Assembly: GCA_902805855.1 (NCBI GenBank)
Contig: CADCUJ010000028.1
Coordinates: 1-43,829 of the forward strand
DNA from: an uncultured Nocardioidaceae bacterium
GTDB lineage: Bacteria; Actinomycetota; Actinomycetes; Propionibacteriales; Nocardioidaceae
Reading direction: 5' to 3'
DNA length: 43,829 nt
Numbering within the stretch: position 1 is the stretch's first letter; each line of letters opens with the position of its first letter. Of the stretch, positions 1 through 43,829 are shown one piece after another. Both the position numbers and the translations under genes were made by a program. A model generated the notes under the pieces. That model did not search any database, was not told the origin of the DNA, and saw only the letters and a list, made by a program, of their open reading frames with translations.

Positions 1-510
1 GGGTGACCCAGTCGGTCTCGCCGGCGCCGAAGGGTGCCAACACGAAGTTGATGATGCCGTAGACCGGGTCGAACATCATGTACTTCCACAGCAGTGCACC
101 CGCGACCGGCATGATCAGGAACGGCGTGATCAGCAGCGTCCGCACGATCCCGCGCCCGACGAACTGACGGTCCAGCAGGACGGCGAGGCCGAGCCCGAGC
201 AGCAGCGCGATCACCACGCTGCCGCCGGTGAGCAGGATCGTGTTCAGCGCGGCACTTCGGAAGGTGGCGTCGGAGAAGACGTCCACGTAGTTCTGCAGGC
301 CCACGAACTGCTCGGAACCGGGGCGCACGAGGTTCCACGACTGCAGCGAGTACCACAGGGTCAGCAGGAAGGGCAGCTGGGTGACGATGATCGCGAAGAC
401 CAGTGCCGGCATCAGCGGCGCCCGGCGCGACCAGCCGTCGGCCCGCGCCGGCTTCCCGCCCTGGACGGGCTTGTCCGACGCGGTGGGCGTCGGAGCGGTG
501 ATCGTGGCCA

Positions 511-511
<1 letters not shown>
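1..511 (-). CDS. Sugar/polyol ABC transporter permease, MalF/UgpA type (3' end outside window)
   Basis: Reading leftward from an ATG at 511, the frame stays open to the window edge (170 codons). The N-terminus is MATITAPTPTASDKPVQGGK. After it come hydrophobic stretches resembling TM1 (MPALVFAIIVTQLPFLLTLW), the periplasmic stretch with FVGLQNYVDVFSD, and further helices ending near KYMMFDPVYGIINFV. These are typical of the first inner-membrane subunit of CUT1-class carbohydrate importers. The conserved EAA loop that contacts the ATPase would lie beyond the window. The start codon shares one base with the TAA stop of the binding-protein gene (TAATG), so translation is probably coupled. The second permease is presumably further left. 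Substrate is inferred from neighbours. Confidence 0.9.
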
Positions 512-1896
<1,385 letters not shown>

Positions 1897-1933
1897 AGAG
1901 GTTCTCCTTCTCGTCGCGGGGCGCTCACTGCGC

Positions 1934-2944
1934 TCACTGGGGGCTCCCTTCGGCGCGCGGCAGCACGTGCACCTTGACGCCGGCTCCGCTGCGCACGGTG
2001 TCGAGGGCGTGCTCGAACTCGGCCAGCGGCAGCCGATGGCTGACCAGGTCGTCGGTGCGGACCTGGCGGTCCGCGATCAGGTCGAGTGCCGCGCCGAAGC
2101 TGTTGAGCACCGCCATCGATCCGACGATCGTGATCTCGTCGTTGTAGACGCGGAAGGGCGACACGGCGACCCGGGCGTCGGCTGGTGCGACGCCGAACAC
2201 CACGAAACGCCCGCCGCGCCGCACGGCGTCCAGCCCACTCTCGATCACCTCGGCAACGCCGGTGACGTCGACGACGGCGTCGAACTGCTGTCCGTCGAGC
2301 TCGTCGACCGACGCAGCCACGCGGGTCGCACCGGCCCGCCGCGCGAGATCGAGCTTGCGGGTGACGCGATCGATCGCCGTCACCTGCGCCCCAGCCTTCT
2401 CCAGCAGCTGGACGAGCAGGAGGCCCATGGTGCCGGCGCCGAGCACCAGCACGGACTCCCCCACCTCGACCGCCAGCCTGCGCATGCCGTGGACGGCGCA
2501 CGAGAGTGGTTCGACGAGCGCGCCCTCCTCGAAGGACATGGAGTCGGGGAGGGCGTAGGCCTGCTTGGCGGGGACGGCCACCAGCTCTGCGAAGGCACCG
2601 TCCACGGTGTCACCGGTGGCGCCCCAGTTGGCGCACAGGTTGCCGCGGCCGGCCCGGCAGGCGACACAGTGCCCACAGAACAGGGACGGGTCGACGGCGA
2701 CCCGGGTCCCGATCGCGATGCCGGTGTCCACGTCGGCGCCCAGATCCACCACGGTCCCGGAGAACTCGTGGCCGGGAATGATCGGGTACGGCGTGGGCGC
2801 GAAGTGCCCGTCGGCGATGTGTAGGTCGGTGCCGCAGACTCCACACGCCTCGACCGCGACCAGGATCTGCTGTGGTCCGGCCACGGGATCCGGCATCTTC
2901 CCCACCGTTACCACGCCGGGCTTCTCGATCTGGGCAGCCTGCAC
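1934..2944 (-). CDS. Zinc-dependent alcohol/polyol dehydrogenase (MDR family)
   Basis: 336 residues from a GTG start at 2944 with GGGGAGGT about 10 nt upstream. It is a medium-chain dehydrogenase. Catalytic zinc ligands are visible as Cys37 (GVCGTD), His59-Glu60 (GHE) and Glu145 (VEP). The structural-zinc loop has Cys90, Cys93, Cys96 and Cys104. The Rossmann motif GAGTMG is near residue 169. This pattern is common to sorbitol, xylitol, arabitol and threonine dehydrogenases. With a xylulokinase-like gene across the divergent promoter, oxidation of arabitol or xylitol to xylulose with NAD(P)+ is the best guess. First gene of the leftward arm, so likely controlled by the SorC-type regulator. Confidence 0.9.
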   Translation of the reverse strand: MQAAQIEKPGVVTVGKMPDPVAGPQQILVAVEACGVCGTDLHIADGHFAPTPYPIIPGHEFSGTVVDLGADVDTGIAIGTRVAVDPSLFCGHCVACRAGRGNLCANWGATGDTVDGAFAELVAVPAKQAYALPDSMSFEEGALVEPLSCAVHGMRRLAVEVGESVLVLGAGTMGLLLVQLLEKAGAQVTAIDRVTRKLDLARRAGATRVAASVDELDGQQFDAVVDVTGVAEVIESGLDAVRRGGRFVVFGVAPADARVAVSPFRVYNDEITIVGSMAVLNSFGAALDLIADRQVRTDDLVSHRLPLAEFEHALDTVRSGAGVKVHVLPRAEGSPQ

Positions 2945-2970
2945 GGACTCTGGACCTCCCCGGCGAGGTG

Positions 2971-3000
2971 TGCTCGGATGAGCCTATGCTCAGATGAGCA
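2971..3000. promoter_or_regulatory. Candidate operator: two related palindromes between the divergent polyol arms
   Basis: Two 14-bp sites start 16 bp apart. Site 2 (2987-3000), TGCTCAGATGAGCA, is a perfect inverted repeat with a 2-bp centre. Site 1 (2971-2984), TGCTCGGATGAGCC, is the same with two changes. A further half site ATGAGCA occurs at 3014-3020. They lie just upstream of the dehydrogenase start and ahead of the regulator gene, where a SorC-family protein would be expected to act. Assignment to that regulator is inference. Confidence 0.5.
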
Positions 3001-3157
3001 GGTAGTCTCACGTATGAGCACCATCACAGCCCCCCGGCCATGGTCCTGTCAAGGGTCGGCGACTCCGGACCCGGGGACCGGGGCCGGCGGTGGGCCGGCG
3101 GTGGGCTGGGAGTGGGAGTTGGGAGCAGCACCCGGCGACGGGTGCGGAGGAGGCGGG

Positions 3158-4198
3158 ATGAGCCGACCGGGTGAGGCGATCACTCACGGGCCGGACTGGC
3201 TCCTGCGCGCGGCGCTGATCGCCCGGCGCTTCCACCTCGAGGGCAGGTCGAAGACCGAGATCGCCGAGGAGACCGGCCTGTCCCGGTTCAAGGTCGCCCG
3301 GATCCTGGACGAGGCGCACCGACTCGGCCTGGTCCAGGTCAGCGTCCGGCTCCCCGCGCGCATCGAGCCGGACCTCTCCCGCCGAGTCGGGGAGCGCTTC
3401 GGGCTCAACCGGGCGGTCGTGGTCGAAGGTCCTGCCGACTCCCCGGCCGACTCCCCGGCCAGTTCTCCAGCCAGTTCTCTGGCCGGATCCGCGGCGGCCA
3501 CCCGGGAGGACCTGGGGCGGGTCACCGCACAGCTGCTCGGCGAGCTGGTGGAGGACCACGACGTGCTCGGGCTCACCTGCAGCCGCACCGTCGCGCTCAC
3601 CACGCAGCAGCTGGTCCGGCTCGCGAGGTGCCCGGTGGTCCAGCTGTCCGGGACGCTGGCCGGTCCGGACGTCGAGGCGGGCAGCGTGGAGAGCGTGCGG
3701 CGCGCGGCGCACATCGGCGGTGGCAAGGCCTTCCCGATCTACGCTCCCATGGTGCTCCCCGATGCAGCCAGCGCCCGCTCCCTGGCCGGCCAGCGGGACA
3801 TCCGCCAGACCCTCGAGCAGATCGACCGGGTCACCGTCGCCACGGTCGCTGTCGGCGGGTGGTCGGCCGGGCTGTCCACGGTGTGGGACACCATCGGGCC
3901 CGAGGACCGCAGCACTGTCGCCGGTGCCGCGGTCGGCGAGATCGCCGGACGGCTCTTCGACGCCCGGGGAACGGCGATCGACTCCCCGGTCGAGGACCGG
4001 GTGCTCGGCGCGACTCTGAACCAGTACCGCAAGATTCCGGAGGTGATCGCAATCGCCTACGGCGAGCTGCGCGCCGACGCGGTCCGGGCGGTCCTGCGCG
4101 GACGGGTGCTCAACTCCTTGGTCTGCGACGACGCGCTCGCTCGGGCCCTGCTCGACACCGCCGAGGACGCGGAGCCCTCCGCCGTGGGCGTGGCATGA
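3158..4198 (+). CDS. SorC/DeoR-type transcriptional regulator with sugar-binding domain
   Basis: 346 residues. ATG 3158 is preferred because GGAGGAGG lies just upstream; an in-frame ATG at 2978 would place the coding region inside the palindromic operator. Residues about 20-60 form a helix-turn-helix (SKTEIAEETGLSRFKVARIL). The rest matches the SorC sugar-binding domain, which in this family senses sugar phosphates. Between the two domains is a repetitive PADS/PASS linker of unusual composition. The stop overlaps the kinase ATG (ATGA), so regulator and kinase are coupled. Expected role: control of the divergent dehydrogenase-transporter operon and its own operon. Confidence 0.9.
   Translation: MSRPGEAITHGPDWLLRAALIARRFHLEGRSKTEIAEETGLSRFKVARILDEAHRLGLVQVSVRLPARIEPDLSRRVGERFGLNRAVVVEGPADSPADSPASSPASSLAGSAAATREDLGRVTAQLLGELVEDHDVLGLTCSRTVALTTQQLVRLARCPVVQLSGTLAGPDVEAGSVESVRRAAHIGGGKAFPIYAPMVLPDAASARSLAGQRDIRQTLEQIDRVTVATVAVGGWSAGLSTVWDTIGPEDRSTVAGAAVGEIAGRLFDARGTAIDSPVEDRVLGATLNQYRKIPEVIAIAYGELRADAVRAVLRGRVLNSLVCDDALARALLDTAEDAEPSAVGVA
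3431..3490 (+). repeat. Five 12-bp tandem units inside the regulator gene
   Basis: Units such as CCGGCCGACTCC and CCGGCCAGTTCT follow one another in frame and encode PADS-PADS-PASS-PASS-LAGS. The repeat sits in the linker between the DNA-binding and sugar-binding domains, so changes in copy number would keep the frame. Confidence 0.75.
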
Positions 4199-5619
4199 CA
4201 CTGGTGGCCGGGGTGGACTGCTCCACCCAGGCGACGAAGGTCGTGGTCTGCGACGCCGGGTCCGGGAGGGTGCTTCGCGAGGGACGCGCCTCCCACCCCG
4301 ACCTGACCGAGGTGGATCCGGCGCGGTGGTGGGACGCGATCACCGAGGCGTCCTCAGGGTTGCTCGACGACGTCGCCGCCGTTGCGGTCGGGGGGCAACA
4401 GCACGGCATGGTGCTGGTCGACCAGGACGGGCAGGTCGTCCGTGACGCCCTGCTCTGGAACGACAACCGCTCCGCGCCGCAGGCTGAGGGCCTCCTCACC
4501 GAGCTCGGCGGACCCGCTGCATGGTCTGCGGCCACGGGGCTGGTCCCCGTCGCGAGCTTCACGATCACCAAGCTGCGCTGGGTCGCCGAGCACGACGTCG
4601 ACGCCGCCGCTCGGGCCAGCGCCGTGCTGCTGCCACACGACTGGATCACCCATCGGTTGCGTGCCGACGGGGGTCCGCCTACCACGGACCGCGGCGACGC
4701 CTCCGGCACCGGCTACTGGTCGGCGGCCCGCGAGGAGTACCGCCCCGACCTGCTCGAAACCGCTTTCGGCCGGGGTCTGGACGTCCCGCGCGTAGCCGGG
4801 CCGAAGGAGGTCGTGGGCGAGACAGCCTCCGGTGTCGCCGTCGCCGCCGGGACCGGCGACAACATGGCCGCCGCACTCGGTCTCGATCTGCGCAGTGGCG
4901 ACGTCGCCGTCTCGCTGGGCACCAGCGGCACGGTGTTCACCGTCGCCGACACACCCACCGACGACCCGTCGGGGATCGTGGCCGGTTTCGCCGACGCCAC
5001 CGGCAGGTACCTTCCTCTGGTCTGCACGCTGAACGCCGCGCGGGTGCCCGGGTCGGTGCTGGCGATGGTCGGTGCCGGCATCGAGGACCTGGACCGGCTC
5101 GCCCTCTCGGTCGACGACACGGACGGTCTGGTTCTACTGCCGTTCTTCGACGGGGAGCGAACCCCGCCGCTGCCCGAGGCGAGCGGCCTGCTGCACGGGC
5201 TCACCCGTCGCAACTCGACGCCCGCCCATCTGGCGCGGGCAGCGGTCGAGGGGATGCTGTCGGGACTGTCCGACGCGGTCGATGCACTCCGATCCTTCGA
5301 CGTCACGCCACGTCGGGTGGTGCTGGTCGGGGGTGCGGCGCGCTCGGTGGCGGTGCAGCGGATCGCTGCCGGACTCTTCGACCTGCCCGTCGCCGTGCCC
5401 GAGCCGGCCGAGTACGTCGCCCTCGGGGCGGCTCGCCAAGCGGCGTGGGCGCTGGCCGGCTCCGAGGAACCACCCAGCTGGGAGCTGGAGCGCCACAGCG
5501 TCGAACCGGACCCGGACGCGGCGGCCGGCTTCCGGCGTACCCGGGAGCGTTACGGCGCCGTGCTCGAGGCCACCACGCCGCTGCTCCGGCAGCCTCCCGC
5601 GGCAGCCGCGCCGGGGTGA
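4195..5619 (+). CDS. xylB: FGGY-family carbohydrate kinase, xylulokinase-like
   Basis: 474 residues, the normal length for xylulokinase. The N-terminal VAGVDCSTQATKVVV is the phosphate-binding start of the first FGGY domain. GGQQHGMV near residue 66 is the motif typical of xylulokinases, followed by LLWNDNR. The C-terminal domain carries GDNMAAALG, VSLGTSGTVF and VVLVGGAAR, matching the adenosine-binding half. Expected reaction: D-xylulose + ATP to D-xylulose 5-phosphate, feeding the pentose phosphate pathway. The start overlaps the regulator stop by 4 bp. Other pentuloses cannot be excluded. Confidence 0.9.
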   Translation: MTLVAGVDCSTQATKVVVCDAGSGRVLREGRASHPDLTEVDPARWWDAITEASSGLLDDVAAVAVGGQQHGMVLVDQDGQVVRDALLWNDNRSAPQAEGLLTELGGPAAWSAATGLVPVASFTITKLRWVAEHDVDAAARASAVLLPHDWITHRLRADGGPPTTDRGDASGTGYWSAAREEYRPDLLETAFGRGLDVPRVAGPKEVVGETASGVAVAAGTGDNMAAALGLDLRSGDVAVSLGTSGTVFTVADTPTDDPSGIVAGFADATGRYLPLVCTLNAARVPGSVLAMVGAGIEDLDRLALSVDDTDGLVLLPFFDGERTPPLPEASGLLHGLTRRNSTPAHLARAAVEGMLSGLSDAVDALRSFDVTPRRVVLVGGAARSVAVQRIAAGLFDLPVAVPEPAEYVALGAARQAAWALAGSEEPPSWELERHSVEPDPDAAAGFRRTRERYGAVLEATTPLLRQPPAAAAPG

Positions 5620-5621
5620 GG

Positions 5622-5638
5622 CGTTGCCAGCGGCAACG
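5622..5638. promoter_or_regulatory. Palindrome between kinase and ATPase genes
   Basis: CGTTGCCAGCGGCAACG, a perfect 7-bp inverted repeat with a 3-nt centre, begins 3 bp after the kinase stop. No T run follows, so it looks more like a protein-binding site or an mRNA-processing hairpin than an intrinsic terminator. The remaining 80 bp before the ATPase gene hold no other obvious signal. Confidence 0.4.
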
Positions 5639-5717
5639 AGGAGGGCCACAATGGCGACCACCTGCCTTTACTACGGATCGTCCGGCACGTGCCTGCCGGT
5701 GAAGGGAAGTTTCTGCC

Positions 5718-6800
5718 ATGGCTTCAGTGACCTACCAGGATGCCGAACGGCTCTTTCCAGGAGCCGACTCCCCGGCCGTCGACAATTTGAACCTCGAGAT
5801 CGGTGACGGCGAGTTCATGGTCCTCGTCGGCCCCTCCGGATGTGGGAAGTCGACGTCTTTGCGGATGCTCGCCGGGCTGGAGGAGGTCACCAACGGCAAG
5901 ATCTTCATCGGCGACCGCGACATCACGAACCTGCCGCCCAAGGACCGCGACATCGCGATGGTGTTCCAGAACTACGCGCTCTACCCGCACATGTCGGTCG
6001 CCGACAACATGGCCTTCTCGCTGAAGATGGCGAAGGTGGACAAGGACGAGCGAAACAAGCGCGTCGCGGAGGCGGCCAAGCTGCTCGACCTCGAGGCGTA
6101 CCTCGAGCGCAAGCCGAAGGCCCTCTCCGGTGGCCAGCGACAGCGGGTGGCGATGGGCCGGGCGATCGTGCGGCACCCACAGGTGTTCTGCATGGACGAG
6201 CCCTTGTCGAACCTGGACGCGAAGCTCCGCGTCTCCACCCGCACCCAGATCGCTGCGTTGCAGTCCCGCCTGGGCATCACCACCGTCTACGTCACCCACG
6301 ACCAGGTGGAGGCGATGACGATGGGTGACCGGGTCGCGGTGATGAAGGACGGCATCCTCCAGCAGGTGGACACTCCGCTCAACCTCTACGACTCGCCGAA
6401 GAACCTTTTCGTCGCCGGCTTCATCGGTTCACCCGCGATGAACCTGATCCAGGCCAAGCCCGCCGAGGGTGCGGCGAAGATCGGCGAGTACACCGTGCCG
6501 GTGGACCGGACCGCCTCGTCGAAGATGCAGGACGAGATCACCGTCGGCGTGCGTCCGGAGTCCTGGCGCCTGGTGAACGAGGAGGACGGCGGCCTGCCGG
6601 TCAAGGTGACGGTGGTCGAGGAGCTCGGCGCGGACGCGTTCGTCTACGGCACCAGCGGGGTGGAGGGTACGCCGAGCGACATCATCGTGCGCATCGACGC
6701 CCGCCGGAACCACAAGAAGGGCGAGACGATCTACGTCACCACCGACCCCGACCACGTGCACGTGTTCGCCACCCAGTCCGGGGAGCGCCTCTCGCAGTGA
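5718..6800 (+). CDS. Carbohydrate ABC transporter ATP-binding protein, MalK/UgpC/MsmK type
   Basis: 360 residues. Walker A GPSGCGKST (38-46), Q-loop VFQNYALYPH (82-91), signature LSGGQRQR (136-143), Walker B VFCMDEP (156-162) and the switch His in YVTHDQ are all present. The C-terminal about 120 residues form a TOBE/MalK regulatory domain (GVRPESW region). This is the energising subunit of CUT1 importers, and most likely powers the permease and binding protein on the other arm; such ATPases can also be shared among several importers. It follows the kinase by 98 bp and may be in the same operon. Confidence 0.93.
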   Translation: MASVTYQDAERLFPGADSPAVDNLNLEIGDGEFMVLVGPSGCGKSTSLRMLAGLEEVTNGKIFIGDRDITNLPPKDRDIAMVFQNYALYPHMSVADNMAFSLKMAKVDKDERNKRVAEAAKLLDLEAYLERKPKALSGGQRQRVAMGRAIVRHPQVFCMDEPLSNLDAKLRVSTRTQIAALQSRLGITTVYVTHDQVEAMTMGDRVAVMKDGILQQVDTPLNLYDSPKNLFVAGFIGSPAMNLIQAKPAEGAAKIGEYTVPVDRTASSKMQDEITVGVRPESWRLVNEEDGGLPVKVTVVEELGADAFVYGTSGVEGTPSDIIVRIDARRNHKKGETIYVTTDPDHVHVFATQSGERLSQ

Positions 6801-6818
6801 GCCGACGGCCGGGGACCG

Positions 6819-6838
6819 GCACTGCCACATGTCAGTGC
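6819..6838. terminator. Imperfect hairpin between convergent ATPase and IclR genes
   Basis: GCACTG and CAGTGC arms enclose CCACATGT, which itself nearly pairs. The site lies 18 bp after the ATPase stop and 21 bp beyond the IclR stop. There is no clear T run on either side. A bidirectional terminator is possible but weak. Confidence 0.3.
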
Positions 6839-6863
6839 TAGGTCAGCGCTGGGTCAGCGCTAG
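6831..6863. repeat. Three 11-bp tandem repeats at the convergent gene junction
   Basis: GTCAGYGCTRG occurs at 6831, 6842 and 6853, spaced exactly 11 bp apart. The last copy overlaps the IclR stop codon (TAG, 6862-6860). Confidence 0.7.
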
Positions 6864-7510
6864 GCGAGACGCTGTGCCACCTCGCTCGCCGCGGCGCTGA
6901 CCTTGGGCCCGACCTCGGCGGGGTCCAGGTCACCGAGGGTGACGATGCCCACCGAGGCCTCCAGGCCCTCCACGCCGAGCACGGGTGCGGCGATCCCACG
7001 GGCGCCGGCCTGCAGCTCGGCGATGGTCTGGACGTAGCGGTCGTGGAGGAGTCGCCCGGCCCGGATGTCGCGACCCATCAAGATCGCCTTCCCGGCGGCG
7101 CCCTGACTCATGGGGTGGCGGGTGCCGACCCGGTAGGCGACGTGGTAGTCGGTCCACGTGGGCTCCACCACAGCGATCGCCAGCGCCTCTCCCCCGTCGG
7201 CGATCGTCAGGTGTGCCGTCGCACCGAGACTTTCCGCGAGTGAGCGCAACGCCGGGCTCGCGACCTCCCGCAGCACCGGCTGCAGGCCACGGGCCAGGGG
7301 CAGCACGCCGAGCCCGATGTGCAGGCGGCCGGAGGTGTCTCGCCGAGCGAGCGCGTGTCGCTCGAGAGTCGCCACCAGCCGGTAGACCACGGTCCGGTTC
7401 ACCTCGACCAGGCCGGCCAGCTCGGTGATGCTCAACCCACCCGGGGACTCGGCCAGGACGCTCAGCACCCGCAACCCGCGGTCGAGGGTCTGGGACGTCT
7501 CCACGGCCAT
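6860..7510 (-). CDS. IclR-family transcriptional regulator
   Basis: 216 residues, slightly short for the usual 240-260. The N-terminal winged helix (SQTLDRGLRVLSVLAE, then ITELAGLVEVNRTVVYRLVATL) and a C-terminal effector domain with the DYHVAYRVGTRHPMSQGAAGK region are typical. The ribosome site GAGGAGG overlaps the TGA of the helicase gene just upstream, so it may be expressed from the helicase operon. It is convergent with the polyol ATPase gene. Its targets are not evident from sequence; IclR proteins often control catabolic genes. Confidence 0.9.
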   Translation of the reverse strand: MAVETSQTLDRGLRVLSVLAESPGGLSITELAGLVEVNRTVVYRLVATLERHALARRDTSGRLHIGLGVLPLARGLQPVLREVASPALRSLAESLGATAHLTIADGGEALAIAVVEPTWTDYHVAYRVGTRHPMSQGAAGKAILMGRDIRAGRLLHDRYVQTIAELQAGARGIAAPVLGVEGLEASVGIVTLGDLDPAEVGPKVSAAASEVAQRLA

Positions 7511-7528
7511 GGACGAAGGGTAGCCTCC

Positions 7529-9346
7529 TCAGTCGCGTGGTCTTGTCGCCCAGGCGCGGATACGCTCGATCCGACGGGTCAGCTGATCCGCGGTGGCGAC
7601 CGAGGCAGGCGGCCCGCCGCACTCACGCCGCAGGGCGGAGTGGGTCATGCCGTGTGCCTGCCCGGTGCGATGGTTCCAGGCGGCGACGAGGCCGTTCAGC
7701 TCCCGACGAAGCCGCCGGAGCTCGTCATGGGCGGTCGGCTCGTCGTGCCCGGGACGCGGGCTGCGACCGTGCCGCGGCTGCAGCCTGCGCTGACTCTGCC
7801 GGTGGTGTAGCAGGTCGCGCACCTGGTCGGCCTCGAGCAGACCGGGGATGCCCAGGAAGTCCATCTCCTCCTCGGACCCGACGTGCACCTCCCCGGAGTG
7901 GCCGAACTCGCCGCCGTCGTAGAGCACCCGGTCGAAGGTCGCCCGGGACCCGATCGCCCGGAACGACAGCTCGTCCGTCAGGTCGTCCGGGCCGCCCGAG
8001 CCGCTGGTCCGTGCCTGCTGTAGCAGCTCCTGCTCAGCGGCGAAGATGTCGGCCTCGTCTTCGACCCGCCGGCCAAGCACGTGGTCCCGCTCCAGCTCCA
8101 TCTCGGCGGCCAGCTGCAACAGCGCGGGCACCGAGGGCAGGAACACCGATGCGGTCTCGCCGCGCTTCCTGGACCGCAGGAACCGACCCACCGCCTGGGC
8201 GAAGAACAACGGTGTCGACGTGGTGGTGGCGTAGACCCCGACTGCCAACCGGGGTACGTCGACGCCCTCGGAGACCATCCGCACGGCCACCATCCACCGC
8301 GACTGGTCGCCGGCAAAGGCTGCGATCCGCTTCGAGGCGGTCTTCTCGTCGCTGAGGACCAGGACGGGGGGTTCTCCACAGACGCGGTGCAGCAAGGCGG
8401 CGTAGGCACGCGCCGACTCCTGGTCGGTGGCGACCACCAACCCACCCGCGTCGGGGACGTGGCGGCGTACCTCGCTGAGCCGACGGTCGGCAGCGGCGAG
8501 CACCGACGGCATCCAGGATCCCGCCGGGTCCAGGGCCGTGCGCAGCGCCTGCGCGGTCAGGTCCTTGGTCAGCGGCTCTCCCAGTCGGGCGGCCACCTCG
8601 TCGCCCGCCCTGGTGCGCCACTCCATGTCGCCGCTGTAGGCGAGGAACAGCACCGGGCGCACGACGTGGTCGGCGAGCGCGCGTGCGTATCCATAGGTGA
8701 AGTCCGGCACGCAGCGCAGGACGCCGGCGCCCTGCTCGGGGTCGGGTGTGTAGCCGACGAAGGGAATCGGGTTCACGTCGGAGCGGAACGGCGTCCCGGT
8801 CAGCGCGAGCCGTCGGGTCGCCGGCTCGAACGCCTCTCGGATCGCCTCGCCCCAGGACAAGGCATCGCCTGCGTGGTGCACCTCGTCGAGGACCACCAGG
8901 GTCTTGAACCGCTCGGTGCGGACCCGATGCGCGAGTGGGTTGGCGGCCACGCCGGCGTAGGTCGCGACCACCCCGGCGTAGTCGGTGCTCGTCTTGCGCC
9001 GGCGTCCGGAGTAGGCGGGGTCGATGGGGATCCCGGCGCGGGATGCGGCCTCGGCCCACTGTGTCTTCAGGTGCTCGGTCGGCGTCACGACGATGACCCG
9101 GTGCACCACCCTGCGGGAGAGCAGCTCGGCGGCCACGGTCAGCGCGAAGGTGGTCTTGCCCGCTCCGGGCGTGGCGACGGCCAGGAAGTCGCGGGGACTC
9201 GCCGCGAAGTACTGGGCGAGCGCGGCGGACTGCCACGCGCGCAGGCTCGGCGCGGTTCCCCAGGCAGCCCGGTCCGGGAAGGCGGGAGGGAGCTCGTTGG
9301 GTGGTGCCGGGATGTCAGGGCGTTGGCTGTCTCGCGATGGGGTCAT
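7529..9346 (-). CDS. DEAD/DEAH-box helicase (superfamily 2)
   Basis: 605 residues from ATG 9346, which shares one base with the stop of the metalloprotease gene (TGATG). Walker A is ATPGAGKTT (58-66, Lys64), motif II is DEVH (154-157), and ALTGTPFRSD is motif III. The second RecA domain follows, with MVSEGVDVPRLAVGVYAT and QAVGRFLRSRKRGE as motifs V and VI. The architecture resembles XPB/RAD25-like or restriction-subunit-like SF2 translocases widespread in Actinobacteria. Nucleic-acid remodelling is expected; the exact role is unknown. The frame extends further upstream only as a shadow of the metalloprotease gene. Confidence 0.9.
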   Translation of the reverse strand: MTPSRDSQRPDIPAPPNELPPAFPDRAAWGTAPSLRAWQSAALAQYFAASPRDFLAVATPGAGKTTFALTVAAELLSRRVVHRVIVVTPTEHLKTQWAEAASRAGIPIDPAYSGRRRKTSTDYAGVVATYAGVAANPLAHRVRTERFKTLVVLDEVHHAGDALSWGEAIREAFEPATRRLALTGTPFRSDVNPIPFVGYTPDPEQGAGVLRCVPDFTYGYARALADHVVRPVLFLAYSGDMEWRTRAGDEVAARLGEPLTKDLTAQALRTALDPAGSWMPSVLAAADRRLSEVRRHVPDAGGLVVATDQESARAYAALLHRVCGEPPVLVLSDEKTASKRIAAFAGDQSRWMVAVRMVSEGVDVPRLAVGVYATTTSTPLFFAQAVGRFLRSRKRGETASVFLPSVPALLQLAAEMELERDHVLGRRVEDEADIFAAEQELLQQARTSGSGGPDDLTDELSFRAIGSRATFDRVLYDGGEFGHSGEVHVGSEEEMDFLGIPGLLEADQVRDLLHHRQSQRRLQPRHGRSPRPGHDEPTAHDELRRLRRELNGLVAAWNHRTGQAHGMTHSALRRECGGPPASVATADQLTRRIERIRAWATRPRD

Positions 9347-10320
9347 CAGTTGGCGCGGTAGACCTGCCAGCTCTCTGCCATCCGAGCGGCCTGCCCGGCG
9401 GTGAACCGGTCCATGCAGCTGTCGAACGAGTAGTCCATGAAGTTGTGCACCGGGTCCAGCCCGGGAGCCGTGCACGTGTCCCGAGTGGGGCACCGGTAGC
9501 TCGGGTGCGCCTCCCTCGGGGTGTCGGCCACGCCGTCGTTCGTGCGCCCGCAGCCGCCCTCGAACGTGTGGTAGAGCCCCAGCCAGTGGCCTACCTCGTG
9601 CACGGCGGTGTCGCCCTGGTTGTAGCCCGACTTGTTGCCGCCGGTCATCGACTCGCTGTGCACGGTGACGCCGTCCTGCTCGAGCGCTCCCTGGAAGGGC
9701 CAGCTGCTGTAGCCGAGCAGGCCCTGGTCGGGTTTGGACAGGTAGAGGTTGAGCGCGCTCCGGTTGCCGACGTGCAGCTGCTTGCGCATCTCCCGGCTGT
9801 CCGCGTCGGGCTGGCCCCACTGGTCGACCCCTGCGGTCAGCCATCGCTGGTTGCGGACCCGCTCGAACGAGGCGAGGAAGAAGTCGAAGCCCGAAGCACT
9901 GGCCTGCGGAGACTGCCTGCCAGCGAATGCGTCGTCGAGGATGTCGAGCTGCTGGTGGACCGCAGCCTTGGAGGGACCGCGGTAGGTCCGGCCGTCGATC
10001 ACGTGGACGTGCACCGGGATGCTCGCTCCGGCGGCTCGGAGACTGCTGCCGTCGGATGCGGCCGCCCCGTCGAGCGCGCGCTCCACTTCGCGCATCTGCT
10101 CGTGGCTCAGGTCTGCGTGGTCATCGGGCCGGGTGAGCGAGCCCCTGGCGGAGCCGGCCGTGGAGTGAGCGGCGTCGGTGTGGCACTGCGCCGGACGCTC
10201 GGCGCTGACCTCAGCAGAGCGGGGCGCCGCGGCCGAGGCGGGCGTGGTCATGCTGATGGCGGAGATGGCCAGCGCGATCCCGGCAGCCCAGGCGCAGCCC
10301 CGTCGGACTGGTGCCCTCAC
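9346..10320 (-). CDS. Secreted zinc metalloprotease, M43 (cytophagalysin/pappalysin) type
   Basis: 324 residues from GTG 10320, which overlaps the DUF3039 stop (GTGA). The N-terminus VRAPVRRGCAWAAGIALAI followed by PASAAAP is a Sec signal peptide with an Ala-X-Ala cleavage site. The extended zinc motif HEVGHWLGLYH and the Met-turn NFMDYS, with paired cysteines between them, identify the M43 family. It should act outside the membrane. It is odd to find a secreted protease coupled at both ends to genes for cytoplasmic proteins (DUF3039 and a helicase). Other family members cleave extracellular proteins; the substrate here is unknown. Confidence 0.9.
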   Translation of the reverse strand: MRAPVRRGCAWAAGIALAISAISMTTPASAAAPRSAEVSAERPAQCHTDAAHSTAGSARGSLTRPDDHADLSHEQMREVERALDGAAASDGSSLRAAGASIPVHVHVIDGRTYRGPSKAAVHQQLDILDDAFAGRQSPQASASGFDFFLASFERVRNQRWLTAGVDQWGQPDADSREMRKQLHVGNRSALNLYLSKPDQGLLGYSSWPFQGALEQDGVTVHSESMTGGNKSGYNQGDTAVHEVGHWLGLYHTFEGGCGRTNDGVADTPREAHPSYRCPTRDTCTAPGLDPVHNFMDYSFDSCMDRFTAGQAARMAESWQVYRAN

Positions 10321-10571
10321 TCGTCGTCCTTCTTGAGGGTCTCCCAGACCTCTTTGCACTCCGGGCACGTCGGGTACTTCTGCGGATCGCGGCTGGGCAC
10401 CCACACCTTGCCGCACAGTGCGACCACCGGGGTGCCCATCACCATCGCCTCGGTGAGCTTGTCCTTGGGGACGTAGTGAGACAGGCGCTCGTGGTCACCG
10501 TCGTCGGTGGGGACGGTGCTCTTCTCGGTCTCCTCGACGCTCTGGACACCGGGGCTCATCTGAGTGCTCAC
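10317..10571 (-). CDS. DUF3039 family small protein
   Basis: 84 residues if it starts at GTG 10571 (VSTQMSPGVQ); an ATG at 10559 would give 80. The GTG is preferred because DUF3039 proteins, as I recall them, begin with a similar STQ-rich stretch. The core is GDHERLSHYVPKDKL and VVALCGKVWVPSRD, then CPECK. The single Cys and the CxxC pair suggest a small metal-binding fold. Cytoplasmic, function unknown. The stop overlaps the metalloprotease start. No convincing ribosome site is seen for either start. Confidence 0.8.
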   Translation of the reverse strand: MSTQMSPGVQSVEETEKSTVPTDDGDHERLSHYVPKDKLTEAMVMGTPVVALCGKVWVPSRDPQKYPTCPECKEVWETLKKDDE

Positions 10572-10597
10572 GGCGAAGGAGTCTATCGACTTCACGC

Positions 10598-11185
10598 TCA
10601 GTTCATACCGGGATCGGAAGGACAGGTGGAAACCCAAGCGAGCTCACCCGGCTGACGGCGCAGCACCCGCGTCCAGAGTCGCCCCGGGTCACCGCCCCAC
10701 AGGTCTGAAGGCTCCGACGAGACGACGTACCACGAGCCCTCCTCGAGCTCGGACTCGAGCTGCTGACGTCCCCAACCGGCGTAGCCGACGAAGATCCGCA
10801 GCCCCGAGACGGCCGAGGCGACGAGCTGGGGCGGCGCGTCGAGATCGAGCATTCCGGTGTCGTCGAAGAGCCGACGCCAGCCGACGGGCTCGACCTCCGG
10901 GCGGCTGATCCTCGCCACGGCGAGCGCAGAGTCGACGCTGACCGGGCCGCCGTGGAAGAGCACGTCCGGCTCGCCCACCGCACCTGACCAGTCCTGCAGC
11001 ACGTCACCGACGGGCACCGGGGACGGCCGGTTCAAGACGACGCCGAGAGCTCCGTCCTCGTCGCAGTCGAGCAGGAGCACGACGCTGTGGTGGAAGTTCG
11101 GGTCCACCAGCATCGGTGCCGCCACCAGCAGCTGCCCGGCACCCAGCCCGGCGCCTCCCGTAGCACCGCTCATGGAGCCACTCAT
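10598..11185 (-). CDS. YqgE/AlgH family protein
   Basis: 195 residues, standard family length. Recognisable blocks are GQLLVAAPMLVDPNFHHSVV, GVVLNRPS, LFHGGPV and FVGYAGWGRQQLESEL, followed by W-containing C-terminal segments. AlgH was named for alginate regulation in Pseudomonas, but the biochemical role of the family is unsettled. ATG 11185 overlaps the malic enzyme stop (ATGA), implying coupling; a second in-frame ATG is at 11173. Confidence 0.93.
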   Translation of the reverse strand: MSGSMSGATGGAGLGAGQLLVAAPMLVDPNFHHSVVLLLDCDEDGALGVVLNRPSPVPVGDVLQDWSGAVGEPDVLFHGGPVSVDSALAVARISRPEVEPVGWRRLFDDTGMLDLDAPPQLVASAVSGLRIFVGYAGWGRQQLESELEEGSWYVVSSEPSDLWGGDPGRLWTRVLRRQPGELAWVSTCPSDPGMN

Positions 11186-12624
11186 CGGTCCGTCGGCTGG
11201 CCCGTCTCCCGGGCCGTCTCTTGTGCCGTCTGCTGGGCCGAGGTATCCGCGGCCTCCCGGACCGCCGCCGCCACCGAGGTGTGCACGTCGGCGTGGAAGA
11301 CGCTGGGGATGATGTAGTTCGCGTTCAGCTCCTGCGGGGTGACGGCAGAGGCGATGGCGTCGGCCGCCGCGACAAGCAGGTCAGCGTCGATCCGCGTGGC
11401 GGAGGCGTCCAGGAGGCCGCGGAACACCCCCGGGAAGGCGAGCACGTTGTTGATCTGGTTCGGGTAGTCCGAGCGTCCCGTCGCCACGACGGCTGCGTGC
11501 TGGCGTGCCTGCACCGGGTCTATCTCGGGCACCGGGTTCGCGAGCGCGAAGACCACCGAGTCCGCGGCCATGGTGGCGATGTCCTCACCGGTGAGGAGGT
11601 TGGGTGCGGAGACCCCGACGAAAACGTCGGCGTCCACGAGCGCGTCGCGCAGGCTTCCGCGGATCTGTGCTTCGTTGGTGGCCTCGGCCAGCCAGTGCAA
11701 CGACTCGTGCAGCCCGCCACGATCTCGGTGGATGACGCCGTCGATGTCGGCCACCACGACGTCCTTTGCACCCGCCGCGAGCAGGACACGGAGGATCGCG
11801 GTGCCGGCCGCACCGGCGCCGGAGAGCACCACCCGGACCCCGCTCATCTCTTTGCCGACCACCCGCAGCGCGTTCTTCAAGGCCGCGAGCACCACGATGG
11901 CCGTGCCGTGCTGGTCGTCGTGGAAGACCGGGATGTCGAGTCTCTCGCGCAGCCGCGCCTCCACCTCGAAGCAGCGTGGCGCCGAGATGTCCTCGAGGTT
12001 GATCCCGGCGAAGCCTGGTGCGATCGCCTTGACGATCTCGACGATCGCGTCGGTGTCCTGGGTGTCCAGGCACAGCGGCCAGGCGTCGATCCCGGCGAAC
12101 CTCTTGAACAGCGCCGACTTGCCCTCCATCACCGGCAGGGCGGCGGCCGGGCCGATGTTGCCGAGCCCGAGCACGGCCGAGCCGTCGGTGACCACCGCGA
12201 CGGAGTTGCGCTTCACGGTCAACCGACGCGCGTCCTCGGGGTTCGCCGCGATGGCCTCGCAGACCCGTGCGACTCCCGGGGTGTAGATCAGCGACAGGTC
12301 GTCGCGGTTGCGGATCGGGTGCTTGGAGGCCATCTCGATGGTGCCGCCGAGGTGCATGAGGAAGGTACGGTCCGAGACCTTGTGCACCTCCACGCCTTCG
12401 AGGGCCCGAAGCGCGTCGACGATCAGGTCGGCATGGCCGGTGTCGCGCGCGGCGCAGGTGACGTCGATCCGGAGCCGGTCGTGGCCGGACGCGGTGACAT
12501 CGAGTGCGGTCACGGTGCCGCCGCTCTGCTCGACCGCGGTGGTCAGCTGGCTGATCGCCCCGCCACCCGCGGGCAGCTCCAGCCGGACGGTGATCGAGTA
12601 CGAGACGCTCGGTGTGGTTGCCAC
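11182..12624 (-). CDS. NAD-dependent malic enzyme with N-terminal ACT domain
   Basis: 480 residues from GTG 12624. Residues about 8-80 form an ACT-like regulatory domain (SITVRLELPAGGGAISQLTTAV). The malic enzyme core has SLIYTPGVARVCEAIA, LGLGNIGPAAALPVMEGK, FAGINLEDI, VFHDDQHGTAIV and a Rossmann VLSGAGAAGTAI. The family oxidatively decarboxylates malate to pyruvate with NAD(P)+. The tail is Gln/Thr-rich (TSAQQTAQETARE). It begins the coupled chain to YqgE and beyond. The cofactor is a family-level guess. Confidence 0.93.
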   Translation of the reverse strand: MATTPSVSYSITVRLELPAGGGAISQLTTAVEQSGGTVTALDVTASGHDRLRIDVTCAARDTGHADLIVDALRALEGVEVHKVSDRTFLMHLGGTIEMASKHPIRNRDDLSLIYTPGVARVCEAIAANPEDARRLTVKRNSVAVVTDGSAVLGLGNIGPAAALPVMEGKSALFKRFAGIDAWPLCLDTQDTDAIVEIVKAIAPGFAGINLEDISAPRCFEVEARLRERLDIPVFHDDQHGTAIVVLAALKNALRVVGKEMSGVRVVLSGAGAAGTAILRVLLAAGAKDVVVADIDGVIHRDRGGLHESLHWLAEATNEAQIRGSLRDALVDADVFVGVSAPNLLTGEDIATMAADSVVFALANPVPEIDPVQARQHAAVVATGRSDYPNQINNVLAFPGVFRGLLDASATRIDADLLVAAADAIASAVTPQELNANYIIPSVFHADVHTSVAAAVREAADTSAQQTAQETARETGQPTDR

Positions 12625-12686
12625 CGGTTCATCGTGCCATGACCGACCACACCGACGGTTGCCCCGCGGTCGCCGGTCGGTCCGAC

Positions 12687-13712
12687 CTAGCGCCTGATGG
12701 TGACGTTTCCACCGTTGACCGGGACCAGCTCCATCCACACCCGTCCCGCCGGAAGGCTCAGCTCCTTGCCGCCCTTGGTCTCCAGCGACACCGTCGCGTC
12801 CAGGCCGGCCTTGCGCCAGGTGCCGCGCACCACCTTGCCCCCGTGGAAGACCAGAGCCTGCCCCTTGCCGGTAAACCTGGTCTCCGGGACCGGGTTGCCG
12901 GCGGGGTCCCGGTAGCCGGCGTCGCCGATGCGCACCCGCAGCACCAGCACGGTCTTCGGCGAGAACTGGTCGTTCGGCTTGGCCTGGCTGTTGACGTTGA
13001 GGTAGGACCCGCGGCGGTACCGCCAGTTGGTCGTGTGCGAGGTGGAGAACTGGGCGCTCAGGCCGCTGGCTCGCTGGCCGGCGGGGAAGTCCTTCTCGTC
13101 GCCCCAGGGGAAGTAGCTGTCCGGCGTTCGGGCGCTCTTCAGCGTGGCGGCCAGCTTGGGCAGCCGGTTGAACAGGTTGTACGGCGACGTACGCCCGCCG
13201 TCCCGGTAGTACCCTGCTGCGCCCTCGGTCAGCGTTCGGATCTTCGCCTGCTTGACCCGGCGCACCGTGGGTGGGGCCCCGCCACTGGCCACCAGGGCGG
13301 CGTTGGCCGGTTTGACGATCCCGATGTCCGTGGCTCGGATCGAGCGCACCGGACCGACCGTTCGGGGCAGCTTCGAGTAGTAGAAGACGGCCAGCCGGGT
13401 CACCCCGCCCTCGACCAGCTCCTCGGCGACGAGGTCGGCTTGGCCGAGCCCCACCTGCGGCCTGCTGGAGGACGTGTTGTCGATCTTGACCACCATCACC
13501 GGATGCCGGGGCGCGGCGCCGCTGGCGGGCAGACCGGTCAACGGCCACCGTCCGGACAACGAAGCGCCGGCGGCAGTGCTCTGGTCGTCGGGGTCGTCAT
13601 CCCCCCCGGGTAGCGATCCGCTGCAGCCGGCCACGGCAAGCGCCACGGTCACGAGCATGGCGCTCAGCGCCCGGGGACGAGAACGGGAGATGGTGCTGGT
13701 CATGGCGGACAT
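12687..13712 (-). CDS. DUF3048 (YerB-like) lipoprotein
   Basis: 341 residues from ATG 13712, or 338 from ATG 13703; neither has a close ribosome site. A hydrophobic segment (MLVTVALAVAGC) ends in a lipobox Cys (residue 30), followed by an Asp/Gly-rich linker. The mature part holds HPVMVVKIDNTSSSRPQVGLGQADLV, RSIRATDIGIVKP and a C-terminal region with TRFTGKGQALVF, typical of DUF3048. These lipoproteins sit outside the cytoplasmic membrane; no activity is established. A strong hairpin lies directly upstream. It precedes the malic enzyme gene by 62 bp. Confidence 0.9.
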   Translation of the reverse strand: MSAMTSTISRSRPRALSAMLVTVALAVAGCSGSLPGGDDDPDDQSTAAGASLSGRWPLTGLPASGAAPRHPVMVVKIDNTSSSRPQVGLGQADLVAEELVEGGVTRLAVFYYSKLPRTVGPVRSIRATDIGIVKPANAALVASGGAPPTVRRVKQAKIRTLTEGAAGYYRDGGRTSPYNLFNRLPKLAATLKSARTPDSYFPWGDEKDFPAGQRASGLSAQFSTSHTTNWRYRRGSYLNVNSQAKPNDQFSPKTVLVLRVRIGDAGYRDPAGNPVPETRFTGKGQALVFHGGKVVRGTWRKAGLDATVSLETKGGKELSLPAGRVWMELVPVNGGNVTIRR

Positions 13713-13722
13713 TGTGTCGCAA

Positions 13723-13750
13723 GGGCCGCCTCCCGTTGGGGAGGCGGCCC
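13723..13750 (-). terminator. Strong hairpin downstream of the NlpC/P60 gene
   Basis: A perfect 12-bp stem (GGGCCGCCTCCC paired with GGGAGGCGGCCC) with a 4-nt loop starts 33 bp after the NlpC/P60 stop and ends 10 bp before the DUF3048 start. Only a short TT follows, as is usual for actinobacterial terminators. The GGGAGG in the downstream arm is the only Shine-Dalgarno-like sequence near the DUF3048 start. Confidence 0.75.
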
Positions 13751-13782
13751 TGCAATGGCACCGATTTGGGCTGTTCAGGCCC

Positions 13783-14262
13783 TCAGCGCATGGTCCCGGG
13801 GAACCAGGAGTTGGTCCAGATCGGGTCCCGCTTGACCGGGGTACCCGACTTCGAGGCATGGATGATCATCCGGCGACCGTTGCTGAAGCCGGCGTAGACG
13901 CCCACGTGGTAGACGTTCCCGCTGTTGTGGAAGAAGACCAGGTCGCCCTTGCGCATGTTGCTGCGCTTCATCCGGTGGGTGAACCTGGCCTGGGCGTCGG
14001 AGGTGCGTGGCATCCGGGTGAAGCCGGCCCGCCGGTAGCTGAAGTACACCAACCCGGAGCAGTCGAACCGGTTGGGCCCCTCCGCGCCGTAGCGGTACAT
14101 GTCGCCCATCTGGGCGCGGGCGATGTTGAACGCCTTGGTGACCCGCTGCGCGCGCGTGGCCGCTTCGGCGGACGGGGTGAAGGCGAACATGCTCGCCACC
14201 AAGACGGTGGCCAGGAGGAGCGGGAGCACGGCGAAGCCGCGGGCGCGAAGGAGCGCAGGCAT
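13783..14262 (-). CDS. Secreted NlpC/P60 peptidoglycan endopeptidase
   Basis: 159 residues from ATG 14262 with AAGGGAC upstream. A signal peptide (LLLATVLVASMFAFTPSAEA) is followed directly by one small NlpC/P60 domain. The catalytic Cys68 sits in RFDCSGLVYFSY, and His119 in YHVGVYAG; a further polar position is His135 (IIHAS). It should cleave stem peptides of peptidoglycan outside the cell. There is no LysM, SH3 or coiled-coil module. Expression is probably controlled by the c-di-AMP riboswitch immediately upstream, which in actinobacteria commonly governs cell-wall hydrolases. Confidence 0.93.
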   Translation of the reverse strand: MPALLRARGFAVLPLLLATVLVASMFAFTPSAEAATRAQRVTKAFNIARAQMGDMYRYGAEGPNRFDCSGLVYFSYRRAGFTRMPRTSDAQARFTHRMKRSNMRKGDLVFFHNSGNVYHVGVYAGFSNGRRMIIHASKSGTPVKRDPIWTNSWFPGTMR

Positions 14263-14279
14263 GGAGAAGTCCCTTCCCA

Positions 14280-14466
14280 CGCCTGTGAGGTGAGCTGTCG
14301 GGTTAGAGCTGAAAGGTGCTCCGTCGCTCCCCCCGGTCCGGTGACAGACCGAGCTTGGCGACTTCACCCCGAGCGTCAGTGGTTCGACGCAGGTCCTGGT
14401 TCCCCCACTCCTACCCGGTTGTTGGTTGACGACAAGGGGCCATTCCCGGGCGGGTAGGATTCGGCG
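14280..14466 (-). ncRNA. Cyclic di-AMP riboswitch (ydaO/yuaA leader)
   Basis: On the minus strand the leader opens with CGCC (14466-14463) and closes with GGCG (14283-14280), which can pair as P1. An internal helix CCTACCCG/CGGGTAGG follows. The conserved GGGGGAACCA is at 14406-14397, GGGGTGAAG at 14370-14362 and CCCGACAGCTCACC at 14302-14289. These match the consensus of the ydaO/yuaA class known to bind c-di-AMP, and the position 18 nt before the NlpC/P60 start fits. At about 187 nt it is on the long side because of an extended variable arm. Confidence 0.88.
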
Positions 14467-14530
14467 ATCCCGAGCTGGCTGTGCAGTTGTGTGACTGATG
14501 AGCCAGATGAGGATAACTTCGGATCCGCCG

Positions 14531-14553
14531 AAAAAGCCAGGTCTGGCCGGATC
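14531..14553 (-). terminator. Probable intrinsic terminator of the SDR gene
   Basis: Read on the minus strand, GCCAGACCTGGC (14547-14536) can fold and is followed by TTTTT (14535-14531). An outer GATCCG/CGGATC pair surrounds it (14553-14522). It begins 11 bp after the SDR stop. The remaining sequence down to the riboswitch (14467-14521) must hold the riboswitch promoter, but no confident -35/-10 pair was found. Confidence 0.6.
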
Positions 14554-14563
14554 GGGCTAGACC

Positions 14564-15319
14564 TCAGATCCGGGCGCCACCGTCGACGTACAACGTCTGG
14601 CCGGTGATGAACGACGCCTCGTCGCTGCACAAGAACGCGGCGGCCGCCGCGATGTCCTCCGGATAGCCCACCCGGCGGCCGGGAGTGCGCTCGGCCGCGA
14701 CCTTGCGGTACTCCTCGGGCTCCATCCCGACGCGGCGGGCGGTGGCGTCGGTCATGTCGGTGACGATGAAGCCGGGCGCGATCGCATTCACGTTGATCCC
14801 GAACGGGCCCAGCTCCAGGGCGAGCGTGCGGGTGAACCCCTGCAGACCCATCTTGGCTGCCGAGTAGTTGGCCTGACCCCGGTTGCCGAGCGCGGAGACG
14901 CTGGACAGGTTGATGATCTTGCCGGCCTTCTGGGCCACCATGTGCTTCTGCACGGCCCTGCTCATCAGGAACGACCCGCGAAGGTGGACGTTCATCACCG
15001 AGTCCCAGTCCTCTATGGACATCTTGAACAGCAGGTTGTCGCGGGTGACGCCCGCGTTGTTGACGAGGATGTGGGGTGCCCCTAGCTGATCGACCACCTG
15101 GTCGACCGCCGCGTCGACCGACGCCGCGTCGGAGACGTCACAGGCCACCCCGAGTGCCTGTTCGGCGTCGAGCGCCTTGGCGGTGGCCGCTGCTGCGTCC
15201 CGATCGACATCGAGTACGGCGACAGCGGCCCCCTCCGCCGCGAAACGCCGGGCCGTGCCTGCCCCGATGCCGCGGGCGGCACCGGTGACGACGGCCACCC
15301 GGCCGGCGAAACGGCTCAT
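14564..15319 (-). CDS. Short-chain dehydrogenase/reductase, FabG-like
   Basis: 251 residues, standard SDR length. Cofactor motif TGAARGIG (12-19), NNAG near 88, catalytic Ser in INLSSVSALG and YSAAK follow the classical order. The segment ALELGPFGINVNAIAPGFI and the C-terminal FITGQTLYVDGGARI are typical of 3-oxoacyl-ACP reductase-like SDRs. It may reduce a beta-keto acyl thioester with NADPH. No other fatty-acid gene is nearby, so a different substrate is possible. Ribosome site GGAAAGAGG lies upstream, and an unusual tandem repeat precedes it. Confidence 0.9.
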   Translation of the reverse strand: MSRFAGRVAVVTGAARGIGAGTARRFAAEGAAVAVLDVDRDAAAATAKALDAEQALGVACDVSDAASVDAAVDQVVDQLGAPHILVNNAGVTRDNLLFKMSIEDWDSVMNVHLRGSFLMSRAVQKHMVAQKAGKIINLSSVSALGNRGQANYSAAKMGLQGFTRTLALELGPFGINVNAIAPGFIVTDMTDATARRVGMEPEEYRKVAAERTPGRRVGYPEDIAAAAAFLCSDEASFITGQTLYVDGGARI

Positions 15320-15336
15320 CCTCTTTCCCCTGCCTT

Positions 15337-15399
15337 CCCGTTGAGATGGGCCCCGTGCCCGTCGAGATGGGGCCCGTGCCCGTTGAGATGGGGCTCGCG
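15337..15399. repeat. Three 21-bp tandem repeats upstream of the SDR gene
   Basis: Units at 15337-15357, 15358-15378 and 15379-15399 share the core CCGTTGAGATGGG (one has CGAG) followed by a GC-rich half. They fill the gap between the methyltransferase stop and the SDR start. The spacing is two helical turns, as for tandem protein-binding sites. Confidence 0.85.
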
Positions 15400-15411
15400 A
15401 CCCATCGAGCC
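15392..15411 (-). terminator. Small hairpin after the methyltransferase gene
   Basis: GGCTCG and CGAGCC arms with an 8-nt loop lie 12 bp after the methyltransferase stop on the minus strand. There is no T run. It could be a weak terminator; it overlaps the last 21-bp repeat unit. Confidence 0.3.
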
Positions 15412-15423
15412 GGCGACGCCACT

Positions 15424-16071
15424 CTAGTCAGCCGGGCGAGGCTGTGACGCGTGGCCCTCCGGCTTGGTCGCCGTGCCGAGGTACAGGTAGCTCAACACCT
15501 TCGGCCCCTTTTCGTAGAAGGTCTCGAGCCGGTCGATGGCGATGCCGGACGCGGCGATCTCGTCGGCGATGCCACGGTTCAGGTGACAGCCACCGGCCAC
15601 GCGGTACTGGATCGGCTGCAGCCGGTCCTGGCGCCGAGCGACGTCTGGGTCCGGGGCTCGTCCGTGCTCGACGAAGTGCAGTCGGCCTCCCGGCTTGAGC
15701 ACCCGAAGGAGCTCGCTGAGGGCGGCTTGCAGGTCCGGAATCGTGCACATGGTGAACGTGGACAGGGCGGTGTCGAAGGAGGCGTCGGGAAGGTCCAGCT
15801 CCTGGCCGTCGAGCCCCGAACGCCGTACCTCCGTCCGCGAGGATGCCAACCGCCTGCGGGCAAGCCGCCAGCCGACGTCGGAGGGTTCGACCGCTGCTAC
15901 CGACCGCACCGCCGCCGGGTAGTGCGGGATGTTGAGCCCCGAGCCGAACCCGATCTCCACCACGTCGCCGCGCAGACCGGCGCAGGTCCGATCGCGAAGC
16001 GGCGGGACCTCCCTGGTGTTCAACGCCAGGTTGGTGATCCGCGGGACGACGTGGTCGGTCCACCAAGCCAC
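15424..16071 (-). CDS. Class I SAM-dependent methyltransferase
   Basis: 215 residues from GTG 16071, 2 bp after the HIT gene stop. Motif I is VVEIGFGSGLNIPHY; the acidic ribose-binding position lies in VAAVEPSD. Then come FDTALSTFTMCTIPD (motif II-like) and LLRVLKPGGRLHFVEHG (motif III). This is the Methyltransf_11 / UbiE-like pattern. The substrate is not predictable; relatives act on small molecules or lipids. Tightly linked to the HIT gene. Confidence 0.9.
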   Translation of the reverse strand: MAWWTDHVVPRITNLALNTREVPPLRDRTCAGLRGDVVEIGFGSGLNIPHYPAAVRSVAAVEPSDVGWRLARRRLASSRTEVRRSGLDGQELDLPDASFDTALSTFTMCTIPDLQAALSELLRVLKPGGRLHFVEHGRAPDPDVARRQDRLQPIQYRVAGGCHLNRGIADEIAASGIAIDRLETFYEKGPKVLSYLYLGTATKPEGHASQPRPAD

Positions 16072-16073
16072 CG

Positions 16074-16490
16074 CTACTCCTTCAGGGCTGTCCGAAGACG
16101 GTCGACGTACTCCTTCGCCTCGGCGTCGTCGGCGTACCTCGTTCGCGGCCAGAAGAACCCACGCAGGCCGTCACCCTTGGTGCGGGGGACGACGTGCAGA
16201 TGCAGATGCGGCACGCTCTGGCTGACCACGTTGTTCATCGCGACGAATGAGCCTTGCGCGCCGAGGCCCGCGACCACCGCCCCGGCCAGGCGCTGCGCGG
16301 CGTGCAGGAACGGGTCACGCATCTTTGCGGGCAGGTCCGTGAGTGTGTCGACGTGCTCGCGCGGCACCAGCAGGGTGTGGCCCTTGAACACCGGACGGTG
16401 GTCGAGGAAGGCGACCATCTCGGGAGTCCGGAGCACGACCGGTGCCGCGACGTCGCCGGCGACGATGCCGCAGAACAGGCATTCAGCCAC
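16074..16490 (-). CDS. HIT-family nucleotide-binding hydrolase (Hint-like)
   Basis: 138 residues. It starts ECLFCGIVAGDVAAPVV and contains FLDHRPVFKGHTLLVPREH, with the histidine triad HLHLHVV near residue 95. HIT proteins of this type hydrolyse purine nucleoside phosphoramidates or adenylyl conjugates in the cytoplasm. The N-terminal CxxC (Cys4, Cys7) is typical of the zinc-containing subgroup. It lies 6 bp downstream of the GlsB/YeaQ gene and just ahead of the methyltransferase gene, so the three are probably co-transcribed. Confidence 0.93.
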   Translation of the reverse strand: MAECLFCGIVAGDVAAPVVLRTPEMVAFLDHRPVFKGHTLLVPREHVDTLTDLPAKMRDPFLHAAQRLAGAVVAGLGAQGSFVAMNNVVSQSVPHLHLHVVPRTKGDGLRGFFWPRTRYADDAEAKEYVDRLRTALKE

Positions 16491-16496
16491 CGGAGG

Positions 16497-16757
16497 CTAG
16501 GTCTTGCGCGAGGATGCAGCGCCTTCGGCGATCCCGAGGAGGAGTACGGCGGCGACCACGGCCACCACGAAGCCCAGGAAGTCGAGCTCCCAGATGCTGC
16601 CGGTGCCGAGGAGGCCGGCGATGATGCCGCCGATGAGGGCGCCGGCAACGCCCAGCACCAGGGTCAGCAGCAGCCCGATGGCCTGCCGGCCCGGCTTGAG
16701 CAGTCGGGCAAGGGCTCCGATGATCAGCCCCACCACGATGAGTCCGAGAATTTGCAT
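16497..16757 (-). CDS. GlsB/YeaQ/YmgE family small membrane protein
   Basis: 86 residues with three hydrophobic helices: ILGLIVVGLIIGALARLL, LTLVLGVAGALIGGIIAGLL and LGFVVAVVAAVLLLGIA. The Gly-rich spacing and the GRQAIG loop are characteristic of this stress-associated inner-membrane family of unknown function. A good ribosome site (AGGAGGGGA) precedes the ATG. Confidence 0.93.
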   Translation of the reverse strand: MQILGLIVVGLIIGALARLLKPGRQAIGLLLTLVLGVAGALIGGIIAGLLGTGSIWELDFLGFVVAVVAAVLLLGIAEGAASSRKT

Positions 16758-16796
16758 GGCCGGGTCCCCTCCTGGGCGGTGCGGTGTGACCCGACC

Positions 16797-17096
16797 CTAC
16801 CTGCCCCCCCGGCGTCGAGCCTCAACCGCCAGGTGCACAGTCACGATGTCGCCCACGTCGATCGCCTCGGCTTTGCGCACCATGTCCTTCACCTGCACGA
16901 CGTACCCACCGTCCTTGGGGAACAGCGAGGTCGTCCACCGCGTCGACCCGATCTCGACCTCGACCGGGATCATCGCCCAGCCATAGGTCACCAGCGCCGA
17001 CGTCGCCGCGAGCTCGTCGCTCTCGTCTTGGGGCACGTTGACGAAGTGGTACGGCGAGGGGCCGCGCCAGAACCAGACCTCTCCGCTGAACTCCAC
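16797..17096 (-). CDS. DUF1905 domain protein
   Basis: 99 residues from GTG 17096 (VEFSGEVWFWRGPSPYHFVNVP). The block WTTSLFPKDGGYVVQVKDMVRKAE and the end VGDIVTVHLAVE match DUF1905, a small beta-rich domain of unknown activity sometimes fused to YdeI/OmpD-like domains. No strong ribosome site is seen, so the start is uncertain. It lies between the ssrA terminator and the GlsB/YeaQ gene, 39 bp from the latter. Confidence 0.85.
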   Translation of the reverse strand: MEFSGEVWFWRGPSPYHFVNVPQDESDELAATSALVTYGWAMIPVEVEIGSTRWTTSLFPKDGGYVVQVKDMVRKAEAIDVGDIVTVHLAVEARRRGGR

Positions 17097-17151
17097 CCGG
17101 TCAGCATGAGGACGAGCGACTGCGCACCCGGCGGCGGCGACGGGATGACGA

Positions 17152-17179
17152 AGGGGCCCACGCTGCTGCGTGGACCCCT
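17152..17179 (-). terminator. Terminator of ssrA
   Basis: On the minus strand AGGGGTCCACGC and GCGTGGGCCCCT form a 12-bp stem (one T-G pair) with the loop AGCA, followed by TCGTC. It starts about 20 bp after the tmRNA 3' end. Confidence 0.8.
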
Positions 17180-17199
17180 CGGTTTGAGTGGTCGGTCGG

Positions 17200-17566
17200 T
17201 GGAGCTGGCGGGAATCGAACCCGCGTCCTTCGGCGCCGAACCAGGGCTTCTCCGGGTGCAGTCTGCGATGGCGCTTTCTCAGTCCCGGCACTCGCGCAGA
17301 CGCGTCGCCGGCGGACTCAGCCACTAGCTAGTCCCGATGAGCCCCAATGGCGAGGACTCAGCAGCAAGCCTCCTAGCTGAGGCCAGGTCCTGAGGCGGAG
17401 GCGTCCTCAGGCTGACCCTTCACTGGTCGCCGTCAGGCGGCGAGAGCGAAGTTACTGCGCTTGGTATCGGCAGTTATTGGTTCCCAAAGGTCGTTAACGA
17501 GATGACTTTGGATCCTCGACCCGCTTCCCCTGGAACTAGCGTCCCAAGTCGAAACCGTTCAGCCCC
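17200..17566 (-). ncRNA. ssrA: Transfer-messenger RNA (tmRNA)
   Basis: The 5' end GGGGCTGAACGGTTTCGACT (17566 leftward) and the 3' end with GGGTTCGATTCCCGCCAGCT are the tRNA-like halves; GGGGCTG pairs with CAGCTCC. The internal tag frame reads ADTKRSNFALAA then TGA (about 17464-17426). The final ALAA is the signal recognised by ClpXP-type proteases. After the acceptor stem the gene has ACCG, so the CCA end is not fully encoded and must be completed after transcription. It rescues stalled ribosomes together with SmpB, encoded 1.5 kb away. Confidence 0.97.
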
Positions 17567-17711
17567 TGTTGAGTTGTGTGGTCAGTCTACCTGTCGCAAC
17601 CTTCAGTGCGCCCGTACCTATTCCGGGTCTTGGAGGGCGGTACGTCGGTCGCCCGGCCAGGTCCACACCCGCTGCGAAGTCACTCTGGACTTGTCGGTGG
17701 CCAGCGATAGC

Positions 17712-17729
17712 ATCGAACACATGTTCGAT
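17712..17729. promoter_or_regulatory. LexA (SOS) box overlapping the DUF222/HNH start
   Basis: ATCGAACACATGTTCGAT is a perfect 18-bp palindrome. Its core TCGAAC-N4-GTTCGA is the mycobacterial/actinobacterial LexA consensus. It covers the proposed ATG (17721). A -10-like TAGCAT (17708-17713) sits 7 bp before the ATG, which would suit a leaderless transcript blocked by LexA. Confidence 0.8.
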
Positions 17730-19031
17730 AGAGTCGCTGCCGGTTCAGCCCAGCGGATGCCTGCTGCTGCTGAGCTGGCGATCTTCCTGGCACGGCTGGG
17801 CGCGCCGACACCTGGCTTGACCGACGCGGAACGGATCGACCGGATCGACGTGTTGGAACGACTGAAGAGCGCGGCGGCTGCGGCGCAGGCCGGGCTCACC
17901 GTCGACTTCGACGCCTCCCAGCGCGCCGAGCAGGCCGCTGCCGGGGTGCCGGCCAGGGAACAGGGCCGAGGTGTCGCGAGCCAGGTAGCGCTGGCCCGTC
18001 GGGACAGTGCGGTCAAGGGCAGCCGTCACCTCGGTCTGGCCAAGGCGCTGGTACTCGAGATGCCGCACACCCTGGCCGCGCTCGCAGCGGGCGAGATCAG
18101 CGAGTGGCGAGCCACGATCATGGTGCGAGAGACGGCGGTGCTCAGCGTCGAGCACCGAGGACGCATCGACGGTGACCTGGCCGGGCGGCTCGGCTCCCTG
18201 GGCGACCGCGGGGTGGAACGCGAGGTGAGGAAGCTGGCGTACCGGCTCGACGCCGGGTCTGCGCTTCGCCGGATCCGCGGTGCCGTGGCCGACCGACGCG
18301 TCACGATCCGGCCCGCACCGGACACGATGGCCCGCCTGACCGGGCTGCTCCCCGTGGCCCAGGGCATCGCGGCGCACACCGCGCTGTCGCGGCACGCCCA
18401 CGCGGCCAAGGCCTCCGGAGACCCGCGCTCACGGGGACAGATCATGGCCGACACGCTCGTCGAACGGGTGACCGGACAGGAGCATGCCGAGGCCGTCCCC
18501 GTAGAGGTGAACCTGGTGATGACCGACCAGGCGTTGCTCGCCGGTGGCGACACGCCGGCTCGGCTGGAAGGATACGGACCGGTCCCGGCGGCCCTCGGCC
18601 GGTCCCTGGTGAGAGGCTCAGGACCGCTCGCCGAAGCCGCCGATGTGTGGCTGCGCCGGCTCTTCGCCGACCCGGACACCGGCGACCTGGTGGCGCTGGA
18701 GTCTCGTCGCCGGTGCTTCACCGGTCTGCTGCGCCGGTTCCTGGTGATCAGGGACGAGGCCTGCCGCACCCCGTGGTGCGACGCCCCGGTTCGCCACGGC
18801 GACCACGTGGTTCCCGCCGCAAGCGGAGGACTCACCTCCGCCGAGAACGGCCAAGGGCTCTGCCAGACCTGCAACCACGCCAAGCAGGCGAAGGGCTGGG
18901 AGGCCGCGGCCTCCCGCGCCGGTCCTGGGGCCGCGGTCGTGGTGGTGACCCCGACCGGACACACCTACCGGTCGGTTGCCCCACCGCTGCCTGGACCCAC
19001 GCCGTCTCCGAGCATCGCCGGGGCCGCGTGA
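17721..19031 (+). CDS. DUF222 domain protein with C-terminal HNH endonuclease domain (13E12-type)
   Basis: 436 residues from ATG 17721; the frame is open further upstream, but that part overlaps the ssrA 5' end. A long DUF222 region (about 30-300) is followed by an HNH domain: RDEACRTPWCDAP, then HGDHVVPAASGG, N (SAENGQGLC) and CQTCNHAKQAKGW, giving two Cys pairs and the catalytic His-Asn. Such genes (13E12 repeat family in Mycobacterium) are multicopy in many actinobacteria, may be mobile-element relics or nicking enzymes, and some carry LexA boxes. Here the LexA box overlaps the start, so DNA damage should induce it. It lies between ssrA and smpB and converges on smpB with 13 bp between stops. 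Confidence 0.9.
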   Translation: MFDRVAAGSAQRMPAAAELAIFLARLGAPTPGLTDAERIDRIDVLERLKSAAAAAQAGLTVDFDASQRAEQAAAGVPAREQGRGVASQVALARRDSAVKGSRHLGLAKALVLEMPHTLAALAAGEISEWRATIMVRETAVLSVEHRGRIDGDLAGRLGSLGDRGVEREVRKLAYRLDAGSALRRIRGAVADRRVTIRPAPDTMARLTGLLPVAQGIAAHTALSRHAHAAKASGDPRSRGQIMADTLVERVTGQEHAEAVPVEVNLVMTDQALLAGGDTPARLEGYGPVPAALGRSLVRGSGPLAEAADVWLRRLFADPDTGDLVALESRRRCFTGLLRRFLVIRDEACRTPWCDAPVRHGDHVVPAASGGLTSAENGQGLCQTCNHAKQAKGWEAAASRAGPGAAVVVVTPTGHTYRSVAPPLPGPTPSPSIAGAA

Positions 19032-19044
19032 GCGTTCGGTCAGC

Positions 19045-19521
19045 TCACTCCATGCCCTTGAGCTGCCGGCCGAGCGCCTGCTGCTTCTCGCGGTTGGCCT
19101 GCCGCTCCGCAAGCGCGTGCCGCTTGTCGTAGGACTTCTTGCCTCGCGCGGTCGCCAGCTCCACCTTGGCGCGGCCGTCCTTGAAGTACATCGACAGCGG
19201 CACCACCGTCAGCCCCCGCTCGTTGACCCGGCTCTCGATCTTGTCGATCTCGGCGCGGTGCAGCAGCAGCTTGCGCACCCGTCGCGGTTCGTGGTTGGTC
19301 CAGGTGCCCTCGGTGTACTCCGGGATGTGCACGCCGTGCAGGTACGCCTCGCCCTCGTGCACCTCGGCGAACCCGTCCACTAGGGAGGCCCGGCCTGCAC
19401 GCAGCGACTTGACCTCGGTGCCGGTGAGCACCAGCCCCGCCTCGAAGGTGTCCTCGACGAGGTAGTCGTGGCGCGCCTTCTTGTTCTGCGCGATCAGCTT
19501 CTGCCCCTGCTGCCTGGCCAT
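19045..19521 (-). CDS. smpB: SsrA-binding protein SmpB
   Basis: 158 residues from ATG 19521 ([20 protein letters not shown]). The core [21 protein letters not shown] and [18 protein letters not shown] are diagnostic. The basic C-terminal tail ([20 protein letters not shown]) enters the decoding centre in known structures. It partners tmRNA encoded nearby. A longer reading from an upstream ATG ([13 protein letters not shown]) lacks family support. Confidence 0.97.
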
Positions 19522-19573
19522 GGCCCTATCTTCGCAGCACGGCAAACTCTCCAGGCGGCCCCGACCAGGCGGG

Positions 19574-20956
19574 TCACAGCCAGTTCAACGGGTCGACGGC
19601 CGTCCCGCTCTCGAAGACCATGAAGTGCAGGTGGCAGCCGGTCGAGTACCCCGTGGTGCCGACGTACCCGATGATGTCGCCGCGCTTGACCTTGTCGCCG
19701 ACGGAGACCGAGTCGGAGCTGAGGTGGTTGTACGACGTGCCGAGGCCGACGCCGCGGTGGAAGCCGTTGTCCAAGATGATCCGGTTGCCGTAGCCGGCGT
19801 TGAAGTACGTCGCCAGCACGGTCCCGCTTGCGGCTGCCCGGATCGGCGTGCCGCACGGGGCTCCGAAGTCGGTCCCGTCATGAAGTGCCCACCGGTGGTA
19901 GACCGGGTGGAACCGCATCCCGTAGTGGGAGGTGATGTAGGTGTTGACCGGGAAGTCGAGGAACCCATTCGACCGGCGCCTGCCGAGGTCGACGGCTCCC
20001 TGTGCCGATGCTGCAGCAGCGGCCGCGGCCGCCGCGAGCAAGCGCGCCTCCTCAGCCTTCTGCTCCAAGAGCTCGGAGATCCGCAGCTGTTCCTGCTGCA
20101 GCCCGCGAAGGTGCTCCAGGTCGGCCTCTCGAGCAGAGACGGCGGCACTGTGCGCGCTCTCGCGCAGGGCGGCTAGGTCGGCGACGCGGGCCTCGGCGTC
20201 CTGCGCGGCCGACGCCAGCGCCCGCTTGCGCTCCAGGTTGGCGGCAGCCTCCTCACGTTGTACGGCGACCCGCTCCCTGGCCTGCTGGACCTCCTCCTCC
20301 TGCACCTCGAGCAGGATCCGGGAGACTTCGAGCCGGTCGAGTGTGGCCGACTCCTTGTCCATCACGCTGCGCACGGAGTTCAGCTGGCTGGACAGACCGC
20401 TCGGGTCCTGGGAGTGCAGCACCATCGACAGCCCGAGCAGCGCCGGGTCGCCGCTCTGGTAGTTCTGCACGGCGATCTGACCGAGCGTCTCCTCCTGCCT
20501 GGCCACACCGGCGCGGCTCTCGGCCAGCGCCGCACGGGCCTCGCGCAGTCGCCGTACCGCCTGGTGCAGCTTGTGCTGCATCTGCCGGTCCAGGCTCTTG
20601 GCGGCACTCAGCTCACCGCGCGCCTCGGCCAGGTCCTCTTGGGCCCGGTCCAGCTCGATCCGGGCGGCCTCGAGTGCGCTCGTGGCGGCCACCAGCTCTG
20701 CGCTGGACTGGTCCAGGTCGGCCTGGGTCTCATCGATCGCACCGTCGAGCCTCTGCTGCTGGTGCTCCAGCCCGGACTTCTCGTGCGGGTCGGTGTGCGG
20801 GGACTGCTCGGCGGAGTGCGGCCCCGGCTGCTCGGTCGCACTCCCCGGCTCGCCCCCGCCACCCTCGGCGGCGACAGCGGGCGTGACGCCCACTGCGATG
20901 AGCAGGCCCGCGGTCGCGAGAGCGCACGCGAGCACCCGGGGAGATGGAGGAGTCAC
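19574..20956 (-). CDS. Secreted coiled-coil M23 peptidase, EnvC/PcsB/RipC-like (paralogue 1)
   Basis: 460 residues from GTG 20956. Signal peptide ([23 protein letters not shown]), a low-complexity stretch, then a long heptad-rich coiled coil (about 60-300, Gln/Glu/Ala/Leu rich) and a LytM/M23 domain at the C-terminus. Zinc and catalytic residues are His359 and Asp363 (HDGTDFG) and HLH (442-444), so the enzyme looks active rather than a degenerate activator. It follows ftsX by 79 bp. In other bacteria such coiled-coil hydrolases or activators are docked and switched by FtsEX. Closely similar to the gene at 22816-24099. Confidence 0.93.
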
Positions 20957-21035
20957 CGATCAGCCTTTGCCAGTTGAAATTCGTATCAAACTGACCGTAA
21001 CCGACTTAACTCGGGCTTTTACCCGGTTTGCCTCA
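20957..21035 (-). promoter_or_regulatory. AT-rich gap between ftsX and the first M23 gene
   Basis: This 79-bp stretch is clearly more AT-rich than its surroundings. On the minus strand it holds a small CGGG-TAAAAG-CCCG hairpin and then an imperfect inverted repeat, CAGTTTGA-TACGAAT-TTCAACTG. A separate promoter for the M23 gene, perhaps with an operator, is plausible; no exact -35/-10 assignment is made. Confidence 0.35.
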
Positions 21036-21956
21036 TCACACCCTGAGGTACTTGCGGGTCATCACCAGGGTTGGCACTAGCGACAGCGTCAGCCCGATCA
21101 CCGCGATCCAGCCGACCGCCCAGAAACCGTCACTCCAGTCGACCCAGGCGACGATGTTCGAGGTGGGTCGGAGCATCTGGTAGATCACCAGGTACATGAA
21201 CACCAGGAGCGCGCCTGCGGCCAAGCCCACCCCGAGCAGCGCGGCCAGCAGCGACTCCAGCAGGAACGGCAGCTGGATGTAGAGGCTGGAGGCCCCGACC
21301 AGGCGCATGATCCCGATCTCACGTCTCCGGGCGAAGGCCGCCAGCCGGATCGTGTTGCCCACCTGGAGCACCGCGGCGACCACCAGGAAGGCGGCCACGC
21401 CGATCGCTCCCCACTTCATCACGTTCATCCAGAAGTAGATCGGCTTGAGCACGTCGCGAAGGTCGCGCACGCTGTCCACACCGGGTTGGGTGGCGACGGC
21501 CGTCTTGATGTTCTGGAACCGCTCCGGGTTCTCGAGCTGCACCCAGTAGGACTCCTGCATGTCCGAGGCCCGGATCGACTCGAAGACCCGCTGCTCGGTG
21601 CCGTCCTCGGCGACGTAGGCCTCCTTCCACTTCTCGTAGGCCTCCTGCTTGCCCTGCAGGCGCCAGGACGCGACCTGGGCGTTGGTGCTGAGCACCTGCT
21701 CGATCTCGTTCTTCTGCGCCTTGGTCGCCTCGCCGTTCACGCAGTTGGAGCTCGCGGAGTTCTGGTTGCAGAGGAAGACCGTGATCTGGAGCTTGTTCCC
21801 CCAGTACTCCTCGGCCTTGTCGGCCTGGGCGTTCAGGAGCAGCCCCATCCCGACCAGGGTCAGGGAGACGAAGATCGTCACGATGACTGCGATGGTCATG
21901 GACACGTTGCGACGCAGCCCGTTGCCGAGCTCGGAGAATACGTAGGTCAGCTGCAT
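21036..21956 (-). CDS. ftsX: Cell division protein FtsX
   Basis: 306 residues. TM1 (MTIAVIVTIFVSLTLVGMGLLL) is followed by a large extracellular loop (about 45-170) with a Cys pair (FLCNQNSASSNC). Three further helices, including GAIGVAAFLVVAAVLQVGN and LLESLLAALLGVGLAAGALLVF, complete the four-TM FtsX/PermF topology. With FtsE it forms an ABC-type complex that does not transport but gates periplasmic hydrolases at the division site. It follows ftsE by 30 bp. The extracellular loop is the likely contact for one or both flanking M23 proteins. Confidence 0.96.
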   Translation of the reverse strand: MQLTYVFSELGNGLRRNVSMTIAVIVTIFVSLTLVGMGLLLNAQADKAEEYWGNKLQITVFLCNQNSASSNCVNGEATKAQKNEIEQVLSTNAQVASWRLQGKQEAYEKWKEAYVAEDGTEQRVFESIRASDMQESYWVQLENPERFQNIKTAVATQPGVDSVRDLRDVLKPIYFWMNVMKWGAIGVAAFLVVAAVLQVGNTIRLAAFARRREIGIMRLVGASSLYIQLPFLLESLLAALLGVGLAAGALLVFMYLVIYQMLRPTSNIVAWVDWSDGFWAVGWIAVIGLTLSLVPTLVMTRKYLRV

Positions 21957-21986
21957 GCGAGGGTTTCCTGCCGAAGTCGGTGCGGG

Positions 21987-22676
21987 TCAGTGCTGGTAGC
22001 CGTACACGCCGCGCGCCTGGTCCCGCACCACGTGTCCGTCCGAGAGCTCGATGACGCGCTTGCGCATCTGGTCGACGATGCCGGCGTCGTGGGTGGCCAT
22101 CAGCACGGTGGTTCCCGTGCGGTTGATCCGGTCCAACAGCTTCATGATGCCCACCGAGGTGTTCGGGTCCAGGTTGCCGGTCGGCTCGTCGGCGATCAGG
22201 ATCGTCGGCCGGTTCACGAAGGCGCGCGCGATCGCGACCCGCTGCTGCTCACCGCCGGACAGCTCGTCCGGCATCCGTGAGGCCTTGCCGTCCAGTCCGA
22301 CGAGCTCGAGGGTCTCCGGGACGACCCGGTTCACGTGGGCGCGCGGCTTGCCGATCACCTGCAGCGCGAAGGCGACGTTCTGGGCGACGGTCTTGTTCGG
22401 CAGCAGCCGGAAGTCCTGGAAGACCGTGCCGATCTGCCGGCGCAGACCAGGTACCTTCCACTGCGGAAGCCGGTCGATCTCCTTGCCGGCGACGAACACC
22501 TTGCCGCGCGTGGGCCGCGCCTCGCGCAGGATCAGGCGCAGGAACGTGGACTTGCCGGAGCCGGAGGCGCCGACGAGGAAGACGAACTCGTCCTTCTCGA
22601 CCTCCACGTTCACGTCGGAGAGCGCAGCACGCCCTTGGGCGGCGTACAGCTTGGAGACGTTCTCGAAGCGGATCAC
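21987..22676 (-). CDS. ftsE: Cell division ATP-binding protein FtsE
   Basis: 229 residues from GTG 22676 ([11 protein letters not shown]); the frame extends upstream but without family-like sequence. Walker [10 protein letters not shown], signature LSGGEQQR and Walker [17 protein letters not shown] are intact, and the switch His sits in MATHDAG. It powers FtsX. There is no good ribosome site, so the start rests on family similarity. The M23 paralogue 2 gene ends up about 140 bp upstream of... this gene's start on its 5' side, on the same strand. Confidence 0.96.
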
Positions 22677-22815
22677 AGGTTTGGGCGGTCGGGCTCGGGG
22701 ACACGGGTGTTTCGGCTGCGCAGCCTCGTCCTCGCCCGGCAGCCAACCGACCAATCAAGCAGTCTAGGTGACTTCGCCGGGTCTCCCCAGCGACCGGTGT
22801 GACTGGTGGCGGGAC

Positions 22816-24099
22816 TCACAGCCACTTCATGGGGTCCACCGTCGACCCGTCACGGAACACCATGAAGTGCAGATGGCAGCCCGTGGAGTACCCGGTGTTG
22901 CCGACATAGCCGATGACCTCGCCGCGCTCGACCCGTTCGCCGACGTGGGTGGAGTAGCCGCTCAGGTGGTTGTACGACGTGCCGAGGCCGGCGCCTGCCT
23001 CGAAGCCGCTGTCCAGGACCACCCGGTTGCCGTAGCCGGCGTTGTAGTAGCGAGCGACCACGGTGCCCGCCGAGGCTGCCCGAACCGGGGTGCCGCAGGC
23101 CGCTCCGAAGTCGGTGCCGTCGTGCAGCGTGTAGCGACCGTAGACCGGGTGCAGGCGCATCCCGTAGTGAGAGGTGATGTAGGAGTCGACCGGGTAGCTC
23201 AGCAGGCCGGGTGCCTGACGCACCGCCTCCTGCGCCCGAGCCGCCGCACGGGCCGCTGCCCGACGCCGAGCCGCCTCCGCCCGCTTGCGCAGCAGGGCTT
23301 CGATCTGGTTCCGCTCCCGCTCCAGGCCGCGCAGCTCCTCGAGGTCTGCTGCCTTGGCCTTCGCGGCTTCCCTCCGGGCGTCGGCCCGCTTCTCGGCCAG
23401 TGCGGCGACCGTCGCCTCCTCCTGCTCGGCTCGAGACTCCAGCGCCGCCTTGCGCGCGAGGTTCTCCGCGGCTGCCCTGCGCTGGTCGGCCACGTCGCGC
23501 TTGGCGAGCTGGTACTCGCGCTCCTGGACGGTGAGCACGACGCGGGAGGCGTCGAGGCGGTCGAGCGTCATCGCCTCCTTGTCGAGCACGCTCCGCACCG
23601 AGTTGAGCTGGCTGCTGAGCTCGGTGGGTCGCTGCGAGGTGAGCACCATCGACAGACCGAGCAGGGCAGGGTCGCCGGACTGGTAGTTCTGCACCGCGAG
23701 CTGACCAAGCACCTCCTCCTGCTCGGCCACGATCGCGCGACCGGTGGCGAGCTCCTGCCTGGCGTCGTCCAGGCGGGCGATCGAGGTGTCCAGCTTCGCC
23801 TGCATCTGGCGGTCCAGCACCTCGGCGACCGCGAGCTCACCGCGAGTGCGCGCCAGCTGGTCGCGGGCGGAGCTCAGCTCGGCTCGAGCGTCCTCGAGCG
23901 CCTTCGTGGCTACCACCAGCCGGTCCGTGGAGTGGTCCAGATGCCGCTCGACGGCCCTGATGTCTCCGCGGACCCGGTCCTGGCGGTCCCGCAGGTCGTC
24001 TGCGACGGCGGCCGGAAGTCCTGCGCACAAGACCGCGCAGCAGAGCACGACGACGGCCACCAGATGGCGCCGGTCACTGCGGGGGACATGGCGGAACAC
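22816..24099 (-). CDS. Secreted coiled-coil M23 peptidase, EnvC/PcsB/RipC-like (paralogue 2)
   Basis: 427 residues from GTG 24099 (VFRHVPRSDRRHLVAVVVLC) with AGAGG about 10 nt upstream. Signal peptide ending near GLPAAVADD, coiled coil (about 45-270) and C-terminal M23 domain with His326/Asp330 (HDGTDFG) and HLH (409-411). It shares long near-identical stretches with the other M23 protein, for example [18 protein letters not shown] and [10 protein letters not shown]. It therefore arose by duplication, and ftsEX now lies between the copies. The intact catalytic residues suggest both are active. It lacks the Pro/His-rich segment that follows the signal peptide in paralogue 1. Confidence 0.93.
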   Translation of the reverse strand: MFRHVPRSDRRHLVAVVVLCCAVLCAGLPAAVADDLRDRQDRVRGDIRAVERHLDHSTDRLVVATKALEDARAELSSARDQLARTRGELAVAEVLDRQMQAKLDTSIARLDDARQELATGRAIVAEQEEVLGQLAVQNYQSGDPALLGLSMVLTSQRPTELSSQLNSVRSVLDKEAMTLDRLDASRVVLTVQEREYQLAKRDVADQRRAAAENLARKAALESRAEQEEATVAALAEKRADARREAAKAKAADLEELRGLERERNQIEALLRKRAEAARRRAAARAAARAQEAVRQAPGLLSYPVDSYITSHYGMRLHPVYGRYTLHDGTDFGAACGTPVRAASAGTVVARYYNAGYGNRVVLDSGFEAGAGLGTSYNHLSGYSTHVGERVERGEVIGYVGNTGYSTGCHLHFMVFRDGSTVDPMKWL

Positions 24100-24256
24100 T
24101 GAGGTGCCTCTGCTGTCGTCGGTCAACGGGGAAGGGATTGATCTGCGACTGTTTCGAAGGTAGCCGACGGTGCGGCCGGAACTGCGCATTGCCGAGCCGA
24201 CGGACCCCGCGCGCCGTGGACCGGTGCACGCGGCACGCGGCGCGGCTGGTGACCGT

Positions 24257-24272
24257 GCCGGTGGCCACCGGC
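24257..24272. terminator. Perfect palindrome at the prfB stop
   Basis: GCCGGTGGCCACCGGC, a 16-bp perfect inverted repeat, begins at the last base of the prfB stop codon. No T run follows. It may slow or stop transcription between prfB and the M23 gene; the rest of the 172-bp gap (24100-24271) holds only GC-rich sequence with no clear promoter. Confidence 0.4.
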
Positions 24273-25399
24273 TATGCCCGCTCCGCGGCGGCGACCTTGT
24301 CGGCACCACGCCGCCAGCGGATCCCCGCCTCGAGGAAGGCGTCGATGTCGCCGTCGAAGACGGCCTGCGGGTTCCCGGTCTCGTAGTCCGTGCGGAGGTC
24401 CTTGACCAGCTGGTACGGATGCAGCACGTAGTTGCGCATCTGGTCGCCCCACGAACCCTGCACGTCGCCGCGGAGCTCGTCGAGCTGGGCTCGTTCCTCG
24501 GCCTTCTTGAGCACGAGCAGCTTCGCCTTGAGGATCACCATCGCGCTGGCCTTGTTCTGCAGCTGGCTCTTCTCGTTCTGACAGCTCACCACGATCCCGG
24601 TCGGGATGTGCGTCAGCCGGACGGCGGAGTCGGTGGTGTTCACCGACTGTCCGCCGGGACCCGATGAGCGGTACACGTCGACCCGGATCTCGTCCTCGGG
24701 AACCTCGATGTTGTCGGTCTGCTCGAGGACCGGAACGACCTCGACCGCGGCGAACGATGTCTGCCGGCGCCCCTGGTTGTCGAACGGGCTGATCCGCACC
24801 AGTCGGTGCGTGCCCGCCTCCACCGACAGCGTGCCGTAGCCGAAGGGGGCGTGGATGGCGAAGGTGGCCGACTTCAGGCCAGCCTCCTCGGCGTAGGAGG
24901 TGTCGAAGACCTCGACGGGGTACTTGTTGCGCTCGGCCCAGCGGGTGTACATCCGCATCAGCATCTCGGCGAAGTCGGCCGCGTCCACACCTCCGGCACC
25001 GGACCGGATGGTGACCAGCGCCTCCCGGGCGTCGTACTCACCGGAGAGCAGCGTGCGGACCTCGAGCTGCTCGACCGCCTTCTGGAGCCTGGGAACCTCC
25101 GCCTCGGCCTCGGCGAGCGCTTCTGCGTCGCCCTCCTCCCGAGCCAGCGTGGCCAGCACCCCGAGATCCTCGATCCGGGACTCCAGCGAGGTGAACCGGT
25201 CCAGCTCGCCCTGCAACGCCGACAGCCGGCCGGTCACCCGCTGCGCGTTCGCCTGGTCGTCCCACAGGTCCGGCGCAGCCACCTGCTCCCCGAGGTCGGC
25301 GAGCTCGGCCCGCATGGCGTCGAGGTCGAGCACCTGCTCGATGGTGTGCATCGTCGCCTGCAGCGCCTTGACCTGGGTGTCGAAGTCGGGTGCTGCCAC
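24272..25399 (-). CDS. prfB: Peptide chain release factor 2
   Basis: 375 residues from GTG 25399 ([14 protein letters not shown]). The stop-codon-reading SPF tripeptide is in [15 protein letters not shown] and the catalytic GGQ in [18 protein letters not shown]. It terminates at UGA and UAA. The N-terminal region reads through without the in-frame TGA and frameshift site that many bacteria use to autoregulate prfB, so that control is absent here. prfB upstream of ftsE is a common actinobacterial arrangement; here an M23 gene is inserted between them. Confidence 0.96.
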
Positions 25400-25409
25400 C
25401 CGGCCAAGG

Positions 25410-25679
25410 TTACGTGACCGGCGACCCGCCCTCGGGCCACCCGGTCTGGGTGCCGGTGTCCGTGGACGACGAGGAGGCGGAGTGGCTGCGTACCTTGTCC
25501 GAGGCGGTGCCCGCGGCGTCCTTGGCCGCGTGCTTGGCCTCGTCGACCTTCTGCTGGACGTTGGGGTTGTTCCGGATCTTCTGCGCCTGCTGGGAGATCT
25601 GGTCGTACCGCTCGCGCCCCGCCTTGGCCCCCAGGACGTAACCGATGGCACCGGCGCCGAGAAGCATGAGTTTCCTCAT
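25410..25679 (-). CDS. YtxH-like small membrane-anchored protein
   Basis: 89 residues. A short hydrophobic N-terminus with glycines ([24 protein letters not shown]) is followed by a charged helical stretch ([21 protein letters not shown]) and a Ser/Thr-rich tail. This is the YtxH-like pattern seen in general stress proteins. Ribosome site GGAGTGGGAG is upstream. A candidate stress-sigma promoter lies 43 bp before the start. It ends 10 bp before prfB on the same strand. Confidence 0.8.
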
Positions 25680-25722
25680 CGAGCTCCCACTCCTTCAGAT
25701 GTAGGTCAGTGTGTCCGCGCTC

Positions 25723-25747
25723 TTACCCATCCGGCGTCTTCCCAACC
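25723..25747 (-). promoter_or_regulatory. Candidate SigB/SigF-type promoter for the YtxH-like gene
   Basis: On the minus strand GGTTG (25747-25743) and GGGTAA (25728-25723) are separated by 14 bp. This resembles the GGTTT-N14-17-GGGTA pattern of actinobacterial SigB/SigF-class promoters. A SigB/F/G-type gene lies 3 kb away. Confidence 0.45.
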
Positions 25748-25750
25748 AAC

Positions 25751-25776
25751 GCATGCCGAGGGCCTGCCCAGGGTAT
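25751..25776 (+). promoter_or_regulatory. Weaker candidate stress-sigma promoter for the FAD-Rieske gene
   Basis: GCAT (25751-25754), a 16-bp spacer and GGGTAT (25771-25776) fit the loose GNNT-N14-16-GGGTAT form of the same promoter class. The -35 match is poor; the -10 is exact. Confidence 0.3.
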
Positions 25777-25813
25777 GGAAACTGCACAGCGGGCAAGCCG
25801 AGGAGGAGGACGG

Positions 25814-27358
25814 ATGCCGACGCAAGCGGGCGCGTCGTACTGGATGCAGTCCAGCGTCCGGCCTCCGGCAATGCCTGCGCTGGACAGTGACATCAGCGTC
25901 GACGTCGCGGTCGTCGGGGCAGGTGCCGCCGGGCTCAGCGTCGCCCACGAGCTGACTCACGCGGGTCGGTCCGTCGCGCTGCTCGAGGCCGGCGACGTGG
26001 CTGGCGGTGTCACCGGACACACGACGGCGAAGGTGTCCGCGCTGCACGGCGCGTGCTACCACCAGTTGAGCTCCCAGCTCGGTCCCGAGACGGCGCGGCA
26101 CTACGCGACCGGCCAGGTGCTGGCGATGCGGCATGTCGAGCACACGGTCGAGCGGCTGGGGATCGAGTGCGACCTGGAGGCTCGACCGGGATTCGTCTAC
26201 GGGGAGGACGAGGCCGACGTCGAGGTGCTGCGCAACGAGGCGGCAGCCGCGAGGCGGGCGGGCCTTGCGGCGACCTACACCACAGACACCGGGCTGCCCT
26301 TCCCCACCGTGGGTGCGGTGCGGGTCGAGGACCAGCTGATGTTCCACCCCACCAGGTACTTCCGGGCAGTCGCAGCCGACATCGTCGCCAACGGCGGCGC
26401 GGTCTACGAGCACACTCGGGTCAGCGAGCTGACCCAGCGCGGGCCGTGCGTGCTCACCTGTGAGAACGGCGCCCGGGTGCTGGCTCGAGACGTCGTGGTG
26501 ACCACGCACTACCCGGTCTTCGACCGGTCCCTGTTGTTCGCCCGGTTGACCCCCAAACGGGAGTTCGCCGTGGCCGGGCTCGTCGCCGAGGCCGACGATC
26601 CCCCCGGGATGTACATCAACCTCGGCCAGGACACGCGTTCGGTGCGCAGTGCGCCGTACGACGACGGACGACGCCTGCTGATCGCGACCGGTGCTCCGTT
26701 CACGCCGGGTGACTCCACCGTCCAGGAGCGGATCGACGAGCTGACCGGCTGGCTGTGCTCGAACTTCGCTGTCGAGGAGGTATCGCACAGCTGGGCCGCT
26801 CAGGACAACAGCACCGGTGACCGGCTCCCGTTCATCGGCCCGCTGCACCCGAACGCAAAACACGCCTGGGTGGCCACCGGGTTCGGCGGCTGGGGGATGA
26901 CCAACGGCGTGCTCGCCGGTCTCCTCCTCCGCGACCTGATCGACGGACGCGTTCCCGAGTGGGGGCGGATCTTCGACACCCGACGCACGCACGCCCGGTT
27001 GGAGGCGGCCACCGTCGCCAAGAGCGGCGTCCGCACCATCTCGCACCTGGTCGGCTCCCGGCTGCGCGCGACGCTGGAGTCGGTCCCATCGCCCGAGGCG
27101 CTGGCGCCGGGGACAGCCGGCCTGGTCACCGACGAGGAAGGCAGCTGGGCGACGTACGTCGACGAGGCCGGCCTCTCGCACGCGGTCTCCTCCACCTGCA
27201 CCCACATGGGCTGCATGATCTCCTTCAACGACGTCGAGCGGGAGTGGGAGTGCCCCTGCCACGGGTCCCGGTTCGCCCTCGACGGATCGGTGCTGCAAGG
27301 TCCGGCGACCTCACCGCTGCGCCGGCGCTCGTCCACGACGCGGCCCGCCTATCGGTGA
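25814..27358 (+). CDS. FAD-dependent oxidoreductase (DAO family) with C-terminal Rieske [2Fe-2S] domain
   Basis: 514 residues from ATG 25814, with GGAGGAGG just upstream. The N-terminal FAD site is VDVAVVGAGAAGLSVAHEL and the ATG motif is RLLIATGAPF. The DAO body ends with HAWVATGFGGWGMTNG. The Rieske cluster ligands are Cys462/His464 (CTHMGC) and Cys480/His483 (CPCHGS). The expected flow is oxidation of a substrate amine or acid by FAD, with electrons passed to the Rieske centre; the substrate is unknown. The last 12 residues (RRRSSTTRPAYR) do not look like a Rieske end, and a nearby frame gives a better one, suggesting a frameshift near 27320. Confidence 0.88.
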   Translation: MPTQAGASYWMQSSVRPPAMPALDSDISVDVAVVGAGAAGLSVAHELTHAGRSVALLEAGDVAGGVTGHTTAKVSALHGACYHQLSSQLGPETARHYATGQVLAMRHVEHTVERLGIECDLEARPGFVYGEDEADVEVLRNEAAAARRAGLAATYTTDTGLPFPTVGAVRVEDQLMFHPTRYFRAVAADIVANGGAVYEHTRVSELTQRGPCVLTCENGARVLARDVVVTTHYPVFDRSLLFARLTPKREFAVAGLVAEADDPPGMYINLGQDTRSVRSAPYDDGRRLLIATGAPFTPGDSTVQERIDELTGWLCSNFAVEEVSHSWAAQDNSTGDRLPFIGPLHPNAKHAWVATGFGGWGMTNGVLAGLLLRDLIDGRVPEWGRIFDTRRTHARLEAATVAKSGVRTISHLVGSRLRATLESVPSPEALAPGTAGLVTDEEGSWATYVDEAGLSHAVSSTCTHMGCMISFNDVEREWECPCHGSRFALDGSVLQGPATSPLRRRSSTTRPAYR

Positions 27359-27367
27359 GGTGAGCCG

Positions 27368-27850
27368 GTGTCGATGCAGCGGACGGGGCGACCCGGTGGA
27401 CCGGGCGAGGAGTCCGAGCAAGAGAAGCTGACCCGGAACTTCAACGAGCTTCTTCAAGAGCTCCGGGTGACCCAGACCGGCGTGCAGATCCTCACCGGTT
27501 TCCTGCTCACGGTGCCGTTCTCGGCCCGGTTCCCAATGCTGGACTCGCTGCAGCGCAATGCCTACCTGGCGATCTTGTGCGGTTCCGTGCTGGCCACCGG
27601 GCTGATCGTCGCCCCGGTCGCGTTCCACCGGCTGCTGTTCCGCCAGGGGGAGCGGCGGTGGATCGTCGAGGCCGCCAACACCTCGGCCCGCGCCGGGCTG
27701 CTGATGCTGGCGCTGACAACCGCGGGCGTCGTCTGGCTGGTCTTCGACGTGGTCACTTCGACGGCGACGGCTCACGTCTTCGGCGCCGCCGCCCTGGTCT
27801 TCTTCCTGGTCCTCTGGGCGGTGGTCCCGTGGCTCGGCCGGAGCCGGTGA
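27368..27850 (+). CDS. DUF6328 family membrane protein
   Basis: 160 residues from GTG 27368 (an ATG follows two codons later). A hydrophilic, acidic N-terminus (EESEQEKLTRNFNELLQELRVTQTGVQIL) precedes four hydrophobic helices, including LTGFLLTVPFSARF, LAILCGSVLATGLIVAPVAF and AALVFFLVLWAVVPWL. The ELRV(T/A)QTGVQIL block is typical of the family. Function unknown; located in the cytoplasmic membrane. It follows the FAD-Rieske gene by 9 bp, so probably co-transcribed, and ends 22 bp from the convergent oxidoreductase gene. Confidence 0.85.
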   Translation: MSMQRTGRPGGPGEESEQEKLTRNFNELLQELRVTQTGVQILTGFLLTVPFSARFPMLDSLQRNAYLAILCGSVLATGLIVAPVAFHRLLFRQGERRWIVEAANTSARAGLLMLALTTAGVVWLVFDVVTSTATAHVFGAAALVFFLVLWAVVPWLGRSR

Positions 27851-27872
27851 CCGGTCCGGGGCTCGCGTCCAC

Positions 27873-28478
27873 TCAGTCCGGCGGTGCCTGCATGGGGTAG
27901 GCGCTCAGCGCCTGGGCGACCGTGACCAGGTTCGCCGCCATCGCACGGCCGGTCATCTGGGACCAGTCATGGCCCTGCTCGGTGTCGCTGTAGGTGGGAC
28001 CCGGGCCGGGACCCATGTTCCAGTAGGTCCAAGCTTGCCCGGGCACAGTGAACCCGACGTCGACCAGGCCCTGGACGATGTCGGCGATCACATGGTGTGC
28101 GCCGTCCTCGTTGCCGGTCACCACCACACCGCCCACCTTGTTGTAGGCCACCGGCCTGCTCTGGTCGTCGGTCTCCGACAGCATCGCGTCCAGCCGCTCG
28201 AGCGCCCGCTGCGCGATCGAGGACGGATGGCCGAGCCAGGTCGGGGTGGCGAGGACCAAGATGTCCGAGCCGAGGATCGACTCGTGCACGCGCGGCCACT
28301 CGTCCCCGTCCCCCATATCGGTCTCGACGCCCGGTCGGATATCGAGGTCCACCAGGCGGAACACCTCGGTCTCGACACCGCGGGACTTCATCGCCGCTAC
28401 GACGTGCGCTGCCAGGGACGCGGTGTTGGATTCTTCCGGACTCGGCTTGAGCGTGCAGTTAAGCAGCGTCGCCCGCAT
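27873..28478 (-). CDS. Flavodoxin-fold NAD(P)H-dependent oxidoreductase
   Basis: 201 residues. The N-terminal NCTLKPSPEESNTASL is the FMN phosphate-binding loop of the flavodoxin/FMN-reductase fold, and ILVLATPTWLGHPSSIAQRALER is the second flavin-contact region. GGVVVTGNEDGAHH follows. Members reduce quinones or other acceptors with NAD(P)H. It starts inside the sigma-factor gene (20-bp overlap in another frame), so the two are translationally linked and probably share the same stress response. Confidence 0.88.
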   Translation of the reverse strand: MRATLLNCTLKPSPEESNTASLAAHVVAAMKSRGVETEVFRLVDLDIRPGVETDMGDGDEWPRVHESILGSDILVLATPTWLGHPSSIAQRALERLDAMLSETDDQSRPVAYNKVGGVVVTGNEDGAHHVIADIVQGLVDVGFTVPGQAWTYWNMGPGPGPTYSDTEQGHDWSQMTGRAMAANLVTVAQALSAYPMQAPPD

Positions 28479-29340
28479 GCATCTCCCGTCCCGTGCCGTC
28501 GGAGGTGTCGGTCAGCTCGGTGCGCAGGTCGGTGAGGATCCGGGCCAGCAGCCGGGACACCTGCATCTGGGTGACGCCGATGTCCTTGGCGATCTGCTCC
28601 TGGGTCCAACCGTGGAAGAAGCGCAGCTCGATGATCCGACGGTCGCGTTCCCGTAGCTGCCGAACAGCCGGCGCCAGCAGGATACGAGCCTCGGCCCGGC
28701 CCAGGCCGGAGTCGTCCTGGCCGAGCAGGTCACCGAGCGAGGTGGACCCGTCCTCCCCCACCGGGACGTCTAGCGAGGCCGGCGTGAAGCAGCCGTCCGC
28801 CCCGAGCGCCTCGATCACCGCGTCGACGGGGACGCCGAGATGGTCTGCCACCTCGCTGGGACGCGGGGAGCGGTGCAGCGTCTGCGAGAGCTCGTTGGAC
28901 GCGCGCGAGATCTGGGCTTGCAGCTCCTGCACCCGTCGGGGCGGGCGCACTGTCCAGCCGAAGTCACGGAAGTACCGCTTGACCTCGCCGGTCACCGTGG
29001 GCACGGCGTAGCTGAGGAAGTCCCGCTCGAAGCTGGGGTCGAACCCCTGCGCGGCCTTGACCAGGCCGACGTACGCCGCCTGCATCAGGTCTTCCTTGCT
29101 GATGCCGCGGTCTCGGTAGCGGGCGGCGATCGCACGCGCCACGCCCATGTTCAGCACGACCACCTCGTCGCGCAGCCGCTTGCACTCGGTCTCGTCGCTG
29201 GTCTCGGCGACCTTGCGCAGCAGGCGGGCGGTGATCTCGCTCCGGTCGGCTTCGGGGAGCCCCAGTCCGGACTCCGGCGCACCGGTGGCGAACGGCTCGT
29301 CGTCGACGAGGGCAGGTCGAAGTTCAGGTGTAGCAGTCAT
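28459..29340 (-). CDS. RNA polymerase sigma factor, SigB/SigF/SigG type
   Basis: 293 residues. Region 2 holds NMGVARAIAARYRDRGISKEDLMQAAYVGLVKAAQGFDPS and FLSYAVPTVTGEVKRYFRDFGW. Region 3 has RRVQELQAQISRASNELSQ, and region 4 ends with WTQEQIAKDIGVTQMQVSRLLARIL, the HTH that reads the -35. This is the stress/sporulation-type sigma-70 group without region 1. No anti-sigma or anti-anti-sigma gene is next to it, which is unusual for the group. It overlaps the downstream oxidoreductase gene. AT-rich sequence upstream likely carries its promoter. Confidence 0.93.
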   Translation of the reverse strand: MTATPELRPALVDDEPFATGAPESGLGLPEADRSEITARLLRKVAETSDETECKRLRDEVVVLNMGVARAIAARYRDRGISKEDLMQAAYVGLVKAAQGFDPSFERDFLSYAVPTVTGEVKRYFRDFGWTVRPPRRVQELQAQISRASNELSQTLHRSPRPSEVADHLGVPVDAVIEALGADGCFTPASLDVPVGEDGSTSLGDLLGQDDSGLGRAEARILLAPAVRQLRERDRRIIELRFFHGWTQEQIAKDIGVTQMQVSRLLARILTDLRTELTDTSDGTGREMHAGDAA

Positions 29341-29483
29341 CAGCGGCCCCTGCTTCTTCTCGGGAACTCAGGTGGCGCCGGTTTCTTGACCCCAAGCAAT
29401 ACTCAAGCATCCTCGCACATCAAGAACAAGGCATCTTGCCGAGAAAATCTTGTGATGGAGAACGAAGGTCGGTGCGGGCCGGC
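29341..29483 (-). promoter_or_regulatory. Gap with clustered CAAG/CTTG motifs, sigma-factor promoter region
   Basis: This 143-bp gap between the sigma-factor start and the TadG-like stop is AT-rich for the window. Between about 29384 and 29454 CAAG or CTTG occurs seven times, including the palindrome CAAGATGCCTTG. A small GGCA-AGA-TGCC hairpin followed by TTGTTCTT on the minus strand may end the Tad operon. Confidence 0.35.
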
Positions 29484-29924
29484 TCAGTCCCCGACGGCGA
29501 CGTAGGACGCCGCGGTGCCGGTGACCGTGGCGTCCGCTGCCCAGCCTGGCGGGCTGAACGGCATCTCGAGCGGCGCGGTGACCCGCACCACCACCACCTC
29601 TGCGCTGGTCTGGACCGAGAAGCGCAGCCCGGGGTACCTGCCGGCCGCGCCCGACGCGGCGAGGTACTCGGCGGCGTAGGAGTGGGCCACCGCGGGGTCC
29701 AGCTGGGCGCGCTCACCGAGCCCGCCGAGGTAGATCTGCTCGCTCTGCACGCCGTCGGCGGCTGCCAGCGCCGCACCGTCGGCGAGCGAGTCCAGGGCCT
29801 GCCGCCGCAGGTAGGCCGCAGAGGCGTCCACGACCACGACGATCACCAGCAGTCCCACGACCGCGAACCCGATGATCAGCAGACTGGTCTGTCCGTGGTC
29901 CCCGCGCTCCCCTCGCGACCTCAT
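29484..29924 (-). CDS. TadG-like pilus-assembly protein
   Basis: 146 residues. After a short charged N-terminus comes GQTSLLIIGFAVVGLLVIVVVVDASAAYLRRQALDSLADGAALAAADG, the hydrophobic stretch and following Asp/Ala-rich helix of the Tad-like N-terminal domain. The rest is extracytoplasmic. It is the last gene of the Tad operon, overlapping the preceding gene (ATGA). The residue at +5 after the Gly is Leu, not the usual Glu/Asp, so prepilin-type cleavage is doubtful. Confidence 0.82.
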   Translation of the reverse strand: MRSRGERGDHGQTSLLIIGFAVVGLLVIVVVVDASAAYLRRQALDSLADGAALAAADGVQSEQIYLGGLGERAQLDPAVAHSYAAEYLAASGAAGRYPGLRFSVQTSAEVVVVRVTAPLEMPFSPPGWAADATVTGTAASYVAVGD

Positions 29925-30373
29925 GGACGATCCTCGCGGAAGGTGCCGTAGGGCACGCTGTGCGCCGCCTGGACACGGATCGAGGGCGTGTTGCCGCCGA
30001 GCGCGGACGGCATCAGCGGAAGCGACGCGGGGTAGCTCACGTCCACGTCGATCACCGAGCCCGGCGCGAGACAGTTGCCGGGTTGCGGGCGGCAGCTGAC
30101 CGCTACCCGGCTCCGACTGACGTCGATGCCCTGGTCCGCCAGCGCCACCGCCGCCGCGGCCCGGGCACGGGCCATCCCCTCGGTCTCGCTCGGCGCCATC
30201 GCATAGGCGCGTCCAGCGGCACGGGCGGCGGCACTGACGCCGAACGCCGACCGCTGCACCTCGAACACCGACAGAATCAAGTAGATCAGCGGCACCAGCA
30301 GCAGGATCGCCAGCCAGGAGACCTCGATCAGCGCCGTACCTCTCTCACAGCAGCGCCGAACACCCCGTCTCAT
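29921..30373 (-). CDS. TadE-like pseudopilin (second copy)
   Basis: 150 residues. ERGTALIEVSWLAILLLVPLIYLILSVFEVQRSAFG is a class III prepilin-like leader: Gly, then Glu at +5, then a long hydrophobic helix. The C-terminal part has a Cys pair (SCRPQPGNC) that could form a disulfide outside the membrane. TadE proteins are minor pilins that help assemble the Flp pilus. Overlaps both neighbours by 4 bp. Confidence 0.87.
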   Translation of the reverse strand: MRRGVRRCCERGTALIEVSWLAILLLVPLIYLILSVFEVQRSAFGVSAAARAAGRAYAMAPSETEGMARARAAAAVALADQGIDVSRSRVAVSCRPQPGNCLAPGSVIDVDVSYPASLPLMPSALGGNTPSIRVQAAHSVPYGTFREDRP

Positions 30374-30783
30374 GGGGCCGCCTCCTCCACCGCATGACCC
30401 TCAACGCTGAGCCGCACGGCAGGTCCCCACAGCCCGAGCGCGGGCACCTCGGCGTCGACCACTACGCGCACGCCCGGTGCTCCGTGCACCGCCACCGGTC
30501 CCGCGCTGACACCGGAGGCGAACCGTCCGGCGATCGCCTCCGAGATCTGCTGCCGCGTTCGGACTGCCCCGTCGTCCGGCGATCGATCGACTGTGGCGGC
30601 GTACCGAGCACCCTCCGAGGCCGCCGAGATCAGCGTGTTCCGGACATGGAGCACCAGCGCCAGCTGGACGATCCCCAAGAACAGCGGCACCAGGACCACC
30701 ACGACCAGGACGAAGTCGACGACCGCCGACCCTTGCTCTGCGCAGCCGACCGACCGCGACTCGTCCTCAGGTGGAAGGGTCAA
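30370..30783 (-). CDS. TadE-like pseudopilin (first copy)
   Basis: 137 residues if it starts at TTG 30783, which overlaps the preceding stop (TTGA); an ATG at 30846 would add 21 residues that overlap the upstream gene. CAEQGSAVVDFVLVVVVLVPLFLGIVQLALVLHVRNTL is the prepilin-like region: Gly, Asp at +5, hydrophobic helix. The Ser/Gly/Ala-rich remainder is extracytoplasmic. The start is uncertain, the identity is not. Confidence 0.85.
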   Translation of the reverse strand: MTLPPEDESRSVGCAEQGSAVVDFVLVVVVLVPLFLGIVQLALVLHVRNTLISAASEGARYAATVDRSPDDGAVRTRQQISEAIAGRFASGVSAGPVAVHGAPGVRVVVDAEVPALGLWGPAVRLSVEGHAVEEAAP

Positions 30784-30977
30784 CCCCGGACCGAGTTCAG
30801 CGCCTGGGTGAGCATCCGCGACAAGGTGTCCCCGGCTATCGCCCACAGCCCGGCCACCAGCCCGGCCGTCATCACCGTGATCAGCACCCAGCCAGGGACG
30901 TCACCTCGCTCGCTGCCTTCGGCCTCGCGCATCCGTATCGCCAACAGCACCTGGCATCGGACCAACACATCCAGCAT
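30780..30977 (-). CDS. Small pilin-like (Flp-type) membrane protein of the Tad operon
   Basis: 65 residues with ribosome site TAGGAG before the ATG. A charged N-terminal third ends in ERGDVPG, followed by one hydrophobic helix (WVLITVMTAGLVAGLWAIAG) and a short amphipathic tail. Its position between tadC and the tadE genes is where the major Flp pilin normally lies. The prepilin rule is not met: after the Gly the +5 residue is Trp rather than Glu/Asp. It may be an unprocessed relative or a small membrane adaptor. Confidence 0.7.
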   Translation of the reverse strand: MLDVLVRCQVLLAIRMREAEGSERGDVPGWVLITVMTAGLVAGLWAIAGDTLSRMLTQALNSVRG

Positions 30978-31059
30978 GGCTTCTCCTACTCGTTGCGGTT
31001 GTCGTTCTCCGGCTCTTGCTCTCGGGTTCTGGGGGTCCCAGGGGTTCTCGGGTTCGGTC
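30978..31059 (-). other. Gap between tadC and the pilin-like gene
   Basis: An 82-bp gap inside the operon. It contains the repeated string TCTCGGGTTC (twice) flanking a GGGGGTCCCAGGGG stretch. The repeat could fold weakly. The last part supplies the ribosome site for the pilin-like gene. Confidence 0.4.
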
Positions 31060-31995
31060 TCACGGGACGACCAGGCTCAGCCCCACCACTCCGGGCCAGA
31101 AGGCGAACAAGACGGTGACCGGCAGCACCAGGAAGACAACCGGCACCATCATCAGCACCTCCCTGCGCGCGCCGGACTCGATCAGCGCGCGACGCCCTGC
31201 CTCGCGTACGTCGGCTGCCTGGGCGTGGAGTACGTCGGAGAGCGGGGTGCCGCGCTCGACGGCGACCGCCATGCCCTCGGCGAACCGCGCGACCACGGGC
31301 AGACCGGACCGGTTGGCCATCTCGTCGAGAGCCCGGGACACCGCAGTGCCGGTGCGGATGTCGGCGAGCACCCGAGACAGCTCGGCTGCCATCTCGCCGT
31401 TCGACCGGAGGACCACCCGGTCCAGGGCGGAGACCGGTCCCTCTCCGGCGGCGACGGACAGCGCGAGCAGCTCGGCCACGGTGGGGAACTCGGCCAGCAT
31501 CGCGCGCTCCCGGTTCGTCACCTGAGCGGTCAGCCGGTTCTCCCGGAGCAAGACGCCGAGCACGAACGCGACGCCGCACAGGATCAGCAGTGGGATCGTG
31601 CGGCCCGGCGCCCCCAGGGCCGCGAGCAGAGCGAGGACTGCAGCGCCCGAGAACGCGAGCAGTCCCCAGGTCACCTGCTGGATGCGGAACTCGTGGACGC
31701 TCATCGAGAGGTTGGCTCGCTCCAGGCGGCGACGTACCGACGCAGCTCCACCGAGCACCCGCTCCAGGGTCTGCGCAGCAGAGCGCAGCATCGGTCCGAA
31801 GACCGCGACGACGGCCGAGGCGGGCGGGCGCGGCTGAAGCTCGGCGTTGGCCGACATCTGCGGAAGGTCGCGCACGTAGGGCAGCACCCGTGTCGCCAGC
31901 AGGGGCCGGCGGAGGGCCTTCACCCGTGCGGCGATGGTCAGCGCGGCCACGGCGAGCACCCCGCCGAGCAGACCACCCCACATCGTGAGCGTCAT
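31060..31995 (-). CDS. tadC: Tad pilus inner-membrane platform protein TadC (GspF family)
   Basis: 311 residues from ATG 31995, overlapping the tadB stop (ATGA). An N-terminal helix (WGGLLGGVLAVAALTIAA) precedes a hydrophobic middle (LLILCGVAFVLGVLL). The T2SSF domain (FPTVAELLALSVAAGEGPVSAL) follows, and the C-terminal helix is VLMMVPVVFLVLPVTVLFAF. The ERGTPLSDVLHAQAADVREAGRRAL segment is typical. With TadB it forms the platform on which the CpaF ATPase acts. Confidence 0.92.
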   Translation of the reverse strand: MTLTMWGGLLGGVLAVAALTIAARVKALRRPLLATRVLPYVRDLPQMSANAELQPRPPASAVVAVFGPMLRSAAQTLERVLGGAASVRRRLERANLSMSVHEFRIQQVTWGLLAFSGAAVLALLAALGAPGRTIPLLILCGVAFVLGVLLRENRLTAQVTNRERAMLAEFPTVAELLALSVAAGEGPVSALDRVVLRSNGEMAAELSRVLADIRTGTAVSRALDEMANRSGLPVVARFAEGMAVAVERGTPLSDVLHAQAADVREAGRRALIESGARREVLMMVPVVFLVLPVTVLFAFWPGVVGLSLVVP

Positions 31996-32861
31996 GACAG
32001 GACCCGCCGCTCCTGGGGAAGCCGACCGATGCGGACCATCAGCCGGTAGGCGACCAAGCAGGCGACAGCACCGACGACGAGCACGATGACTCCCGCCGGC
32101 GAGGAGTAGCGGGCGATCACCTGGCGCTGGAAGCACAGCATGAGCAGCACCAGCCACGGAGCCGCCACAGCAAGCCGGGCGCCGTTGACCGTCCACGACT
32201 GCCGTGACTCGAGCTCGGAGCGGGTCCGCGCGTCCTCCCGCAGGTATCCGGACAGACTGCGCAGCAGCCGACCCAGCTCACCTCCGCCCACCTCCCGCGC
32301 GATCCGCAGACCCTCGACCACCCGGTCACCCACCGGGTCGGAGAGCCGCTCCTTGAGCCGGTCCAGGCTCTCGGTGAAGCGCCCGGTGACCTGGTAGTCG
32401 AGGGCGAACACCAGGAACGGGTCGCGCAGCGGCTCCGGGCCGCGCTGGCCGAGCTGGATCAGCGCCTCGGGCAAAGACAGGCCGGCGCGGACGGCCGAAG
32501 CCAGGTTGTCCACCGCCTCCGGCCACACCTCGGCCAACTCGCGTTGGCGTCGTCGCGCTCGGCCGACCAGCACGGCGACCGGGAGGTAGCCCGCCATCAC
32601 CGCGAAGGCGACGGCGACCGGCTCGGTCCGCGAGAGCACCTGCACCCCGACTCCGGCGACGGCCGCGGAGGCGAAGCAGATGATGAGCACGCCCCGAGGC
32701 GACGTCCCGGCGAGCCCGGCGCGCGCCAGGAGCCCGGTGAGTGACCCGCGCAGCCGTCCCGCCGGTCGTGGCAGGGCGGGTGATCGCCTCGGCACCGCGA
32801 ACGACGCATAGATCAGGAGCAGGCCGACACCGACTCCGAGCCCGAGAACCGTGCCCATCAT
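31992..32861 (-). CDS. tadB: Tad pilus inner-membrane platform protein TadB (GspF family)
   Basis: 289 residues. Hydrophobic segments occur at the N-terminus (VLGLGVGVGLLLIYASFAV), in the middle and at the C-terminus (WLVLLMLCF, VIVLVVGAVACLVAYRLMV). The T2SSF core contains WPEAVDNLASAVRAGLSLPEALIQLGQRGPEPLR. It partners TadC. It starts 10 bp after the cpaF stop, and tadC follows with a 4-bp overlap. Confidence 0.92.
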   Translation of the reverse strand: MMGTVLGLGVGVGLLLIYASFAVPRRSPALPRPAGRLRGSLTGLLARAGLAGTSPRGVLIICFASAAVAGVGVQVLSRTEPVAVAFAVMAGYLPVAVLVGRARRRQRELAEVWPEAVDNLASAVRAGLSLPEALIQLGQRGPEPLRDPFLVFALDYQVTGRFTESLDRLKERLSDPVGDRVVEGLRIAREVGGGELGRLLRSLSGYLREDARTRSELESRQSWTVNGARLAVAAPWLVLLMLCFQRQVIARYSSPAGVIVLVVGAVACLVAYRLMVRIGRLPQERRVLS

Positions 32862-32871
32862 GCGGCCGGCC

Positions 32872-34125
32872 TCAGCCCGGTCGGTTCAAGATCACGTGGA
32901 TGTCCAGCCCGACCCGGTCGTAGCGCTCGGTCTGAGGGGGCATTCCGCCTGCGCGCAGCAGCTTGCCGTGGCTGCGCACGAAGATCGCCTCTGCCTCGAT
33001 GGTGTCGTTCTCCACCCGGCCCGGCACCGCGACGATCTCGTTGACCCGTCGTACTCCGAGCTGGTCGATGCCCAGGTGCACCACCAGGTCGACCGACGTG
33101 GCGACGGTGGGTACGACGAACCGGGCGGAGATGTTCTCACCGGCCAGCAGCGGCAGCGTGCACATCTTCACCAACGCCTCCCGCGCGCTGTTCGCGTGCA
33201 GCGATGCCATGCCCGGAAGGCCGGAGTTCAGGGCGAGCAGAAGGTCGAGGCACTCCTCCGCGCGGACCTCCCCCACGATGACGCGAGAGGGACGCATCCG
33301 CAGGCTCTCCCGGACCAGGTCGCGCAGCTTGATCTGGCCGGTGCCCTCGAGCCCGGACTGCCGGGTCTGCATCGCCACCCAGTCCGGGTGGCTGAAGCGC
33401 AGCTCGAAGACCTCCTCGGCGGAGATCACCCGGTCGCTGCTCGGAATCGACGCGGCGAGGCAGTTGAGCATCGTGGTCTTGCCCGCCTGGGTTCCGCCGG
33501 CCACGACGATGTTGAGCCCGGCGACCACCGAGGCCTCGAGGAAGGCGGCGGCGTCGTCGGTGAGGCTGCCGAGCTCCACCAGGTCGTGCAACCTCGCGGC
33601 ACGCACGACGAACTTGCGGATGTTCACTGCCGAGAAGCCGCGGGAGATGCCGTCGAGCACCACATGCAGTCGGTGCCCGTCGGGCAGCATGGCGTCGACG
33701 AACGGCTGGGAGAGGTCCACTCGCCTGCCGCTGGTCTTCAGCATCCGCTCGACGAGCTCGTGCACCGCGCCGGCGTCCAGGATCGTGCTGGTCAGCTCGT
33801 GCCTGCCGGCTCGGGCGACGAAGACCCGGCTCGGGTCGTTGATCCAGATCTCCTCGACGGTCGGGTCGTCGAGGTAGGTCTGCAGCGGCCCGAACCCCGA
33901 GACCCGGGCCACGAGCTCCTCGACGACGACACCGTGGTCGCCGACCGGTGCCACGGCTCCGGTCAGGCTTCGCTGGTCCCGCTCTGCGACCAGGCGCTCG
34001 GCGAGGTGACGGACCAGGCCCGCGTCTCGTTGCGGGTCGATGCCGTCGCGGCGGACCACGTCGCGCAGCTGCGCGTCGAGGGTCTCCACCAACCCCGCCG
34101 AGGAGTCGGCATACGTCAGCGTCAT
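32872..34125 (-). CDS. cpaF: CpaF/TadA family secretion ATPase
   Basis: 417 residues from ATG 34125 (MTLTYADSSAGLVETLD); a GTG at 34185 would add 20. The Walker A box is GGTQAGKTT, acceptable by the GxxxxGKT rule though the family usually has GGTGSGKTT. Walker B-like VIVGEVRAEECLDLLLALNSG and the His box SLHANSAREAL follow. It drives pilin assembly or secretion from the cytoplasmic face. First gene of the operon. No TadZ/CpaE gene and no prepilin peptidase gene are found next to it. Confidence 0.93.
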   Translation of the reverse strand: MTLTYADSSAGLVETLDAQLRDVVRRDGIDPQRDAGLVRHLAERLVAERDQRSLTGAVAPVGDHGVVVEELVARVSGFGPLQTYLDDPTVEEIWINDPSRVFVARAGRHELTSTILDAGAVHELVERMLKTSGRRVDLSQPFVDAMLPDGHRLHVVLDGISRGFSAVNIRKFVVRAARLHDLVELGSLTDDAAAFLEASVVAGLNIVVAGGTQAGKTTMLNCLAASIPSSDRVISAEEVFELRFSHPDWVAMQTRQSGLEGTGQIKLRDLVRESLRMRPSRVIVGEVRAEECLDLLLALNSGLPGMASLHANSAREALVKMCTLPLLAGENISARFVVPTVATSVDLVVHLGIDQLGVRRVNEIVAVPGRVENDTIEAEAIFVRSHGKLLRAGGMPPQTERYDRVGLDIHVILNRPG

Positions 34126-34185
34126 GGCCCCCGCCGTCCAGCAGTCGTCAGAGATCTTCTGAGGTGTTGCGTGAGTCTCGCCCAC

Positions 34186-34352
34186 ACCGCTCGACGCGGC
34201 CAGACCTCCCGACTGGACCTGTGGAAAACCCCGTGCTGGCCGCCTTGTTGCGCGTGGCGGTCACCTTTGTGGGTTAGGCGCACCGGTCATGGGTACAACG
34301 ACTGCGTACCAGAGCCGCGGACGTGAGCAGAAGGTCGGCGGCTGAAGTTTTA
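34186..34352 (-). other. Intergenic region between ligD polymerase and cpaF
   Basis: About 200 bp between the ligD stop and the cpaF start, of which the left part is the ligD-side hairpin. It must contain the cpaF promoter, but no confident -35/-10 pair was seen. A single DnaA-box-like TGTGGAAAA is at 34220-34228 and is treated as chance. No tRNA or other RNA gene was recognised. Confidence 0.4.
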
Positions 34353-34387
34353 CGAACCCCGCCGTATCTCGGGAACGGCGGGGTTCG
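34353..34387 (-). terminator. Terminator of the NHEJ ligase-polymerase operon
   Basis: A perfect 13-bp stem (CGAACCCCGCCGT with ACGGCGGGGTTCG) and 9-nt loop begins 2 bp after the polymerase stop. The minus-strand continuation is TAAAACTT, a weak T tract. Confidence 0.8.
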
Positions 34388-34389
34388 CT

Positions 34390-35295
34390 CTATCCGGCCA
34401 ACGTGTCGCCGAAGACGTCCACGTCCGCGTCCACCCGGGCCAGCACCTCGTCCAGGTAGCACTGGCGCAGTGCCCGTTCGTCCTCCGCACCCGCCTCGAC
34501 CTCGTCCCAGCCGCGGGGGGCGGCGACGAACGGCGCTTCCTTGCCGCGCAGGGAGTACGGCGTGATCGTCGTCTTCGAGCCGGTGTTCTGCGACCAGTCG
34601 AGGAACACCTTGCCGCCGCGGATCGACTTCGTCATCTTCCACAGGACCAGCTCGGGTCGTTCGCGAGACAGCTCGCGGGCGATCTCCTGCGCGAGGTCAC
34701 GCACCCGCTCCCAGTTCAGCTTCCCGGGGAGCGCGGCGTACAGGTGCAGCCCCTTGCTCCCGCTGGTCACCGGCGCGCAGGACAACCCGCGCTCGGCGAG
34801 CCGGTCGCGCACCAGCAGCGCCACCTGGCAGCACTCGTGCAGGCCGGCCGGCGGGCCGGGGTCGAGGTCGATCACCAGCCGGTTCGGGTTCTTCGGCTGC
34901 TGGTTGCGCCCGACCGTCCACTGGTGCACGTGCAGCTCGAGCGATCCCAGGTTGACCAGGTAGGTCAGCGGCGCGAGCCCGTCGATGATCGGGTAGGTGA
35001 TGTGGTCACCGCCGCCGCGCGAGCCGGTCGACGGGACGGTCACCGACGTCAGCCAGTCCGGAGCCCCCGAGGGCAGGTTCTTCTCGAAGAACCTGCCCTC
35101 GCCGGTCCCGTTGGGCCATCGGATCCGGGTCACCGCCCGGTCGGCCAGGTGCGGTAGCAGCACCGGCGCGACCCGCGCGTAGTAGTTGAGCACCTCGCCC
35201 TTGGTGGTCCCGGTCTCGGGGTACATCACCTTGTCCAGGCTGCTGATCTTCAGCCGCCTGCCGTCGACCTCCACGAACTGGTCCGGTTGCGCCAT
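34390..35295 (-). CDS. ligD: LigD-type NHEJ polymerase (archaeo-eukaryotic primase family)
   Basis: 301 residues from ATG 35295, which shares one base with the ligase stop (TGATG); a GTG at 35298 is an alternative. Metal-binding residues are in LVIDLDPGPPAG (Asp-x-Asp). SGSKGLHLY carries the Ser-x-His nucleotide-binding motif, and VFLDWSQN gives the third Asp. GRFFEKNLP and TSVTVPSTGSRGG are also typical. It fills gaps during double-strand break joining. It stands alone, not fused to ligase or nuclease domains. Confidence 0.93.
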   Translation of the reverse strand: MAQPDQFVEVDGRRLKISSLDKVMYPETGTTKGEVLNYYARVAPVLLPHLADRAVTRIRWPNGTGEGRFFEKNLPSGAPDWLTSVTVPSTGSRGGGDHITYPIIDGLAPLTYLVNLGSLELHVHQWTVGRNQQPKNPNRLVIDLDPGPPAGLHECCQVALLVRDRLAERGLSCAPVTSGSKGLHLYAALPGKLNWERVRDLAQEIARELSRERPELVLWKMTKSIRGGKVFLDWSQNTGSKTTITPYSLRGKEAPFVAAPRGWDEVEAGAEDERALRQCYLDEVLARVDADVDVFGDTLAG

Positions 35296-36260
35296 CACGA
35301 CCGGCCGCCTTCGCGGCTGTCCGGCGAGAGGTCGTCCGGTGAAAGGTCGGCTGGCGAGAGGTCGGAGCGCACGCCCTGGTAGCTGGGCTGCCGCAGCCGG
35401 CTCCCATCGGTGACACCGAGGGCCCGGACGTCGACCACCACCTCCGGTCGGACCCAGACGGTGCCCGTCGCGTCGACGCGAGGCACCTCGTCGCAGAAGG
35501 GGGAGGCGTCCGCGCGCAACGGCTCCAGCATGCCCTTGAGGCGCGGGCCGACCCGGCCGGCGATGCCGCTGCCGACCCGGCCCCGGTAGCTCAACCCGGC
35601 CACCGTCGGCGTCCCTACGAGCAGCGCGCCGAGGCGGGTGTCGCTGTCGGTCTCGTGACGCCAACCTCCCACCACATAGGAGCCGACCGGCCGGTTCGGG
35701 AACTTCAGCCAGTCCTTGGTCCGGCGGCCGTAGTGGTAGCGGGAGCCGACCTTCTTCGACACCACCCCCTCGAGCCCCTGCCGCTCGGTCGCGTCCAGCA
35801 GCATCTGACCGTCCTCGTAGGTCGCCGGCACCTGCCAGGCAGCGTCGGAGAGCCCGAGCGACTCCAGCTCGGCGCGTCGTACCGACAACGGCTCACCGAC
35901 AAGCTGATTGCCGTCGAGACGGAGCAGGTCGAAGGCGATCAGTGTGACCGGGTTCGACTCGGCCAGCGCCTGCGCCCGCCGGGCGCTGCTGACGTGCATC
36001 CGGTCGGCCAGTGCCGCGAAGGTCGGGACCCCCGCTGCCATCGCGACCACCTCTCCGTCGAGCAGCAGGTCGCGGCCGAGGCGGGCCAGCCCGGTGAGCT
36101 CCGGGAAGCTGACCGTGACGTCGTTCTCGTTGCGCGACCACGCCCGCACCGCGTCCGAGCGGACGTCCACCAGCACTCGCATCCCGTCCCACTTGACCTC
36201 GTGCACCCACTCCGGTCCGGACGGCACCGAGGTGCCTCGGCTAGCCAGCATCGGGCGCAT
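35295..36260 (-). CDS. ATP-dependent DNA ligase, NHEJ type
   Basis: 321 residues from ATG 36260 with AGGA upstream; an ATG at 36284 lacks a ribosome site. Motif I is EVKWDGMRV (Lys23 would be adenylylated). LLLDGEVVA is motif III-like, and EGVVSKKVGSRY and RTKDWLKFP are motifs IV and V. The oligonucleotide-binding domain follows. The C-terminus is a repeat tail (DLSP units). It seals NHEJ breaks and is coupled to the polymerase gene. Together they supply two of the three LigD activities. Confidence 0.92.
   Translation of the reverse strand: MRPMLASRGTSVPSGPEWVHEVKWDGMRVLVDVRSDAVRAWSRNENDVTVSFPELTGLARLGRDLLLDGEVVAMAAGVPTFAALADRMHVSSARRAQALAESNPVTLIAFDLLRLDGNQLVGEPLSVRRAELESLGLSDAAWQVPATYEDGQMLLDATERQGLEGVVSKKVGSRYHYGRRTKDWLKFPNRPVGSYVVGGWRHETDSDTRLGALLVGTPTVAGLSYRGRVGSGIAGRVGPRLKGMLEPLRADASPFCDEVPRVDATGTVWVRPEVVVDVRALGVTDGSRLRQPSYQGVRSDLSPADLSPDDLSPDSREGGRS
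35322..35366 (-). repeat. Three 15-bp tandem units at the 3' end of the ligase gene
   Basis: Units begin at 35322, 35337 and 35352 and encode SDLSP-ADLSP-DDLSP just before the stop. The units lie beyond the folded ligase domain, so the length may vary freely. Confidence 0.75.
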
Positions 36261-36324
36261 GGGTCCATCCTGACCGAATAGCATGCGATCACGAAGACAG
36301 TGACGCCGAACGGAGGGCTTCCCC

Positions 36325-37251
36325 ATGCGTGCGATCTGGAAGGGCGCGGTGTCCTTCGGACTGGTCAGCGTGCCGGTCAAGCTGTACGCCGCCACCGAGA
36401 GCCACGACGTCTCGTTCCGCCAGGTCCACGCGAAGGACGGTGGCCGGATCAAGTACCAGCGGGTGTGCAGCATCGACGGCGAGGAGGTCGCCTACGCCGA
36501 CATCGCCAAGGGCTACGAGACCGACGACGGTCAGATGGTGATCCTCGACGACGACGACCTGGCCGACCTCCCCGCGAGCAGCAGCCGCGAGATCTCGGTC
36601 GAGAAGTTCGTGCCGAGCGACCAGATCGACCCGCTGATGCTCGAGAAGTCCTACTACCTCGAGCCGGACAAGGCCGCGGCCAAGCCCTACGCACTGCTGC
36701 GCGAGGCGCTGACCGAGGCCGACCGGATGGCGGTGGTGACGGTCTCGCTGCGCACCCGGATGACCACGGCGGTGCTGCGGGTGCGCGACGACGTGATCGT
36801 GATGCAGACGATGATGTGGCCCGACGAGATCCGCAAGCCCGACTTCACCGGGCTGGACGCCACCGAGCAGGCGGCGAAGCCCCAGGAGCTCAAGATGGCC
36901 CGGCTGCTCGTGGAGACGCTGGCCGGGGACTACGACGCCAGCGACTACGAGGACGACTACCGGGAGGCGGTCGAGGCGCTGGTGCAGGCCAAGCTCGAGG
37001 GCGGCGAGGTCAAGCGGACGCCGGAGGCCAAGGAGCCCAGCGGCGAGGTGGTGGACCTGCTCGCCGCACTGCAGCGCAGCGTGGACGCTGCGAAGACCTC
37101 CCGCGGCGAGCCCGCGGAGTCGGAGGACGCGGAACCGGCGAAGAAGACCGCGAAGAAGAGCAGCACGAAGAAGAGCGCGAAGAAGGCGCCTGCCAAGAAG
37201 CCGGCCAAGAAGTCCAGCACGAAGAAGGCCGCAGCCAAGAAGGCCAGCTGA
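36325..37251 (+). CDS. ku: Ku protein, NHEJ DNA-end binding
   Basis: 308 residues with ribosome site GGAGGG. MRAIWKGAVSFGLVSVPVKLYAATESHDVSFRQVH is the diagnostic start of bacterial Ku; the homodimer ring core continues to about residue 230. The last 35-40 residues are a Lys/Ala tail (AKKSSTKKSAKKAPAKKPAK), as in actinobacterial Ku proteins where it aids DNA binding. It recruits the ligase and polymerase encoded divergently, 64 bp away. Confidence 0.96.
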   Translation: MRAIWKGAVSFGLVSVPVKLYAATESHDVSFRQVHAKDGGRIKYQRVCSIDGEEVAYADIAKGYETDDGQMVILDDDDLADLPASSSREISVEKFVPSDQIDPLMLEKSYYLEPDKAAAKPYALLREALTEADRMAVVTVSLRTRMTTAVLRVRDDVIVMQTMMWPDEIRKPDFTGLDATEQAAKPQELKMARLLVETLAGDYDASDYEDDYREAVEALVQAKLEGGEVKRTPEAKEPSGEVVDLLAALQRSVDAAKTSRGEPAESEDAEPAKKTAKKSSTKKSAKKAPAKKPAKKSSTKKAAAKKAS

Positions 37252-37394
37252 GCGACGCTCACAGCACCGGCCGGACCGCGGCCCATGCACCGCCGTGGAC
37301 TTCGACTAATTATTCCTCGGCCCGATGTGGCATACACCACGAAAACGCGGGTAGGACCGCCGGTGGCCCAGTCACCTGTCACGTTGGAGGCGCC

Positions 37395-38885
37395 ATGTCC
37401 GGGGGAGTAGAAACCGGTCGCATCACTACCGACATCCCGGCGCGGATGGACCGACTGCCGTGGGCACGCTTCCACTGGCTGGTCGTCATCGGCCTCGGCA
37501 CGGTGTGGATCCTCGATGGTCTCGAGGTGACCATCGTCGGGTCCATGTCCGCCGCGTTGGAGCCCGAAGGCACCGGTCTGGGGCTCAGCAGCTTCGATGT
37601 CGGCTTCGCGGGTGCTGCCTACGTCGCCGGAGCCTGTATCGGTGCGTTGTTCTTCGGACAGCTCACCGACCGGCTCGGCCGCAAGAAGCTCTTCCTGATC
37701 ACGGTCGCCGTCTACACCGTGGCCACCGTCGCGACCGCGTTCGCGATGAACCCGACCTTCTACTTCATCGCCCGCTTCTTCACCGGCACCGGCATCGGCG
37801 GTGAGTACGCCGCGATCAACTCCGCGATCGACGAGCTGATCCCGGCGAAGTACCGCGGCCGGGTCGACGTGGCGATCAACGGCTCCTTCTGGGTCGGCGC
37901 CGCCGGTGGTGCCCTGCTGACCATCCCGCTGCTGGACCCGACCCTGGTGCCGGCTGAGTACGGCTGGCGGATCGCCTTCGCGCTCGGCGCGATCCTCGCC
38001 GTGGGTATCTTCATCGTCCGGCGCCACGTCCCCGAGAGCCCGCGCTGGCTGTTCATCCATGGCCGTGAGGACGAGGGAGAAGAGATCGTCCGCGGCATCG
38101 AGAAGCGCGTGGTCGACGACACCGGGAGGGAGCTGCCGTCGGTGTCGGACACGATCACCATCCGGCAGCGAAAGTCCATCGGGATCGGGCTCATCGCCCG
38201 GACGGTCTTCACTCTCTACCCCCGGCGCACCATTCTCTGCTTCTCGCTGTTCATCGGGCAGGCGTTCCTCTACAACGCGTTCTTCTTCACCTACGGCGAC
38301 ACGCTGACCACATTCATGGGCGTCACCCAGACCGGCTGGTACATCGCCGCCTTTGCGGTCAGCAACTTCCTCGGGGCGCTCCTCCTGGGGCCGCTGTTCG
38401 ACACCATCGGGCGGGTCAAGATGATCGCCGGCACCTACATCCTCTCCGGCACCCTGCTCGCGATCACCGGTGCGACGCTCGGCGCCTACACGGCGGTGAC
38501 CCTGACCCTGATGGGCGCGATCATCTTCTTCTTCGCCTCGGCGGGCGCCAGCTCGGCGTACCTCACCGCGAGCGAGATCTTCCCGATGGAGACCCGTGCG
38601 CTGTGCATCGCGTTCTTCTACGCGATCGGTACCGCCGCCGGCGGTATCGCCGGGCCGCTGCTGTTCGGCAAGCTGATCGAGGACGCCACCACCGGCGGCC
38701 TGGACATCACCGCGATCGCGATCGGCTACTTCATCGGTGCCGCGTTGATGATCGCCGGGGGCATTGCGGAGATCGTGCTCGGCGTCAAGGCGGAGGGGCA
38801 GAGCCTGGAGAGCATCGCCCAGCCGCTGACTGCCGAAGACCCGTCGGGACCGGACAGCGACCGCAAGCAGCCCGCCCCCGCCTGA
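37395..38885 (+). CDS. MFS transporter, sugar-porter-like
   Basis: 496 residues from ATG 37395 with GGAGG upstream. Twelve hydrophobic segments are visible. The signature LTDRLGRKKLFLI after TM2, FFTGTGIGGEYAAINSAIDELIPAKYRGR and RHVPESPRWLF match the sugar-porter/metabolite:H+ symporter group. The C-terminal tail is charged and Pro-rich. Substrate unknown. The 143-bp gap after ku includes an AT-rich stretch (CTAATTATTCC) that may be its promoter. Confidence 0.9.
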   Translation: MSGGVETGRITTDIPARMDRLPWARFHWLVVIGLGTVWILDGLEVTIVGSMSAALEPEGTGLGLSSFDVGFAGAAYVAGACIGALFFGQLTDRLGRKKLFLITVAVYTVATVATAFAMNPTFYFIARFFTGTGIGGEYAAINSAIDELIPAKYRGRVDVAINGSFWVGAAGGALLTIPLLDPTLVPAEYGWRIAFALGAILAVGIFIVRRHVPESPRWLFIHGREDEGEEIVRGIEKRVVDDTGRELPSVSDTITIRQRKSIGIGLIARTVFTLYPRRTILCFSLFIGQAFLYNAFFFTYGDTLTTFMGVTQTGWYIAAFAVSNFLGALLLGPLFDTIGRVKMIAGTYILSGTLLAITGATLGAYTAVTLTLMGAIIFFFASAGASSAYLTASEIFPMETRALCIAFFYAIGTAAGGIAGPLLFGKLIEDATTGGLDITAIAIGYFIGAALMIAGGIAEIVLGVKAEGQSLESIAQPLTAEDPSGPDSDRKQPAPA

Positions 38886-38920
38886 GCGGGTACGCAGGCG
38901 AAACGAGGAGGTAGACCACG

Positions 38921-39157
38921 ATGCCCATGCCCCCACCCAAGCCGAGCACGGAGGGACCGCGGGACCGCCAGGTGTTCCACGAGATGGGCCAGATCGTGCG
39001 CGCCCTCGAAGCCGAAGGCGCACAGACCCGCGACCAGCTCGAGGCCACCCTCGGGGCTCGGTTCTGGGAGAACGACCGGTTCGACCGCGCGTTGGCTCTG
39101 ACGCTGGCCGACGGCCTCGTCGTGCGTACGTCGGACGGGACGCTCGTCGTCAGCTGA
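38921..39157 (+). CDS. Small winged-helix-like hypothetical protein
   Basis: 78 residues with a strong ribosome site (GAGGAGG). A Pro-rich N-terminus precedes MGQIVRALEAEGAQTRDQLEATLGARFW, then RFDRALALTLADGLVVRTSDGTLVV, which looks like helix-turn-helix plus beta wing. No close family was recognised. It starts 35 bp after the MFS gene, may be in the same transcript, and converges on the glutamate dehydrogenase gene with an 8-bp gap. Confidence 0.7.
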   Translation: MPMPPPKPSTEGPRDRQVFHEMGQIVRALEAEGAQTRDQLEATLGARFWENDRFDRALALTLADGLVVRTSDGTLVVS

Positions 39158-39165
39158 GCCAGGGG

Positions 39166-42100
39166 CTACGGGGTGGCCAGCAGCGCGCGTACCACCCTCA
39201 GCCCGACCGAGAGCCGCGCGAGGTCGGCCTGGCCCTCGGCACAGATCTCGTTCAGCGTGTCCGCCGCCCGGGTGACCACCACCTCGTCGTGCTCCTCCCA
39301 GTCAGCGATCCGCACGGGTGCGGGTTGGTCGGACGGCGTCGAGGCGAGCACCTGGGCCGTCAGCTGGGTGTGCACGGCGTGCAGGTCGTCTCGCAGCGCG
39401 GCCCTCGCCATCGTCTGCCACCTGTCCTGCCGCGGCAGCGCGAGAATCTGGCTGACCACGGCCGGCAGCCCGAGACGCTCACCGAGCGCGAAGTGCAGCC
39501 GCACCACTTCGAGCGGGTCGAGCTCGTCACGGTGCGCGGTCTCCACCACCCCGAGGATCGCGTAGGCGGGCGGGAGCACCGAGACCTTGGTCGCCAGCTC
39601 CTCAGGCACGCCTTCGGAGGTCAGCGCCTCACGCCGCGCGGCGAACGCGTCGGCCTCTCGCCCGGTGAGCAGGTCCGGAAGCGCCGACATGACCTTCTGG
39701 GTGGCGACCGAGAAGGTGTCCACGACCGACTCGCTGTCCAGTGGCGGACGCCGGTTGTTCAGCAGCCAACGTGAGGCGCGCTCCACCAGGGTCCTGGTCT
39801 CGATGCGCATCTTGGTCTGCAGGGCTGCATCGAGCTTGTTGTCCCAGGACGCGATCTCGTCGAGCAGCGCCTTGGAGCCGAAGATCTCCCTCGCCAGGAA
39901 GTTCGCCCTGGCCACCTCGGCGGCCGGCGCTCCGGTCTCGCTCGAGAGCCGGTGGAAGTAGGTGATCCCCGCACCGTTGACCAGTGCGTTGACGATCTGG
40001 GTGATGATGATCTCCCGGCGCAGTGGGTGCGCCTTCATCTGCTCGCGGTAGCTCTGCCGCATCTTCGCGGGGAAGTAGGCGAACAGCTCGTTGCGCAGGA
40101 ACGGGTCGTCGGCCAGGTCGGTGTCGATCAGTACGTCGGCCAGCACGATCTTGGTGTAGGCCAGCAGCACCGCCGACTCGGGAGCGGTCAGGCCCTGGTT
40201 GCGCTCGATCCGGTCGGCCATCTGCTTGCGAGTGGGCAAGAACTCCAGCTGGCGGTTGAGCAGTCCCTGCCGCTCCAGCCGCCGGATCCATGCCTCCTGC
40301 ACGTGCAGCAGCGCCTCGGACTGGGCCTGCGCGTTGGCCAGCGCCAGGTTCTGCTCGTAGTTGTCCTCCAGCACCAGCTCGGCGACCTGGTCGGTCATCG
40401 AGGCCAGCAGGTCGTTGCGCTGCTTGACGGTGAGGTCGCCGTCGCGGACCACCCGGTCGAGCAGGATCTTGATGTTGACCTCGTGGTCGGAGGTGTCGAC
40501 GCCGGCGGAGTTGTCGATGAAGTCGGTGTTGATCCGCCCACCGTTCGCGGCGTACTCGATCCGGCCGCGCTGGGTGAGCCCGAGGTTGCCGCCCTCCCCC
40601 ACGCACCGGCAGCGCAGCTGGTTGCCGTTGACCCGGATCGCGTCGTTGGCCTTGTCGCCGACCTCGCCGTGGGTCTCGCTCTCCGACTTGACGTAGGTGC
40701 CGATGCCACCGTTCCAGAGCAGGTCCACCTCAGCGGTCAGGATCGCCCGCATCAGGTCGGCCGGAGGCAGGGCGGTGACCTCCTCACCGAGCCCGAGCAC
40801 CTGGCGTACCTGCGCGGAGATCGGGATCGACTTCTGGCCACGCGAGTAGACACCGCCGCCCTCGGAGAGCAGCTCGGCATCGTAGTCGCGCCACGTGGAC
40901 CTGGACATCTCGAAGAGCCTGCTGCGCTCGGCGTACGAAGCCTTCGGGTCGGGGTCCGGGTCGAGGAAGATGTCGCGGTGGTCGAACGCGGCCACGAGAC
41001 GGGTGTGCTCGGAGAGCAGCATGCCGTTGCCGAACACGTCTCCGGACATGTCGCCGACGCCGACGCAGGTGAAGTCCTGGTCCTGGCAGTCGATGCCCAT
41101 CTCGCGGAAGTGACGCAGCACGCTGACCCACGCGCCGCGTGCCGTGATCCCCATCGCCTTGTGGTCGTAGCCCGCGGAGCCGCCGGACGCGAACGCATCC
41201 CCCAGCCAGAAGCCGTAGTCCTGGGAGACGCTGTTGGCGATGTCGGAGAAGGTCGCGGTGCCCTTGTCCGCGGCGACCACCAGGTAGGAGTCGTCGGAGT
41301 CGTGGCGGACGACTGCCGGCGGCGGCACCGTCTCCCCGTCCACCAGGTTGTCGGTCACGTCGAGCAGCCCGGAGATGAACGTCTTGTAGCAGGCGATCCC
41401 CTCGGCCATCCACGCGTCCCGGTCACTGGCGTCGGGCAGGTGCTTGCAGAAGAATCCACCCTTCGCGCCCACCGGCACGATCACCGTGTTCTTCACCATC
41501 TGGGCCTTCACCAGGCCGAGGACCTCGGTGCGGAAGTCGTCGCGCCGGTCCGACCAGCGCAGTCCTCCCCGGGCGACGGCACCGAAGCGCAGGTGCACGC
41601 CTTCCACCCGAGGGGAGTAGACGAAGATCTCGTACTTGGGCCGCGGCTCGGGCAGGTCCGGGATCGCGCTCGGCTCCAGCTTGAGCGACAGGTACGGCGC
41701 CGGCGACGTGTCCGCCCTCGGCGGCTGGAAGTAGTTGGTCCGCAAGGTGGCCTTGATCACCGCGAGGTAGGAACGCAGAATCCGGTCCTGGTCGAGGCTG
41801 GTGACCTGGTCGAGCGCCTGCTCGATGCGCTCTTCGATGTCGGACATCTTCACCTGCCGCGACTCGCTGTCGGCAGCGAGGTCCCCGTTCCTCCCGGGGT
41901 GGAAGCGGGTCTCGAACAGGTCGACCAGCAGTCTGGTGATGTCGACGTTGACGCGCAGGGCGTCCTCGACGTAGTCCTGGGCGAACGGTGTGCCGCCCTG
42001 CCGCATGTACTTGGCGTAGGCACGAAGCACGGAGACCTGCCGCCAGTTGAGGCCGGCGGCCAGCACGAGCGCATTGAACCCGTCGCTCTCGTTGAGCCCG

Positions 42101-43829
42101 TTCCAGACCGCGGTCACGGTGTCCTGGAAGAGGTCGCGCGCGCTGGCCGGCATGGTGCGTGCGTAGCGCATGCCGAAGTCGTAGATGTACGACGGCCGCT
42201 CGAGCCCCTCGAGGCCGTAGGGCCGCTCGTCGATCACCTCGACGCCCATCGTGGACAGCACCGGCAGCACCTGGCTCAGCGACAGCGGCGACCCGACCCG
42301 GAACACCTTCAGCCGCGCCTCCCCGGGGTCGGCGTCCACCGGCTCGTAGAGCGAGAGTGCCATCCCGTGCTCCCCCTCGATCGCCGCGAGCCGGCCGAGG
42401 TCGGCCGCAGCCGTGCGCGCGGAGTAGTCCTCCTTGTAGGCCTCCGGGAACGAGTCGGCGTAGTTGCGTGCGAGCCGGGAACCCTGTTCCTCCCCGAACT
42501 CGCTGGTCACCGCGGAGATGCAGTCGTCACGCCAGGAGCGAGCGGCATCGGCGAGTCGGCGCTCCAGGCTCACGAGGTCGTAGTCGTCCCTGGCCACCGT
42601 TCCCGGAGCGGGTCGCACTACGAAGTGCACCCTGGCCAGCAGCGACTCGCTCACGCGTGCGGTGTACTCGACCGAGTCCCCACCCAGGTGGGTCTTCAGG
42701 AGGTCGGCGATCCGCTCCCGGACGGTGGTGGTGTACCGGTCGCGCGGGAGGTAGACCAGACAGGACAGGTAGCGCCCGTAGGTGTCGCGGCGGACGAAGA
42801 GCCGCAGCTGGCGGCGCTCCCGGGTGTGCAGCACCGCCTCGGCGATCGGCACCAGCTCGTCGACCGGGGTCTGGAACATCTCGTCGCGCGGGTAGGTCTC
42901 CAGCACGTCCATCAGGGCCTTGCCGGTGTGGCTGAGCGGGTCGAAGCCGGCGCGGTCGATCACCTGCTGCGCCTTGACCCGGATCACCGGGATCCGGGTC
43001 AGCGACTCGGTGTAGGCCGCCGAGGAGAACAGCCCGAGGAACCGCCGCTCCCCGACCACCTCGCCGGACTCGTCGAAGGTCTTCACGCCGACGTAGTCCA
43101 GGTAGGCCGGCCGGTGCACGGTCGCCTTCGAGTTCGCCTTGGCGAGCACGAGGAGGGCCTTCTCGTGGGCCTTGGCCTTCACCAGCGGTGGCAGCTTTCC
43201 GAAGGACTTCGACATGTCCTGGTCGGCTCGCAAGATGCCGTACCCGGTCCCGGCGACGGCACGCAGCACCTCGTCGTCCCCGGACTCCTCGAGCCGGTAC
43301 TCCCGGTAGCCGAGGAACGTGAAGTGGTCGTCGGCGAGCCAGTTCAGCAGCGCCTTGCCCTCGTCGATCTCCGGCTGGTCCAGCGGTGGCGGGTTCTCCT
43401 CGAGGTCGCGCACGATCTCGCGTGCCTTGGCGTGCATCCGCTGCCAGTCCTCGACGGCCTCCCGCACGTCGCGCAGCACCTTGTCCAGGCCTCGCTCGAT
43501 GTCCTCGAAGGCCTGCGGCTCGCTCTCGCGATCGATCTCGAAGTGCATCCAGGACTCGCGAGCAACGTCGTGCGGCAGGTCCTTGCTCGCGACGCCGTCG
43601 GTGTCCTCGGTGTGCAGCTCCAAGAGCTTGCCGGTCATGTCCCTGCGCACCAACAGCTGCGGGTGCACGACGGCGTGCACGTTGCGGTTGCTCTCGTGCA
43701 GGTACATCGTCACCGAGTCGACGAGGAACGGCATGTCGTCGATGACCACCTCGACCACGGTGTGGCCCTCGGCCGACCAGCCCTGGTCCGAGACCGAGGG
43801 AGTGAACACGCGGATGTTGGCCGTGCCCT
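39166..43829 (-). CDS. NAD-specific glutamate dehydrogenase, giant class (5' end outside window)
   Basis: The frame is open to the right edge, giving about 1550 C-terminal residues. As known relatives have about 1600-1650, some 50-100 N-terminal residues are missing. ACT-like regions come first ([21 protein letters not shown]). The catalytic core contains [28 protein letters not shown] and VGAKGGFF, with Lys residues for substrate binding, then [11 protein letters not shown] and [15 protein letters not shown]. It converts glutamate to 2-oxoglutarate with NAD+. The long C-terminal helical region is present. Confidence 0.95.
   Translation of the reverse strand, partial: [1553 protein letters not shown]

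Follow-up and report, generated by a model that had tools for sequence, protein, structure and literature searches.

In the closest described systems, EnvC and RipC contact FtsX through the tip of a coiled-coil hairpin or through the coil (cited sections of PMC7668044 and PMC11627006), and RipC is held directly by FtsX via its coil (cited sections of PMC10694151 and PMC11627006). EnvC binds FtsX domains at a ratio of 1:2 (cited sections of PMC7668044), and the FtsEX-EnvC complex of P. aeruginosa is 2:2:1 (PMC11627006). In the Nocardioidaceae, ftsX is normally followed by one M23 gene, as it is in 80 of 80 loci. The locus described here carries an extra M23 gene upstream of ftsEX, and is an unusual local variant of this known system.

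We investigated the ftsEX locus of an uncultured Nocardioidaceae bacterium within the window, the whole 43,829-nucleotide stretch of DNA analysed. From the open reading frame list and profile searches, we identified the gene order prfB - M23up - ftsE - ftsX - M23dn - smpB, all on the minus strand (Table 1). A sequence-only reading had proposed that coiled-coil M23 proteins bracket ftsE-ftsX on one strand, and both genes are indeed present, with open frames on the strand of ftsE-ftsX. The ftsE product scores 284.5 bits with TIGR02673 FtsE (cut-off 264.85), and the ftsX product 356 bits with NCBIfam FtsX_actino (cut-off 250). Rfam at gathering score gave a tmRNA, and no other match, in positions 15000-29000.

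Table 1. Features of the ftsEX locus, in positions of the window.
Feature	Positions	Strand	Basis
prfB	24272..25651	-	Upstream neighbour of M23up; ORF as listed
Promoter-like motif before M23up, GTCGGCTACCTTC	24156..24168	-	Motif comparison
M23up (427 aa)	22816..24099	-	Signal peptide (by eye), coiled-coil hairpin, M23 endopeptidase domain; GTG start, chosen in the present analysis
M23up predicted hairpin tip, likely FtsX docking part	23575..23706	-	Codons 132-175; 38/44 identical to M23dn
M23up catalytic domain	22831..23127	-	Pfam M23 match; conserved residues intact
Promoter-like sequence before ftsE, CACCTAGACT	22761..22770	-	Sequence
ftsE	21987..22676	-	TIGR02673 above cut-off
ftsX	21036..21956	-	NF038346 FtsX_actino above cut-off; FtsX_ECD match
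Promoter-like motif before M23dn, GTCGGTTACGGTC	20993..21005	-	Motif comparison
M23dn (460 aa)	19574..20956	-	Signal peptide (by eye), Pro/His-rich linker, coiled-coil hairpin, M23 domain
M23dn Pro/His-rich linker	20783..20866	-	About codons 31-58; sequence; pLDDT <50 at 22-43 and 47-54
M23dn predicted hairpin tip	20351..20482	-	Codons 159-202; model and comparison with M23up
M23dn catalytic domain	19589..19885	-	Pfam M23 match
smpB	19045..19545	-	Downstream neighbour of M23dn; ORF as listed

M23up and M23dn are identical at 241 of 398 positions (61%; BLASTP, E 8e-155) and at 71% within their catalytic domains; the long identical stretches reported earlier are real, the one quoted lying inside a 19-residue identical run (M23up 135-153). 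Both belong to peptidase family M23 by score and by residues. Pfam Peptidase_M23 (PF01551, cut-off 28.7) matches them at 92.5 and 93.6 bits respectively, and the M23up residues His326, Asp330, His378, His409 and His411 occur unchanged in all 46 aligned proteins, the two from the window among them, in agreement with the earlier statement that the zinc residues are intact in both copies. We take these five residues, which form the HxxxD, NH and HxH motifs, to be the zinc and catalytic residues of the M23 family, and judging from the sequences both proteins look catalytically intact. Pfam gives M23 alone in each, without the NlpC/P60 domain that is the hallmark of RipC, and both fall below the cut-off of the EnvC equivalog NF008644 (41.4 bits for M23up and 30.4 for M23dn, cut-off 270). 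The extra Pro/His-rich linker noted after the M23dn signal peptide is seen in the sequence and is modelled as disordered; the pre-coil part of M23dn is 62 residues long, where the median of 46 rows is 39; three rows are longer, including one with an over-called start (L155).

The AlphaFold2 models of both proteins show a long helix, a short tip helix, a second long helix, a linker and the M23 domain (in M23up, helix 59-140, tip helix 144-154 and helix 158-288). Mean pLDDT is 83 for each, pTM only 0.50 for M23up and 0.52 for M23dn, and pLDDT falls at the tip in both (about 71-77 at M23up 141-170). The second long helix of the M23up model runs beyond the hairpin, and could act as a restraining arm. 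Going by the models, and by signal peptides recognised by eye, both products are secreted proteins in which an antiparallel coiled-coil hairpin with a tip is followed by a hydrolase-type domain at the C-terminus. In Foldseek searches with the M23up model, the best two matches were EnvC chains of FtsX complexes (8tzl_E and 6tpi_A). The family profile aligned over most of its own length to EnvC chains, among them 8i6o_E (53-428 of 429) and 6tpi_A (76-429); the coil by itself, compared with the PDB by sequence, matched tropomyosin chains only (E 0.002-0.01), and no EnvC.

The two coils resemble each other most at the tip, with 38 of 44 residues identical (86%) versus 109 of 209 (52%) in the remaining coil (Fisher p 1.8e-5), and together with the EnvC matches this upholds the proposal that both proteins resemble FtsX-gated coiled-coil hydrolases. 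The tip is conserved above the remaining coil in 45 of 45 pairs of ten proteins (ratio 1.13 to 1.66), so that such conservation is expected of any FtsX partner in this family, and is not proof of simultaneous or equal binding by M23up and M23dn. Across 69 genomes, the partial correlation with the FtsX ectodomain was 0.22 for the tip (taken as M23dn 159-210, six residues off the docking part), 0.20 for the remaining coil and 0.17 for the catalytic domain, and a sliding window showed no maximum over the tip. The possibility that gene conversion had kept the tips alike found no support: codons differ at 13 of the 37 identical residues with degenerate codons (35%), against 26-50% elsewhere.

Our best reading, which we hold to be somewhat more probable than its negation, is that M23up and M23dn are two FtsEX-gated endopeptidases that alternate on one FtsX. 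The gene that is usually single downstream of ftsX would encode an M23 endopeptidase gripped by FtsEX at its coiled-coil tip, and the ATP cycle of FtsE would free this enzyme from self-inhibition. In the window lineage the M23 gene would have been duplicated, apparently with its promoter; in the window genome one copy occupies the space between the ftsE leader and prfB, which a small antisense gene fills in close relatives. We infer that both copies are expressed, dock and are gated; as neither has lost the docking tip or the active site, a shared FtsX is most likely the docking partner of both. The FtsEX pool would then be divided between competing partners in turn, giving more dose or modest specialisation. 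The sequence-only reading had offered competition for the FtsX loop or its joint occupancy; competition is the likelier, and joint occupancy is disfavoured, since in the solved complexes each FtsX dimer takes up a single coil (1:2 and 2:2:1; PMC11627006 and cited sections of PMC7668044). One FtsEX switch may drive two cell-wall cutters in this organism. As a counterpoint, the window genome has a RipC-like coiled-coil NlpC/P60 protein at another place (L167), and the real partner of FtsX could be this protein.

We could not find an M23 gene upstream of ftsE in any of 170 other actinobacterial ftsX loci, the upstream side being visible in 163. Of the 80 Nocardioidaceae loci, 73 show the region upstream of ftsE, and none of these has a second M23 gene there; in one genome of the same genus (G001) a contig end cuts this region off. 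An order-wide search that matched 144 of 147 genomes found, among the matches listed, no other genome with two M23 matches near each other. In five of the six close relatives examined, the slot between prfB and ftsE is taken by a gene in antisense orientation, whose small product looks secreted or like a lipoprotein; this gene has no convincing counterpart in the window genome. Under the refuting condition set by the sequence-only reading, the absence of one copy in all relatives, the upstream copy is missing from its place in 163 of 163 visible loci; the bracketing of ftsEX is thus not a conserved arrangement, which is still compatible with dual gating in the window organism.

The upstream place of M23up, confined to the window genome among the loci examined, also fits an explanation that we consider unlikely but worth weighing, in which M23up is a duplicate escaped from FtsEX control, a free or otherwise gated endopeptidase adjacent to ftsE by chance. 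Unlinked relatives of M23up occur in two of three same-genus genomes (L153 and L154 in G002, L155 in G001), on stretches without ftsX, and such paralogues therefore persist without linkage; L155 may be wrongly binned, as its contig has a coverage of 134 versus 9.9 for the ftsX contig of G001. Against escape, the M23up tip is nearly that of M23dn (38/44), and shares 39 of 44 residues with the tip of the single G003 copy.

A division of labour, in line with the septum and pole suggested in the sequence-only reading, with M23dn serving for example in septum splitting and M23up at another site and with different timing, is less likely still. The two proteins differ at about 40% of positions, and M23dn has a long disordered pre-coil linker that M23up lacks; set against this are the 71% identity of the catalytic domains and a common promoter-like motif. 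The 13-base motif GTCGGYTACSKTC lies upstream of both genes and has exactly three copies in the genome, a rarity that is partly by construction, the search pattern having been composed after the sites were known; independent support comes from relatives, in which a looser form occurs in 42 of 77 syntenic single-copy upstream regions, compared with 0.5% of places picked at random within these loci. Before ftsE, CCTAGACT is found in five relatives too (G003, G014, G049, G081 and G061), the G002 sequence compared ending short of this site. We call the GTTACCGTC-type motif promoter-like only, because no sigma-70 consensus promoter, and likewise no terminator, was found in positions 19000-24600. 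M23dn had also been credited with its own AT-rich upstream region, and hence with distinct control. The gap before it is indeed AT-rich (48% GC, the window as a whole having 69.5%), yet this is nothing unusual: the equivalent gap in single-copy relatives has 47% (G003) and 53% GC (G001). Separate control of M23dn, as stated, was therefore rejected, the same motif standing before both genes.

An assembly error, in which a paralogue from elsewhere was wrongly joined beside ftsE, is very improbable: the draft genome is in 113 contigs, the arrangement is known from one assembly of the species and the upstream side of ftsE in G001 is lost, but prfB, M23up and the ftsE leader, which resembles those of relatives, are unbroken within one 43.8 kb contig, and M23up and M23dn, at just 61% identity, form no long identical repeat to cause a false join.

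A recent duplication restricted to the window genome is somewhat disfavoured. In an 83-row tree, M23dn forms a group (SH-aLRT 96) with three syntenic copies that leaves M23up outside, but constraining the two together in a 20-row tree costs 7.6 log units (p-AU 0.14); M23up joins L155 with a support of 88 in a coil tree, and L153 with only 23 in a full tree. In the 20-row tree, copies from the genus g12 join the syntenic copies (89/85), so that the duplication would predate the split of the two genera. The catalytic domain of the window genus has a history unlike that of its coil and FtsX, which suggests a module exchange. Combining these points with alternation, we only tentatively propose that a single FtsEX works by turns with two active M23 endopeptidases encoded on either side of it, that the shared FtsX keeps their tips alike while the coils diverged, and that the partner of this genus had earlier received its catalytic module from another lineage. 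The window locus would then be a natural example of an FtsEX whose tools are interchangeable.

With two intact candidate partners, the window genome would allow the direct study of FtsEX partner choice, of competition and of the deciding residues beyond the tip. The domain comparison further suggests that the cutting module is exchangeable while the docking coil remains with its FtsX, which bears on why M23, NlpC/P60 or CHAP domains are hung on the same FtsEX switch in different bacteria. EnvC of E. coli, P. aeruginosa and V. cholerae likewise has a coiled-coil hairpin and a C-terminal LytM/M23 domain and works with FtsEX (PMC11627006 and cited sections of PMC7668044), and provides the best structural matches of the M23up model. 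E. coli EnvC, however, has lost its zinc residues and is an amidase activator (PMC11627006), whereas M23up and M23dn, with the conserved residues in place, are expected to cleave peptidoglycan themselves; EnvC is also a single partner, in contrast to the two candidates here. As in the FtsEX-RipC systems of mycobacteria and corynebacteria, FtsX of the window fits the actinobacterial model, but RipC bears NlpC/P60 in place of M23. In Firmicutes, PcsB and CwlO are coiled-coil hydrolases gated directly by FtsEX (cited sections of PMC11627006, PMC6473061 and PMC6403190), with CHAP and NlpC/P60 domains respectively, unlike M23. M23dn occupies the same place as the single M23 gene of other Nocardioidaceae, and clusters with the syntenic copies of its genus; those loci whose upstream side is visible lack an upstream copy, whereas the window locus has M23up. 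While the cited sections of this literature describe FtsEX with one dedicated partner, the window genome has two intact candidates with near-identical tips.

At the ftsEX locus, the minus strand carries in the window, in order, prfB, an M23 endopeptidase gene (M23up), ftsE, ftsX, a second M23 gene (M23dn) and smpB, which bears out the sequence-only reading that M23 genes lie on both sides of ftsEX on the same strand. The two products share 61% identity across 398 residues, and in an alignment of 46 family members both keep the conserved residues, in agreement with the intact zinc residues claimed for them. The source genome, 2.64 Mb of draft sequence on 113 contigs, has a completeness of 97.9%. 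Its FtsE is 85-90% identical to those of five relatives, versus 88-95% among the relatives themselves, so that, judged from sequence, this lineage seems to evolve fast.

Features of the ftsEX region in the window, and the antisense gene of relatives
Feature	Position	Strand	Remark
M23up	24099-22816	minus	
M23dn	20956-19574	minus	
tmRNA gene	17197-17566	minus	near smpB
HNH-endonuclease ORF	17502-19031	plus	overlaps tmRNA end as listed, probably through an over-long start
Additional NlpC/P60 hydrolase gene	13786-14367	minus	~5 kb downstream of smpB, same strand
FAD oxidoreductase fused to Rieske domain	25709-27355	plus	
Antisense gene, small secreted or lipoprotein-like product	L075:4538-5206	minus	equivalents in L078, L076, L073, L080 (L-numbers are fetched stretches of genomes)

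Of 120 genomes of the family (Nocardioidaceae), 116 yielded an ftsX locus, and 80 of these were fetched. A same-strand M23 gene follows ftsX in all 80 (79 score as one gene, L078 as two), more than 1 kb from the ftsX frame in two of them (1.3 and 6.7 kb), and is followed by smpB in 75; the other five stretches show no smpB. In L078, from the genus relative UBA4001 (a MAG; G002, contig C84), the reading frame of the downstream gene breaks around an unknown base, leaving two overlapping frames, perhaps through a flaw in the assembly. Downstream M23 genes were also present within the fetched stretch in 25/30 loci of family f2 (30 used of 37 genomes with ftsX) and 31/60 loci of the class outside the family (60 used of 106). 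In contrast, no same-strand M23 gene was found before ftsE in the 80 family loci, nor any upstream M23 gene in the 30 and 60 others, at least 600 bases before ftsE being visible in 163 of these 170 loci (73/80, 30/30 and 60/60, respectively) and the seven without a visible upstream side including the genus relative G001. Across these loci, then, the downstream copy is the rule and the upstream copy the exception.

The prfB-ftsE gap was inspected in six close relatives: Nocardioides jiangsuensis (G003, like G002 a member of the genus), G002, G014, G049, G061 and G081. It spans 708-849 bases and contains an opposite-strand open frame in the first five, and is only 81 bases long in G081. The five antisense products look alike by eye, with a common stretch like LSxLPxxRxxFC; those of G003 and G002 have a lipoprotein-like start, and the other three look membrane-anchored. 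No Pfam family matched the G003 product (P0002), and a search for it in the window genome gave no convincing copy, with one 51-residue match at E 0.0044. The sequence CCTAGACT precedes ftsE in the window, G003, G014, G049, G081 and G061, so that M23up has prfB on one side and a conserved ftsE leader on the other. At this slot, M23up appears to have replaced the small antisense gene of the relatives.

In an 83-row M23 tree, from which nine rows under 380 residues were omitted, the eight genus copies all cluster together (95). Among them, M23dn groups with the relatives' three syntenic copies (SH-aLRT 96), and M23up falls outside these, with the unlinked copies L155 (MAG TY_ISSM_2_bin.39, G001) and L153 and L154 (G002). 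In a 20-row tree, six copies from g12, a neighbouring genus, cluster with the syntenic ones (89/85); a sister pairing of M23up and M23dn did not reach rejection (p-AU 0.14). From both trees, the means by which the sequence-only reading had proposed to date the duplication, we tentatively read an M23 expansion about as old as the genus. The neighbourhoods of L153-L155, in which genes were picked crudely, have nothing clearly in common with one another or with the window, the single cross-match besides the M23 genes being dehydrogenase-like (35% identity). No extra copy was found in G003 at E 1e-30. Membership of L155 in G001 is doubtful, because its contig (C313) has a stated coverage of 134, versus 9.9 for that bearing ftsX (C25, L074), and the copy may have been misbinned; L153 and L154 stand regardless.

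We identified the 13-base GTCGGYTACSKTC upstream of both window genes and at one further site genome-wide, which lies within an ORF resembling, by eye, a 2-oxoacid dehydrogenase component. Of 77 syntenic copies, 42 have the looser SGYTASSKTC in the 160 bases ahead of the gene, versus 0.5% of random stretches from the same loci; in 19 of the 42 it lies 46-49 bases before the start used. Among the unlinked copies, GTTACCGTC lies upstream of L155, 50 bases from its likely start; L154 shows nothing beyond a weaker TACGGT, 39 bases from its start, and no motif was seen upstream of L153. Both window genes seem to keep an ancestral promoter, pointing to shared control rather than the distinct control previously suggested.

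The catalytic domain may have a separate history. In the coil-only tree, six of the eight copies from the genus stand next to g12 in a 12-row group (96), with L153 and L154 outside that group and inside a wider one (91), and the FtsX tree joins four genus members to g12 (10 rows, 92, not starred), the window FtsX lying among g12 rows (88, not starred). The catalytic-domain tree, which omits L078 and L106, unites seven genus copies (L074, L075, L153-L155 and the window pair) with 21 rows of other, distant genera in a 28-row group (100). For FtsX, an AU test rejected a grouping of the genus with those 21 rows (p 7e-7); for the catalytic domain, a grouping of the genus with g12 was rejected (p 1e-4). 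The groups tested were picked after the trees were seen, and the catalytic domain gives a short alignment. The discordance suggests that the cutting module was exchanged in the stem lineage of the genus, which for both those reasons we grade as likely only.

Predicted models of both M23 proteins (mean pLDDT 83) have a common plan of long helix, short tip helix, second long helix, flexible linker and M23 domain, with an unreliable placing of domains (pTM ~0.5 in both) and, in M23up, a drop in pLDDT to about 71-77 at the tip. The best Foldseek matches of the M23up model were EnvC in FtsX complexes; VIA-align also found both EnvC structures, at an rmsd of 35-42 that reflects a different placing of the domains. 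EnvC is described as contacting FtsX through the end of helix 1 (114-128) and the start of helix 2 (141-160) (PMC7668044), and RipC as requiring two residues where helix 1 ends, Tyr111 and Met112, for FtsX binding in pull-downs (PMC10694151). Mapping by helix ends, we infer that M23up residues ~126-140 and 158-177 match the EnvC contact parts. Across 126-177, 42 of 52 residues are identical in M23dn, including Tyr139, where 34 of 46 family members have Tyr or Phe. Both coils would, on these models, dock on FtsX by the predicted tip (residues 132-175 of M23up), where the pair agrees at 38/44 residues versus 109/209 in the rest of the coil. Against this reading weigh the greater likeness of the tip than of the remaining coil in every one of the 45 pairs among ten proteins, unlinked copies included, and a mirror-tree test that did not single it out.

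The sequence-only reading had left competition and joint occupancy of FtsX side by side. As one coil fills the FtsX dimer in solved complexes, with one EnvC reported per two FtsX domains (PMC7668044) and a 2:2:1 FtsEX-EnvC complex (PMC11627006), alternate use of M23up and M23dn would be more likely than joint use. The window genome also encodes, on a contig other than that of ftsEX (C10, L167), a RipC-like protein with an NlpC/P60 domain and a coil-like region, judged by eye, with a tip-like segment; FtsX may accordingly have three candidate partners.

Among the open-access papers listed, viewed for the most part by title and abstract opening, none has a title describing two M23 partners beside ftsEX or this gene in Nocardioides. 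Among known systems, FtsX-bound EnvC is the nearest structural match of the M23up model; however, E. coli EnvC is described as having lost the zinc residues (PMC11627006), whereas both window proteins keep the conserved residues.
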